Assembly: GCA_004519485.1 (NCBI GenBank)
Contig: CP038120.1
Coordinates: forward strand, 408,720 to 472,719
Origin: Nannochloropsis oceanica
Lineage: Eukaryota > Sar > Eustigmatophyceae > Eustigmatales > Monodopsidaceae
Direction: 5' to 3'
DNA: 64,000 nucleotides
The notes under the pieces are model-generated. The model was not told the origin of the DNA. It was given only the letters and a program-made list of their open reading frames with translations, and made no database searches. How positions within the stretch are numbered: position 1 is the first letter of the stretch; every line of letters begins with the position of its first letter. The position numbers and the translations under genes are program-made. Below are positions 1-64,000 of the stretch, piece by piece.

Positions 1-958
1 CCACCAAACACTGCAAAACCCAGCCAGGCAAGCGCTGCGAGGAAGGGAGGGAACGAGGCAAGAAGGGGTGGGGGAGGAGGGAGAGAGTGAGGGAAGAGTG
101 AAAAGAGGAGGGGGGGTTCGTTCATAAAATGGAGGAATGAAATTTAATAACGGACGCATGGCTGTCTCCCTTCCCTCCCTCCTTCCTTCCCTCTCTCCGT
201 CCCTTCTTCCTTCCTTCCCTCCCTCCCTCCCTCCCCTTACTTCGGTGAGTGCTCAGGCCCCACTCATGCCCGACCCCATTGCCCATAAAACTCATCAACG
301 TCACCTCCATGCAGTCCGCGGCGAAGCCCAAGCCGGCAATTAAGAGGAGGAAGAATTGAAAGGGCCCAAGGCCAATAAGATCCTGTCATGGAAAGGGACG
401 AGAGGTGGAAAAGGCGGGTGGGGGCAGAGGGGAGGGGGGGAAGGAAGGAGAGTGAGTGTGACTTCCGTACAGCCAACCGCGGCAAAGCCTTAGCCAGCCA
501 CAACCCATCGGAAGAGATTTATCGAGGCCATTAAACCCTCCTAGGATAGAGGACGAACAAGGGAGAGAGAGGAGGAGGGAGAGAGGGAGGGAGTGAGTGA
601 AGGAAGGAGGAGGTAAGCAGGAAGGGATCTGTCCTTAATTTATCCTGGCACTTCGCAAGACGCCGACAAGGATCACGGGGGGGGTAAGGGATGCAGAAAC
701 AGAACAATTTTCTGGCTGCCTACAAGATTATCCACCCTCCAAATCACTTACCTCGAGTTCATCGATGGTCCACGTACGTTTCTCCTCCATGCCAGTATAG
801 GACTCCTGCTGCTGCTGTTGCTGCGACGGCCGGTCCTTTTCGGCAGTCGCGGAAGACGAGGTCGAGAATGCGGTCAAGGGGGAGGAAGAGGAACTTAGAG
901 AGGATGCGAGGGACTGAGATAAGGCCCACAATGTTGGTTTTTCGGCTCCACCGTCCAT
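1..958 (-). CDS. SV2/SVOP-like MFS transporter, N-terminal part
   Basis: Three exons can be read: 958-752, 382-241 and 34-1, and the gene continues past the left edge. Exon 1 is a Ser/Gln-rich cytoplasmic leader ending in TWTIDELE. It joins in frame to DLIGLGPFQ and then a hydrophobic segment with GFAADCMEV and a Trp-Gly-Leu-Ser motif. This resembles the start of synaptic-vesicle-2-related transporters (VDEA..IGFGRFQ, then AD.ME). Those are 12-helix major facilitator proteins moving small organic solutes; here only the first helix and the start of the second are present. Splice sites are GTAAGTG/CAG and GTAAGG/GCAG. The first ATG at 958 is taken as the start; codons upstream in the frame lack an ATG before a stop. 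Substrate and membrane cannot be told. Family call is moderate because only about 115 residues are visible. Confidence 0.6.
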
Positions 959-2103
959 CAAAGGCGGGTGGGGCGAGAGCTTGATGGGGAGGAAGCAGGC
1001 AGTGAAGGGGGGGCAGCCCTAGCTGTCCACGACGGCGTCCGTCACACTCCGCGGTAGAACCGCGTGGAGGGAGCAAAAGAAGAGTCTCTTTTCTGCTGTG
1101 TCTGCGGCTGTGAAGAGATGCGTAAGGTGTAACTATGAGTGCTTGCACGTGGGACGGTTATCAGTGCTGGACACTCCCTGCTCTCTCCACGCACGGAGGC
1201 CAAGGCAAACCAGAAGTGGTAAGGCAGAGGCAACGACACACAAAACCTGCGTATTTATCTCGAGGTGTGAGTGCTAGGGAAAGCTGCGTGGTGGGTGAAC
1301 GGGAATGGGAATGTGTTCCTGCAATGACAGACGACGAACGTTGAATGCGAAGGTAGGGTGAGCCTCTTAAGGGTGGGAGAAGCAAAGCTGGAGGGTTTTC
1401 ACGGGACGATTAGGACGTGATATACACGCAACATCTATGCACATGCCTTGCGTGTGTATGATGGACAAAGTGAGAGCGCAGCCTATGCATGTGTGTGCGC
1501 TTGCTTCCTTGATTGAGCTCGGTACAAGTCATTAATTTTTGATTTTTGATACGGAACATTTTCATCCGGTGGCGTCGCTGTCTAAAGGATGAGGCCGTCG
1601 CACTTCTTTTGTCAATGGGCGGTACTTTGGTACTGACAGTGATTGGTGCGTGCGTAGATTGAACAAGGGTAGGATCAAGACGAGTGACGGTGGAAACAAA
1701 TCGTAGGTCAGCGCGCCCGATCAAGTGCACCGGGCTTGACCAAACGAAAGGCCCATTCTTTTTAGAGGAGGCCTCGGGGGAGGCAGAGAACATCCAGAGG
1801 AGAGACGAATCTCGGAGGGGCTCGCCACTCTAGGATGGTTGAGGCGGTGTGAAGCTTGTCAAAGAGCACGCCTGGATGAAGATAACAATTTTTTGAATGG
1901 TATTTCGAACTATGCAGGAGAACCCAAAGGTGGGCCCGCACGAGAATCCTCGCTACTGAGCACTCCAAATCCCTCAACCTCCACAGAAAGGAAAAAAAAC
2001 AAGCTTTCATGCGTAGCAGACTAATTTCATCGAGAGCTCACCCTGTCCACTTTTCCTATCCGTATACATAGCTACTTTTATATCTTCAATGTAAATCGTT
2101 CTC
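959..2103. other. Intergenic, upstream of the SV2-like gene
   Basis: About 1.1 kb between the start of the SV2-like transporter and the stop of the Nudix gene, both on the minus strand. It must hold the transporter promoter and the Nudix 3' end. Only short reading frames with no recognisable motif are present, and I see no RNA gene. The GGGA/CCCT repeat typical of the introns is absent. Confidence 0.6.
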
Positions 2104-4414
2104 TTAAAATCCACCCGCCCCGCCTTCCACCGGTTCACGGACCCTAGCCATCACACCCTCATCCTTTATTCCGTTGCTTCCATTCCCAACCTTCCCGCCC
2201 CCTCCTCCTTTTCCATGCTTCTCATGGTGCCATTGTGATGTGTGATACAACCAGGCCGCCCCCGGCTTAAACCCCATCTCCAGACGCGTCCCCACAATCG
2301 CCGTCAGGGCCCCGCCCTCCCTCTCGCCCTCCCTCCCGCCCTCCTCCAACACGTCCTGGCATAGATCATAGACACAAGCGTAGAGGGGAGAGGAGAGAAA
2401 GCGGGGCTGGGAGAGGAACAGGGACAGAGGCACCCACTCACAGACCGCGATCTCACGCGGACAGGGTTGAATGCTACGGGTGGAGTGAATGAGGGGTGGA
2501 GAGAGGGATAGATATAATAAATAACAGGGATATAATAAATAAAAATTCATTATGATACCTTCCCTCTTTACCTACACAGACAATCGCCGCGAGACCACAA
2601 AGAATAAATATCAAATTGACCGAGGGGTAAGCCTGTCCTCCCTCCCTCCCTCCCTCCTTCCCTCCCTCCCTCCCTTCCTACCTACCTGCTCCCCTCCTCC
2701 ACTTCGAGGCGTGCCACAAAGAACAAGTCACTCTTACCAAAGGCAAAGCCGTGAGCATGCCGAAAGGCCACCAGGCTCCGAAACCGCGCGTCTACCCCCG
2801 TCTCCTCCTTCACCTTTAGGATGGAAATGGAAAGGAAAGAGGAAGAGAAGGGAAGACGAATTGATGAGGCGAAAAGAGAAGTTTTTTTAAATTGTCTTCA
2901 TCCAAAGTAAGAGAGAAAGGTGAAGGCATGGAGAAGACACGGGAGGGAGGGAGGAAGGAAGGGAGAGAGCTGTAACCGTAGAGGGAGACGGAAAGCATGG
3001 AGGTAGCTAAAGAGGGAGGGAGAAAGAGAGGGAAGAAGGGAAGGCGTCTGCTTCCCACCTCACGTTCGGCGCCGGTGCCAATGTCCTCCCCCACGTCCAG
3101 CAAGCCCGTGGGCATCTAGAGAGGGAGGGAGGGAGGGACGGAGAGAGGGGGAGAGAGAGGGAGAGGGAGGGAGGGAGGGAGGGAGGGAGGAAGGAGATAC
3201 ACGGTGAAAATGACTTACTAAGACGTGATCGTCCACATCTTCATTAAGATTTACCTCGTCTGGACCTTCTCTTCTACTTCTACACAGACCCAATAACATT
3301 TCCCCCCTACTTTCTCCCTCCCTCCCTCGCTACCTCCCTCTCTACCTTCCAAACGCCCGTCCCCTTCAATGGCCCACTTTTCTCCTGCACGGCTAAAATG
3401 TACTTCCCACTCTTGTCGAGCACCAAGGCACCCACGCCCACCTGTGAGGTAGGGAGGGCGGGCGGATGGAAAGGTGAAATAAGACGAGAAAGGAGACGAC
3501 AAAAAGAGGGAGTCTCCCGAAAATGGGCAAGGAGGGAAGGAGAAAAAGCGGAGGGGGGGAGGGAGGGGAGAGGGAAAGAGGGAAGGAGTTCGTACCTAGA
3601 GCATGGGGAGGGGGGAGAGAGGGAGGGAGGGAGGGTAGTAGGGTCAGAGGGATGGAGGGGCTGAGGGATGGAGGAAAGTTCTCACCTGGTGGGTGGGCCC
3701 GGGCGGGAGTGTGCAAGGCGTATCGGTCGCCAGCCAGCGGGTCATCATCACGTACCCTCGCTCGGCGTGGTGGAATTCAAACCCCTGGGCAGCTGCCACA
3801 GGCACGTGGGAGGCGAGAGACAGGGGAACCTTGAGCCAAATGCCGCGTTTGTGCTCTGCTTTCCATGCTGAGGGGAGGAAGGGAGGAATGAAGGGGAGGG
3901 AAGAAAAAGCGAGAATTGGCGGGGCAGAAAGACGAAGAGGGGGAAGAGGAGCGAGGGAAAGGGGATGAAGAAGGGAGGTGTCTGCAGATTAAGCTATCGA
4001 TGGTAATTGTCGGACAAGAGGGAGCTTGATAACTCCCTCGCTGCAGGCAAAGACCCGATGCTCCTCCACATTCATTTAAAAGACCTTACCAGTTAGCGAC
4101 GCCTTCAACTGCCTGTCGAAGACACAAGGATCAGAGGGGAGTCCTTCAGTCTCAATAATAATGCCTTGATAATGGTCTGTCATGTGCGGCAAATGAAGGG
4201 GACTCGGTGGTAGGGTGGGAGGGGACGGAGGGGAAATCAGAGGAGGAGTGGGAGGGGGAGGCGACGACGACGACGACGAGGACATGAGGACTACAAGTCG
4301 AGGCAGGCTACTGCGGAGGGTGCCGTGGGAGGGACGGAACAGAAGGGGCCGGAGGGGCGGGAAGGCGAAGAGGAGGGGTAGCCGAAAGGCGGTTGTGGAA
4401 GAAAGCTGAAACAA
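2104..4414 (-). CDS. Nudix hydrolase, NUDT6 type
   Basis: Six exons (4414-4090, 3867-3686, 3441-3346, 3115-3059, 2813-2686, 2473-2104) join with intact phase to 385 codons. The spliced protein has the NUDT6-specific N-terminal domain (RGIWLKVP, then GFEFHHAERGYVMMTRWL) followed by VGVGALVLD and QEKSGPLKGTGVWKMPTG. A perfect Nudix box GX5EX7REVKEETGV is formed only by splicing exons 4 and 5. FAFGKSDLFFVARLE and CEWVPL follow as in NUDT6. Nudix enzymes hydrolyse nucleoside diphosphates linked to another moiety, using the box glutamates to bind Mg2+; the physiological substrate of NUDT6 proteins is not settled. The N-terminus is hydrophobic and Arg/Pro-rich, perhaps an organelle presequence. An upstream Met is possible. 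The gene is divergent from the sugar porter, 508 bp away. Confidence 0.92.
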
Positions 4415-4922
4415 GAAAATGATGACGCTTGGGAGAAGGCTGATGAAGGCAGCACGGCGGAAGAGGGGGCGGGGAGTGGGTGACGGAAGACAAGGAATGA
4501 TTACGTTGCGCTGGGGGCTTGCAGTGGAAGCTGTGCCGTGAGTTGTGGTGAGCGAGGCGGTTCTGAGTTATAGAGATGAGGTCGACAAGAAAGTAACGAA
4601 GGATCCGAGTTGAAGTGGGTAAATTTTGCTTCCATGTCGGGTGCGTTTTGCTTCCCGAATGTGCCGCACCCATCGGGCGCATGCGTGGGTCATGGTGGGG
4701 AGGGGCGCCCTTGCTGCTGCTAGCACTAAGAATAGGGTGCGAGTGGTGTCATGTCCTGCGGGGAAAAGACGCCGGGACAGGAGGTCGGCGCTCGTATGGA
4801 CATTGAAACCCCCCCTTGACGGACCCTCCTTCCATCGGTCTCCCTATAAGTACAATACAACCTTACAGCAGCGCGCTCGTGGTGCCCTCGTTGCCAAGCG
4901 ACAAAATCCACTCGGCCGTGCC
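4415..4922. promoter_or_regulatory. Divergent promoter region, Nudix / sugar porter
   Basis: About 500 bp between two divergent start codons. A TATA-like CTATAAG lies at 4844-4850, roughly 75 bp before the sugar porter ATG. That position would suit the plus-strand gene, but core promoter signals in this lineage are poorly defined, so this is only a candidate. No other gene is evident. Confidence 0.35.
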
Positions 4923-7900
4923 ATGGCAACTGCATCTACAGCCTCAGGGCCGCCCAACAACGGCAACAGCAGCAACAGCAGCAGCAGCAGCAGTAGCAGC
5001 AGCAGTAGTAACAGGGGGGAAGACCAGGTATGTTTGAGAAATCTAGGCTGCAGAAATGATGCCAACAGCCTTTCTTTGAGTCCATTTTATGAACTCTGTC
5101 GCCAATTTATTTACACCCGGTGTCCCTCTCCTCCTATCAACCAACCCTGAACCCCCTCCCGAGCAGACTACCACTGTCTACCCCGTCAAGCGCTTCGTAT
5201 ATGTGATTGCCAACATCACCGCCTTATCCGGGCTGCTGTTTGGCTACGACATTGGTAAGAAGGGAAGGTGGAGGAAGATGCAGGAAGTCAAAGAAACAGA
5301 GGGGGACAGGCTAGAGCGAAATGGAAGGAAGGACGTGCAAAGATGACTGCACTCGTCCAAATTACGCCACACAGTATTATTCCTCTTTTCCTCCAACCCC
5401 CCTTTGTTTTGTTGCTCTCCTTTCCCTTCTTCCCTCCCTCCTTCATTGCCTCAATTAGGGGGCTCAGGCGGGACGTTTGAGATGGCTGGCTTTCGGAATC
5501 ATTTCAATTGGCCGGCTCTCGGCGACAAAAGCGACCCGGCGTGGGTGGCGAATCAGCAAGGTAGGAGGAAAGGAGGGAGGGAAAAAGAGCGGGAAGCATG
5601 CACAGAATTCATGGATCTTGCTCTCGGACAGCGTGAAGGATATTAAGTTAAGAATATGGCTGGGACCCCACACTTTTCCTGCCTCGCTTCCATCCAACCC
5701 TACCCTCTCCTACCCCTATCCCTTCCTCTCCCTCGCGATCGCGCACCTCTCGTTCTCCGAGTACAATGCTGACTCTCCCCTTCCCTCCGTTGCCGCAGGC
5801 TGGATCACGGCCATGTTTTCCCTTGGCTGCATTGTCGGATCCATGCCCTCTGGGGCTCTGACTGATTTCCTGGGTCGGAAAAAATGCATCATTCTTCTAT
5901 CCTTCATATTCTCCGTCGGCGCCATTATTCAATTAGTGCCCCGGGACTATGCGATGCTGCTTGCTGGCCGCTTCCTGTCGGGAATTGGTGCGTCTCTCTA
6001 CCCCTCCCTTCCTCCATCCCTTCCTCCCTCAACCCCTCCCTCGCGTCCTCCAGGTTTCTCTATCATCTGTCTATGTCTAGGTTGCTTTACTTCCCTCGCA
6101 TTGTGCCAGCATGCCTTCCTTCTCAACTTCAACTCTCACTGTCTTTATCGAAGCCAAAATATCACATGTGGTCGCACCTGACCCTCCCTCCTTCCTCCCT
6201 CCTCCTCCTCCTCCCTCTCTTTTGCCTCCTCCCTCTGCCCTAGGTGTGGGTGGTCTGTCCATGGCTGCCACGCTCTACCAATCCGAAACTGCGCCTTCCC
6301 AGGTAGACCTCCCTCTCTCCCTCCCTCCTCCCCCCCTTCCCTCCCTTCCTCCTTCAGTCCCTCGTGTCCGAATCACAAATACCTCGACCACCACCCATCC
6401 GCCGTCCCTCCCACCCTCTCTCCCACCCTCCCTCCCTCCCCGCAAAGGTCCGAGGTCTCGTCGTCTCCATCCAGCAGCTATCCATCACAGGAGGCATCCT
6501 CCTGGCAGGGGCCCTAAATGTGGGCCTGCAGCACTGGGAAGACGGCTGGCGGATCTCATACGGAGGGAAGGGGTTTTTCTCTATCCTCCTCATGTTCTTG
6601 ATGGTACCTATCAATTTTCGCTCCCTCCCTCTCTCTTTCCCTCCCTCCCTCCCTTCTTCCCTCCCTCCCTCCTTCCCTCCCTGCTGTGTTCGAATATAGC
6701 TATCCGGGTACCATAATGGTCAAGAAAGCTGCACATGCATCACACTTTTCCTGCAACTCCAATGCAATAGTAGTAGCCCTCCTGACCCCTCCCCCATCCC
6801 CTTCATCTACTAGCTTTTCCTGCCCGAGTCCCCGCGCTGGCTGGTCGCTCATGGCAAGAGCGAGGAAGCCAAGGCTGCACTGCTGCGCATCCGGCAGGAA
6901 GAAGAAGTAGAGGGAGAGCTTGCGGCCATTGAATCAGCAGTCGAGGTACGTCTGTCTTGATAAGGATGGTAACTTCATGAGTCTTTTTTGTGAGATCGAT
7001 ACTATCTCTGGAGCATCAACCTCTTGACATATCGAATGTTAATATGGGGCGTGTGTGTCCATCATTGCATATCTCGGGGGGGTAATTGTGGTTTTCGGGA
7101 GAGGTACGTCCTTCGTTCGCCTTGTACAAACCCTCTTCTCACAGCTTGCCCTACCCTCCCTCCCGCCCTATCTCCTCCGACAAGTCAGAAGCCTGTCTCG
7201 TTCCTCCTCTTATTCCTCCTCCCTCTTTCTCTTCCCTCCCTCCCTCCCCCTATACCGATTCGCCAGTCGGAAGCCCGTATGGAAAAAGGCGCGTGGAAGG
7301 ACCTTGTTGCCCCCGGCGAATACATGTGGTATCGGACCATGCTCGGCTTTGGCATCCAACTGCTGCAACAGTTTTCGGGAATCAATGCGGTACAGAAAAA
7401 GTCACAGAGACTGCCTTTCCCTTTTCTTCTTTTGTTTGATCGTGGGCGTGTCGGGGGGTCCCGGGTCGCACTTTCTTCCCTTGTTATAGACTTGGCGCCT
7501 TCTGTTAGGGTTGGGGTTTGTACAAACCCTCTTCTTGTCACATGAAAACAGAAGGGGGATACTTAAACAATAGATCAAAGAGCCGTCGTTCGTCATAGAG
7601 ATGGATGTGACTATGATTATTATCTGCACCTCAATTCTCCTTTTCTCCCACCCTACTCTCTCTGTTTGCGCAGGTGATGTATTTTGCACCGGTTATTTTC
7701 AAGAAATTTTTAGCCTCGAATATGGCCATCGTAGCGAACTTAGCAGTCGCCCTGGTCAACTATCTGAGCACGTTCTTGGCGCTTTACCTCGTGGATAAGG
7801 CGGGCAGGAGGGTGTTACTCGTGTTGGGGGGCTTGGGCATGGCTCTTTTTACGGGTATGGGGGTTAAAGGAAGAATGGAAAGGAGGAAAGGGAGCTTTTA

Positions 7901-9061
7901 CGTGTGTGCTTTTTTTTTGGCAAAGCGATAGATTGCATGCTTGACGCAAAGGGAGTTAATCTTTTTAGCTTTCTTACGCTTTTCATATTTCCATATTATC
8001 CCTTACTCCATTCTCTAGGCCTGTTTGCTCTCTTTACGTCTGCTGCCTTTCACTACGAAACAGACAAGCGTATAGCGGGCGCTGTGATTGCCTGCACAGC
8101 TTTGTACGTCATGAATTTCGCCTATTCGGTAAGACAACAGGCGCCAACAGGGGCCATGAGCCTTGTGTCTCCGTTTGAAAAGCAGGAGATAGTGTGGACA
8201 AGATGCCATTGCGACCTGTCCTTCATTTTCCTGTACTCCAATTATCTTGGTAACCTAACTCTCATCTTCTTATCCATCCCTTCCTTTCAGTGGGGCCCGC
8301 TCGCCTGGGTCGTGGCCGCCGAAATCTTTCCCCAGCGTTTGCGCGGGAAGGGGATGACAATAACCACTCTCGCCAATTGGATTACCAATTTCTGCATCGC
8401 CAAGGCCGTGCCCGTCATGATCCTGCCGGCGAAGTAAGTGGTTAGGGAGGCTGAAGAACGTGGACGTGTGAAGTTACTCGTCATTGAATTTGTTTTCCCA
8501 GGGAGAATTGAAAGAACCATAAGCGCACATTATCATGCTCATATCACAGCGCGTTGAAGATTGGATTGTATTTCCCTCTGGATCAAAATTTTTGAGTACA
8601 CGCTTAAGCTTCAACTCCTCTCTCATCAGTGAATCCTGCATTCGCTCCTGATTCATTGTACATTGTACTTTATCATGAGGCTCCGCGCTCCTTTCTATTT
8701 TCGAGCCTCATGTTGCCCACGCGCATCGCACTCATCTTTCTCCTCCTCTTTTCTCCCATTGAAAACACATTCTCCTCTCCCCCTCCTTTGACACTGCAGC
8801 TTCAATCTGTGGGGGACATTCCTCTTCTTCGCTTGCTTGTGCCTATTCATGGCCGCTTTTGTGCTCTTTGGCCTTCCAGAGACAAAGGGCGTGCCATTGG
8901 AGAATATGGAGGCCTTGTTCGATGTTTGGCTGAAAGATACACCGCTGGCAGAAAAGATGACACTGCGGGGAGACAGCGCACAGGCTCGGGCGGATAGGAA
9001 ACACGCAGCGGACTGTGAAAACGAGGACACCGAAATGGGGGCGACAGAGCCCAAGCAATGA
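4923..9061 (+). CDS. Sugar porter family MFS transporter
   Basis: A gene of about a dozen exons encoding a 12-helix sugar/H+ symporter-type protein. Family hallmarks occur in the expected order: FGYDIG in helix 1, WITAMFSLG, the helix 2-3 loop motif DFLGRKK, AGRFLSGIGVGG, YQSETAPSQVRG, PESPRWLV before the central loop, QQFSGINAVMYFAP in helix 7, DKAGRR in the second-half loop, WGPLAWVVAAEIFPQRLRGKG and PETKG at the end. Each needs splicing, for example QQG|WITAM across 5560/5799 and GI|GVGG across 5987/6244. The N-terminus is a short Ser/Asn-rich cytoplasmic tail and the C-terminus an acidic tail. Hexose is the likely substrate, by family only. Several introns hold long CCCT tracts. The ATG at 4923 is the first in frame in exon 1. 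Confidence 0.9.
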
Positions 9062-9543
9062 TGCCAGGCGACGGAGATAGAACGCCACCACCGGCTAAGC
9101 AAATCGTGACATAACGGAATCCAACCCTCAACAAAATTCCAATCGTATAAATAGGCCACTATATACTCAAAGCATACATCGCAAAAAGGAGATTACAAGG
9201 GTGGATGTGGTGCGAGCAGGGTCTCTGTTGTAGCCGGTGATTTCCTTCGACGGAGATAGACTCGCAGTCGATGGACATAGAGACAGCAACAAAAAATAAT
9301 CCAAGGGACGAACGTATAATGTTGTGAGGAATTCCATTTACACTGGCTTTTCTCGCTCAGAGTAATATACATAGTCAAATATATAAACAACATAAAATAT
9401 ATCCAGGGCTGATCAATTGTTTATTAGTTTTACTTTTCAATTTTTCTACTTTCATCCCCAGCTTTTTTTAATTCCTCTAACTTTTTATACTCTTTTCATC
9501 TTTTTGGTAACCGCCTCCATCCCCCTTCCTCTTTTGCCTTTCA
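9062..9543. other. Convergent intergenic spacer
   Basis: Between the stop codons of the convergent sugar porter and NAA40 genes. AT-rich compared with the flanking exons and likely to hold both 3' UTRs and processing signals. No gene or repeat was recognised. Confidence 0.6.
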
Positions 9544-11828
9544 TTAGTTATCCTTTTCCATCTGCTCTTTCTTCCCCTTCTCCTCCCCTTCATTCTTGGC
9601 CACAACCGGCACTGCAGGCGCAAGAGTCGGGGCAACAGCAGCGAGGGGAGGCGGGGCCAGGAGCGTCTTGATATATACCTCAAATCCTTCCTCCTCCGCC
9701 TCAAAATCCAAGCTCTCCTTGACTTCGTCCTCCATAGCCACGTATCCCTTCCCTCCCTTGGTCACCCAGGCCAGGGTGGCTTGATCGGACAGTTGGACCT
9801 GGAGAGAAAAGAAGAGGAAGAAGGAAGGGGAAGGAGGGGAGGGGAGGGAAGGGTGGAAAGAATGGAGGGAGAAGTTAGATATATACCTATGGCCAGCTTT
9901 CGGTCCCCCCTTTCCTATCTCTGCCACTCTCTTCCTCCTTCCTTTCCTTCCTTCTCCCTTTTCCCTCGTCCTTCCCTCCCTTCCTCCTTACCGGCACGCA
10001 AATGGCATGCATGGCCTGTTTTCGCGCAATGAGCTCCAAAAGGAGGAGGCAATGCTTTCCCAACCCCTTGCGACGTGCGTCAGCCAAAATGGCGATATCC
10101 TGTGTGGACAAAGAAAGGAAGAGAAGGAGAGAGAAAAGAGAGCCCAAGGAAGGGAGGTGGTGTAAGATCACGAAGCACGTTTGAAATCACTCATTTCGCC
10201 GGCGTCAGGTCAGATTCAGCCTCTCATCCCTCCCTCCCTCCCTCCCTCCCTCCCTTCCTCTAACCCTCCCTCCCTGCTTACCCAAAGAATCAGGGACGGG
10301 GCGCCGGCCATCTTGTCCACGAAATCTCCCTGGACCGAGAACCTAAGGAGGCAGGGGGAAAGAAGAAAAAGGATGAGGGGGGGAAAAAGGGAAGGAGAGA
10401 AGGAGATCGTTTAGATGTATTGCTTGGAAAAAGCATGGAAGAAGAGATAAAGGTTGAAAGGGAAGTGAGGTGGAAAAAATAAGGGATGGAGAGGTGTACA
10501 GGTGGAGGGAGGGAGGGAGGGAGGGAGGGAGGGCGGGCGGGGCCATACAAATACGCACCGGAAGTGGACGATGCCTACCAAGGCGCCCTTTTTCTTGCCC
10601 TTCTTGTCCCTGCCGCTGTATGTCTTCTTCTTGCCCGTACTATGGCTCGGCGTCTCCTTTTCATTTTCCAGCACCTTTCCCTTGTTCTCGCCCTCGTGCT
10701 CCTGCTGGGCAGTGTTCTCGTCCTTCTCTTCGGTGAAGAGAGCCTCCCGGATGACGAGGAAACTGAGTGGAGGGAGGAAAGACAGAGGGGAAGGAGAAAA
10801 AGAGAGGGACATTAGGGACTGCACGACATGCTTCCGGTCTGCTTCTCTTTAGAAGGGAGGAAGGAAAGGAAGGAGGAAGGGAACCCACCGTGCCTCCGGC
10901 TCAGTGAGCTGTGCAAGCTTGTCTTCATCGTCCCATCCGTAGCCCGAGTTGTCGTAAGTCTCTTCCATCGTCTCCTTCACGGCATCAAAAGCCCAGGTCA
11001 CTAGGGAGGGAGGGAGAAAGAGAGGGAGGGAGTGGAAGGCGGGATGACCGCAGTCATTCTCGGAAGAAAAATTCTTCATTGACCCCCCCTCCTCTACCCT
11101 CCATCCCTCCCTTCTCACCTTCCTCCTTGCTAAGCTTGCTCTTGAACTCGATGGTGACGTCCAAGCCCTTCCGGTCGTATTTGAGGAAGGGGGCAGCGAT
11201 CCCCACGGACTGGAAGACGGGGGAAGGCAAGGGAAGGAAGGAGAGAGGGGAGAGTGACACACTGTTTACGTTTGTGAGAGCAGGCGGGCAGGAAGCGAGA
11301 TGGAGCATGCACGTACCACATCCTTGTTTTGTCCCAGGTCATCAAAGAGGGCTTGGCGGAGGGTGAGGATGGACTCGTTGATGGAGGCCTGGGGAGGAAG
11401 AGAAGCAAGGAGATGGACGAAAGAGAGGTCAGATTTTGCGGAAGGGAGAGTGAGGAATCGAGGAATCTACCCGAACCTGATCGGACGAACATTGGCTGGT
11501 GCAAACGCTGTTTAAGTGCCAGCCAAGAGACCAGTTGCCCTTGATCTGCGTTCTATTTTCACTCTAAACATCCGCCTCTCCCCGATGGCCGCCCCATTTC
11601 CATTCCCCCCCCCCCAAAATTTGTATATACGTACCGTCAGGCGGTCCTTGCTCCGCTTGATCTCAATAGTCTGGCCGCCTGCCGTGCTCTTGCCCCCACC
11701 CTTGGCCTTACCCCCTTTGCCGCCTTTGCCTTCACAGTAAGTAGGGGGTGGAAATTCGGGAGGGTAAAAATAAGGGAGGGAAAAAGCGGGGAAATGGCAG
11801 GGAGAGTGGGCTTACCCTTCATGCTCAT
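9544..11828 (-). CDS. NAA40: N-alpha-acetyltransferase 40 (NatD), histone H4/H2A N-terminal acetyltransferase
   Basis: About eight exons. In order they give MSMKG, a Gly/Lys-rich basic leader (11.7 kb), a helical segment (ASINESILTLRQALFDD), FLKYDRKGLDVTIEFKSKL, VTWAFDAVKETMEETYD, GYGWDDEDKLAQLTEPEAR, FLVIREA, VGIVHFRF, the acetyl-CoA loop DARRKGLGKHC and a C-terminal GFEVYIKTLL. This follows human NAA40 closely (KYDRNGLNVSIE, VDWAFDLTK, GWKDREK, SHFRF, RRKGLGK). NAA40 acetylates the N-terminal Ser of histones H4 and H2A. An unusual feature is a charged Lys/Glu-rich insertion between FLVIREA and VGIVHFRF (about 10.57-10.75 kb), where human NAA40 has only a few residues. It is divergent from menB with 455 bp between starts. 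Exon borders are by eye. Confidence 0.9.
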
Positions 11829-12283
11829 GGTGCTCGATGCCTTAAGTGTGTGCTTGGTTGGCTGTATTGTACAAATTGTGGGAGTGCTGGGAAGGTCTTT
11901 GGTATGCAAAAGGTCGTCGCGTAATTTGTAAAGGCAGATTGGGCGCCAAGACGGCAAATGTCGTACAGCCTGTCCAAGCCCGCCATCAAAGCACATAATT
12001 TACTCACTTGCCCTCTCCCTTTCGCGACTTACAGGTAGTTCTACCATACCTCTCGCATGGCTCCTTCATTGTTACGCACCCCGCCTCCTCCGACGCCTCG
12101 TCGCGACGGCTTTCACCGGGTGCGTTTTAGCCTCCTCACTCCGCGCATTCTGCCTACAGTCTCACCCTCCATGTCTTGCTGCCCCTGTCCCGCCGTCTCT
12201 CCTCGCCCTTTCCTCTTGTGCCCTAATTTGTAATTTCTCACATTCATTTCGCTTTCTATCTTCCCATTTTCTGCTTTCACGCA
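11829..12283. promoter_or_regulatory. Divergent promoter region, NAA40 / menB
   Basis: 455 bp between divergent ATGs. It contains another ATG at 12057 that opens a short Pro/Arg-rich frame. That could be an upstream first exon of menB only if an intron from about 12120 to about 12297 were removed; the spliced length argues for the 12284 start instead. No TATA box is clear. Confidence 0.4.
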
Positions 12284-14476
12284 ATGAAAAAGACCTCTTC
12301 CGGCCCAGCGGCATGGCAAGATCGAAGCCAAGCCCTTGGGCTGACCGACGTCATTTATCGCGTCGCACCGCAAGAGGGTAATAACGCGAAAGAGAAAGGG
12401 AAAAGGGTGAAGAAGGAGCGGAGAGATAGCAACTAAGAAGGGGAAATGGGAACCACGAGCTCCAGCTTCCTCAACCTGTCATCCATCGCATTCATTCTTC
12501 CCTCCCTCCCTCCCTCCCTCCCTCGCTCCCTTCCTCCCCTCTCTTTCCTGGTTTCAGGTATCGCCAAGCTCAGCATTAACCGCCCGTCAGTTAGAAATGC
12601 GTTTCGTCCCACTACCATTCGGGAGCTCAAGCGCTGCGTGGCTTTGGCCCAGGATGACTTGCAAGTGGGCGTTATCATACTGACTGGTAGGCAGGGAGGG
12701 AGGGAGGGAGGGAGGGAGGGAGGGAGGGGGTGGCTGCAAAGATCCATCTCTGAAATTTAAGATGGCTGTCTATTTATTCTTAGTCGTAATTGTAATCATT
12801 ATTTGGGTCTTAGCATCGATTTTAACCTCTACCTTAGTCTCAACTTTACATCTTGCCCTTCCTACTACTATTTTCCTTCTCGCACAGGGGAAGGCGACGA
12901 GGCCTTCTGTTCCGGCGGCGATCAAAGTGTGCGGGGAGAGGGGGGGTACGACGATGGGAGCGAGGAGGCACCGAGGCTTACGGTGTTGGATTTGCAGGTA
13001 GAGAGGGAGGGAGGAAGAGAGGAAGGGAGGGAGAGAAGGAGGGAAAAGGAATGGCACCAGGCTATGTCCGGGCATCTTATCAAGACTCCGCCCTCTATCC
13101 TTTTCTCTCTCCCTCCTTCCCTCCCTCCCTCAGGTGCAAATGCGGCGGTGTCCTAAGCCTGTGGTTGCCATGGTGGCTGGGTATGCCATTGGGGGCGGGC
13201 ACATTTTGCACATGTTGTGCGATTTGACGATAAGCGCCGACAACGCCGTCTTTGGACAGACAGGGCCTCGGGTTGGCAGGTGGGGTGGACGAGTGGATGG
13301 TTGAATGGGTGGGGGTGTGTGGGTAGGTGGGCAGGTGGATGGGAGGTATGCGCGGTAGATGGCGATGTTTTCTTCCTTTTCCTCCCTCCCTCGTTCCCTC
13401 CTTCCCTCCTTTCCTCCTTCCCTGCCTGCTCATCTCCTTCTCTGCCCTCACACCTCCCCCATGCCATGCCTCTAAAATTCTCACGTGTCATTTTCCCCCT
13501 TCCTCTTTCCTTTCTTGTCCATTCCTCTTTTCCTCCCTCCCCCCTCCTCAAGTTTCGATGCAGGCTACGGCAGCAGCCATATGGCCCGCCTGGTGGGACA
13601 GAAAAAAGCCCGCGAAATTTGGTTTCTGTGTCGGTTTTATTCAGCGCAAGAGGCGCTTGAGATGGGGGTAAGGAGGCAGAGAGAGAGAAAGGGAAGAAGG
13701 GAGGGGAAGCGTCTTTCTTGTTCCATTTGTGAGTGGTGACCACCATCGCCCCCCTGACTTTACCCTCCCTCCCTCCCTCCCTGCCTGCCTCCCCCTCCTC
13801 CCTCCCTCCCTCCCTCCCTCCCTCCCTCCCTCCCTCCCTCCCTCCCTCCCTCCCTCCCTCCCTCCCTCCCTAGCTGGTAAATACCGTCGTGCCCTTGGCG
13901 TCCCTGGAGGGCGAGACGCTCAAGTGGTGCCGGCGGATAATGGAGAATTCCCCCACGGCCATCGCATGCTGCAAGGCTGCACTCAACGCGGATGAGGACG
14001 GAGCGGCGGGGTAAGGAGGGAAGGAAGGAAGAAGGGAAGGAAGGAAAGGAGGATAAGCGACTCTCTCACTCTATTTAAGTCTTGTTACTCACACCCCCGT
14101 ACTCACACACCCACTCACCTCCCTTTAACCCCACACCTATAACCCTCGGGGATAAGCGATTTTCTCACTCCATTTAAGTCTCCCCCTCTCACCCTCCCCC
14201 TCTTCCATCTATCTGCCGGTGGTGACAAGGCGGGCCGCCGTCCTCCTCTTCCTTTCATCCCTCCGCGATAGTCGAACCTCCCTCCTCAAACCCACACCTA
14301 ACCCTCAGTCCCCCCCCACACCCTCCCACTCATTTTCCCCCTCACACAGCATCATGGAGCTGGCGGGCAATGCCACGCGGTTATTTTATTTGAGCGAGGA
14401 AGGAAAAGAGGGTCGCAACGCGTTTTTGCAGAAACGGAAGCCCGCCTTTCGATCCTTGCCCACCTCGAAGCTGTGA
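12284..14476 (+). CDS. menB: 1,4-dihydroxy-2-naphthoyl-CoA synthase (MenB), peroxisomal
   Basis: Seven exons (12284-12377, 12558-12686, 12888-12997, 13134-13279, 13553-13667, 13874-14010, 14350-14476) join in phase to 285 residues, the length of E. coli MenB. The enzyme cyclises o-succinylbenzoyl-CoA in phylloquinone/menaquinone synthesis. Visible motifs: [12 protein letters not shown], the CSGGDQ oxyanion segment, [25 protein letters not shown] with the Gln-Thr-Gly of bicarbonate-dependent type I enzymes, GLVNTVVP, and [10 protein letters not shown]. The last three residues are SKL, a canonical PTS1, so the protein should enter peroxisomes, as plant naphthoate synthase does by another signal. 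No plastid presequence is seen. Five of the six introns carry GGGA and/or CCCT tracts at their ends. Confidence 0.95.
13795..13872 (+). repeat. (CCCT)n intronic tract in menB
   Basis: The longest clean CCCT tract in the window, ending directly at the TAG acceptor of menB exon 6. The same intron opens with GTAAGGAGGCAGAGAG, so its ends are partly complementary. Confidence 0.95.
14051..14183 (+). repeat. 100-bp spaced duplication in the last menB intron
   Basis: GATAAGCGACTCTCTCACTC and the following TATTTAAGTC recur at +100 bp (14151) with a few changes. The copies lie in the longest menB intron. Confidence 0.85.
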
Positions 14477-15098
14477 AGAGGCGTGAGAAGGTGGTGGAAT
14501 GAGGGATAGGAGGGGCGAGGCATGTGTGATGTGAAGGGGAGGAGGGACGAGATATAGGGAGGGGGAGGCATGGGTACAGGAGAAGACTGTGAAGGAGGAA
14601 GGGAGGGAGAAGGGAGGGAGGGAGTGGGGGGGAAGCCAGTGAAATTTTCTCTGCCTTTGGACAGAAAATAGAAACAAAAAAGAAGGGAAGACACGAAGGG
14701 ATGAGCATTGTCATCGCGCCATTTACCACGTTCATATAATCTTTCCCCCTCTTACTTTTTTCCCTATCTTCCTGTCGTTCTGTCGCTCTGTACTTCTTTC
14801 GATCTTTCGATCTTTCGATCTTTCTTCTGCTCTTTTACGTATCTCCCACACGCACTAGAGATCCAGCCCATAGCTGCATCCACCTTCTCAGCTCTCCCTC
14901 CCTCTTTCCCTCCCTCGTAACCCAGGGGAGGCGTTAGCTGCCTCTCCTCTCCATAATACATAAGTGGATAAATGAATGTAATCAAGCAACGCCCTACTTT
15001 TCCCCACCCCCTGCTCTCTGATTGCCCACTGGCCGTCACCATGTCGCCCCTACCCCTCCCTCTTCAATTCGTCAGATACTCATGCTATCTCTCTCTCT
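14477..15098. other. Convergent spacer, menB / FEN1
   Basis: About 620 bp with the 3' ends of menB and FEN1. It includes a short tandem of GATCTTTC units near 14800-14825 and polypyrimidine stretches. The Ser/Pro-rich reading frames on both strands are low-complexity shadows and no gene is supported. Confidence 0.55.
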
Positions 15099-18000
15099 CT
15101 ACCTCTTCTTCCCTCCCGCCTTCCCCTTCCCCTTCCCCTTCCCCACCGCCGGGGCTTCCTTGCGCTTGAGCGCGGAGGAGGAGGAGGAGGTCGAGCCCGA
15201 CGGCTTGAAGAACGAATCCAGTCGTTTCTGCTGCATCGCACCGCGCGATGCCTGGAAGGAGGGAGAGAGGGAGGGAGGGAGGGAGGGAAAGGAGGGGTAG
15301 GGATGGGAAGGAGGGAGGGAAGGTGAGGTGAGTGAGAAAAAGCGACGGTGGTGCCAAGAGTCCGACGTCCGCCCTCCCTCCCTTCCTCCCTCCCTCCCTC
15401 CCTCCCTCCCTTTGACCTTAAGCTTGGCAATGCCTGACTTGACTCGGTCGGGGTTGAAGCCCAAATTGTCGATGAGAAACTCCTCTAGCCCGGCCTCGTT
15501 CGGCTCCTGAGAACCGAGGGAGGGAAGGAGGGAGGGAGGGAGGGAAGGGTGTGTGGCAGAGAGCGTTTGTCCCATGTGCGATGTTGGCGTTTTAATATCC
15601 ACTGAATTCCCTCCCTTCCTCCCTCCCTTCCTCCCTCCCTCCTCGCCTCCCTCCCTACAGTCCACTTGAAGCTCTGCTCTGCCGGGTCGTGAATCTCGGG
15701 GTGGGAGAAGAGAGTGCGGGCCATTACGTAGGCGGGTGTCTAGGGAGGGAGGGAGGGAGAGAGGGAGTGAGGGAGGAAAGGAAGAATGTGAGTTGTCAAT
15801 TGTGTTTGTGTGGAATAGACAGCAAATTCTTTCAAACTTCTCCCTCCCTCCCTCCATCCCTCCCTCCCTCCCTCCCTCCATCCCTTGCCTGGTCGACCCA
15901 TTCCCACTCCTCGCCTTCCTTCCCTTCCTCCCCCGCGTCCTCCCCCGCCGTGTCCTCAGCCGCGCCGTGGCTGCCCTCTTCCGCGCCCTCCACCAACACC
16001 TCCTCCTCGTTCTGCAGCAGGGGAAAAAAGTGAGGGAGGGGGGGAGGGAGGAAAAGAGGGAGGGTGGGCGAATGGTGTAATCGACAGTATCCTCTTACCC
16101 TCCCTCCCTCCCTCCCTCCCTCCCTCCCTCCCTCCCTCCCTCCCTCCCCCCTGACCTCGACCACGGCCTTCTCCGCCTCCTCCTGTCAGAGTACGTGCGT
16201 GTGGGTGTGGTGATGTCAATAGAGCAAATCGCTCTTCCGTCCTCTCTTGATAATCTTCATCCGCCCGCCCTCCCGCCCGCCCTCCCTCCCTCCCTACCTA
16301 CCTCCATCACCTCCCCCACTACAGTCTTTTCCTTCTCATCCGGCGCCGTCTCGCGGGCATTGACTGCCTCGGCCTCCTCCTCTCCCTCCCTCCCTCCCTC
16401 CTCTCCCGAAGCAGCAGTGGCAGCACCAGCGGCAGGCATCTCCTCCGTCGAGGACGAGGAGGAGAGAGGGAGGGAGGGCGGGAGGGAGGAAGAGGGGGAC
16501 GAGACAGCGCTTTTTTCCTTGCGCACTCGGACGCGAGGGAGCCATTCGGGAGGGATCTGGAACTTGTCCTGAAGGGTGGGAGGGAGGGAGGGAGGGAGGG
16601 AGGGAGGGAGGGAGGGAGGGAGGGAGGTGAAGCAAGAACATTAAGAGAGGGGCGACTTGGTTGTTCAAGATTGTCATGCGGAGGGAGGGAGAGAGGGAGG
16701 GAGAGAGGGAGGGAGGGAGGGAGGGCGTACCTTGGGCAGGTGCTTGAGGATGGTCTCAATATCGCCGTGTTTTTTAATGAGATTGAGGGCGGATTTGGGC
16801 CCAATACCGCGGATGGAACTGGTGTAGTCGCAGCCCATGAGAATGCAGAGGTCGATGAATTGGGAAGGAGTCAGCTGCAGGCCCTCCAACACCTGTTTCA
16901 GGAGGATGATTGAGTGAGTGGATGGATTGTCCCGCTGACTTATCCATCTCCTCCTTCTGCTGTTGTTATGGATGTGCTGTGCATGCGTTTGGATATTTGG
17001 GAGTGCAATGGACAAGGAAAGGTCTCTTTCGAACGCGGCGTTGCTTTCGTTCGGTCACAAAGAAAGAGGGAGGAGGGAGAGAGGGAGGAAGGGAGGGAGG
17101 GCACGCGCCTTCTTATAGTCGATTTCCTTGATGGGATTATCGCCGGCGCTGGTCATGTTTCTGAGGAGCCTCGGCCTGAGGGAGGGAGGGAGAGAGGGAG
17201 GGAGGGAGGGAGGGAGGGAGGGAAGGTGAGAACCCAGTTCTGAGGAGCGGAGGAAGGGAGGAAGGAAGGGAGGGAGGGAGGGAGGGAGGGAGGACGGGCA
17301 CGCACGTGGCGAATGTGAGGGTGTCGGTGTCTTCGGTGGCAACGGCGAAAACCTTGCTGATCTGGAAAGGGGAGGGAGGGAGGGAGGGAGGGAGGGAGGG
17401 AGGGAGGGAGGGAGAAAGTAAGACAGCCATACGAATTTCACAGGGAAGGAGGCAGGGCTTGAAGGAGGGCTTGAGGGAGGGCTTGAGGGAGCGCTTGCTT
17501 GCCTTGGCGAGCCCCGCGCACTGGGCCTCGGCCTCGCAGGGAGCGTCGAGAAAAGGTACGCCCATCAGCTCCAGAAGACGTTTGCAGTCGGCGGATTCCT
17601 TGGGAAGGGAGGGAGGGAGGGAGGGAGGGAGGGAGGGAGGAAGAGGGTGAGACGGAAGGAGGGAGTAGGAGAAATGTCATGTTAAGACGGTCTGCATTTT
17701 AGTGACGCGCCAAAACCATGGTCCCTTTCTTCCCTCCCTCCTTCCCTTCCTCCCTCTTTTCCTCCCCGAATTTCAGACGTACCTTCTTCCCAGCGCGCAC
17801 CAGCCGCTTGTTCTGCCGGTCTTGCTCCTCGACGTTAGCCTCCTCCTGTGCCTATGGTCAGAGAGGGAGGGAGAAAGAGAGGAAGATAGGGTGAGCCTAT
17901 CTTGTGTCGGGCCTGAAGGAGGAATGGAGGGAAGGTGGGGGGGAGGGGGGGAGGGTAACGTGCCTTCTTGAGGTCGGCTTCGGCTTTTTCGCGCTTCTCG

Positions 18001-18920
18001 CGGCGCTTGTCCAATTCTCCTCCCTGTGAAAGGTAGGAAGGGAGGGAGTGAGTGAGTGAGTGAGTGAGTGAGGGAGGGAGAGATGAGAGTGACGGATGCA
18101 TGGGCTGAGGGAGGGAGGGAGGGAGGGAGGAAGGGGGGTACCTTCAGGGTAGGAGGCTTGCCGTCAAAGACGAATACTGGCTTGATGCCCGAGGAGAGCA
18201 TGCGGATGGTGCGGTTGAAGAGCCCTTGGATGTGGGATGTGACCTGAGGGATGGATGGAGGGAGGGAGGGAGGGAGGGAGGGTTCGGAGGAGGGAAGTTG
18301 AGCAGCCCAAATCTCACCAAATGGGAATGCGTGCGTGTATGTGTGTCACTCCATCCGCCTCTTATCTCATTTCTCACTTTTCCCGTCATTTGTGATCGAT
18401 ACCCGTCTCATTCCACCCCTTAACACGTACCTCTCCCGCCTCGTTGGTCAGCTGGGCGGCGGCCCCGCCGCTGTTGCCATGGCGGATGGCGATCTGGACG
18501 AGGGAGGGAGGCAAGGATGTTGCGTCAGCAGAATTATGACAGATGGAGCAGAAAGGCAGGAATGAATGATGGTGAAGATATGCTCGTGAAGAAGGGAAGG
18601 TGGACCGAGCGTAGTTCATTACACCCCAGTTCCCTTTCCTCTCCCTTCATTGTTTTTGTTCGCGCCTTCCTCTCTTCCCGTCTCCCTTCCCTCCTTCCGC
18701 ACCAGAAATTGATAGATGGCCATAGAGGCATCGACAGCAATGATGCGCCCGTTGTAGTGCTCGACCTGGGAAGAAGAGAGAGATGAGAAGGGTGGAAAGA
18801 GGAGAAGTGAGGGGAGCATGAGGCAGGTGGAAAGTAAGAGGCTGATTTGCTTACCTTGTGCTCCTTAATAGCATCGGGAGCCTCGTCTGCTATGAGCTTT
18901 GTCAAGCCTTTAATTCCCAT
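15099..18920 (-). CDS. FEN1: Flap endonuclease 1
   Basis: A heavily split gene (about 14 small exons) encoding FEN1, which removes 5' flaps during Okazaki-fragment maturation and base-excision repair. The ATG at 18920 gives [15 protein letters not shown]. Catalytic acidic residues are all present in order: [42 protein letters not shown] and [16 protein letters not shown]. The C-terminus has [26 protein letters not shown], a canonical PCNA box QKRLDSFF and a basic Lys/Gly tail. Between PPEWLPR and [10 protein letters not shown] lies a long acidic and Ala/Ser-rich insert (about 15.9-16.5 kb, spread over several exons) that ordinary FEN1 lacks. Most introns are short and made largely of GGGA/CCCT repeat. 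It is divergent from the amidohydrolase (474 bp). Confidence 0.94.
16578..16627 (-). repeat. (CCCT)n intronic tract in FEN1 (GGGA on plus strand)
   Basis: About 12 units upstream of the acceptor of a FEN1 exon. In this intron the donor flank is also C-rich in the sense strand, so it is an exception to the complementary-ends pattern. Confidence 0.9.
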
Positions 18921-19394
18921 CTCTGACTCAGTTTTAAGTGGCGTGTATGTGACTGCGCGTGTGCTGTGATGAAGGGGTAAAATAATCAGGAGGGGAAGGG
19001 AGGGAGAGGAGGGAGGGCGAGGTAGCACAAATTTTTTACCACTTCTGAACGACACAACTTCTGGGAATGCCGCCACCATCGTGGCGTAGCTCCACTTCTT
19101 CTTGTAGTTTCTGTCATATTGCAGGGGCATTCACAAAGGGTTCATTAAGATGTGGCTCATGTCATTGCCGCAGAGTTGCCGCTTTTCTTTCCTTCCTTGG
19201 CGAAGGGCAAACGACTCGGACCTGGATCCGCCTCTTCCTGTCCCCACACCAGCCAACTTTTTAAAGTGCAAGCTAAGCGAGCAAAAGAAGAAGAACTGCA
19301 GAATCTCCACACGTTTCCTTCTCTCTTCAAGCCCAGCATGAGGGCTCACCTCGCTTTCCCCCTCAAAAAACACATGCAGGGCTGCTGACACACC
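18921..19394. promoter_or_regulatory. Divergent promoter region, FEN1 / amidohydrolase
   Basis: 474 bp between divergent ATGs. No repeat tracts of the intronic kind and no clear TATA element. Small overlapping reading frames on both strands have no family resemblance and are treated as chance. Confidence 0.4.
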
Positions 19395-22048
19395 ATGGCG
19401 ACCTCCTCTCCCCCTCCACCTTCAACTGCTCCGACTACCGGCGTCGTCGATGCCTACACGCATTATGCACCCTTAGCCCTCACGAGTTACCTCCAGGATG
19501 AATGCAATGACGGGAAGCCCTTGGTATTTGCCAAGCTCTTTGATCGTAAGTAATTTCGGACGGGGAGACGAGGAGGGGAGGGGATGGGAGGGAAAGGGGA
19601 GAGTGGTTGGAAAGGATGAGGAGATGTGTCGGGGCCATAGTTGTGGCGTTTCTTCCTGCCAGTTTTTGGGTCATCCGTCGTGTCCTGTCCGATATTGGTA
19701 TTTTTCTATCTCGCGATGTACCACCCTGTTATCCCCGTATTTCCTCCCTTTGATCCGTCCTTTTTTTGCAGGTATCCCCCTTTTAACTGACATGGCTGCA
19801 CGACTTGCCTTCATGGACGCCCACCACATCGATACCCACGTCCTCGTACCTCTCCCCTGGTTGGAAATCGTTCCTGGCTGCCATAGTAGTAAAGAGAAGT
19901 AAAAAGGGAGGGAGGGGTAGAGAGGGAGGGAGAAGGGTTAGGGAGAGGAAAAGAGGAAAGGCATCATGAAATATAGGCGGTTGCCAACAACACACAGGCC
20001 TACTTAATCCTTCCCTCCCCCTCGTTCCCTCCCTCCCTCCTTTCCAGGGCACTTGAGGCCTGCAAGCGCGCCAACGTCGAAATGGCAGCCGTGGCCGACG
20101 CACATCCTACCCGGATTTTGGGCGTTGCCCTCCTCCCCACCGGGCACCTCAAGGAGAAAGAAGAGGGAGGGACGGAGGGAGAGAGCGAAAAAGGGAGGGA
20201 CATTTTGATGGAAGCATACACGCACGCGGTAGACGTGTGTGGGTTGGACGGGGTGGCACTCTTTGTAGTAAGTGGGCGCACCCCTCCCTCCTTCCCTCCT
20301 TCCTTCCCTCCCTCCCTCCCTCACTCCCTCTTTCCCTCCCTCCCTCTTTCTCTCCTTCAATTCCCTCACATTCTCGCGCCTAACCGTTCTTCCCTCCCTC
20401 TCTTTCCCCATTCCTAGGGCCCCCTCTCCGCCCCTCTCGACCACCCCGGCTTCGAGCCTCTGTGGAAGCAGTGCCAAGAGCAGGGCCTGCCTGTCTGGGT
20501 CCACCCCAACCGACCGCAGGTACTTACGGAGGGAGGGAGGGGGGGAGGCAGGGAGAGAATCGGATCGAGTCCAGTCAAAGAAAGTGATTCTTATTTTCCT
20601 CTCATGTCTACTCCTCCCTCCATCCCTCGCTCCCTCTCTCGCGGCCTCCCTCCCTTCCTAGTTCTATCCCGACTACGAGGCCTACAGGGGCAAGGGTGGA
20701 AGCCTCCACCAAATATGGAACACATTAGGTAAGGGAGGGAGGGAGGGAGAGAGGGAGGGAGGGACAGGAGAATGGATCGGAGTAATGCTCCCATCTGCTC
20801 ATGTCCCTCCCTCCCTCCCTCTCTCCCTCCCTCCCTTCTCTCCTCCCCTCCAGGCTGGGTTTACGACACGAGCGTGGCGATGGTCCACATGGTCATGGCC
20901 GGCGTCTTCCAACGCTACCCGGATTTGAAGGTAGGAAGGGAAGGAGGGAGGGAAGGAGGGAGAGAGGGAGGGGCTTCGAAAACACATTTGTCAGTATTGT
21001 TTCCCTCTCCCTCCCTCCCTCCCTCCCTCCTTTAGGTCGTGACCCATCACCACGGGGGCATGAGTCATATTTGTCATTACCCTCCCTCCCTCCCTCCCTC
21101 CTCCTCCCTCCCTCCCTCCCTCCCTCCCTCCCCTAGGTCGTAACCCTCCACCACGGGGGCATGAGTCATTTTTGTCACTACCATCTCTCCCTCCCTCCCT
21201 CCCTCCCTCCCTCCCTCCCTCCCTCCCTCCCTCCCTCCCTCCTACCCTCCCTCCTCAAGGTCGTGACCCACCACCACGGGGGCATGATTCCCTTCTTCAC
21301 AGACCGCTTCACCACCCAAAGCCAGAACTTCGACGACACAGAGAGCCTGACCCTGCTCCAGGACATGAGAAAATTCTACTGCGACACTGCCACCTTTGGC
21401 GTGGCCCCGCTCAACATTCGACAGGTGCCCCTCTATCCCTCCTTTCCTCTTTCCCTCCCTCCCCTCCTCTCCTCTTCCTCCCTTCTTCCTCCTCCTACTA
21501 TTTTAAAAAATCTTTTTCATTTTTCTCCCACTCACCCTCCCTCCCTTCGCCCCTCCCTCCCTCCCTCCCCCAGGCCCTCGAGTTTTTCGAGCCCGGTCGT
21601 GTCTTGTTCGGGACTGACACTCCTATGGACATGGCAGCCCCCGGGTCTTTCATCAAGGCGAGCAAGACGGGAGTGCTGAAGAGTGGTAAAAAGGGAGGGA
21701 GGGGGGGAGGGAGGGAGGGAGGGAGGGGAAAGTGTGGAAAAATCACCAATAAGGTTCCTGTCTAAACGTCTCCACAACAAGGAGTCGAATCAAGGAAAAG
21801 CGGGAGGAAGGGAAGGAAGGAAGGAAGGAAGCAAGGAAGGAGACGCATGCTTAACCAGCCCCAACTACTCGATACATCCAACAGAGGTCTCGCCCGAGAT
21901 AATTAAAAAAGTTTGGAGTGAAAACTTCTGGACCATGATGCAGAAACGCGTGGAAAGCAAAGGAGGGATAGGGGGAGGGAAGGCAGGAGGGGGAAAGAAA
22001 AGAAAAGAAAGAGCTGATAGTGAGGAGGCAAGTTTGAGTCACCCATAA
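19395..22048 (+). CDS. Amidohydrolase-2 family protein (ACMSD-like)
   Basis: About nine exons; the first is 19395-19545 and the second 19772-19888. The product reads VVDAYTHYAP, a middle part with GLPVWVHPNRPQ, GWVYDTSVAMVHMVMAGVFQRYPDLK, VVTHHHGGMIPFFTDRF, FYCDTATFG, VLFGTDTPMDM and a basic tail. These are hallmarks of the TIM-barrel metal-dependent hydrolases/decarboxylases around aminocarboxymuconate-semialdehyde decarboxylase. The substrate is unknown. The usual HxH metal motif near the N-terminus reads Tyr-Thr-His, so the first His is replaced, while the later His (WVHP, HHHGG) and Asp (GTDTP) residues are kept. An exon start near 21.26 kb exists in three copies (see repeat). The acceptor of the full copy is AAG. 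The start is the first ATG after the divergent promoter. Confidence 0.8.
21036..21290 (+). repeat. Three copies of an acceptor plus exon-start segment
   Basis: Segments starting at 21036, 21137 and 21260 share a block coding VVTHHHGGM or a variant, each preceded by a CCCT tract and AG. Only the third runs on into the real exon. The first two also share ATGAGTCAT and TTTGTCA followed by new CCCT tracts, and lack an obvious donor. The second copy has one His changed to Leu. The unit lengths are about 101 and 123 bp. Confidence 0.9.
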
Positions 22049-23174
22049 ATCGGCTTGTGAAGGTGAAAAAGAAACAAGTAATCGAAGACACGCGCTCACA
22101 ATTTCTATTTACTAGCCCCCTCCCCTTTCATAGCTCTTTTCTTTGCCATGCCTTCCCCACGGTGGTCCGTGGGTAAGGGATGGATGTTGCGTATACCACT
22201 TTTCTAGGATAAGGAGGGAGGACTTTTTATTTTCGGGAGGGCTTTGGTTGAGTTCATTTCATGAGTTCGACCGGCTATTATTAATTTGACAGGTGTCCAA
22301 CTATCTCCCTCCACGTTCATGCCTGGCACTCACGAAGGCACATAAAAATCTACCACTCACCATACAGTCCTGGTACCAAAGCATCGGACCACCAGGATCC
22401 ATCCCCCCCTAACAACGTGTATGTATGAAGGCTTGAATGTTTTGGCGCCATTTGATTTCCAGTTTTTCCGGATGCTTTATTTAAAAAAACAAAACAACCG
22501 TTGGGGCTAGTCTAATCTAATGCCAATGCTCCTACACGCACTACAGCAGGCCTCTACACTTACCTATGAGCACCCTGAGGAAGAAAAAGTATGTGAAGCT
22601 GCGCGTGTGGGGTAACATAACACTTGCGTGACCAATCTTTGGAGGAATGAACGTTGGATGCTTGCGTGCAAGATTTCTCTCCTGTCGAGATCGGACACAC
22701 TTCCCTGACGAACCTCCACGCGAGAAGTTCTTTACTCATAACTCATACTCTCGCCCTTCATAGGCCTCTTATCTCCATATTTGATCACGCAACGCAACGA
22801 GGAGACATCCATACCGATTCAGCGCAACCCGACGGGTGGTCTTTTCTTTCCTTCTCTCCTTGCGTGCCTTCCGTCCTTTGAGCTGGCTGGCGTTAAGTAC
22901 GGGGTACCCAGCGTGCATGTTTTTGATCCCTCAATGACATGCAATCCCACACACTCCATCTAATATACACAGGACGAGGAGACACGGACGTCCACTTCCT
23001 TCCGCCTCTTAAACTGGCCTCCGTTTGCTTGTGTATTCGTGGTAGGTGTCCCTTGGTGGACCCACACGCGACGTCACGGCGAGCATAGGACCTTCCCTCC
23101 CGCAAGCCACCTTGCAAAAGGAGGATAAGTGGTGTACGTGCATAACCCTAGGAATAAGGAGAAAGAAGGAGGAA
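22049..23174. other. Intergenic
   Basis: About 1.1 kb between two plus-strand genes, not repeat-rich. The frame of the next gene stays open upstream to a GTG at 23046, but the first ATG is at 23175. I found no tRNA-like cloverleaf and no conserved motif. Confidence 0.5.
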
Positions 23175-23910
23175 ATGCATCAGGGCCCGGTGGGAGGCAA
23201 AGGTCCGTCCACCGCAGGGCGTCTCAAGGCCGCATTGAAGTGGGCCACAGGGTCAGGGCGGAGAGCGGCCGCCTCGCCTGACGTCAGGAATAGCAGGACA
23301 AGCACTTCTAGTAGCAGTGGCAGCAGCAGCGTCGGCGGCAGCAGTGGTGCGGATACACCTAGGTACGTGCGCGGCGGGGGAGTTGAGGGGGGGGGGGCTT
23401 GTGTATTTGTGGTGGTATGCCAGGGTCTGACCCCGCCGGCCCTTAAAGTCCGCTATGGCCAATGCATGCCATCTGCTCCTCTCTCTGTCGAATTACCTCC
23501 TCCCTGTCCTGTCTTGCCCATTCCTCTCCTCGTGCCTGCATATGTGCGTTATTTGCGCTTACCTCGCTCTCTCCCTCCCTCTCCCATGCCCCTCTCCCAC
23601 TCCTCCCTCCCTCATCCTCAACCATCTCCTTCACGCTAATACCTCCCTCATAGTTTCACATACACGCACTCACATCATCGATGCTGTTCGCTTTTCCATG
23701 CTTCTGTCCTCCCTCCCGCTTTCTGACTCACCAACACACACGCCATAAACAACAGCAGTCTTTCAGAAAAGGATAGCGTTACCTCGGTCTTCCCTCAGCC
23801 TGGAAGAAAAGATGGAGATGCAGCCGCAGGAGAAGGGGGACAAGAAGGAGAACGAGAAGCCACAACAGCACCAGTGAGAGCAGAAAGCGGTCAGGAGTCA
23901 GCTTCCTTCG

Positions 23911-23961
<51 letters not shown>

Positions 23962-26900
23962 GTAGCAGTAGCAGCAGCAGCAGCAGCAGCAACAGCTGTA
24001 TCAGCAGTAGCAGCAGCGACAGCAGCAGCAGCAATAGTAGTAGCAGCAGTAGCAGCAGCAGCAGCGCGACTACTACCACGCCTCCACCCCTCTCTCAGGA
24101 GGAGGAGGTGGAGGTGAGACTGATGGAGGGCGAGGAGGAAGAAGGGCTGCTTTGCATCCTAGTCGTGGCCTATGCGGAGGGGAAATTCGACCGCATCCCA
24201 GTGAGGCTAGGAGATGAGCCTGCTATACTCGCAGCGGCGTTTCGGAAAAAGCATGCCTTGGGATTGGAGGCGGAGGGGATGTTAACGGATGTGATCTCTC
24301 AGACGATGAAAGGACACCTGGAGGAGGTGGAGAGGGGGATGGGGTTGCTTGAAGCGGGAGAGGGCAGGCGGGAGCGTGGGGAGGAGGGAGGGGTAATGGG
24401 AAAGAAGGAGGGGGAGGAAGAGATTGCGGAGGGCAAGGAGGAGGTGGTGGAAGACGAGGAGGAGACAGAGGGGGAGGAGCCACGATCACTCGGGGGTGAG
24501 AGCGGCAGTGAAGGGGAAGAGGAGCAAGAAGAGGAAGAAGAGGAAGTAAAGGAGGAGAGCGAAGAGGAGGATGAGGAGGAGCAAAGGGGGCAGGGTAATG
24601 ACATCTTCCCTGAGCCCGATGGACTGCCAACCACTTCGACCTCCCCCTCCACCCCTAACATACCCCCCGCGACCTTCCACTCTTCCTCCCCTCCTCCCAC
24701 CGACACCGGCGAAGCCCTCTTTAATCGGCTCAAGGGCGCCTGGATTAGAAATGGCCTCTCCTCCTCTTTCTCCTCCCCTTCCTCTCCTTCCTCCCCTTCC
24801 TCCTCTCTGCGACGTCAAAGGCCGACAATGACGATGGGCGGTGGGAACAGGATCAATAAGGGACTCCAATCCCCGGCACCCCTCCCTATTTTCTCCTCTT
24901 CCTTCTCCTCCCCGTCCTTGATTACCTCCTTCCCTTCCTTCGCGAGATCCACCGGCAACATCAATAGCCCTCGACATGATGGCCAGCACCACCGGCGGCC
25001 GCAGCCGAAGTCTACACGATTACCAGCAGCAGCAGAGGACGCCTGGCGCTCCCTGACATGCATGAGGACAGTCGATGCGGTTACAGCCTCTACCTCTCCC
25101 GTTCGCCACTCCCTTCCCTCTCTTCATCCCCCCCTCGGTGGCAGCGATTACCAGCAATCCCAGCAGAGAAAGGAAGGGAGGAAGGGCAAGGCGGGAGGGA
25201 GGAAAGGAGAGAGGGCTTTTGAGCGACTGTACCTCGAGGCCCAACTCCTACAGCAGCGGAAGGATGAAGCATTGCAACGGGAGATTTACAGGGAGGCGAA
25301 GGAGAGGAGGGATAGAACAACAGCGATTGCGAAGAGGAGCAGGGAGGTGATGGGCAAGGAAGGGAAGCAAGTCCTTCAAGATGCGGGCCATGAAGATATC
25401 GGCTGGCGGCTCTTCAACAAGGGACAGCTGATGCTTCGGAAGAGAGACGAGGCCTGTGAAAAAGCCGCTGCGAGGAGAAGGCGCGAGGCTGAGGGGCCGA
25501 AGGAGGAAGGGGAGGAGGACTGGCTCTGCCCCCGGTGCTTTCACAGCAACGAGGCCGTGGTCTTGCACTGCCAGCGGGTGGTGGGGAGGAAGACAGCCCT
25601 GTCCTTCCTCCTCCCCAAGCGCTGGACGAACCATCCTGGTGATGTCACCATTGTCAACGGGCGCCGCATCGCCGAGGACGCGGATATCTTCCGCTGTGAC
25701 CAGCCACGGCCCCAGGCTTTTCATCCCACCATCGTTTCGCTCGAGCAACATCCGACAGTGCACTCCAAGTCTCCGCCACCCAAGACCAGGACCAGAGCCG
25801 CCAATATCTTCCAACGGCTGTTTGCGACGCGGAAAATCAAGGATGAAAAATATCGAGCCGCGGCCATTGAGCGGGAGAAGGAAGAGCTCTTGGGCTGCAC
25901 CTTTCACCCGGAGATCAGCACTCGTTCGTGTGAGTTGGCGGAGGCGAGGGAGCGAGGGAGAGAGGAACGATTAGTCCTGACGGATGAAGAACTGGAGGGC
26001 TTGACGTCACCGGAGGCTATCCTGAAGAAGAAGCGGGAGATTCTGGCGACGGAGAAAATGATGGGGAGGGAAGGAGAGAGGGAAGGAGGAAGCAAGAGGT
26101 GCGCGCATGTGAATCCTGCGGTGATGCATGAATGTACGTTTCAGCCGAATGTGGGCCTGAATAAATCTTCCAATAAATCCGTCTCTTCAGAATCTATGGC
26201 CGCTACTGGTGCTGGTGATACTATTGTTGCTGCTGGGGAAGAGGAGGGTGGAAGGCCACGGGAGGTTAGTGATGAGGAACAGGAGGACTGGGAGAAGGGG
26301 AGGAAGGCAAGGAACAGCAACAGCAACAGCAACAAGAGCAGCAGCAGCAGTACGACAAACACCTCTATCAGCAACAGCAACAGCAGCAGCAATGTGTTTG
26401 TCCGGCTGGCTGAAGCCGACTTGGAGAAACGACGCCGATCTCTGCGTACCTTGACGCAGACTCTGACGGAGGGAGAAGGGACGTACAAACCGATGACCAC
26501 CGGCCGCAGAACCCTCAGTCGCGATCTGGCCGTATGCGCAGATGGCGTGAGTGAATACCTGTATGGCCTGGCCCTAGCACGCCTGGCAAAGAGGAAAAGG
26601 AAGGAGGAGGAGGCAAAGAGGAGGCCGCAACGGCGCTTCATGGCAGCAGGAAGTGAAAGGCTGGTGGAGGCGATGAAAGAGAAGACCTTTCGATTCATTT
26701 TTGAATCGTTGTTCCCCGAGGAGCGAGGGATAGAAAGAGAAGGAGAAGGATGTAAAGAGGTGTTGCTGCTTAAGGAGGCGACGCTCGAAAGGATCAGCCA
26801 TCCCCACCTCGCCGAGGCCCTTGGCCTCGTCCTCTCCCATGCCTCTTCCTCCTCTTCCTCCTCCTACTTCCCCTTTCCTTCCTCTCCCTCCCCCAGTACG

Positions 26901-27464
26901 CTGGACTTTGCCACCTTCTCCCTTCTGCTCGACAGGCATTTGCGTGCCTCCATGCCCCTTATCGGGCACATGCTGACTCACATCTGCCAGCCGGAGGAGG
27001 AGGCGAAAGACGATCTGGCTTTCCACCCTGCCATCAACGAAAAGAGTGAGCGACTGGCGGGTGAGCGATGGTCATCGCGGACGAGAGACGAAGTATACCA
27101 CTTGCTACATGCGGAGGCGGCCCTGAGCGAGGGACGGAAGGAGGAGGCGAGGAGGGAGAAAGCACGCCGCCTTTTGGACGGCTACACGTTTCAACCAGTG
27201 CTCATGACGAAGGCCGCGCCGGGCGAGAGGAAGGGAAGGAAGGAGGGAAGGAGGGAGGGAGGGAAGGGATCATTTGTGACGGAATCCTGCGAGGAGGTGC
27301 AGGAATCTACGATCGTGGGAAAAGGCGCGAAGCCCGATCCCAAGGCCAGGAGCAAGCAGGGCGTGCGAGTTCGTGGAAGGGCTGGGAGGAGGACGGGAGG
27401 GAGGACGAAGATTGTCGCTCCTCAGCGGAAGAAGAGGGCTTGCAATCGGACCATCGCCGGATAG
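23175..27464 (+). CDS. Large low-complexity protein with degenerate RanBP2-type finger and FxP repeats
   Basis: Two exons (23175-23362 and 23759-27464) join in phase to 1,297 residues. The first 120 or so residues include a long Ser run coded by AGC/AGT repeats; a Glu-rich acidic region follows. Near residue 652 lies DWLCPRCFHSNEAVVLHCQRV: Trp-x-Cys-x2-Cys-x3-Asn-x6-Cys as in RanBP2-type zinc fingers, but the fourth Cys is Val. Downstream, short motifs recur: AFHPTI (about 716), CTFHPEI (777), CTFQPNVG (853), FHPAINEKS (1150), YTFQPVL (1204), each within Lys/Arg/Glu-rich helical stretches. Such T/A-F-x-P-x-I/L repeats are common in long coiled-coil proteins of protists, some ciliary. I do not recognise the protein and assign no function. 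The exon is intact, so expression is likely. Confidence 0.75.
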
Positions 27465-28685
27465 GAGGATGACCCCAGTGCGCCTATTGGAGGCGAAAGC
27501 TTATTCGAGGGACGAGTCGAGGGAGGGAGGTAAGGGGGGGAGGGAGGGACGGGGAGAGGTGTCCGTAAACCATTTCAAACAGTGACGTCGTTTCGTCCAA
27601 GAGCCTGCCAGGCGTAGAGCCGCCTATTTTAATTTTAAGAAAACACATGTTACACTTCATGTAATTCATTATTACTGATTTTCAGGATTGATTAATTATT
27701 AATTAATTGAAAAATTGATTGGTTGATTATGCATGCATTTATTCAAAAACGAAACATAATGAAGGAAGTCCCGAAACATTCATCAGGGACAGAAGGGTGG
27801 AAGGAAGGAAGGCCGGTGGGAGCGGGTCAAGCAAAGCAATTCACGCACTCTCAGTGACAGAGAACCCCCTTAAAGGGAAAGGCAAGAAAAAGGACGAGGA
27901 GGGGGATGCCAAAATTCCGACGACTACCGAAGAAGAAGTTGTGGAAAATGTGCGAGAATTGGAAAAGGGGGCGAGAAAGAGGAAGAGATGGAGTGCACAA
28001 GATAAGGGAGAAAGGAAACGAGTGAGACGATAAACGAGATATTCGTACGAAGAAGTAGCAAGAGGAGAGATACGAAGAAAAATAAATTGAAGAAGAAGAG
28101 GAAGGAGAAAAAGAAGGAAGAGACTAGTAAAATAAACGAATACCATGGACTTTAGCCTCTACTTTCTGGGATGGGATGTTTCTCGTCCTTGCATCTTTTT
28201 CGTCCATACTGAATCTTCTTTTTCGTCCATACTGAATCTTACCTTCCCCTCCCTCCTATCCTCCCTCCAGTCATCCTTCTGCTTTTTCAAAAACGTCATT
28301 CATGTGGCTTGTACATTCTCTTTCCTCTACTTTTCACCCTCTCCTCCCTCTCTCGCTCACTTGACGTTGACTATGTGGGGGAACAAGAGGCACGACAAAC
28401 ATCATCTCACACTCTCTACCCACATACCAGCTTTGCCCGCATGCCTCTTGGAGCAGCGGCGCTGTTTCACTTCACGAATCATATCCCTCTTTTCCTTTAT
28501 TTCAACTCTATCATTTGCCTACTCCCTCCACATTTTTATCAAACCGTAACCATATATGCACACGCTCCTTTGGCCAAGGGAACGGAAGGGAGGGAGTAGA
28601 AAGGGAGGTGAGCTCGGTCAAATCCTAATCTCCCCGTCGTTGCTCTGACCTGCCCTCCTTGCCTCCCTCGCCGTTATTGTCTCCG
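27465..28685. other. Convergent intergenic spacer
   Basis: 1.2 kb between the FxP-repeat gene and the multicopper oxidase. The left part (27.6-27.75 kb) is AT-rich and is a likely 3' UTR. A Lys/Glu-rich frame at 27719-28033 and Ser/Phe-rich frames after 28145 look non-coding. A 23-24 bp direct repeat sits at 28195-28242. Confidence 0.5.
28195..28242. repeat. Tandem duplication of a 23-24 bp unit
   Basis: The unit TTTTCGTCCATACTGAATCT occurs twice back to back. It lies in intergenic DNA with no gene attached. Confidence 0.85.
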
Positions 28686-31600
28686 TTATGCTGCTGCTGC
28701 TGCTGCCGCACCGCCTGTTACTTTCTCCTCCCTCCGTACCTCCCTCCCTCCCTCGCCATTGTCGTCGCCCTTGCCGGCGTGGTCGTGCCATTGGTAATCT
28801 CGAATGTAAGGGTCATCCCTGTCATATAGATAGAGGTCAACATTCATCGCCAGCGATCGAGGACACATTTCACGCCACTCTCCCTTCCATTTCCTCCCTC
28901 CCTCCCTCCCTCCCGGGCCCTGCATACCCGTGTCGGAGTGGGAGAAGATGTGGCAATGCGCGAGGGACTTGCCCGTGTAGTCATCTGCCCGCCAGCGGAT
29001 GGTCACGAATCCACCCCTGGGAGGGAGGGGGGGAGGGAGGGAGGGAGGGAGGGAGGGAAAGAAGGGAAGGAGGAATCAGTTTCCATTCGACGATCGGCAG
29101 CCACGACGACGTCGTTGACAAAACCCCTCCCTCCCTCCCTCCCTCCCTCCTTACCCTTGTGGGAGCAGGGGCAGTGAAATTGAGTCTCGCCAGTCGCCCA
29201 CCTGATAGTCCACGCCCTCTCCGTGGGACATGGCTACGATCTGAGGGAGGGAGAGAGGAAGGGAGGGAGGAAGGGAGGGAGGATGACCGTCTGACACACT
29301 CATTCCACCACCAAACGATGCTCTGCTTGCTCCCCTCCCTCCCTCCCTCCCTCCCGTCCTACCTCCCTTCCTCCGTGACCCTACTCTTTCCCTCCCCCCT
29401 CCCTCCCTCCCTCCCTCCTCCCCCCCCTACCTGGAAGTGATTGACGTGGATGTGAAACGGATGATTGACTTTACTCGGTGCCGTTGATCCTATATCGGTC
29501 TCCGACAGTCGCCATTCCTCCAGGGCGCCAAGAGGGATCCTGAGAGAAGGAGGGAGGGAGGGAGGGAGGGAGGGAGAGGGAGGGAATGAGGAAGAAACGA
29601 AGGAAGGAGTCAGGGGGAGGGAGGGAGGGAGGGAGGGGACGTACCGACGCTGGACTTCCGAGATGGGTAACGTTTGGCCGTTGACTCCGAAGTTGGAGTA
29701 GACGAGGCCATCGCCACGGCGACTCTACCAAGGGAGGGAGGGAGGGAGGGAGGGAGGGAGGGAGGGAGAATGAGGAGATGGAATACAAGAATGCTTCCTC
29801 TGTGTCGCTCGTATTGTCTGCTCACTCTCTTTCCCTCCCTCCCTCCCTCCCTCCCTCCCTCTATCTTTTCCTTCCTCCCTCTCTCCTTCCCTCCCTCCCT
29901 CCCCCCCTCCCTCCCTCCCTCCCTCCCTTCCTTGCTCACCTTCCCCGCCGTTGTGAAGACGTAGTCAAAGCGCTGCGCCACCTCATCCTCGAGCATTATG
30001 GTCTGCAAGTCCGCGAATTGAGGGTGGGTAGGAGGGAGGGGGGGAGGGAGGCCAAGCGAAGGAAGGGCATCTTTCTTCGCTGCTGCTGCTACTGCTGCTT
30101 CGTGGCCAGGTGGGTCTCCCTTCCCCTCCTCCTCCTCCTCCTCCTCCTCCTCCTCCTCCTCCTCCGCTTCCTCGGGTGTCTCCACGTGCAGAGTCATAAT
30201 TGTGCCTGTGTAGCAACAGCAGAGAGACAACGTGAGGATCAGATAACCCTTCCTCTTTCTCCCTCCCTCCCGCTCTCCCTCCCGCCCTCCCTACCTCTTC
30301 CCATCCTCCGCCCCTCCCTCCCTCCGTCCCTCCCTCCGTCCCTCCCTCCGTCCCTCCCTCCGTCTTCCCATCCTCCATCCCTCGCTTCTCCCCTCCCTTT
30401 CTCCCTCCCTGCCTGTCAGAACGTCCGTGCCCTCCCCTCCCTCCCTCCCTCCCTCGCTCTTTACCTTCGAACACATCGGTGCCCTCTCCCAAATATTGCG
30501 AGGACAAAAAGCCTTGCTTAGACGATGTGAGAGGGAAGCGACCGACCCAAGGACACCGGACCTGGGAGGGAGGGAGGGAGGGAGGGAGGAACGTGTCGAG
30601 ACGACGACAGAGGCGACGGGCGTGGGCGAGACGGAGGGAAAGATGCAAAATATATTACTACGAACAAGAATGATATTACCCGGGAGAAGAATGATATGAC
30701 CACCAAGGAGAATGATAAGACCTCCCAGTGATCCCTCCCTCCTTCACTCCCTCCCTTCCTCCCTACTAACCCGACCCGCTCATCCTTCATATTCCTCCCC
30801 TCTTTTTCTTTCCCTCCCTCCCTCCCTCCCTCCCTCCCTCCCTCCCTCCTCACCAACACGTCCTTCCTGCTCCCCACCACCAGCAGCACCGTGTGCTTCT
30901 CCCGCGGCGGCCCCGCGTACGATGCACCGTCCGCCGCCACCTCGTACATCTAAAAAGGGAAGGAGGGAGGGAGGGAGGGAGGGAGGGAGGGAGGGATGGG
31001 CTCGGGCATAAATACGAAGGACGGACACTATCGGCAGCGTGAGACCTTCCCCTGCGCAGGGTATCTACCCTCCCCTCCCTCCCTCCCCCCCCCCCTTTCA
31101 TACCTCGCACCCGGGCAGCTGGAGCAGCAGATAGTCGTTAATGCCCGCGTTAATGAGACGGAGACGCACGGCCTCCCCCGGGGCCAGCGTGAGCTTGGGT
31201 TCAAACTGACCGTTGACAAGGAAATAGTTGCCTAGGCAAGGAGGGAGGGAGGGAGGGAGGGAGGGGGGGAGGGAGGGAGGGAGGGAGGGAGGGAGTGGGA
31301 GGCGGAGAGCAGGTGAGCGAGGAGGAGGAAGGGAGGACGGGAGGGAGGGCGGGAGGGAGGGAGGGGTTACCCATACCAGGGGCGTCCTGGTATCGGTACG
31401 TGACCCGTGGACGCAAGAGGGAGTGGTAGACAGAATCTGCGGCATACAGGTAGTTCCTGAAGGTACCAGCCGCGACATTGACGTGCTGGAGCACGCAGAC
31501 GAGGTCGCGGGGGGAGGAGGGAGAGGGAAGGGTGGTGGAGTCGTCGATAAGGATGGCACCTGTAATAGGGAGGGAGACAGGGAGGGGGGCAGGGAGGGAG

Positions 31601-33402
31601 GATCAGAAATTTGAGGAACCAGAAAAATGAGGGATTCGCTCAGGCCGGAAAAATGCCATCCTTCTCTCCTTCCCTCCCTCCCTCCCCTCCAACTCACCGC
31701 CCATCCCGCCCGCCATCTGGATGGTGCTGCTCCCGTGGTAGTGGGGATGGTAATAAAAAGTGCCTGACTGGTGGTCGCCCCGGATGTGATACTCGCTCAG
31801 GGCCGTTTCGCCCGAGGCAAGAGTGCGGAACATGTTGTCGGCCTGGGGTGAGGGAGAGAGGGAGGGAGGGAGGGAGGGAGGGAGGTGAGGGAGGGAGGGG
31901 GAAGGATTAAGGAAGTGGGAAAGTCGGCCACCCAGGCGCATGACCAAGCCAGAGGGCTCGTCAAAAGAGGGAGGAAAAAAGGGTGGGAGGGAAGGAAAGA
32001 GAAAGCCACTCACAATGCCGCTTGGGTCGATGTGCAGGCCGTGGGTGTGGATGGTGGTGGTGTTTGGCCAGTGCAGCGTCTGAGGCACCACCTTGTCCTC
32101 CTCCAGGCTCTCGGCGCCAAGCCCGTTCACCTGTGTTGGTGGGAGGATTGATGAAAATGTTTTGACTCCCCCTCGACGAACAGAAGGAGGGAGGGCGGGA
32201 GGGAAGGCGGGAGGGAGGGAGGGCGGGAGGGAGGGCGTCGACGGACCTGGTGAATCCGCAACGTTTCCCCTGGTCGGAGGAGGAGCGTGGGGCCCGGTAC
32301 CGTACCCTGGGGTTGCATATATGCACATGTACGTGTATGTGTGTATGTGAGAAGCCCTAAATCATCCTTGAATCGCCTACGTTCCCTCCCTCCCTCCCTC
32401 CCTCCCTACCTCGTAGGTCCGGGTGCTGAACGTGACGGGGCCGTTGGTGATGCGCGTGGGTTGGATGCGAAAGGTCGTATCGAGCACGCCATTCACCGCG
32501 CGCCTGTGTAATTTGGTATGAATATAATGTATACATGGACATATGAATGGCTTGGTATGAGCTTTCGCCTCGTATTCTAATTTCTCAGTCTCCTCCCTCC
32601 CTCCCTCCCTCCCTCCCTCCCTCATTTTCCTTCCTCTCACCGGACTTCTGGTTGCCGTAGCTCCTGCGGACGATGCACGCCCTTTGCGTTGTGGTGCAAC
32701 AAGAGGTCATCGGTCCCTATTCCTGTACCTGCAGGAGAGGGAGACGCGGGGAAGTTGCCTCTTCCTCCCCCTCCACCGACGTGGCCCTTCAAACCAAAGA
32801 GCATCACGCACGCACAGACGGACACTATTAACGCCAACCCCATCCCTGCCTGCCGGACACGGCGAGCCAGGTACTCTCCTTCCTCGTCCGCCTCATAGTA
32901 GGTGGTGGAAACCACAGGCAAACTGGTTGCGGTGAGGTCGCGTTTCGCCTCTTCCTCCTCCTCCTCCTCCTCTGCTCCCCGAGAAGCCAGTCCCTGGTAC
33001 ACGTGATTCGGGCGAGAGCGGTACGCTTGCTCCTCCTCATGCCGTTGCAGGCGCTGTCGATCATCCAGTCCCTGTCCATTGCCGGTGCTAGTCGTCCCGT
33101 ACGTGTGTGGCATCGTGCGGGACGTGCGGTGGGCTGTCATATGCAGGAGGGTAGGGGGCAGAGGGAGGAAGATAGTTAGTGGCGGAGTGGAAGATGACCA
33201 CGCCATTTTTGCTGTGCATGCGCAATTCCCCCTCCTTCCCCTCCACCTTTTTCTTGTCATCCTCCCCCAGGGCAGCCTCCCTCCGCTGTACATGTTCGCA
33301 ACCGCATTAAGTGCCTGCCGTCGCTCGCCACGTAAGGCGGAGACTGCTCTTATCATCACATGTCGCCAGCGACGCCCCACCACATCGAACCTGATTCCCT
33401 GA
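28686..33402 (-). CDS. Membrane-anchored multicopper oxidase
   Basis: About a dozen exons. The first encodes a long charged cytoplasmic leader, a poly-Glu run and one hydrophobic helix (LALIVSVCACVMLFGL), giving a type II anchor. The rest is a three-cupredoxin oxidase: GTVPGPTLLLRPGETLRIHQ, TTTIHTHGLHIDPSGI and YYHPHYHGSSTIQMAGG (type 2/3 copper His), LINAGINDYLLLQL, HPFHIHVNHFQ, and LAHCHIFSHSDTGM with the type 1 Cys, His and Met. All four copper motifs are intact, so one-electron oxidation coupled to O2 reduction is expected; substrate (iron, phenolic or other) is open. A poly-Glu insert coded by TCC repeats (near 30.13-30.17 kb) interrupts the region after TIMTLHVETPEE. The start Met is uncertain; several Met codons lie in exon 1. 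Confidence 0.88.
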
Positions 33403-33554
33403 TTCTCCCCCATCCTTTTTCATGGTCCATCCCACACTACAGTACGACCGAAATGTATACATCACTCGCACACACACACAGGTGAAATATCATGATGATA
33501 CCACTCATTCTACATCGGCAACGTTCGTCTTCCAGACCCTGACCTCCCCGCGAA
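33403..33554. promoter_or_regulatory. Short divergent promoter, multicopper oxidase / importin
   Basis: At most about 150 bp separate the two divergent reading frames. It contains a CA dinucleotide run near 33470-33480. Either the promoters overlap or the oxidase start lies downstream of the first Met. Confidence 0.4.
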
Positions 33555-36500
33555 ATGGCAACCTCACCACCAGTGCCGCACACTCTCCTTGAGCTCCTCC
33601 AGCAGCTCGAAGGCCACTTACACGCGCTCTTGTCGCCCCAGCCAGCGGTAAATAAGGGAAATGGTGACAGCCATGATAAGTGGCTGCAACACTTCCAATT
33701 GGCTCCTGAGGCATGGGCCGTATGCGTGGAGGGCTTCCGTCTCACCCTCGCAAGCCATCAGCACCAGTCTCTGCAAGAGCAGCAGCAGCTGCACCACCAA
33801 CACCATCACCACCACCGTCTTTCGCTTTTTCTCGCACAGACCCTTGTCCTGAAAGCCCGCCGATCTTGGCGAGATGGTGGGTTGGCTGACCACCAAATAC
33901 AGGAGCTTGCAGCATTACCTTTCCAAATCCTCGCCCTTCAGCCTTCCCTACCTCAGCATTACGACCTCATCGTTACCCAACTATGCCTCGGGCTTTGTGC
34001 CGCTGCCTTGACATGTCCACGCATCACACCCGAAAGTCTTTTTGCTCACCTCATGGCATTGGCCTCTGAGGCAGGAAAAGGGGAAAAGGAAGAGGAGGGG
34101 AGCGATACTGTGTGTATGCTCCGTCTAAAAGTCCTTGAACTTTTGCCTGAAGAGGCCCAAAGACGACGCACCCTCTCCCTTCCCGCTGAACGGCGATCTG
34201 CCATCCTTCATAACCTGTGCCACGGAGGACTTGAGGGCCCTGCTGGGTACGCCCTTGCATATCTCCTTTCCTCCTCCACCTCCTCCACCTCTTCCTCCTC
34301 CTCCTCCTCTTCCTTCCAGCCCTCGTCCTCGTGGTCCCTTCCTCACTCCTCCCTCCGTGCGGTAGGGGCATGGTTGGAACTGAAAACTGTGTCGTGGAAC
34401 GATATTTTGAAGCCATTGGTGGTCCCGCACCTCACGGAAATAGTGCTGAGGGAATGTCAGGGACGGAGGGAGGGAGGGAAGGAGGGAGGGCTGGGAGCAT
34501 CGGCACTGGATCTTTTGACTATCATTGTGACGGCAGCACCACCTGAAGGACCACCGTCCCTCTTGAAGGAGGAGGAGCAGCAGCAGTGCCTGCGGCCGGG
34601 GCAGCAGAGCGTGGAGGTAGGCATGATGCTGCTGCCGTTGCTTCGGAGTGTTTGGGTGTCGGTGGAGGGGGAAGGGCTGCCTGCCCTTGAGTCTTCGGTT
34701 GGTCGGGCTTTCCTGGGACTGGTGGTAGCAGTGGGAAAGGCAGGGCTATTGGAGATGGAGGATGGAGAGGACGAGGACGACGGGGAGGGAGGGGAGCGGG
34801 AGACGCGAAAGTGGGGCGGTGGGGAAGGGAGGAGGCGGAGAGGAGGAGGAGGAGGAAGGGGGGGAGCGACCGCAGCAGCTTGGCCATTTCCACACGCTGC
34901 TGGTGGAGAAGAGGTTCTTCCTCTTCAGAGAGATCCCATGGCAATCCTGACCCCCCTCCTCCTCACCCTTGAACACGCGCCTCTGGAGCTGGTTTTGCTG
35001 ACCTTCGAGTTTTGGAATCACCTCGGCTGCAGCAGTTGTACGACGAGCAGCAGCAGCAGCAGCGGCAGCAGCAACAGTGTCGGCAGTAACGACACGCCCT
35101 CTCCACCTTTGGCTTCTACCACAAGAGAAGACCAAACACTTTCCGCCCCTGCCTCCCTCCTCCTCATCCAGCACCATGCCCTCCGTCAAGCCCTCCCTCG
35201 GCTCCTCCACCGCACTGCCTTCCCCCCCTCCTATCCCTCATTCTCCTTGACTGCCCGTGAAGCCCTCCTAGAATTTCGAGAGGAGGCGCGAGACGTCCTG
35301 CGTGCCTGGGTTCTGGTCCCCTCCTCCATCCCGCCCTCCCCCCCTTCCTCCTTCACCCTCACCCTGCTGGCCCACGAGACGGTGACGCACCTCGAGCAGC
35401 TGGCAGAGGAGAGCTACTACAATCACCAGCACCAGCAGCAGCAGCAGGGGGAAGCATCCGTCTTTCCCTCCTTCCCTCCACCATGGGCCACTGCCGAGTC
35501 CCTCCTCCACGCGCTCACTGCCACTCCGAACACCCACCCCCTCCCTCTTCTCCTCCCTCCCCCTCTCTTGCCCCGCCTCCTCCTCGCCCTAGATTCTCTC
35601 CCCTCCCATCCTGCCCTCCTCCGCGCTGCCGTCTTCCTTCTCTCCTCCTTCGCCGACTTCCTGGCCGCCCTCCCTCCCTCCCTCCCTCCCTCCCTCCCCT
35701 CCCTCGCTCTCGACCTCTGCCTCCGCTCCTTCTCCTTCTCTCAGGCTTCCACCGAGACCTTTCCTTTCCTCTCAAAACAAGACCATGCTGGGGCTGTTGC
35801 ACTCCTCAAGCTCACCTCCCTCCCTCCCTCCCTCCATCCCTTCCTCCCCTCTCCCGCCGATCGCCTCACCCTTGCGTATTTCTCCCTGAGACGCCAAGAG
35901 GAAGGAGGAAGGGAGGGAGGGAGGGAGGGCTGCCCCCTCACTCCTGCGAGCATAGCCTTAGTGTTGGAGGCTACGGCGAAAGTAGTGCTCGCGACAAGAG
36001 ACCCGGATAAGCTCGAAGCGCTCGTCGGGCCGATGTGGGCACGGATTGGAGAAGAATTGTGTGGAAGGGAGGGAGGGAAGGAGGGAGGGAGGGAGGGGGA
36101 TGTGGTGACGCTGGAGTTGGAGGCGATAGAGGTGGTAGTGCTGGCGGCTCGAACACTGATAGTGCAGGGCCAGAAGGCCAAGGCGCCTCCGCCGCCGCAG
36201 CAGCAGCAACAACAACAGCAGCAGCAGCAGCAACAACAGGTGGGGGTATCTCCTCCCTCCCTCCCTCTCCTTCCATCTATCGCCTCCGTAGTCGCAGAGA
36301 GCTTCGTCGCCCGCGGGGAAGGGTTGACAGCGTTGCTTGGGCTCCAGAGCATCAACTCTCCCTCCCTCCCTCCTTCCTCCCTCTCTTCCCTTTGCCGTAG
36401 AAATAAGGGAAATGGGTGGTCGACCGCCTCACTACAGCTTACCACTGCGCTCTTCCGTCTCTTGCAAGTCGAGCTTGAGGGAGGGAGGGAGGGAGGGAGG

Positions 36501-37607
36501 GAGGGAGGGAGGGTTTCCAACAGGGACAACCTCCGACGCATCTTCTTCCAATGTTTCTCCGCTTGGGCACCTCTGCTCCTCACCTCCACCACCACCAGCA
36601 TCTCCCCACCTCCATCTTCCTCCTTCTCCTCCTCCCCCACTCCCTCCTTCGTCCTCCTTCCTGTCCAGCTGTCTTGGGCGGAGGCTGCGCTTGCCGTTGG
36701 TCTCACTTTGGGTACAGATTCAATCAACGCTCCTTGGGAAGTCTACCGCACTCTCTCCCAACGCGCTGCCCATCTCCTCCTCCAGATAGCTCCTCCCTCC
36801 CTCATTCCTTCCTTCTTACATGTACAAAGGGAGGACCTAGCTGCCGCGTTCTTTTCTTCATGGACTCGCGTCCTCCTCCTTTTCTTCCCTTCTTCCTCTT
36901 TCTCATCCTCGTCCTCCTCCTCTTCCCTGAATGCCATCACAAGCAGCAATGGCAGAAACACCCTCTCATGTTCCTCCTCCCTTCTTTCTCCATTTTTCCC
37001 TCTCATTCTCGCCACCGCTGCCTCGTGTCTAAACCTGCAAGAACGCACCGGCGCCCGAGCCGTCCTCCTCTTCGTCCGCAAGGCCTTCCTCTTCCTCCCT
37101 TCGGCCTTTTTCCTTCCTCTTCCCATCATCACCCATCAAAAGGAAAGAATAGAGAGAGGGGAGGATGGACCTCAACAATGCCTTGGCCAGTCCCTCATTT
37201 TCGCTCTCCTTTCAGCAGTCTGTGGACACATGCCTTCCTGGGCGCTGGATGACCTCATCCTCACCCTTGTTGGATTCCTTTCCGCCTTCCCTCCACCTCC
37301 TTCTTCTTCACTTCCTTACCATCCCTCCTCCTCTTCCTCATCTATCACCATGCAGTGGATGGCATGGGCTATCGCTCTCCCGTATTTCCCGCGGGCTCAT
37401 GTCAGTGCCCAAGCGCGAAGTCTTTTCATCAACCAAATCGAGGAATGCATGAGGAAAAAGGACGTTAAAAAGTTCAAAGCGGCTGTGAAGGCCTTTTGTG
37501 GGGGCAAGAAAAAGGGGACGGCAGGCATGCCGCCCTCTAGGGGAAGGAAGGGAGGAAGGGAGAAAGAGGACCCGAAAGAAGAGGAACAGATTGACATGAG
37601 AATATGA
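33555..37607 (+). CDS. Importin-beta family receptor, transportin-3 / importin-13 like
   Basis: One uninterrupted frame of 1,350 residues. The N-terminus matches the importin-13/transportin-3 pattern: ANKWLEEFQ-like DKWLQHFQLAPEAWAV, FLAQTLVLKARRSW, and LIVTQLCLGLCAAAL. The rest is Leu-rich helical repeats as expected of a HEAT solenoid. Such receptors carry cargo (for example SR proteins) through nuclear pores under Ran control. It is longer than the usual 920-960 residues because of inserts: Ser and Pro runs, a Gln run near residue 881, and four GREGG segments (about 34.47, 35.91, 36.07 and 36.48 kb) plus PPSLP segments near 35.68 kb. Some of these could be unrecognised in-frame introns, since neither repeat contains stops. 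ATG at 33555 is first in frame. Confidence 0.75.
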   Translation: MATSPPVPHTLLELLQQLEGHLHALLSPQPAVNKGNGDSHDKWLQHFQLAPEAWAVCVEGFRLTLASHQHQSLQEQQQLHHQHHHHHRLSLFLAQTLVLKARRSWRDGGLADHQIQELAALPFQILALQPSLPQHYDLIVTQLCLGLCAAALTCPRITPESLFAHLMALASEAGKGEKEEEGSDTVCMLRLKVLELLPEEAQRRRTLSLPAERRSAILHNLCHGGLEGPAGYALAYLLSSSTSSTSSSSSSSSFQPSSSWSLPHSSLRAVGAWLELKTVSWNDILKPLVVPHLTEIVLRECQGRREGGKEGGLGASALDLLTIIVTAAPPEGPPSLLKEEEQQQCLRPGQQSVEVGMMLLPLLRSVWVSVEGEGLPALESSVGRAFLGLVVAVGKAGLLEMEDGEDEDDGEGGERETRKWGGGEGRRRRGGGGGRGGATAAAWPFPHAAGGEEVLPLQRDPMAILTPLLLTLEHAPLELVLLTFEFWNHLGCSSCTTSSSSSSGSSNSVGSNDTPSPPLASTTREDQTLSAPASLLLIQHHALRQALPRLLHRTAFPPSYPSFSLTAREALLEFREEARDVLRAWVLVPSSIPPSPPSSFTLTLLAHETVTHLEQLAEESYYNHQHQQQQQGEASVFPSFPPPWATAESLLHALTATPNTHPLPLLLPPPLLPRLLLALDSLPSHPALLRAAVFLLSSFADFLAALPPSLPPSLPSLALDLCLRSFSFSQASTETFPFLSKQDHAGAVALLKLTSLPPSLHPFLPSPADRLTLAYFSLRRQEEGGREGGREGCPLTPASIALVLEATAKVVLATRDPDKLEALVGPMWARIGEELCGREGGKEGGREGDVVTLELEAIEVVVLAARTLIVQGQKAKAPPPPQQQQQQQQQQQQQQVGVSPPSLPLLPSIASVVAESFVARGEGLTALLGLQSINSPSLPPSSLSSLCRRNKGNGWSTASLQLTTALFRLLQVELEGGREGGREGGRVSNRDNLRRIFFQCFSAWAPLLLTSTTTSISPPPSSSFSSSPTPSFVLLPVQLSWAEAALAVGLTLGTDSINAPWEVYRTLSQRAAHLLLQIAPPSLIPSFLHVQREDLAAAFFSSWTRVLLLFFPSSSFSSSSSSSSLNAITSSNGRNTLSCSSSLLSPFFPLILATAASCLNLQERTGARAVLLFVRKAFLFLPSAFFLPLPIITHQKERIERGEDGPQQCLGQSLIFALLSAVCGHMPSWALDDLILTLVGFLSAFPPPPSSSLPYHPSSSSSSITMQWMAWAIALPYFPRAHVSAQARSLFINQIEECMRKKDVKKFKAAVKAFCGGKKKGTAGMPPSRGRKGGREKEDPKEEEQIDMRI

Positions 37608-38275
37608 ATGAAAATTGTGACAGCTTTTATGTAAAGTATGGTAATCTTTGACTGTGTAGAAACAGGGATAGAGTACTCACAGAACATTATCGCAATAGTA
37701 AGACAAAAAGAAAAATAACAATAGTGTAATTGATTCAACCATAATTCTCGATGGGGCGGATGACACAGTTCGGAACATATCGAACTTTCCTACGATGGTC
37801 GAGGACAGACATGCGTAAAAGCCGTACATGCCGCGATATGGCTCACAAAATGTAGGCAAGCCTATGATAGTGTGCCACTTTGCATGAAACAGTGTCGTAC
37901 TGCTCCGGCACGCGGTATGAGTGGCCTTTCCCGAGGATTGGTCCCCCCCATTAGTAGTAAACCCGGTATCCGGTAACGGTTGGCGAACCGGCTTTTCGTA
38001 AGGATTAAAAAAAAGGAAAGCGCGGGAACTTTTGTGCTGCACCGATAGTAAAGAAGCAACAAGACCTTTGATGCACATCTGTTTAGGTAGTCTTCGATCC
38101 AGCCTCATACAAATATTACATGACACGGCAGATAGCACAATCCTGGACGTAGCTCAATCCATCCTGCTGTGCTTGTTTGCCTTCTATCTTCGCCAACTCA
38201 ACGCTTTTCCCGCCCTTCCTTCATTTCTCCTACCCTACACAGCCCCGTAATTCCAGCCATACGGACACAAAAAGC
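37608..38275. other. Intergenic
   Basis: About 670 bp between two plus-strand genes. AT-richer than the flanking coding DNA and free of GGGA/CCCT tracts. A minus-strand frame of 153 codons (37677-38138) has no recognisable domain and is not called. Confidence 0.5.
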
Positions 38276-40280
38276 ATGGAACTGCAGAATGCCAAGAGCA
38301 TCGAGGAGTTTGATGTGGGCCAGGTACTTTTTTCCCTTCCCGTTTTTCACTCTATCCAACTCCTCTTCTTCCTCCTCACCGATCTACTCACCTCCCCTCC
38401 CTTCTCCCTCTCCTCCCCACCACCATCAGATCATAGGCCGCGGAGGTTTTGGGTGCGTCTACCGCTCCCGACACAGGGCAACGGGTAAGGAGGTAGCTTT
38501 AAAGGTCCTGGACAAGGGATACATACACGCGAATGGCCTCACCCAACGTGTGGTGAGTGAGGTCGAACTCCACGTCCGTCTCCTTGCAGCTGCGGCTGCC
38601 GAGGGAGAGGCGACTCTGTCTACCAGCCCATCAACAACACCGACAGGAGCCAAGCGCCCATCTCAGCAGCAACACCAGCAACAGCACAAGCAATCTGCCG
38701 CCGCTGCTTCCCTGCATATCAGCACCACGAGCACTACCACCTCTCCTCCCCCTCCTCTGTCACCACAACACATCATCGGCCTCCTCGGCTGCTTCGAGGG
38801 CCCCCATGCCGTCTACCTCGTCCTGGAGCTTTCCCGTGGCGGCGACCTGTACAAGCACCTCAAGCGTCAAGGCGGCCGTCTCCCACTCATGGAAACCCGG
38901 CATATCATCAGACAAGTCCTAGCCTCAGTCGCGTTTTTACACCGACATCACGTATTGCATCGCGACATCAAACTATCCAACCTCCTCATCATGGACGCAG
39001 CTGCTCGCCCCCTCCAAATTAAACTGGCGGACTTCGGTTTGGCCATTGAGGAGAAGGAGGAGGAGGAGAGAGGGAGGGAGGAAGGGGGGGAGGATCAGGG
39101 ATACGGCATGTGCGGAACCCCTAACTATATTTCGCCGGAGGTGGCGGTGCTGGGACAAAGACACGGGCCCGCGGCAGACGTCTGGTCGGTGGGATGCTTA
39201 TTCTACACACTGTTGATGGGAAATGCCCCCTTTCCCTCCTCCTCCTCCTCTTCCTCTCCGTCATCTTTGTTGATGGAGAGGAGAGGAGGGAAGAGGAGGG
39301 ATGAAGTGCAGCGTCGCAGCGATAATGGTGGTTTTGGTGAGAGTGGGAGAGAAGGAGAAGGAGGAGGAAGAAGAGTGCCCGGAAGAGACAACTGCGCATT
39401 CCAAAACAACAATGAAGGCCCTCCAGGCGTGACTACGACTGCTGTTGCTGCTGCTGCTGCTGTTGGCGCCGTGGAGCAGCGAGGGTACAAGGAACCACCT
39501 CACCTGTCCCCCGAGGGAAGAGAGTTCCTGCGCCTCCTCCTCCAGCCCGATCCCTCTCACCGACCTTCAGCCCAAGCTCTATTGGCTCACCCTTTTCTCT
39601 CGGATCCAAGCGGGAGGGAAGTCCCTCTGCTCTCCCTCCTTCCCTCCCCTCCTGCCTCTGGAGGCTCTGCCTTCTTTCCCGCGGAGAAGGAGGAGGAGGT
39701 TGAGGAGGAGGAGCTTGAGGAGGAGGAAGAGGAAGAGACCATACTGACGAAGAGCTACAATTTAAGTCCACATACCTCCTCACACCCAACGAATTCTACG
39801 ATCGCCATCAACCCCTCCTCGCTCCCTCCATCCTCTCCTTCCTCCTTCTCCTGCTCCATGTCTGTTGCGACAGCTGAGCCCCGCTTTCCTCCTCCTCCTC
39901 CTCCTCCTCCTCGGCCACGGATCCGACGCACGCTCCTGACCTTCAAGAAAGGAGACCACAAAGAGAGAGAAAGTTCAACAGCAACAGCAGCAACAGCAGC
40001 AACAGCAGCAACAGCGGCAACAGCGGCAACAGCGGCAACAGCTGCGAAGAGAAGAGAAAAGGAGCGCAGGTGTGCACTCTTTCCACCTCCTCATCTTCCT
40101 GCTTCTTCGTCCTCCTCCTTCTCTTCAGCACCTCAAGTCATCATTCCTCCCTCTCGGCACTTCGGCGAAGAAGGAGGAAAGGAGGGAGAAGGGGACTGCC
40201 ACAGTGCCACTGCTGCTGGTGCTGCTCCTCCTCCCCCTCCTCATCATCGACTTCACCCGCGTCTCAGCCGCCAGGTCCGC

Positions 40281-40315
<35 letters not shown>

Positions 40316-41870
40316 CCGACAAAAGCTCCACGCCTCAATCGCCTCCATCTCCCAACAGTCCACTAGCCCCCCTCCCTTCTTTCCCCCTCCCACCTCCTCC
40401 TCCTCCCCCCCCTCCCCTTCCTCCCCACTCCTCCCTCTCAACACCGCCCACATTCCCGCCTCCCGCTTCCTCCTCCCCCTTCTTTACCACGAAGGCCTCC
40501 TGCACATCCACAAATCCGGAGACCTCTCCCTGCGGATGCTCGCCCGGCAGGAAGGGAGGGAGGGAGGGAGGGAGGGAAGGAGGGAGGGGTGGTCCATGAA
40601 AGTCTCAAGGAGAGGCTTGCGTGTCCGGATCCGTCATGGAGCACAAGAACGGGAGGGAGGGAGGGAGGGAGGGAAGGAGGACTGTTTCACGTTGGGGAGC
40701 CTGCCCGTGTGTTACCATGCTGCTTACAGGTACGTTTGCCGGCTGGTGGAGGGGATGCGGGCGCTCACTCCTCAAGTGACCCTCTTCCTACTCGAGGAGG
40801 AAGGCAGGAAGCAGGGAGGAGGAGGAGTGCTGGCTAAGTGCATGCTGATGGCCAATGGGCCGTTACCGGATTTCAAAGTGAGATGGGCGGATGGGGCGGT
40901 TTTAACGTATAAGCTCAGGACGGGGGCCCTGGCCCTCACCTTAGGGGAGTCCGTCCCTCTGGCCCTTCCTCCCTTCCCTCCTCGCAAGCATGAGTGGAAC
41001 GTGGAGGGAGGAGGCTCGTGCTGGGTGTTGCAGGGAGGGAGGGAGGGAGGGAGGGAGGGAGGGAGGGTGAGGGCGTACCTGAGCCAGGCTCAGGGGGCCA
41101 TGAGACGTTGCTTGGAAATTGGGGAGAGGTGGGAGAAAGGGAGGGAGGGAGGGAAGGGGGGGAAGGGTCGAAGGATCATGTATGAATCAGTAGCGGCAGC
41201 AGCGGAGGAGGCAGCGGCCGAGGCCAGGCGATGGAGAGAAAGATTTTCGTTGTCGTTGTGTGGGAGGGGGGGGAGGGAGGGAGGCAGGAAGGGAGGGAAG
41301 GCCGAGGAAAAAAGGGTGACGATGAATGGCATCAGCAGCCGCAGTCGAAATGATGCTGGTGCTGCGAGGAAGGATAAAACCGATAGGGAAAGCAACAGCG
41401 ACAACGTGAGCATCCACGCCCCCTTCTCTCTCCTCAAGACCAGGCCCATCCTTAACGCCCATAGCAGTGGCACTGGCGCCACAACCAGCAGCGGCAACAA
41501 CACTACCACCACCAGCAGCACCAGCAGCAGCACCACCACCACCACCACCAGCAGCAGCAGCAGCAGCGATAACGCTAGTACCAAAGACGAGGACGGGCAC
41601 AACAGTGCTCTCATTAAGCATCTCCCAGGCGTAGGTCAGGCGATCCGGACGAGGGAGGGGGCAGTGGAAGTCCGTTTTGTGGAAGACGGGAGTCTCCTGA
41701 CCATGAGTGCTGACGGGACATCAGTGAGGTATTGTCGGGAGGGAGAGGGAGGAAGGGAGGGACAGAGCTTTGCTCTCCTTCCTTCTCAAAGAGGGGAAAG
41801 AATGAAGGGAAAAATGCCGAGGGAAGTACGGGAGAAGCTCCGGATCGTGCTGACACGCTTCTTGGCGTAA
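38276..41870 (+). CDS. PLK4-like serine/threonine kinase with C-terminal polo box
   Basis: Two exons (38276-38323, 38430-41870) give 1,162 residues. SIEEFDVGQ then IIGRGGFGCVYRS (Gly loop), EVALKVLDK (Lys), HRDIKLSNLL (about 193), ADFGLAI, MCGTPNYISPE activation segment and DVWSVGCLFYTLL are all intact; the domain ends near 405 after HPFLSD. Order and wording match PLK4 (SAK), including SIE-F-VG before the Gly loop and CGTPNYISPE. The last 80 residues (GAVEVRFVEDGSLLTMSADG, then LRIVLTRFL) resemble polo box 3. The region around 695-860 (HEGLLHIHKSGDLSLRM; VRWADGAVLTYKL) may be the cryptic polo boxes. PLK4 controls centriole duplication in animals. Low-complexity inserts (Ser, Gln, TAA repeats, GREGG) swell the linker. 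Confidence 0.85.
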
Positions 41871-43455
41871 AGGGCGGGGGAATGAGGTTTGGCAGGTGTA
41901 GATAGGAGGGCGTAGAAAGACGTAAAAAGCAGGGACATTCAAGAAGGACGAGGAGGCGGAATAGGAATAGGAATGGGAAGAAGCAGTGACGTTGTGGAGT
42001 GCATGTGAAAAAAGCGAATAAGAAACCGGAAGGACGGTCGCGAGAGACGACTGGAAGCCGCCCGTGGAGCTTAAGATAGAGCAGTGGCAGAATTAAAGAA
42101 AGGGCAAATAATTGACAGAAGCACAGAGGATGGATCTCAGGGCGTTGATACCTCTCGTTTTTCTGATTTTTTTTCTTTTTTTCTTCCTTTCTCCATCTTC
42201 TCTTTCTTGGGTGCGTCATGGCCTTACTATTGAGAGTTTCGATGAGACAGCGAGCGACCAGCATCCATTTGCCCCCGTGTGACAGACCGTCTTCCACCTT
42301 CTTGTCTCTGTGGGTGAAAAATGATCGGACCAACGGGTGGCAGTTGGCATGAACAAGTCGATTCATAGATATACTGAATTGCCTTATGGAATAAGAAATT
42401 TAAAAAAGGGAGTAGGGGAAAATATGAATATGCATGCGCCCTAAGTCTATTAATCTTGTTTAATGTATACCCACGGGGTTTTCAGACTAGCCCTCCTCTC
42501 CTCCCAACGCATTGCTGCGTGAGAGAAGGAGAAAAGACAAGCCGTCGCGACGCCTTGCAAAGGCCAAATATCATCATCGGGCGATTCTCATTTGCCTGTC
42601 CATTATCCCTTCCATCCTTCCAAAAATGAAGCAGGCTTACCTGGTTTTCTCATTAGTAATTGGAACGACCATTGCTGGCAGCGCTGCACTCTCGTTGCGA
42701 TCGACACCTGCTTACTGCGCCTTGCCTTCCGCTTGACACCACGAGGCCTTAATTTTCCTTGTACGAAGAGAATGATGTCACGAGCGTAGGAGTAAGAGGG
42801 ACGTGCATGGAAAAGCAGAACGCAAACTAGAGGATAGGAAGCCAAAAGATAAGATATGAATGTCTGAAGCATTAATGACGCCGCCAAGGTATGGAGTTCC
42901 GAAAGGAGAGCCTCAGGCTGCGTAAAGTGATATCTTCATTCAATCTTGGCGTGCAATGGAAGACGAATCGATCCATGGTGAAAAAGGACGAATGACTAAT
43001 GAGTGCATGCCGTTGGTGGGGGGTGAGGAGGCTGATGTGATGAGAGTTGCTCACCTTGCGTAGGATGCCAAAGGCCTTGATTGACTTGTGCTGCTGCAGG
43101 AAGTGCTGCTACTTCTCGTCGACGTCATGGTCAATGGCGGCAAGCCTTGCTTGTGCTGGCAGCTTGTTGGTGGAGCTGCCCCTGGTCTCTGGTTTAACGG
43201 GTGCATTCAGGGTGCGGAATTGGAGAACTCGCCCTTCGCTCGCTTAAATGGCATTTTCTGCGCACGCGCACCCGTTCCCCTCTCACCCCAATGGGCGCCA
43301 TACAGCTCGGTGCAAGCCCTGAAAATGATGCCTTGCCCTATTGCTGCTTTCCAAGCGGATCTGGTATATGGATATTGTCTACGAGATTGCCTCGTTCTCA
43401 CCCTACCATTCCAACCACCCCCTCGTGGTCTCCCATTTCCCAAACAAAGCACCAG
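41871..43455. other. Intergenic, possible small genes
   Basis: 1.6 kb between kinase and kinesin. A 36-codon frame from ATG 42626 or nearby (MKQAYLVFSLVIGTTIAGSA) looks like a signal peptide but stops soon after. On the minus strand around 43.12-43.25 kb an open frame without ATG ends in AIDHDVDEK; it could be a last exon but has no recognised partner. Neither is strong enough to call. The frame of the kinesin gene also stays open upstream to 43201. Confidence 0.35.
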
Positions 43456-46400
43456 ATGGAGGATGGCAACAGCAGCATGACGATGATGGATGTGGTCGAC
43501 GCCAGCATACAACCACGGGACAGCCGCAACCAATCCTTGGCCACGGACCTCGTCCCTGGGGCCGTCCCCCGCGACGATGACGAAGAGGAGCCCACCCCCG
43601 TCAAACGCTTGGATGCAGCCTTCGAAGTCGTTACGAAGCAAAACCCTCTAGACGATGCCCCAGCATTGCAGGTAGCGTTACGTGTCCGGCCTTTGCTGCC
43701 TGGGTTGGCCGAAAAGTCGTGCATGCAGATTATTTCGGACCGGAAGGTGCATACCACCACCCCGCCAAGCTCAGGTGAGACAAGCGAGGAAAGGAGGAAT
43801 GGCGGGTCGAAAAGAGAGGAATCGATTGGAAACATTCATAACGAAGAAAAGGCGTCCAGACTTTCATTAATTGACTTGTTGACCCTCTTTAACCCCCTCC
43901 TGTCTCGCCCACAGTTTATTTCAAGATCACAGGGGGTCAAGTCAAGGAGTTCACCTTCCACAAGGTTTTCGGGCCGGAGAGCAGTCAGGAGGCACTCTAC
44001 ATCCAGACGACTCAGCCTCTGGTGGATGCATTGTGGTTGGGGAAGAGCGGGCTGCTGTTTGCATACGGTGTCACAAATGCAGGTAGGATATACACCCCTC
44101 CCTCTCTCCCTCCCTCCCTCCCTCCCTCGCTGCATGTCCAAGGCGTCCTTGTGCTCTCTGCGTATTCGCGTCCATTCAATGCACTGATCTCCAGTGTAGA
44201 GAGATGCCACCCTAGCGTCAATGCCTCTCTCATCAACGTGACCCCTACATCTCAACCATAGGGAAAACACACACCATCATGGGGAAGGAGGGAGAGAAGG
44301 AGGCAGGGGTCTTGCCGCGGGCGTTGAAAGATTTGTTTGCCCGAGTGGAGAGGGAAGAAGAGGGGAGGAGGATGGTTTTGGAGGAGGGGACGAAGGGTGG
44401 TGGTGGTGGAGGAGGGGCAGGGGAGGCGACGCCGACGCCGATGTGTTCGGTTGTGTGTTCCTACCTGGAAGTCTATAATGACCAAGTCTATGATTTGTTG
44501 GCGGGTGAGGAGCACGGGGAGGGAGGGAGTGAGACGGAGAGATGTTGGTTGTCTCGGTCTTCGTTGCGTGTCTTTTATGCTTATCTCTCTCTCCCTCTCC
44601 CCCCCCCCCTTCCTCCCTCCCTCCCTCCTTCCCTCCCTTCTTGCAGAGGATCCCGTGGGCGCTGGCAGCAAGCGGCCGGCACTCAAGCCGGCAGATAGAG
44701 GAGGAAAGGTCGAGGTGAAGGGCTTGTCCAAGCACACCATCAGAGATGTGACCTCGGGGGTAAGGAAGGAGGGAGGGAGGGAGGGAGGGAGGGAGGGAGG
44801 GAGGGAGGGAGGGAGGGGGTAGTGCGAAGGTAGATGGGAGTGGACCGCTGACCCTCTTTTCCTCCCCACTCCCCCCCCTCCTTCACACCCTCTAGCTCGC
44901 CCTGGTAAGGCAAGGCGCACAAAACCGTCGCATTGCGGCCACACGGCTCAACCTGGACTCCTCCCGCAGTCATTCCGTGTTCACCGTCGAGCTGCTGAGG
45001 GAGGGCGGGAGGGAGGGCGGGAGGGAGGGCGGGCAAGGACGGGAGGGAGGGACGTTGTGGATCGTTGATTTGGCCGGGTCGGAGAGAGGAGGTAGGACAG
45101 GGCACTGGGTAGACAGAAAGCTGCAGCGGGAAACGAGTGGGATAAACACGTCGTTAATGAAGCTCTGGCGGTGCCTGGACTCGCTCCGACGGAATCAGGC
45201 GGCTGCCACTGCTGCTGCTGCTGCTGCTGCAGCTGCTGCTGCGACGACTGCGTCCTCCTCGTCGTCCTCGGTGGTGCCGTACCGAGAGAGCAGGCTGACG
45301 CACTTGTTCATGAACCATTTGTCGGGGTCAAAGGTAGGGAGGACGGTGATGCTGTTGTGCGTCAACCCCAGCGAGCGGGATTACGACGAGACCATGCACG
45401 TCCTAGGGCAGGGGGCAGGGGTGCAGGAGGTCCGGGTAGTGAGGGATGGGGGGAGGGAGAGGCGGGCGGCCTTGCTCCTGGGAGGGGTGAGGGGGTGGGG
45501 GCCAGACGGGAGGAGGAAGGGGGGGAGGGAAGGAGGGGGGGGGGGGGAGGATATGATGGGAGGCGGCTGGTGAAGAGGAGAAAATCGGTGGGACTGGTGG
45601 GAGGAAGGGAGGGAGGGAGGAAGGAGGGCGGATTGAGCGCCTTTGGAGAGAGTGCTGCTGTTGCTGCTGCTGTTGGATCTGCGGTGGCTGGTGCCAAAAA
45701 GGAGAAGGGGAAGCAACTGGTTGATTTGCATGACAGAAAGGAGGAGAAGGGAGAGGAGGAGGAGGAGGAAGAGGACGAGGAAGAGGAAGAGGAGACGATG
45801 TCAGGAGTGGAGTCGGATGGGGCTATTGCGACCAAGACCGGCCGTCGCTCTCTGGCTGTGCGGGAGGAGATTCAGGAGTTGTTGGAGGAAAACCGAGCGC
45901 TGAGGGACACGATCGAAGCGCTCAAGGAGGCGTTGGCCCGGGCCGAGACGGAGATAAGGGAGGAGGTGGCGGGGGAGATGGCCTCGAGGATGGAGAAGCT
46001 AGAGGGGGAGTTGAGAAGGAGGAGAAGGAGGGAGGGGTTTGAGGAGGAGGAGGAGGACGGCGGGGGGAAGGGGGGAGGGAGGGCGGCAGAGAGGATACAC
46101 GTGGCGAGGCTGGAGGGGTGCGTGAGGGCATTGGAGAGGGAGAAGGAGGAAGGGGAGGAGGAGGTCAAGCGGCTGAGGGAGAGATATGAGGATGATATTC
46201 AGGAGCTCAAGACGAAGATACGGAAGATGGAGGAGGGGGAGGGAGGAGTGAGGGAGGAGCTGATGAAGTCGCAGGCGGAAGTAGCCGTGTGGAGGGTCAG
46301 GGCTGAGAAGGCAGAGGGGGGAGGGAATGGAGGAGGAGTGAAGGAGGGGAAAAAAGAGGAGTCGACGGTAGCCTCGGCACCCACACGGGCGACACGAGAA

Positions 46401-46925
46401 GGAGGGGGAGGGAGTGGGGGAAGGAGGAACAAGCGATCCAAGGGCGAGGGCGTTGAACACGGAGGGAAGGACGATGGTTTCGAAGACTTGATCGAGGAGA
46501 AGGAGAACGGACGGACGTCACACAACTCCCTCCAACCCGCACCGGAGAAAGAGGAAGGAGAGAGCATGGAGGTCGTGGGGGGAACGAGGGAAGAACAGCG
46601 GGAAGAACAGCGGGAAGAGGAGGAGGTGGAGGAGGTAGAGGACGAGGAGGAGGAGGAGGAGGAGGAGAAGCCCACATCGAAGCAGGATAGAAAGGTGAAG
46701 ATCCAAGAGCGGATTCGAAGGCAAATTAAGAACACGACGACGAAGAATGGAACGGCCAGGCCCAAGGCAAAAAAAGCTGCTGCTGCTGCTGCGGCGGCGG
46801 CGGCGGTAGCAGCGGCGGGAGGAGATGTGGGGGAGGAGGGAGGGGAGGAGAGGGGACCGGTTGATGGGGGTGCCAGGAAAGAGGGGAAGACGCCGGTAGC
46901 CCGGAGATTGCGTAGCAGACCATGA
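43456..46925 (+). CDS. Kinesin motor protein, kinesin-6 (KIF20)-like
   Basis: Exons 43456-43774, 43915-44082, 44262-44504, 44647-44759 and 44896 onward join in phase. The motor domain reads VALRVRPLLPG, AYGVTNAGKTHTIMG (P-loop, formed by splicing), SYLEVYNDQVYDLLA, NLDSSRSHSVFTVEL (switch I), LWIVDLAGSERGG (switch II), SGINTSLMKLWRCLDSLR, VPYRESRLTHLF and NPSERDYDETMHVLG. GVTNAGKT and the long spacers favour kinesin-6, the cytokinesis/midzone group. The tail is a Glu/Lys-rich coiled coil (EIQELLEENRALRDTIEALK and on) ending in a basic stretch at 46925. The tail is in a different frame from the motor end. The shift falls between 45420 and 45600, where a long G run lies, so an intron or a sequence error is needed. 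An AATAAA occurs at 47136-47141. Confidence 0.87.
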
Positions 46926-47636
46926 TAGGGGAAGAAGAATGGAGGGAGGGAGAGAGGGAGGAGGGAATGGAGGAAGGGAGGGAGGGAGGGAGGGAGGGAG
47001 GGAAGGAGGGACTGACTGAGTTCGAGGGTGAGTAGTGAAAGACAGCAGAGTGTTTGATGACAAAGTGTGGATGTCAATGAGTTGCAAGTGGTTGTATGTA
47101 TAAGAGTGAATGGATTGATGAGAGAGGCAGCAAGGAATAAAGGGGGGATAGAGGCAAAAGAACGCACACGCCGTCTTCCTTTATGACAGAAAAGAGGCTT
47201 TCGCAAAATCTGACTTAAAGTATAAAGCACTTAGTACGCAAAGAGGAGGAAGGAAAAGAGGAGTAAAGTGGCTGCCAGCGATTCAGGCATGTGCCCTGCG
47301 TCTTCTCCGGCATGCCATTCTCTCGACAGATACATCCATGGGACTAGTACCCTGGATGGTTGCGTCGGGCACCTTACGCCAAACGCTGCATTCAAATACG
47401 TCGCAAGCCATTAAACGAGGCAGGCGGGATCGATTTCTTTTTTTGTTAATATACTATCCATTCGTTTGTCAATCTCCATCTTTTAAGATACATACAGTGA
47501 TGGGTTTGTCGTTCATGGATTTGAACACATGTCAGAGTAGGCCCTCTTTCCTCCCTCCCACATTATCTCCCTACCTCCCACCCCTTCACCTTTTCGACTG
47601 AAAACAAAACAAATTCTTAGGCTTTAGATACACGTA
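46926..47636. other. Convergent intergenic spacer
   Basis: About 710 bp between kinesin and dipeptidase E 3' ends. AATAAA at 47136-47141 may serve the kinesin transcript, preceded by a GGGA tract at 46975-47005 in its 3' UTR. A small frame at 47338-47601 has no recognised motif. Confidence 0.5.
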
Positions 47637-49349
47637 CTATCCTCGAATCAAGGGCGCTAGATCTTTGCCTTTAACGTCCTTCACCTCCAATGGCGTGAAG
47701 TGCTTCCTAAAAATTGTCATGGGACTCCCCGGTGGACTGAAACTTTCCCCAAGCAATTCGATTTTCCCGCCCTCGCATTTCAGCATACAACCTTCCGCCA
47801 GCCCCACCACTGGAACAGGGGCGTCGTCGCTCACGTCTTCAAGGAATTCTCTGATGCGTTCAACGCGGTTCATGCCGAAGTGGACTTGGAACTTGCCCGT
47901 GACTGGGTCTTGGCTGTAGAATTCACCACCGAAAAAGTGAGCGTTGATTTGGAAATCGATCAGACCCAGAGCGCTAAGGGCAGAGAAAGAAGAAGGAGGA
48001 AGAGGAAGAGAAGAAGGAGAAGAAGGACGGGGATTGGAAAAAGGAGAAGAAGCAACGGTAGTAGAAAAAATATCGGAGGCAGCAGCAGCAAGAGACTCTC
48101 CAGCTGCAACACCCGGATCGACGATGGGCATGTCGTTGCTGGTACAGATCGTGGGACAGGCCAAGACAGTGCCCGCCGAGATGCCCAGGTACGGTATCCC
48201 TCCCTCCATCACTGCCTCCCGCACATCCTCGAGCAACCCGCGTCGGCGCAGCTCTCGGAGGAGGCGGAAGACATTCCCACCGCAGACATAAATGCCTTGG
48301 GGGGGTAGGGGGAAGGGTAGAGTTGGAAGCGTGAGCGATCGATGGCTGGGCGATAGAAGCTCTTGGAGTGCCGAAGAGACGATGCCATCATCTTCTCTAG
48401 CTGCCCTCCCTCCCGCCATACCTTGCGATCGCTTAATCGCTGCCGAAGGATCCTTTTCATTATCAATCGACCTCAATTTGTACCCGCCTGCCATACCCGA
48501 CGTCTCGTGCGTATTCATGCAGGCAACATGGTCTTTCGCGCCAAAGGGGATGAAGAGGAGTTCCGAAACGCCCTCCCCGAAGAAATTCCGAATCTCGTCA
48601 GATAGAAATTGAATGCGCGCTTCATCGCGAAAACCTCCGCTAGCGAGGAGGAGGCGAGGAGAGCAATCGAAGGGAGGGGAGGAGGAGGGCACTGTATTTT
48701 GCTTGCGGGCGATCTGTGGAGGGGGAGGACAGAGGGGAAGGCAGAGGAATGAGAGATACTATGGGTTGGCGTCGACGGTGACGGCGTATATGGACAAGAA
48801 TCTTATGCTTCAAACAAGGACACAGTACATTCCAGAGAAAGTAACTAGTGACAGAGTGAGGGTGGTTGTGAAAGATGACTGTGCGCAGGCATGAGTGGAG
48901 GAAAAGAGTCAACATCATCCCTTTCCCAGTTTTTGTTAAGGCAGAGCTGAGCTTTGCTGTTCAGACACTATGTCTGAAATCCATCCTTTCTCCTCCCTTC
49001 TTACAGCCATTTTTTTGAGTGCACTTACCCCATGCGGAATCTCCTTGAGTTGTTGTTGTTCCACGGGGTCCGACACGGCAGATAGAGGAGCGAGACATCG
49101 TGGGCGTCTTAACCATGCCCCACGATCAATTCCTACTGCTGCCGTTGACTGTACATTGCATTTAACTAATACTGCTGGTGGTTGCGATGCCCGGTAAGAT
49201 TTGGCTTGGCGGCCACATGTGTTGATAGCGCTGCTGCTGCTGCTGCTGGAGAAAGGCAGGACGAAGGCAGCGATGACGTTTCTGCAAAAAAGGAAAAAGA
49301 ACAGGCAGATGCTCTGCCAGCAAGGACAAGAAGTGCTCCGTCTCGGCAT
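47637..49349 (-). CDS. pepE: Dipeptidase E / alpha-aspartyl dipeptidase (peptidase S51), plastid-targeted
   Basis: Three exons (49349-49029, 48713-48422, 48295-47637) join in phase to 423 residues. The S51 core is clear: RLLLASGGF, ELLFIPFGAKDH, DPSAAIKRSQ|GIYVCGGNVFRLLREL, PYLGISAGTVLACPTI with the nucleophile Ser in GxSAG, NDMPIVDP, and IDFQINAHFFGG with the catalytic His. The enzyme cleaves dipeptides with N-terminal Asp. The N-terminal exon adds a hydrophobic signal (CLFFFLFCRNVIAA) followed by FVLPFSSS: cleavage before Phe is the heterokont plastid-import pattern, so plastid or complex-plastid location is inferred. A Ser/Pro-rich insert separates VDPG from ALGLIDFQ. Intron 2 is 126 bp, a multiple of three and without stops, so retention would keep the frame open. 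Confidence 0.88.
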
Positions 49350-49882
49350 AAAGACTCTCCTTCTACCGCAGCCACTGTATATGCGGCTGCGTTACCCTGC
49401 GTTGAGTGTGTATATGGGATGGGGATCGACTTGTGTGCTGTGTTCTTCATCGCCAACGGCTTCTTCCAACGCCTGACGCACACACGATCCTGATCTATGT
49501 CCACCGGCTTGTGAAACCAGAGATATCATGCGTACCACTGAAGTTTGTGGGCAGCCTGACAGTTATGTCTTCTAATTTCACACGCAGTTGCCACAGCCTA
49601 GTAACGCGGAGGTACAAAGAGCATCAATACACACTTGCGTGACCGTCCCTCCGACCTCCTACCCGTCCGACGCGACTACGCGCCTGCCATGCTGTACACC
49701 TCTGCAGGATCAGATCCTACACGCACCCGCATCGCGATGAACTGACTCTTCTACTATGTTTTTCGCTCCTACTTAATTGATGTGCACCAGAACCATGACG
49801 TCTTATTCTCCGATTCCACTCACTGCCACAGGTCACGCCAGCATCAGCCAAGGCACACCCATTCTGATACCAACCTCCTTCT
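49350..49882. promoter_or_regulatory. Divergent promoter region, pepE / Cys-motif plastid protein
   Basis: 533 bp between divergent start codons of two proteins that both carry plastid-type presequences, so co-regulation is plausible but untested. No clear core element and no repeat tract. Confidence 0.35.
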
Positions 49883-50599
49883 ATGGCGACGCCATCATAT
49901 TCACTCATATATTGCATCGGCACCCTCCTGTTTTTTGCCTTCAGCACACACGCCTTTCTCCTCCCTACCACCATCAAGCGGAGCAGCAGGTCATCAAGTC
50001 GCTGCACTCTTCGCATGTCGGCTGCTTCTTCATCCCCACCCTCTGAAGCCGAATTAGTAAAGGTATTTGGTCGTCTTGCAGACAAAGCTATCTTCATGGA
50101 CGAAAGCGCTGGACAATGTTGTCACTCCGGCTGCGACAACTGCGAATGGCGTTATGATTTTGACATCATGCGTGCCGCCCGCCCAAAATGGCTGGTAACG
50201 TATGCCGAGCGAAAATTTGATTCCGACGCGCACACTGCCAAGTGGAAGGCGCTCTTTGACGCTCCATCTGCCCCTATCTCTTCCTCTCCTCTCTCAGACG
50301 AAGACATCTTCAACACGGAGACAGCTGGTCCTACTCCCTTGTCCTCCGCTGTCTTGCTTGCGGAACGGCTCTCGGCTCTGCCTTTTAGCGCGCCGTTGGG
50401 GCCAAGCGTGAGTGTGCCCGGTGAAGAGCCACTCCAGGCTGAGACTGTTGCATGGCTGTGGGAGAAACTGGTGCCGGCGGGGAGTAAGAGTAGGACATTG
50501 ACGGCGAGGTTGATGGAGAAGCGATTGAAGGAGTGGGCGAGTGGAAAGGATTCGATGATGTGGGGGGACTTCGTTGCCAAGATGACGAGCGAGGAGTGA
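49883..50599 (+). CDS. Plastid-targeted protein with a Cys-Cys-x4-Cys-x2-Cys-x-Trp motif
   Basis: Single exon, 238 residues. The start is a signal peptide (LIYCIGTLLFFAFSTHA) followed by FLLPTT and a Ser/Arg/Thr-rich transit region, the bipartite form used for heterokont plastids. The mature part holds QCCHSGCDNCEWRYDFDIMR, then ARPKWLVTYAERKFD and HTAKWKALF. The four close Cys and following Trp suggest a small metal-binding or redox site. Two C-terminal helical segments (AVLLAERLSALPF, ARLMEKRLKEWASG) follow. I do not recognise the family; the Cys spacing is reminiscent of oxidoreductase-like or DUF-type short domains (CCxxxCxxC) but this is not a firm match. ATG 49883 is chosen because it makes the signal peptide. 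Function unknown. Confidence 0.75.
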   Translation: MATPSYSLIYCIGTLLFFAFSTHAFLLPTTIKRSSRSSSRCTLRMSAASSSPPSEAELVKVFGRLADKAIFMDESAGQCCHSGCDNCEWRYDFDIMRAARPKWLVTYAERKFDSDAHTAKWKALFDAPSAPISSSPLSDEDIFNTETAGPTPLSSAVLLAERLSALPFSAPLGPSVSVPGEEPLQAETVAWLWEKLVPAGSKSRTLTARLMEKRLKEWASGKDSMMWGDFVAKMTSEE

Positions 50600-51489
50600 A
50601 GAGTGAGGGATTGAATAAAAAAAAGTCGAGGGAGAAGAGGAAAATACACTGTAATATAGAAAGAACGTGAACGAAGCGAAGGAAAAAAGAAAAGCCAAGG
50701 GCGGATATTCGGGCAATTGGCAAACTTGAGTGCTCGCGCAACATTTTATTCTGGTTTGCTCATTCGGCAATTTCCAGCTCCATTCATGACTTGCCACGAT
50801 TATCCTTACGCAGCGGGAGAGTTTACAGCGCTTGCACTATCCTCCAACAACATCTCTGTTCTTGATAGTGACTCCAGTACTACAACCGGCACGGAGAAGA
50901 AGGGACTCACAGTCGATGCCGGTGACCTGAGAATCGTTTCTTTTCTGGAGCAGGTCAAGGATTTTTTTTTAGGTGCTTGTGCCCCACATACAACAATGTC
51001 CACACCCGCCCAGGCCAGGGAGGGCTGACCTGCTCAGGATGGGCTTCGATACATTGCCGCAGCTGTGCCTCCTTTAGGTCTTTCAAACTTACGTTCTGAT
51101 GAAGCATTTGATCCTACATGGTGCTCTTAAAATGTGTCTTGGCCTGCGTATTGTGTGTGTTTCTTGATTTGGTACATGAGATTCATGCACACGTTCACGT
51201 CGAGAAAGGAAAGACCTCCCCATGAAAGAAATGGCCGCCACCCCTTTTAAGCTCACTGCTGGCGTCCAAAGAGAAACACGCCACCACGAGCACAACAATC
51301 GCAAACACAAGCAAACTCTGGTTAAATCGCTTTGGGCCTATGAACTCTCCCCAAGAAGCCCGACTTGCTGGTGCGTTTATCGACGATGGCTTTAAGCTCA
51401 AAGACAGCCTACGCCTTCATTTCTATCCTCCTCCGATCATGCCCACATGCCCACATTCGCAACCGATAACCCACTCTACACCACCCAGG
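50600..51489. other. Intergenic
   Basis: About 890 bp between two plus-strand genes; contains a small Ser/Ala-rich frame at 50717-51028 without a recognisable domain. Polypyrimidine repeats are absent. Confidence 0.5.
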
Positions 51490-53169
51490 ATGGCATCGAC
51501 ACAGCAAATAGCACGTGCTCCACCAGCTTCCCTACCTACCAAGGTCCGTCGCAACCTTGTGGGTCACAAAGGCCCAATCTTCACGGTCCGTTTCAATGGT
51601 AAGGCCCTCATCATCCCACGGGCGATTGCCCATCCCCTTCTTCTTCCTCTTTCTTCGCAAGCATTAAAAAGGCTAGGGCGAAACTTGCGAGGAAAGGGGG
51701 GATGATCTGAAAGGATTTTTTCATTAGCGAATCCATTAAGTCTCAATACCGCGGTGCTCGCCATCCATTTCCATCCACCCCTCACTCTTCGCTTCTCCCG
51801 TTCCCCCCGACCCCACATTGGACGCATAGCCAAGGGCACGTATTGCATGACCGGCGGGCAAGACAAGACACTTAAGCTATGGAACCCTTTTCGCTCAAGC
51901 GCCGATACAAATAAGCCAGGTAAGGGACAATGGAGCACATGAGTGGCGGATGGATGTGGGGTTTTGAGTCCTTTCCTGTAGGACACGCAATTCCAAACCC
52001 TCCTACCCTCTTTCTTACTCCCTCCCCCCCTCTTCAAAGGAGAAGCCTTGTTGGTACAAAGCTACACCGGGCCGCATGGATACGAGGTGCGCGACGTTGC
52101 CATCAGTAAAGACAATGCCCGTTTCGCCTCGTGTGGAGGGGATAAGGTGTTTTTCCTGTGGGACGTGGCGACGGCGAGGGTGGTTCGGAAATTCACAGGC
52201 CATGCACATATGATCAATGCGGTGGCTTTCAATGAAGAAGCGAGCGTGGTATTGAGTGCGTCCTACGACCGGACCGGTGGGTTGAGCGGAGGAAGTCGAA
52301 GGCAGGATCCCTCGTTTAAATGTTAAAATACGAGCACATCCAAGTACGCAGTCACACCTTCCACTCTTTCCCTCTTGCTTTCCCTACCTCCTCTCCTCCC
52401 CTCCCTTTCGGCAGTCAAGATTTGGGACCTCCGGAGCAATAATCGCGACCCCATCCAAACTCTCGACGACTTCAAAGACAGCGTCACCCGTGTCTGTGTG
52501 CTGGAGGAGGGAGGGCGGGGAGGAGGACGAGGAGGGGGCGGTGGCGCGAGAGAAATCTTGGCCACGTCGGTGGATGGGTGTCTGAGGACCTATGATTTGA
52601 GAAAAGGGATGGTGAGGGTAGATGACTGCCAGGAGCCCTTGTCGTCGTTGTGTTTGTCGGGGGACGGGCAGTGCGTGCTAATGAATGGGTTGGATGGGGT
52701 GGTGCGCTTGTTGGAGAGGGGAACGGGGGAGATGCTGAATAGCTACCAAGGGTAAGAATGACAGGAGGGATGGAGGGGGGGGTTATGACGCATTCATCGG
52801 CTTCAGTGATGATGCGGAGTTTGCTTGGTCATTACCGTTCGACAATACCAACGTTTTGATCCTCTCTCTCACTTACACCCGTCCCTCTCTTCGTCCCTCA
52901 CTCCCCTTAGCCACGTCCATCAGGCTTATCCCATCGAGTCTTGCTTTGACCACACGGATGCGTTTGTTCTCTCCGGCTCGGAGGACGGGTCGCTTTATAT
53001 TTGGGACCTGGTGGAGGGAGGGAGGGAGGGAGGGAAAGAGGGCAAGCCAGCGGCGGTCTTGCGAGAGCATAAGCGAGCGTTGGGTTCCTTGAGCTTTCAT
53101 CCTTCAGAGCCCGTGTTGGTGACAGTGGGATACGATGGAGTGGGATGTTGTTGGTTTCGGGATTTGTGA
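51490..53169 (+). CDS. WDR83: WD-repeat protein WDR83 (MORG1)
   Basis: Five or six exons starting at 51490 (exon 1 to 51598, next from 51830). The product is a seven-blade WD40 protein following human WDR83 blade by blade: VGHKGPIFTVRFN, KGTYCMTGGQDKTLKLWNPF, YTGPHGYEVRDVAIS, DKVFFLWDVATARVVRKFTGH, AVAFNEEASVVLSASYD, VKIWDLRSNNRDPIQTLDD, SVDGCLRTYDLRKG, DGQCVLMNGLDGVVRLLERG, SGSEDGSLYIWDLVEG and SFHPSEPVLVTVGYDG. WDR83 is a scaffold in MAPK signalling and a spliceosome-associated factor. A short GREGGKEG insert follows WDLVEG in the last blade, where the human protein has a normal loop. AATAAA at 53284-53289 is a plausible polyadenylation signal. Introns here lack long GGGA/CCCT tracts. Confidence 0.93.
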
Positions 53170-53881
53170 GGAGGATGAGCGGGGGGGGTTTGACGGATGT
53201 AAATAGAGCGACACGAGCGGTGGCGCATGTGAATCAGCAAGCGTATTTATGGGAACAATAATGAACGAAAGATTTAACGAACCAATAAAAGGTATACGTA
53301 CACATAAGATGCAGGCTTTCTTTAATCCCTGCCCTCTGTACAGCAAAGTAGCCGAGCAAAGTAGCCGCTCAGCAGGGCAAAGGTCGGCCCATGGTTCTTT
53401 CCTTTCCTCTTCTCTCGCATGACAAAAGGACGAGCTTTAGGGATTCTGCCTAGACTGTATCTATGCTGCCTATGTAAGCAACTGTGTCGTCTTGCTCCCG
53501 CTGTAATGACTTTTCAATTCCTTTCACATTCGCATGCATTTCCTTTGCCTCTCACCCCCCTCTTACGCCCTCATTCTGCCTGATTCGCTCGCTGATTGCA
53601 ACGACACATGATCATGACTCCCTGCGCACGACGACGCGACCCTTATCTATGCGTCTGAGCCACCACACAAAGTGTAAACCTCACACAGACCTTCACTCTG
53701 CGCCTTTCATTAGCCCAAGCTCAAGCGCACGTGCGTCAGCGGGGTACGACGTAAGACCTCTCGCCTACGACCTCCCCAAATCAAATCATTTACGACTTCT
53801 TTCTGTCGAAACCTACCGCATCTCACTCCCTCCGTCAACATTCTCGCCTTCCCGCACTGGCTCTATACCCTACAGCTCGGC
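53170..53881. other. Intergenic
   Basis: About 710 bp with the WDR83 3' end (AATAAA at 53284) and the promoter of the OFA transporter. A plus-strand frame at 53484-53885 is Ser/Thr/His-rich and overlaps the next start; not called. Confidence 0.5.
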
Positions 53882-55348
53882 ATGAAGCTCTCGATTCTCC
53901 TCCTCGTTACCGTCCTGGCTGGCAGCGTCTCGGCGTCGGTGGCAGGACCCAAGGCCAGCACCACCACACCCCTCCCTAATAACGGCGACAGGCTTCTTGC
54001 CGGGCGTCGAGGTGGGTTCAAGCTCCCTACCAAGGCCGCTTCTTCCCCTGTCAAGGGGCCTGCGGCTCAAACCAAGACCAAAGACGTCGCCCCAATTGAG
54101 TGGGGAGGTGTCTCCACCGTCCTAGGTGGTGCCCTGGCGCACCTGGCCCTCGGCACCCTCTACTGCTGGGGTAATTTCCAGTCCTACGTCCCCAAGCATC
54201 TTCTGTTCTTCGACGGAAAGATCAAGTCAGGGCAGCCTGATGCTGCTCTTGTGTTTCCCTTGACCATTGCTTCGCAAGTGCTGGGGCTGCCCCTTGGTCC
54301 GATTTTTCAACGCAAAATTGGGGAGCGCAATGCCTTGCTGCTCGGGTGCTTGTTGATGGCCGCGGGCGTGTTTTTGTCGTCGTTTGCGACGAACTTGTCG
54401 ATGTTCATGGTCTTTTACTCGCTCTTCTTCGGGGTGGGCGTGGGTATTGCTTACACTGCTCCTATCGTGGCAGGGTGGAAGTGGTTCCCTAACAGCAAGG
54501 GCCTTGTGTCGGGCGCTGTACTGACGGGCTTTGGCGCCGGTGGCTTCTTCTTCAACCTTCTGGGGACAAAGCTTATCAACCCGAACAACGAGAAGCCCGT
54601 CAGGGGCGCCTTTTCTCCGGCGCTCACAGCGGGATTCGGCCCGCTCTTGCGCAAGCTCTCTGCGTTCTATGTCGTGCTGGCTGTCGTAGGGTCCCTCTTG
54701 GTCTCCACCCCTAAGGCCATAACTGGCAAGAGCAGTAGCAAGGCCAAGACTGCCGTAGCTGCAGGTCCCGACTACACACCGGGCCAGGCCTTAATCTCGC
54801 TGCAGTTCTGGTGGATCTGGGTGATCATTTTCTTAATGTCAACCGGGTCGTTGGCGACAGCGGGGGTGAACAAGGCGTTCGGCGTAACTTTTCCCGAGCT
54901 TCGTTCCGACTCGTACCTGTCGATGGTCCTGGCGTTGTCTGCGCTCTTCAACGGTGGGGGCCGACTGTTCTGGGGGAGCATGTCGGATAAGTACGGCTTC
55001 AAGAATGCTTTTATGGCCATGGCGGGGGTGCAAGCCGTGACTCTGGGGATCTATGATAAGCTGGCCGCGTCTAAGCTAACATTCGCGCTCGGGACCATGT
55101 CGGTGTACTTTACCTTGGGGGGGGCCTTCGCCATGTTCCCGCCGGCGATCCAGAAGAGGTTTGGAGCGCGGAACGGGGTGACGATCTATTCGTACATCTT
55201 CACGGCATTCGCAGTGGCGTCGATCGGAGGCAGCATTTTGGCGAAGCGCTTGGTGGCGTACTTTGGTGGGTATGAGAATGTATTCAAGCTGTTCAGTGCT
55301 TCCTCGTTGGGGGCATTAGGGCTGGCGGCGCTGTTGCCGGAGAACTGA
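53882..55348 (+). CDS. MFS transporter, oxalate/formate antiporter (OFA)-like
   Basis: A single intronless exon of 488 residues. Residues 1-20 look like a signal peptide (LSILLLVTVLAGSVSA), followed by a low-complexity stretch, then about 12 hydrophobic helices. Helix 1 reads LALGTLYCWGNFQSYVP, as in OFA family members (GIYAWGVF). Other family marks are LTIASQVLGLPLGP, GVGVGIAYTAPI, WKWFPNSKGLVSGAVLTGFGAG, NGGGRLFWGSMSDKYG and IYSYIFTAFAVASIGG. OFA proteins exchange small carboxylates; the exact substrate is open. The cleavable-looking N-terminus is unusual for an MFS carrier and hints at passage through the ER to an internal membrane. Codon use is strongly C/G-ending with no low-complexity inserts, so high expression is likely. 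Confidence 0.85.
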   Translation: MKLSILLLVTVLAGSVSASVAGPKASTTTPLPNNGDRLLAGRRGGFKLPTKAASSPVKGPAAQTKTKDVAPIEWGGVSTVLGGALAHLALGTLYCWGNFQSYVPKHLLFFDGKIKSGQPDAALVFPLTIASQVLGLPLGPIFQRKIGERNALLLGCLLMAAGVFLSSFATNLSMFMVFYSLFFGVGVGIAYTAPIVAGWKWFPNSKGLVSGAVLTGFGAGGFFFNLLGTKLINPNNEKPVRGAFSPALTAGFGPLLRKLSAFYVVLAVVGSLLVSTPKAITGKSSSKAKTAVAAGPDYTPGQALISLQFWWIWVIIFLMSTGSLATAGVNKAFGVTFPELRSDSYLSMVLALSALFNGGGRLFWGSMSDKYGFKNAFMAMAGVQAVTLGIYDKLAASKLTFALGTMSVYFTLGGAFAMFPPAIQKRFGARNGVTIYSYIFTAFAVASIGGSILAKRLVAYFGGYENVFKLFSASSLGALGLAALLPEN

Positions 55349-56787
55349 AGCGGGATTCCAGGGTGAAGGCCTCAGGGGAATGATTGATCTTCGAAATGGT
55401 CAACATATGTGTGTTTGTGTGATTTATTTGATTTGTGTCATGCACGAGAAAAAGTGTAATGCGAGTTCAAGGGAAGTTGGGGTTTCACAAAAGAAAAAGA
55501 TGGAGTATTGTTTATTTGGATTACAGATGCCTTGCATTTAACGCCCGTGCCTTGAGTTGGAACGAGAGTAAAATGGGGAAATTCTAAATGAACAATAAGA
55601 TGCTGTTGCTGCGGTGTTTTTTTATTTTGGAATTCTTGTTACTGCGAGTGCCCTGTCGCGTGTACAAAACAAGGTGTGCTGTTGTCCGCAGGGTCTAAAC
55701 CCGTGTAAGGAAACAAATGAACGGCATGCTGTGCTTTTAAATCGTCCCTACAGATAGCGGTTAGAAAGAGGCTTAACTCATATCAAGCGGCTTATCATTG
55801 CATTTTGTGCAACTGGGTATGTGATTTGTGTGTTTTTTGCTCTGGGAAAAGATGCTTAGGGTGGTACGTCACGGCGCTCCCTTTTGTCCGAACCCGAGGG
55901 CGAAAAGCCATTACAAAGCCCATGCATACTCCTTTGTGCCGGCAGGCCTTACTAGATGTCTTTGCGTCTCTTATCTATGATCCTAGCTCCCTCAAAAATC
56001 TCTTTCTATCCCTGAAAACGAAGAAGTCGTCTTGTTTGTGTCGTGTTTCCTTCCTTATCGCTAACCGTCATTCCTCCCCCCTCTCATCTCACATCCCTCC
56101 CTATACGCGCACCACGCCCACGCCTCATTCACACGTACACTTACCACACGCTCCACACTCACCTCTGGCACGCTATAACATCTGCATAGCTTGCACACAG
56201 GCTTTAGCTGCGGTCCGAAGCTGCCCGAGGTCCTTGGCCTTCTGGTCGCGAGCGGGACGGAGAAGGGGCTCGTTCCACCGCCGTGGGGCTCGCACATTCT
56301 CACCACACCCGCTGGGTACACCTAAAACACAAATGAAGCCGGTGTCTCCAAACCAACGAATGAGAGTAGAAACGAGCACGGCCACGGCGGTGCCGGAGCA
56401 GCGGGCGATCGTGGTCGTGGGCGCCTTCCCATGGTACGTTTGGCCGACCGGGAGGGGAAGGAGGAGGGAGTGGAGGGAGAATGCCAGCAAATGTCACAGA
56501 ATCTCTAAACCCAGGATCAAACCCGAGGTGGATGGAAATAGATTTTTCTGTCAAATTCGAGGGGGTTGCCGATCGCTTGTGCCAGCTCTGGATGTACAAA
56601 TAAATGAGTGAAAAGGCCATTTGCGTCTCTTTTCCCCTTGTCTAGTGCTAGTCTTTTCGCCCTCACCTCAAGACTTAACAACAATGTGAAAACGACAACC
56701 TGCATGGAAAAAAGATTCTGCTCCACTTCTTCTCGATCCTTCTATACATGCTGTTGGAAATGCTAAACATTTCATGCTTGTGAGCTT
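55349..56787. other. Intergenic, possible small minus-strand gene
   Basis: 1.4 kb. The left half is AT-rich 3' UTR-like DNA. At 56173-56490 on the minus strand a 105-codon frame contains a hydrophobic helix (GTAVAVLVSTLIRWFG) and a basic C-terminus. The plus strand has an overlapping 268-codon frame. Neither matches a family I know and only one, if any, can be real. I lean to the minus-strand frame because of the coherent membrane segment, but with low confidence. Confidence 0.3.
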
Positions 56788-58775
56788 ATGAACATCGCCT
56801 GTCTTCTTCATCCTCTTTCTGACCCAACATTTCCCTCCCGTTCTCTACCCTCCCCCCCATCCATATTTCACGCACACATTCAAATACGCAGTGGCCTTGG
56901 CATCAGCAAGTCTCTCGTGCTCTTCACCGCCGTGCTTGTTACCTCCGCCTTCTTCCTCCTTCGGTACCCACCCACCCCCTCCTCCCTCACCCCTCTCCTC
57001 CGCCCCCCCCACTCCTCGTCCCCCCCTCCCATCGACCCCTCCCTCTACTCCAATTTTACGTCCTATCTCATCCTCCAAACTGGCCATGAGGAATGGGTCT
57101 CTTTCGATCGCTCCTCCGCCCCGAGCTTCTTCACACCCCAAGAACTTGCAACCCTTCCCCCTCCCTCAACCCCTCCCTCCACCCCGACCTCGCCCTCCCT
57201 CCCTCGTTCCTCCTGCGAGGAGACCGGCCTCCCTCCCCACTGCTGCCTTGGATCCTTTTCTCTCGCGGGTCTGATGGTTTGGGACAGTGTCGCCTGCGCC
57301 AATGCCAATTTTCTCAAAGCTCAGGTGCCCCACGCCTCGTCCTCCTCCCCTTCCTCGTCCTCCTCCCCTTCCTCGTCCTCACTGGGGCGGTTTCGGGATA
57401 TGGGTGACGTCTTACGGCGACTGGGCAATCGGACATTAACTGTGTGGGGTGACTCTATAGCCAGCCAGCATGCACATGGTAAGGGAGAGGGAAGGGAAGG
57501 GGGAGGGGGAGAAGGAGGGGGTGTTTTGTCAAGACTCGTTGTTCACCACCTCCCTCCCTCCCGCCCTTCTTCCCAGCAATGGAGTGCTCCTGGCTCCGGT
57601 CGGGCAAAGCCAAGACACTAGCTTACGAGAAACAAGACTTCGACCGCATCTTTCGAAAGAAGGAGGACGGTGGGGGCTTCAATCGTGCGGGAGGCTACGG
57701 CACCAACGCCCTCTACAGCTGGCACACACAGCTTGTGCCACAGGCAGGCGGGCGGGAGGGAGGGAGGGAGGAAGAAGAAGTGGAGGGGACGATGAAGTTG
57801 TATCTAACTTACCGGCCGTTACTGAATGAAAGCGGACCCGTGATAGAGGAGGCAGATGTCCTCGTGGTGAATTTTGGTCTGCACTACCTGATCGACAAAC
57901 GGCACGTCTTCCAGGAGGAGATGTGTGCGCTTCTCAAGAGGCTCCGAGATTTTGGGAAGACGGAGGGGAAGCAGCTGGTTTGGCGTGAGGTCGGTTTCTT
58001 TTTCCTCCCTTTTTTCTCCCTTCCCCCCACCCCGCCGCTGCTTTAAAACCCGAAAAGCCATGAAAGTACACCATGCCTCTCGTTAATTCCTTAAATCCCA
58101 CACATAGAAACATACATATACATACATATATACACACACATACACACACGCATACAGACGTCTGCCCAGCACCACTTCAACGAAGGCGGCGAGTTTCCTC
58201 TCACCATCGACCCTGAGCGTTTCGGCGTTCCTCGCAAGGACTACAAGGCAACGATGGATAGATGTTTCCCCATCCATTTTGGACCCTACATCCATCCTCA
58301 ATGGCGGGACAAGCTGTTTCTGGCCTTGGCAAGGGAGGAAGGGTGGGACGTACGGTTTTTGGGGGAGTATGATGAGGGGGAAGAGGGAGGGGAGGGAGTA
58401 ACCGCCGAGAGGCGGCCGCGGCGACGACGAGGGGCGGACACTGCGTGTGGGGCTCGGGGAAAGAGCGAGGGGGCAAAGGCAGCGGCAGTGGTAGGAGTGG
58501 ATGGGGGAATGAGCATGCATGAGGAGGAAGTGGAGAGGGACGGAAGGGGGGGAGAAGGGAAGAAGCCGGTGTTGTATTGGATGCCTTTTTACCGCATCAC
58601 GAGCGAGAGGTTGGACTTGCATCCGTACAATGAATGGAAGGGGAAGTATGACTGTACTCATTATTGCTACACCCCCTTTCTGTGGGACCCTTTGGTGGAT
58701 GGATTGGGAAGGGCGGTGGAGGAGGGGGCGGAGGAGGGGAGAGAGTGTCAGGAGGGAGAGGGAGTGGGAGGATAA
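56788..58775 (+). CDS. PC-esterase / trichome-birefringence-like SGNH protein, type II membrane
   Basis: Three exons (56788-57478, 57577-57989, 58158-58775) join in phase to 573 residues. A hydrophobic anchor (SLVLFTAVLVTSAFFLL) lies near residue 45, followed by a Pro/Ser stem: a Golgi type II layout. The catalytic part shows LTVWGDSIASQHAHAMECSWL with the GDS nucleophile, ADVLVVNFGLHYL, LVWRETSAQHHFNEGGEF (formed by splicing) and KYDCTHYCYTPFLWDPLVD with the DxxH acid/base pair. These are the four blocks of the TBL/DUF231 PC-esterases that O-acetylate cell-wall polysaccharides in plants; related proteins modify glycans in fungi and animals. The target glycan is unknown. An acidic/Arg-rich insert precedes VLYWMPFY. 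A small [10 protein letters not shown] insert sits after LVPQAG. Confidence 0.82.
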
Positions 58776-59655
58776 TAGGAGGGAGGGGGAAAGGGAAACT
58801 CTGCAGTGATGTATAAATGTAGGTGTTTCTGTATAAAGCTATGCGAACGGGTAAAAATGAAAGAACGATTGTGATGCTTGTACGAATTAGGTGGAACAAC
58901 CTTTTTGTTTTGCGTCCCATCCCTGCTGGCCCATTTTTAATTTAGAGGGGGGGCGGCAGTGTGTGGGTGGAATGTGGTGTGTGGCGGTGGCAACGATACC
59001 AGCCCTATGTAGCATCGAGTGCAGGAGTAAATCATACTCTGAGGCATCCAGAGGCTTTGAATCGTAATTGCTGGGATAATAGGGATAAAACGAAGGGAAG
59101 ATGAACACAGCCATAAACGCGTCTCTGGTCCACCTGATTGGACCGTGCCCAACCAAAACCAAAGATTCATTCCTGCGGCCGATCCCACCCCTAGAGTCTA
59201 CGCTTTCCTCGTTGTCACAATTGCCGTCTGCCGGAGATTACTCCCTCACGCGCATGCCTAACCAGCGGCGTCTGCGTCGTGTCCCCATGGAAATGTTTCG
59301 CCTTCGGACGAGGCAGAACTGATACCAGTCCGTCACCAAAAAAATGGATCGAGAGGAAAGAACGGCACCTCCGCAGCGCACACACATGTTCCACTTCCAT
59401 ACAACCTCTCCTGCCTCCACATAACAGACATCACAGGAATTGGCCATATTGACATTGGCCTCCAGCGGCGTGCTAGATTGATCGGAGGTTGCTACTTGAC
59501 ATAAGGCAAGGACAATTACATATAACGACCACGGCGGCGAGTAGTAAGCAGATCGACCTCTCCGTGCCTGTGGTTCAGGTCCCTTGCAGGGAGGTCTGTG
59601 CGAGTCAGGGGTCGATAACGGGTAAAGCAGCTGCAGCGGTGGCTACTAGGCAGTA
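58776..59655. other. Intergenic, possible unresolved minus-strand exon
   Basis: About 880 bp. On the minus strand, 58.98-59.17 kb reads LVLVGHGPIRWTRDAF then FPSFYPYYPSNYDSKPLDA, which looks more protein-like than chance. However I cannot find a start exon that splices in phase, and the frame ends in low-complexity sequence. A minus-strand CxxC-containing frame at 59238-59447 is similarly weak. I leave both uncalled. Confidence 0.3.
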
Positions 59656-61716
59656 ATGGAGCAGTGGAGACAAATACTCCAGGCGCTTGGTACGTCCGCC
59701 TTTCCTTTCCGGCCCTTCCTCCAACCTCCCTCTTTCTCCCCCTCCTCCCTCAACTCATGAGCCTTTCCCTCCATGACGTAGTGACAGGCTACGTCGTCAG
59801 CACTTTGATTCGACATGTACTTCCCCAAGACTTATCGCGCGAGTGCTTACATGGGCTGCTGCACCTCTCTTTAGGGCTGGCGGTAGCCTTACTCTCCTTC
59901 CTCCTCCAAAGCCATATTCCCCCATTGTCCACCCCCTCTTCCTTCTCCTCCTCCTATACTTCGTCTTCATCCCTACCGTCAGTAGTTAGGGGAAGAAAAG
60001 CAAAATCAGTAGCAGTGGAAGCACCGACAGCAGTCGTGGCGCCCTCAGAGTCAGGGAAGACCACGCCCTCCTCCTCCTCCTCCTCCTCCTCCTCCTCCTC
60101 CTCCTCCTCCTCCTCCTCCTCCTCCTCCTCCTCCTCCTCCTCCTCCTCCTCCTCCTCCTCCCCCCTCCCTTCTTCCTCCACAACCACCACTATTCCCTTC
60201 AATTTTCATCGCGCTTGCCCCTCCTCCCCGTCTAAGGCGCTAGCCCGATACCACTTCACCCTCTCCTGGCGCAAAGCCCATAATATCGACGCCCTCCTCT
60301 TCCACCCCAACCACACCCTCGAGACGATCCGCAAGTACTACCCGCATTTTCTGCACGGCCGAGGAAGGGAAGGAGAGATCGTCATGTGGGAAATGGCGGG
60401 AAAGATGGACATGAAAGGGTTAATAGCTAATGAACATTACACTGCCGACGACCTCGCCAAGCACTCGACCTACATGCAGGAATTCGTGTGGAGGGTGCTG
60501 ATGCCCGAGGGAGGAGTGAGGAAAGGAGGGAGGGATGGAGGGAGGGGGAGCATGGTGACGGTGATGGACATGGCATGCATGTCTATCAGAAAGCTGGGGT
60601 CATCGGACACAGGTGTAATGATAAAGGCCACGTCACAGTTGCTGAACACCCACTACCCGGAAAGGGTCTCCAGGATTCTCGGTCCGTCCCCTCCTTTCCT
60701 CCTTCCCCCTCTCCCCCTCCCCCCTTCCTTCTTTTTTGTGTCCTATTGTGTACGCTTTTAAGGCCAATCCAATGCCTTCCATTGTCATTGACTCATCCCT
60801 CCCTCCCTTCTTCCCTCCCTCTCTCTCTCCCTCCTTCCCTCCCTCCTTCCCTCCCTCCATTCCCCCCTCCTTCAGTCATCAACGCCCCCCCCTGGTTGAA
60901 CGGGACATGGTCCCTGCTTGCTAACCTAATGCCGGCCCCGATTCGAGGGAAGATAAAAGTTTGTGGGAGTTTGGCAGATTTGCATGTTTATATTGACCCA
61001 GAGCAGATTCCCGTTAGGTAGGCGGGGAGGAAGGGAGGGAGGGAGGAAGATGGGGCGCTGAAAGATGTGATGAAATCGACGCATCAATTGATTCATTCAT
61101 CGTCATTTCCCTCTCTTCCTCCCTTCCATCCCCGCTTCCTCCTTTCATCCCTCCCCGCGCCAGCTATGGTGGCAAGGACCAGAGGGCCTGCGGCGACTCG
61201 GACGAAGAGAAACTGCTGCGGGAGGTGGTGCTGGCCGTGAGGAAGGAGGGGAAAGAGGGTGGGAGGAATGAGTGGCCTATGGCGTTGCAAGATGTATGGG
61301 AAGAAGAACAGGAGAAGGAGAGAGAGAGAAAGAGAACGAGGGAGGAAAAGGATCTTGAAGGGGTGAGTGTGACAGCCGCGGGGAAGCAGCAACAAGCGGA
61401 GCAGTTGAAGTGTGCAGGGAGGGAAAGAGGGAAGGAGGGAAAGAAGGGGGGAGGAAAGGAGGGACGACAAAGGGAGAGGAAAACTCGGCTTCGTAGCACT
61501 CCGCCCTCCTCCCGTTACGGGAAAGAGATTGTTGCTACTTCCTCCTCCTCCTCCTCCTCCTCCTCCTCCTCCTCCTCCTCCTCCACTATCACCACCCCAC
61601 AGAAAAAAGACCTCAAAATGTTCTGGCTCCGACGAGTAATTGGGCGCTTACCCTCTAGCTTTGGAAAGAAAGAGCAGCACCAGCACCAACACCAGCAACA
61701 GCAGTACCACCATTAG
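59656..61716 (+). CDS. Sec14 / CRAL-TRIO domain protein
   Basis: Four exons (59656-59689, 59782-60681, 60876-61017, 61164-61716) join in phase to 542 residues. A short N-terminus leads into a hydrophobic helix (LSLGLAVALLSFLLQ), then a Ser run of about 30 residues coded by TCC repeats. The CRAL-TRIO N part shows ALARYHFTLSWRKAHNIDALL and TLETIRKYYPHFLHG. The lipid-binding fold follows with VTVMDMACMSIRKLG, LLNTHYPERVSRIL|VINAPPW, IRGKIKVCGS and IPVSYGG, as in Sec14 (YPE, V.NAPW, SKIK, LPEE-GG). Such proteins exchange phosphatidylinositol or similar lipids between membranes. The C-terminus is Lys/Glu-rich, with another Ser run, and ends in Gln/His. Exon 2 uses donor GTCCGT, a weak match. ATG 59656 is supported by phase. 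Confidence 0.87.
60069..60162 (+). repeat. (TCC)n coding microsatellite
   Basis: An uninterrupted trinucleotide run of roughly 30 units that codes the Ser tract of the Sec14-like protein. The frame is preserved. Confidence 0.95.
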
Positions 61717-61760
61717 CAGTAGAAGTAGCAGCAACAACAGCAGCAACAGCAACAACAATC

Positions 61761-62023
<263 letters not shown>

Positions 62024-62177
62024 CGCAGCAGCAGCGGTCATCTTCTTTTACATTGGGTAGTAGGCGGTGAATTTCGACTTCTTTGCGACTCAGCCAACAA
62101 CAGATGCGAAAATTAAAGCTGCAACAGACGCAGCAAAAGAGAATGAGGGGTAAATGAGGAGGGAGAGACAAACATGC

Positions 62178-62201
62178 AGTAGTAGTAGTAGTAGTAGTAG
62201 C

Positions 62202-62251
<50 letters not shown>

Positions 62252-62265
62252 TAGTAGTAACAGCA
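62178..62265 (+). repeat. TAG/CAG mixed trinucleotide array
   Basis: Starts as TAG repeats and changes to CAG repeats with occasional TAG units. It contains stops in the plus-strand TAG frame and is intergenic. Confidence 0.9.
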
Positions 62266-62673
62266 GCAGTAGAGGCTCCAGCCTCTTTTTAAGGCAGGGC
62301 TTTGGGTGTTAAATCGCCTTTGTCCTGGCCCTTAGATCCCCCCGTTTGCCAAGAAGTAAGAGGCGGAATTGAGGAAAGCAGGAGTTGGAGGGCAGGTAAA
62401 TAGATGAGCTTAATTCAATTTAGAGAAAAGTGGATGGATGGAGAGACCGCATCCGTACTCCCGTCTTGGAGCAGATAATATTTAAAAAATAGAAAGTACC
62501 CGAATTACATCCACATTGTCCACAAATGTGACATGATACTTAAAACGAGTCATTGAATCGGCGCATAGCCCCTATACTATGGGAAGAAAAAGTGAGACAG
62601 AAGGAGGAAGGGATGGAGAGTGTTTCGAGGAAGAAAAAGTGATATGCGAATGTAAAAAAGGACCTTATCCTCA

Positions 62674-62747
62674 TCTTCTTCTTCTTCTTCTTCTTCTTCT
62701 TCTTCTTCTTCTTCTTCTTCTTCTTCTTCTTCTTCTTCTTCTTCTTT
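62674..62747 (+). repeat. (TTC)n microsatellite
   Basis: About 24 perfect TTC units, intergenic, just before the right-hand poly-Gln frame's stop region. Confidence 0.93.
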
Positions 62748-62859
62748 CTATTGATTGCTCTTTCAGCTGCCATTTTCGGCTTGTTCTGCCACGTACTCTC
62801 CCGACCCTCTCATCATGCCCATCTTTGCATGCACTCCTTTCCTCTCACCATCCCCTTCT

Positions 62860-62988
62860 TTAATTTGCCCACGGCAACGCGTACGTCCTGTCGGAAACCG
62901 AGGAATTCCCTCCACGTCCTCCTCCCATCCATGCGGCCGCTGGTGCTGCTGCTGCTGGTGGTGGTGGTGGTGTTGCTGCTGCTGCTGC

Positions 62989-63071
<83 letters not shown>

Positions 63072-64000
63072 TCTCAAAACGTCCCTGGACCTCTGGATCC
63101 TCCCATTTTCCCTGGCCGTTTCTCAGGGGGGGGATTAAGGACAAGGAAGGGAAGTAGGAAATGCCTCCGGTACCAAACGTTGGGAGGGGGTGGGAGGGTG
63201 GGGAGGAAGGGGGGAAGAGTGTGGAACGGAGGGAGCTTAGCCCGGCCTTGCGGCGGAAGGAGCGGTGACTCTCCGTGTCGGTGCGTCCTGTGGAAGGAGG
63301 TGTGTGGGTGTCGGTGGTGATGCGGGGGGAGGGAGTGGGGGAGGAGGAGGAAGAGGGGAAGGGGGAGGGAGGGAAGAAGGTGGTGGTACCGCGACTAAGG
63401 TTGACTCTGTTCTTGGCAATGCTGCTGCTGCATGTCGTCAGAGGAGGCAGAGCTGTTGTCTGCTGCAGCTGCTGCTGCTGCTGCTTTTGAATTTCGATCA
63501 AGAAAGGGGAAGATAGGAGCGTCAGTGGCAGGTGTACTTGCTGCTTTTGCTTTGGTCGCCAACGCCGCTGTAGCTTTTGCTGCTTTTGTGACTGGTTCTG
63601 CTGCTGATGCTGCTGGTGATACGTCAGTAGCAAACTGCCCAGTGCTTCCTCCTCCTCCTCTTCCTCCTTCTCCTCCTCCTCCTCCTCCCCCTCACTCTCT
63701 ACCTCGTTTTTCTCTAAAAGCGCGTGCGTTGGCCATTCATTGATTTTACGTCGACTGACCAAGCCCGCTGTCAATATCTCTCCCCGTTGTCGCCTCAAAG
63801 GTTTTTTTTCTCCCTTTCCCCCCCCCCCCCTCCTCCTCCCTCTCTTCCTCCCCCTCTCCCTTCGACACCAGCATTAACCTCTCGCGCACCCGACTGCTCC
63901 GCAAGTGAAGGTCTAAATGGAGGAACCCATGCCTCTCAAGCCCTCCCTCCCTCGCTTTCTCCCTCCCTCCTTCCTTCATCCCCTCTACCAGCCTCAACTT
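62860..64000 (-). CDS. Hypothetical poly-Gln, low-complexity protein, 5' end beyond window
   Basis: On the minus strand a 312-codon frame (63798-62860) holds a Glu run, several Gln runs and a final run of about 27 Gln coded by CAG repeats (63069-62988), then Ala/Pro and YALPWAN at the end. Just upstream, in another frame, 63997-63800 reads LERHGFLHLDLHLRSSRVRERLMLVSKG, which looks like a genuine protein segment. The two frames meet at a G12-type run followed by A8 (63798-63829). One homopolymer length error, or a small intron, would join them. I do not recognise the protein. Coding status of the low-complexity part is uncertain. Confidence 0.4.
62988..63069 (-). repeat. (CAG)n array
   Basis: About 27 uninterrupted units (CTG on the plus strand), with further interrupted units up to 62942. 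On the minus strand it codes the longest Gln run of the hypothetical right-hand protein. Confidence 0.95.

What the first reader, a model, noticed from the sequence alone, without database searches (positions are those of the whole stretch)
12998..13133. Introns whose two ends are complementary: (GGGA)n after the donor and (CCCT)n before the acceptor
In this menB intron the donor is followed by GAGAGGGAGGGAGG and the acceptor preceded by CCTCCTTCCCTCCCTCCCTC. The same layout, read in the sense of transcription, is seen in introns at 3345-3116 (minus), 5561-5798, 14011-14349, 20520-20661, 20729-20853, 20931-21035, 44505-44646, 44760-44895 and several FEN1 introns on the minus strand. GGGA pairs with UCCC, so the pre-mRNA could form a long stem with both splice sites at its base. 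Orientation follows the gene, not the DNA strand, which argues for a transcript-level role or for insertion and expansion tied to transcription. The G tract could instead make G-quadruplexes or R-loops. This is a candidate for an undescribed structural aid to splicing.
Basis: partly seen in the sequence, partly recalled or inferred. Interest (0 to 1): 0.85.

Follow-up and report, generated by a model that had tools for sequence, protein, structure and literature searches.

The report
Repeat tracts at algal intron ends
In this alga most introns start with a run of G-rich (or, in about a quarter, C-rich) repeats and end with a C-rich run, and the match between the two ends seems to be a by-product of two separate splicing signals rather than a purpose-built hairpin.

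Summary
The genome (29.26 Mb, 32 contigs) fits Nannochloropsis oceanica. I called introns in 314 kb with my own strand-neutral gene finder; 214 introns of at least 120 nt were shared by three models. Donor sides are mostly G-rich, acceptor sides C-rich; the skew follows the gene strand and reverses inside the intron. Tracts are 11 times denser in introns than between genes.

Donor G and acceptor C amounts are uncorrelated (rho -0.04), and swapping acceptor ends leaves predicted pairing unchanged (28.7 against 28.8 pairs).

Acceptors are C-rich after both (130 of 145, 47 of 49). C...C introns cannot form such a stem; three of 18 introns checked against proteins are clearly of this kind.

Best reading: a C-rich polypyrimidine tract at the acceptor, plus a donor-proximal splicing enhancer that is either a G-run or a C-run, both grown into tandem repeats. 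G- and C-rich enhancers that replace one another are published for a human intron. Function is inferred; I had no RNA data.

The parts
12998..13133 (+). MenB intron of the finding: G-rich donor side (skew 1.00), C-rich acceptor side (-0.92)
   Evidence: splice junctions supported
12378..12557 (+). MenB intron, purine-rich donor side and CCCT tract at acceptor
   Evidence: models 35 and 34; junction; skew measured from 12380
12687..12887 (+). MenB intron with long (GGGA)n right after the donor; acceptor C-skewed without a long CCCT array
13280..13552 (+). MenB intron whose donor side has G-runs that are not GGGA repeats
13668..13873 (+). MenB intron, G-rich donor side, long (CCCT)n at acceptor
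14011..14349 (+). MenB intron, G-rich donor side, C-rich acceptor side
3116..3345 (-). intron of a NUDIX-like gene (gene name recalled from the sequence, not searched), G...C layout
15252..15416 (-). FEN1 intron, G...C layout
   Evidence: right-hand boundary agrees with tblastn ends at 15417
18766..18854 (-). FEN1 intron of the C...C kind (donor skew -0.71, acceptor -1.00), cannot form the proposed stem
   Evidence: junction supported by alignment to human FEN1 and tblastn
18027..18141 (-). FEN1 intron with C-rich donor side; the gene finder skipped the next exon here, acceptor boundary approximate
31232..31376 (-). multicopper oxidase intron of the C...C kind
   Evidence: spliced product 99% identical over 65% of its length to annotated N. 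oceanica protein P0121
31843..32013 (-). multicopper oxidase intron of the C...C kind
   Evidence: inside the stretch matched by P0121 (one gapped tblastn piece)
30950..31103 (-). multicopper oxidase intron of the G...C kind, neighbour of a C...C intron in the same gene
44505..44646 (+). kinesin-like gene intron (gene name recalled, not searched), G...C layout

Best explanation
The two tracts are two separate splicing signals. At the acceptor, the (CCCT)n run is a long, C-rich polypyrimidine tract read by the ordinary 3' splice site machinery (U2AF and perhaps poly-C-binding proteins). At the donor, the tract is an intronic splicing enhancer that helps U1 and early complex assembly; it can be a G-run or, in about a quarter of introns, a C-run, hardly ever both. 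Both signals were enlarged by tandem-repeat growth, which replication slippage supplies and selection tolerates or favours only next to splice sites. Complementarity of the ends follows automatically from having G at one end and C at the other; the hairpin probably forms at times but is not what keeps the tracts. Shown: composition, strand sense, either/or donor tract, independence of the two ends, concentration in introns. Inferred: enhancer function, the proteins, and the growth history.
For: Donor classes in 214 introns: 145 G, 49 C, 20 neither; the histogram of donor skew has two peaks. In +7..+56 of 204 introns (120-400 nt), runs of 8 nt or more give G 82, C 33, none 89, both 0 against 13.3 expected, p 6.6e-9; runs of 6 nt give both 3 against 27.0. 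Space is not the reason: 26 of the 82 hold two separate G runs and 12 of the 33 two C runs in the same 50 nt. Acceptor C-rich whatever the donor class: 130 of 145 and 47 of 49. Donor G and acceptor C amounts independent. The skew goes beyond the repeat: with all GGGA/CCCT runs of 6 nt or more masked, the donor side is still skewed +0.27 and the acceptor side -0.59, the middle -0.09. 352 of 442 runs lie where all three models call intron (4.71 per kb) against 0.42 per kb between genes. A U2AF large subunit-like gene and one U1 RNA gene are present. [quoted passage not shown] G-rich elements near the 5' splice site are said to help recruit U1 and to be bound by hnRNP F and H (PMC5778605, abstract and passages read).
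Against: No sign of compensation, which that human model predicts: donor G content is unrelated to donor-site score (rho 0.03 and 0.06) and to acceptor pyrimidine content (rho -0.07). The human motifs were studied upstream of weak polypyrimidine tracts, not specifically just after the donor, and the same passages cite a poly-C-binding protein that inhibits splicing in human alpha-globin. I have no RNA-seq, no mutants and no relative's DNA, so enhancer action is inferred. I did not search for hnRNP F/H or K homologues. C-class introns have more C-skewed acceptors than G-class introns (-0.84 against -0.72, p 0.003), so the ends are not perfectly independent. The repeat words count as non-coding in my gene models, which could pull exon edges towards tracts.
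Confidence: 0.5

Rival explanations
1. End-to-end stem: the GGGA tract pairs with the CCCT tract, brings donor and acceptor together and aids splicing.
For: 130 of 214 introns have G-rich donor and C-rich acceptor sides; 120 of 136 G-donor introns (120-400 nt) fold with at least 10 end-to-end pairs, median 31. A fish precedent for structure at intron boundaries is cited in a review (PMC7404189, passages).
Against: Amounts at the two ends are independent; swapping acceptor ends changes nothing (28.7 against 28.8 pairs, p 0.60); 47 of 214 introns are C...C, and only 8 of 49 C-donor introns show at least 10 end pairs; G tracts pair as well with other introns' acceptors, so pairing would not tell partners apart; pairing would hide the polypyrimidine tract. 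A generic stem, satisfied by any G tract with any C tract, is not excluded by the swap test.
Confidence: 0.15
2. Mostly mutational: seeds in the donor and polypyrimidine consensus grow by slippage into GGGA/CCCT arrays, tolerated in introns, with no enhancer role; orientation at the acceptor is filtered by the need for pyrimidines.
For: Same tetranucleotide unit at both ends; donor GGGA counts of neighbouring introns show no significant correlation (rho 0.09, p 0.24); 8.7% of the CCMP1779 genome is simple or low-complexity repeat (PMC3499364, passages); on C1 the listed places of one tract word crowd towards the contig ends (by eye).
Against: Intergenic DNA should then be as rich, but has 0.42 runs per kb against 4.71 in introns; skew persists with the arrays masked; intron middles have few runs, 0.51 G and 1.26 C per kb.
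Confidence: 0.22
3. DNA-level role: purine-pyrimidine tracts flanking exons shape nucleosomes, R-loops, G-quadruplexes or 6mA deposition, so donor orientation is free.
For: Donor tracts occur in both orientations; 49 of 136 G-class introns use a quadruplex in a quadruplex-aware fold; 6mA in N. oceanica prefers GAGG/AGGYV sites and is enriched just before donors (PMC10943562, abstract and passages).
Against: Donor orientation is biased about 3 to 1 and acceptor orientation nearly fixed, which a strand-blind role does not predict; tracts are rare in the 300 nt upstream of ATG (0.12 G and 0.08 C runs per kb).
Confidence: 0.08
4. Introner-like origin: introns were spread as elements with inverted-repeat ends.
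For: Ends of G...C introns resemble inverted repeats; an intron length peak near 210 bp, typical of introner elements, is reported in a pelagophyte (PMC9481584, passages).
Against: All-against-all comparison of 258 introns gave 282 non-self pairs but only 21 alignments of 60 nt or more; the ten longest, the only ones that I looked at, are 69.7-75.2% identical and open with tract sequence; the C...C kind has no inverted ends.
Confidence: 0.03

Closest known systems
Interchangeable G-rich and C-rich intronic splicing enhancers of short human introns with weak polypyrimidine tracts (PMC2481429, passages read)
   Same: Either G-runs or C-runs near a C-rich polypyrimidine tract in short introns; G is the stronger of the two there and the commoner here.
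   Different: Here the tract lies just after the donor, is often a tandem tetranucleotide, is almost always G or C and not both, is found in most introns, and shows no compensation for weak sites.
G-run enhancers near vertebrate 5' splice sites linked to U1 and hnRNP F/H (PMC5778605, abstract and passages; the primary papers were not read)
   Same: G-runs close to the donor: first run of 8 nt or more at a median of 11 nt in the 83 G-class introns that have one.
   Different: Often GGGA arrays, no relation to donor strength, and about a quarter of donors carry C-runs instead.
[quoted passage not shown] seen only as cited in PMC7404189, and in reference lists; paper not held; the repeat types are recalled)
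   Same: Complementary simple repeats at the two intron ends.
   Different: No dependence between ends; the acceptor tract is itself a polypyrimidine tract; a U2AF large subunit-like gene is present; C...C introns exist.
Introner elements of pelagophytes (PMC9481584, passages)
   Same: Short introns in stramenopile algae.
   Different: No copy family seen among the introns compared.

Membership tests
Structure-bridged introns with complementary repeat ends | Complementary tracts at both ends of the same intron | tested here: met
   130 of 214 introns G-rich donor and C-rich acceptor
Structure-bridged introns with complementary repeat ends | The two tracts occur together more than independently | tested here: not met
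   rho -0.04, p 0.56; Fisher p 0.16 to 0.90 at three thresholds; swap tests unchanged
Structure-bridged introns with complementary repeat ends | Structure stands in for a missing polypyrimidine tract/U2AF2 | tested here: not met
   acceptor side is itself pyrimidine (82% in G-class); U2AF large subunit-like gene, best exon 302.5 bits against a cut-off of 310.3; the same family also gave sub-cut-off matches in 2 of 14 control genomes
Structure-bridged introns with complementary repeat ends | Stem forms in cells and is needed for splicing | not testable with these tools
   needs probing and minigenes
G-run intronic splicing enhancers | G-runs enriched just downstream of the 5' splice site | tested here: met
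   G 0.40-0.44 at +7..+26; skew +0.27 left after masking GGGA/CCCT runs
G-run intronic splicing enhancers | Compensation for weak donor sites | tested here: not met
   rho 0.03 (GGGA-type count) and 0.06 (G count), n 214
G-run intronic splicing enhancers | Binding of U1 or hnRNP F/H | not testable with these tools
   no binding data; homologues of hnRNP F/H or K not searched
Interchangeable G/C-rich enhancers (Murray et al. 2008) | G-rich or C-rich element in the same place | tested here: met
   145 G, 49 C, 20 neither of 214; runs of 8 nt never together in 204
Interchangeable G/C-rich enhancers (Murray et al. 2008) | Compensation for weak polypyrimidine tract | tested here: not met
   donor G count against acceptor pyrimidine rho -0.07, p 0.29
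Introner elements | Copies of one sequence at many positions | tested here: not met
   258 introns all against all: 21 alignments of 60 nt or more, the ten longest 69.7-75.2% identical and tract-like; only 314 kb searched

The most novel reading that the evidence does not exclude
This genome uses a two-flavour donor code: most spliced exon edges carry one of two mutually exclusive tracts, G or C, read by two different RNA-binding systems that both bridge to the C-rich acceptor (G by RNA pairing or an hnRNP F/H-like protein, C by a poly-C-binding protein that also sits on the acceptor), so that short introns are defined by bridging in either mode.
Probability: 0.2. Interest if true: 0.75.

Novelty: new variant of a known kind. 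Interest (0 to 1): 0.55.

Why it matters
A genome of only 29 Mb in which most introns carry a repeat-like signal at each end makes two questions testable at scale: can splicing signals be built from microsatellites, and is end-to-end complementarity used or merely incidental? The two kinds of donor give a natural experiment with the stem possible in one group and not in the other, in an alga that can be transformed (title of PMC3499364). It also bears on gene prediction in Nannochloropsis, where repeat masking would hide intron ends, and on reading the 6mA enrichment at donors.

Tried and rejected
Pairing by selection between the two ends: rejected on independence and swap controls. Transcription-coupled strand bias: rejected because the skew reverses inside the intron. 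General microsatellite background: rejected as sole cause, intergenic density is 11 times lower. Introner copies: disfavoured. A fixed branch-point word was not found; the most position-peaked 5-mers, CCCTA and CCTAC with peak windows starting near -36 and -33, are only about 2.4-fold peaked. Compensation between tract and site strength, or a relation to intron length: none.

Weak points. My first gene finder missed MenB and was dropped. The second gives 4.5 to 5.2 introns per gene before taking the consensus, against 1.7 and (from 2.87 exons per gene) 1.9 published for this species (PMC3499364 and PMC6610115, passages), so many single-model calls must be wrong. 424 of 682 calls were dropped. 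Even the 258 kept include errors: in FEN1 exons were skipped, so the calls at 17846-18141 and 16893-17782 join a donor to a wrong acceptor. Restricting to introns of 120-250 nt gives the same answer. The first duplex run had 1238 of 45796 failed energies; one search repeats it with these set to zero. In the gene-model-free check the plain word GTAAG itself is only modestly enriched before G runs (20 against a mean of 13.2 for the other permutations). Genome-wide pattern counts count overlapping registers differently on the two strands; only the forward GTAAG counts look comparable (396 before a G run, 145 before a C run), and the backward control of the G pattern is as frequent (1056 and 583), so I do not lean on them. 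The classes use an arbitrary skew cut of 0.3; the GGG and CCC counts of run-free introns (53 G-class, 16 C-class) come from introns already sorted by skew, so they illustrate and do not test. Intron calls come from two of 32 contigs.

No paper describing these tracts turned up in the searches (open-licence PubMed Central papers; listings seen, 20 of 71 papers).

Full report
WHERE IT IS. The window is bases 408720-472719 of contig C22 in a genome of 29264788 bases and 32 contigs with TTAGGG repeats at contig ends. The best named match to its MenB is Nannochloropsis oceanica, and a published N. oceanica assembly has 29.3 Mb in 32 pseudochromosomes (PMC6610115; start of abstract, passages).

CHECK OF THE OBSERVATION. 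To see whether the layout is general I wrote a two-strand hidden-Markov gene finder with a non-coding model that treats both strands alike, and splice-site scores limited to -3..+6 at the donor and -4..+1 at the acceptor, so that tracts beyond these positions are not scored as signals. It was run in three versions on 314 kb: C22 398720-502719, C1 1-160000 and C1 700001-750000. Of 682 distinct intron calls, 258 were made by all three versions and 214 of these are at least 120 nt long. On the donor side G is 0.40-0.44 in the first 20 nt after +6 and falls to 0.26 at +57..+66. On the acceptor side C reaches 0.53 and purines fall to 0.15. Exons on either side are nearly flat (GC skew -0.08 to +0.17).

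A check that uses no gene model agrees. Upstream of 442 G-oriented runs of at least 12 nt (20 nt searched, purine-only words and words seen fewer than 12 times left out), the most enriched 6-mers are AGGTAG (29 seen, 2.7 expected) and CAGGTA (16, 1.7). Among permutations of GTAAG, AGGTA leads with 48 against a mean of about 13; GTAAG itself has 20. AGGTA also precedes C runs 11 times against a mean of 2.6. CAGG follows C runs 52 times and precedes them 13 times; it follows G runs 31 times. Density of runs is 4.71 per kb in sequence that all three models call intron, 0.42 per kb in sequence that all three leave intergenic, 0.14 in exons and 0.86 in mixed sequence; 352 of 442 runs are in introns.

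WHAT IT IS NOT. Donor GGGA count against acceptor CCCT count gives rho -0.04 (p 0.56, n 214); thresholds of 3, 6 and 10 give one-sided p of 0.90, 0.65 and 0.16. Duplex energy of each donor side with its own acceptor side averages -30.7 kcal/mol, with random partners -30.4 (1565 of 5000 permutations at least as strong) and with partners from the same gene -31.1 (3802 of 5000). The spread of the same-gene permutations is 0.55, so a true gain of about 1 kcal/mol should have shown. In full folds of 136 G-donor introns, replacing the last 64 nt by another intron's leaves 28.8 end-to-end pairs against 28.7 (p 0.60). Restricting to 164 introns of 120-250 nt, where skipped exons are less likely, gives rho -0.04. 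Transcription-tied strand bias is also a poor explanation, because the skew changes from positive to strongly negative inside one intron.

The donor side has two peaks: with a skew cut of 0.3 over +7..+46, 145 introns are G-rich, 49 C-rich and 20 neither (histogram). In 204 introns of 120-400 nt, runs of 8 nt or more of the two kinds in +7..+56 exclude each other: G 82, C 33, none 89, both 0, expected 13.3, p 6.6e-9. With runs of 6 nt there are 3 with both against 27.0 expected. Lack of room does not explain it: 26 introns hold two separate G runs and 12 hold two C runs in the same 50 nt. The acceptor is C-rich in 130 of 145 introns with G-rich donors, 47 of 49 with C-rich donors and 16 of 20 others. 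The C-donor introns hold few end-to-end pairs (8 of 49 with ten or more; mean fold energy -0.09 kcal/mol per nt against -0.36). Of 18 introns that I checked against proteins in MenB (6), the multicopper oxidase (8) and FEN1 (4), five have a C-skewed donor side. Three of them, 31232-31376, 31843-32013 and 18766-18854, are clear C...C introns with both ends supported; the other two are 32131-32246 (acceptor skew only -0.26) and 18027-18141 (acceptor end approximate). The support for the oxidase is an annotated protein of the species, not a transcript that I saw. In that list MenB 12380-12557 was entered with its left end two bases late; two of the models give 12378.

The skew is not only the repeat. 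With all GGGA/CCCT runs of 6 nt or more masked, the donor side is still skewed +0.27, the acceptor side -0.59 and the middle -0.09. 53 of 136 G-class introns have no GGGA run of 8 nt in the first 66 nt and carry 1.98 GGG per 40 nt, but these were chosen by skew, so the figure only illustrates.

HOW IT MOST LIKELY WORKS. The acceptor tract is most simply a long C-rich polypyrimidine tract. A U2AF large subunit-like gene is present (best exon 302.5 bits, just under the family cut-off of 310.3) and so is a U1 RNA gene (82 bits over a cut-off of 69.5). The donor tract behaves like an enhancer that may be G-rich or C-rich. That such motifs can replace one another, G fully and C partly, was shown in human LCAT intron 4, in a paper which also notes that many weak polypyrimidine tracts are C-rich and cites hnRNP K as acting on a C-rich motif near a 5' splice site (PMC2481429, passages). 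The roughly 3 to 1 preference for G here fits that order. What does not fit is the lack of compensation: donor G content is unrelated to donor score (rho 0.03 and 0.06) and acceptor pyrimidines (-0.07), and GGGA count to length (-0.07). The same passages also cite a poly-C-binding protein that inhibits splicing of a human intron. Tandem growth of such elements, allowed only next to splice sites, would explain why the arrays are intron-bound. The function, the proteins and the growth history are inferred.

The stem is not excluded as a generic effect. A G tract and a C tract in one short intron will tend to pair, and a population-wide preference for G at the donor could serve that. But it is not available to the C...C introns and leaves no trace of matching within introns, so I put it at 0.15. 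The mutational reading is at 0.22: donor GGGA counts of neighbouring introns show no significant correlation (rho 0.09, p 0.24), as chance seeds would give, but low density between genes speaks against mutation alone.

KNOWN OR NEW. The parts are known kinds: G-run enhancers, C-rich enhancers, polypyrimidine tracts, and structure-bridged introns in fish (the last seen only as cited). The N. oceanica genome papers, in the passages that I read, give intron numbers and repeat content but no such layout. I found no description of it in the listings. I rate it a new variant of a known kind.

LIMITS. Gene calls are computed, with known errors (FEN1 exons skipped). Intron calls come from two of 32 contigs. 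No RNA data, no relative's DNA and no mutants were at hand.

Noticed in passing
whole genome, C1 as example: GAGAGGGAGGGAGG occurs 1357 and 1407 times on the two strands; on C1 the listed places crowd in roughly the outer 200-250 kb at each end and are sparse in the middle (by eye), so tract length may follow chromosome position.
   Followed up: partly
C1:700001-750000 (L029-L033): In the 21 introns from the middle of C1 the acceptor CCCT count is low (4.7 against 13.4 and 17.1 elsewhere) and the donor GGGA count somewhat lower (7.5 against 10.3 and 10.8), while donor G content is about the same (0.40 against 0.38 and 0.37).
   Followed up: no
donor sites, genome-wide: The published 6mA motif AGGYV/GAGG of N. 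oceanica (PMC10943562) overlaps both the donor consensus AG|GTR and the GGGA tract, so the reported 6mA enrichment at donors could be partly a matter of motif content.
   Followed up: no
13553-13873: The annotated N. oceanica MenB protein P0002 lacks 25 residues that the short-contig protein P0001 has; it would use an internal GT in the exon, a misannotation or an alternative donor.
   Followed up: partly
12057-12310: P0001 shows a further first MenB exon (MAPSLLRTPPPPTPRRDGFHR) and so an extra first intron that ends near 12310; by eye its acceptor has no CCCT array. None of my three models has this intron as such.
   Followed up: partly
300 nt downstream of stop codons: Sense-strand GC skew +0.17 and G-runs 0.66 per kb against C-runs 0.20 after stops, skew -0.12 before ATG: a weaker strand asymmetry outside introns.
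   Followed up: no
acceptor tracts of neighbouring introns: Acceptor CCCT counts correlate between neighbouring introns (rho 0.28, p 0.0004) while donor GGGA counts do not (0.09).
   Followed up: no
L034 (C18:643491-643661 and upstream): Single U1 snRNA gene whose 5' end reads ATACTTACCTG; about 1 kb upstream on the locus lie two near-identical selenocysteine tRNA genes (378-464 and 552-638, minus strand).
   Followed up: partly
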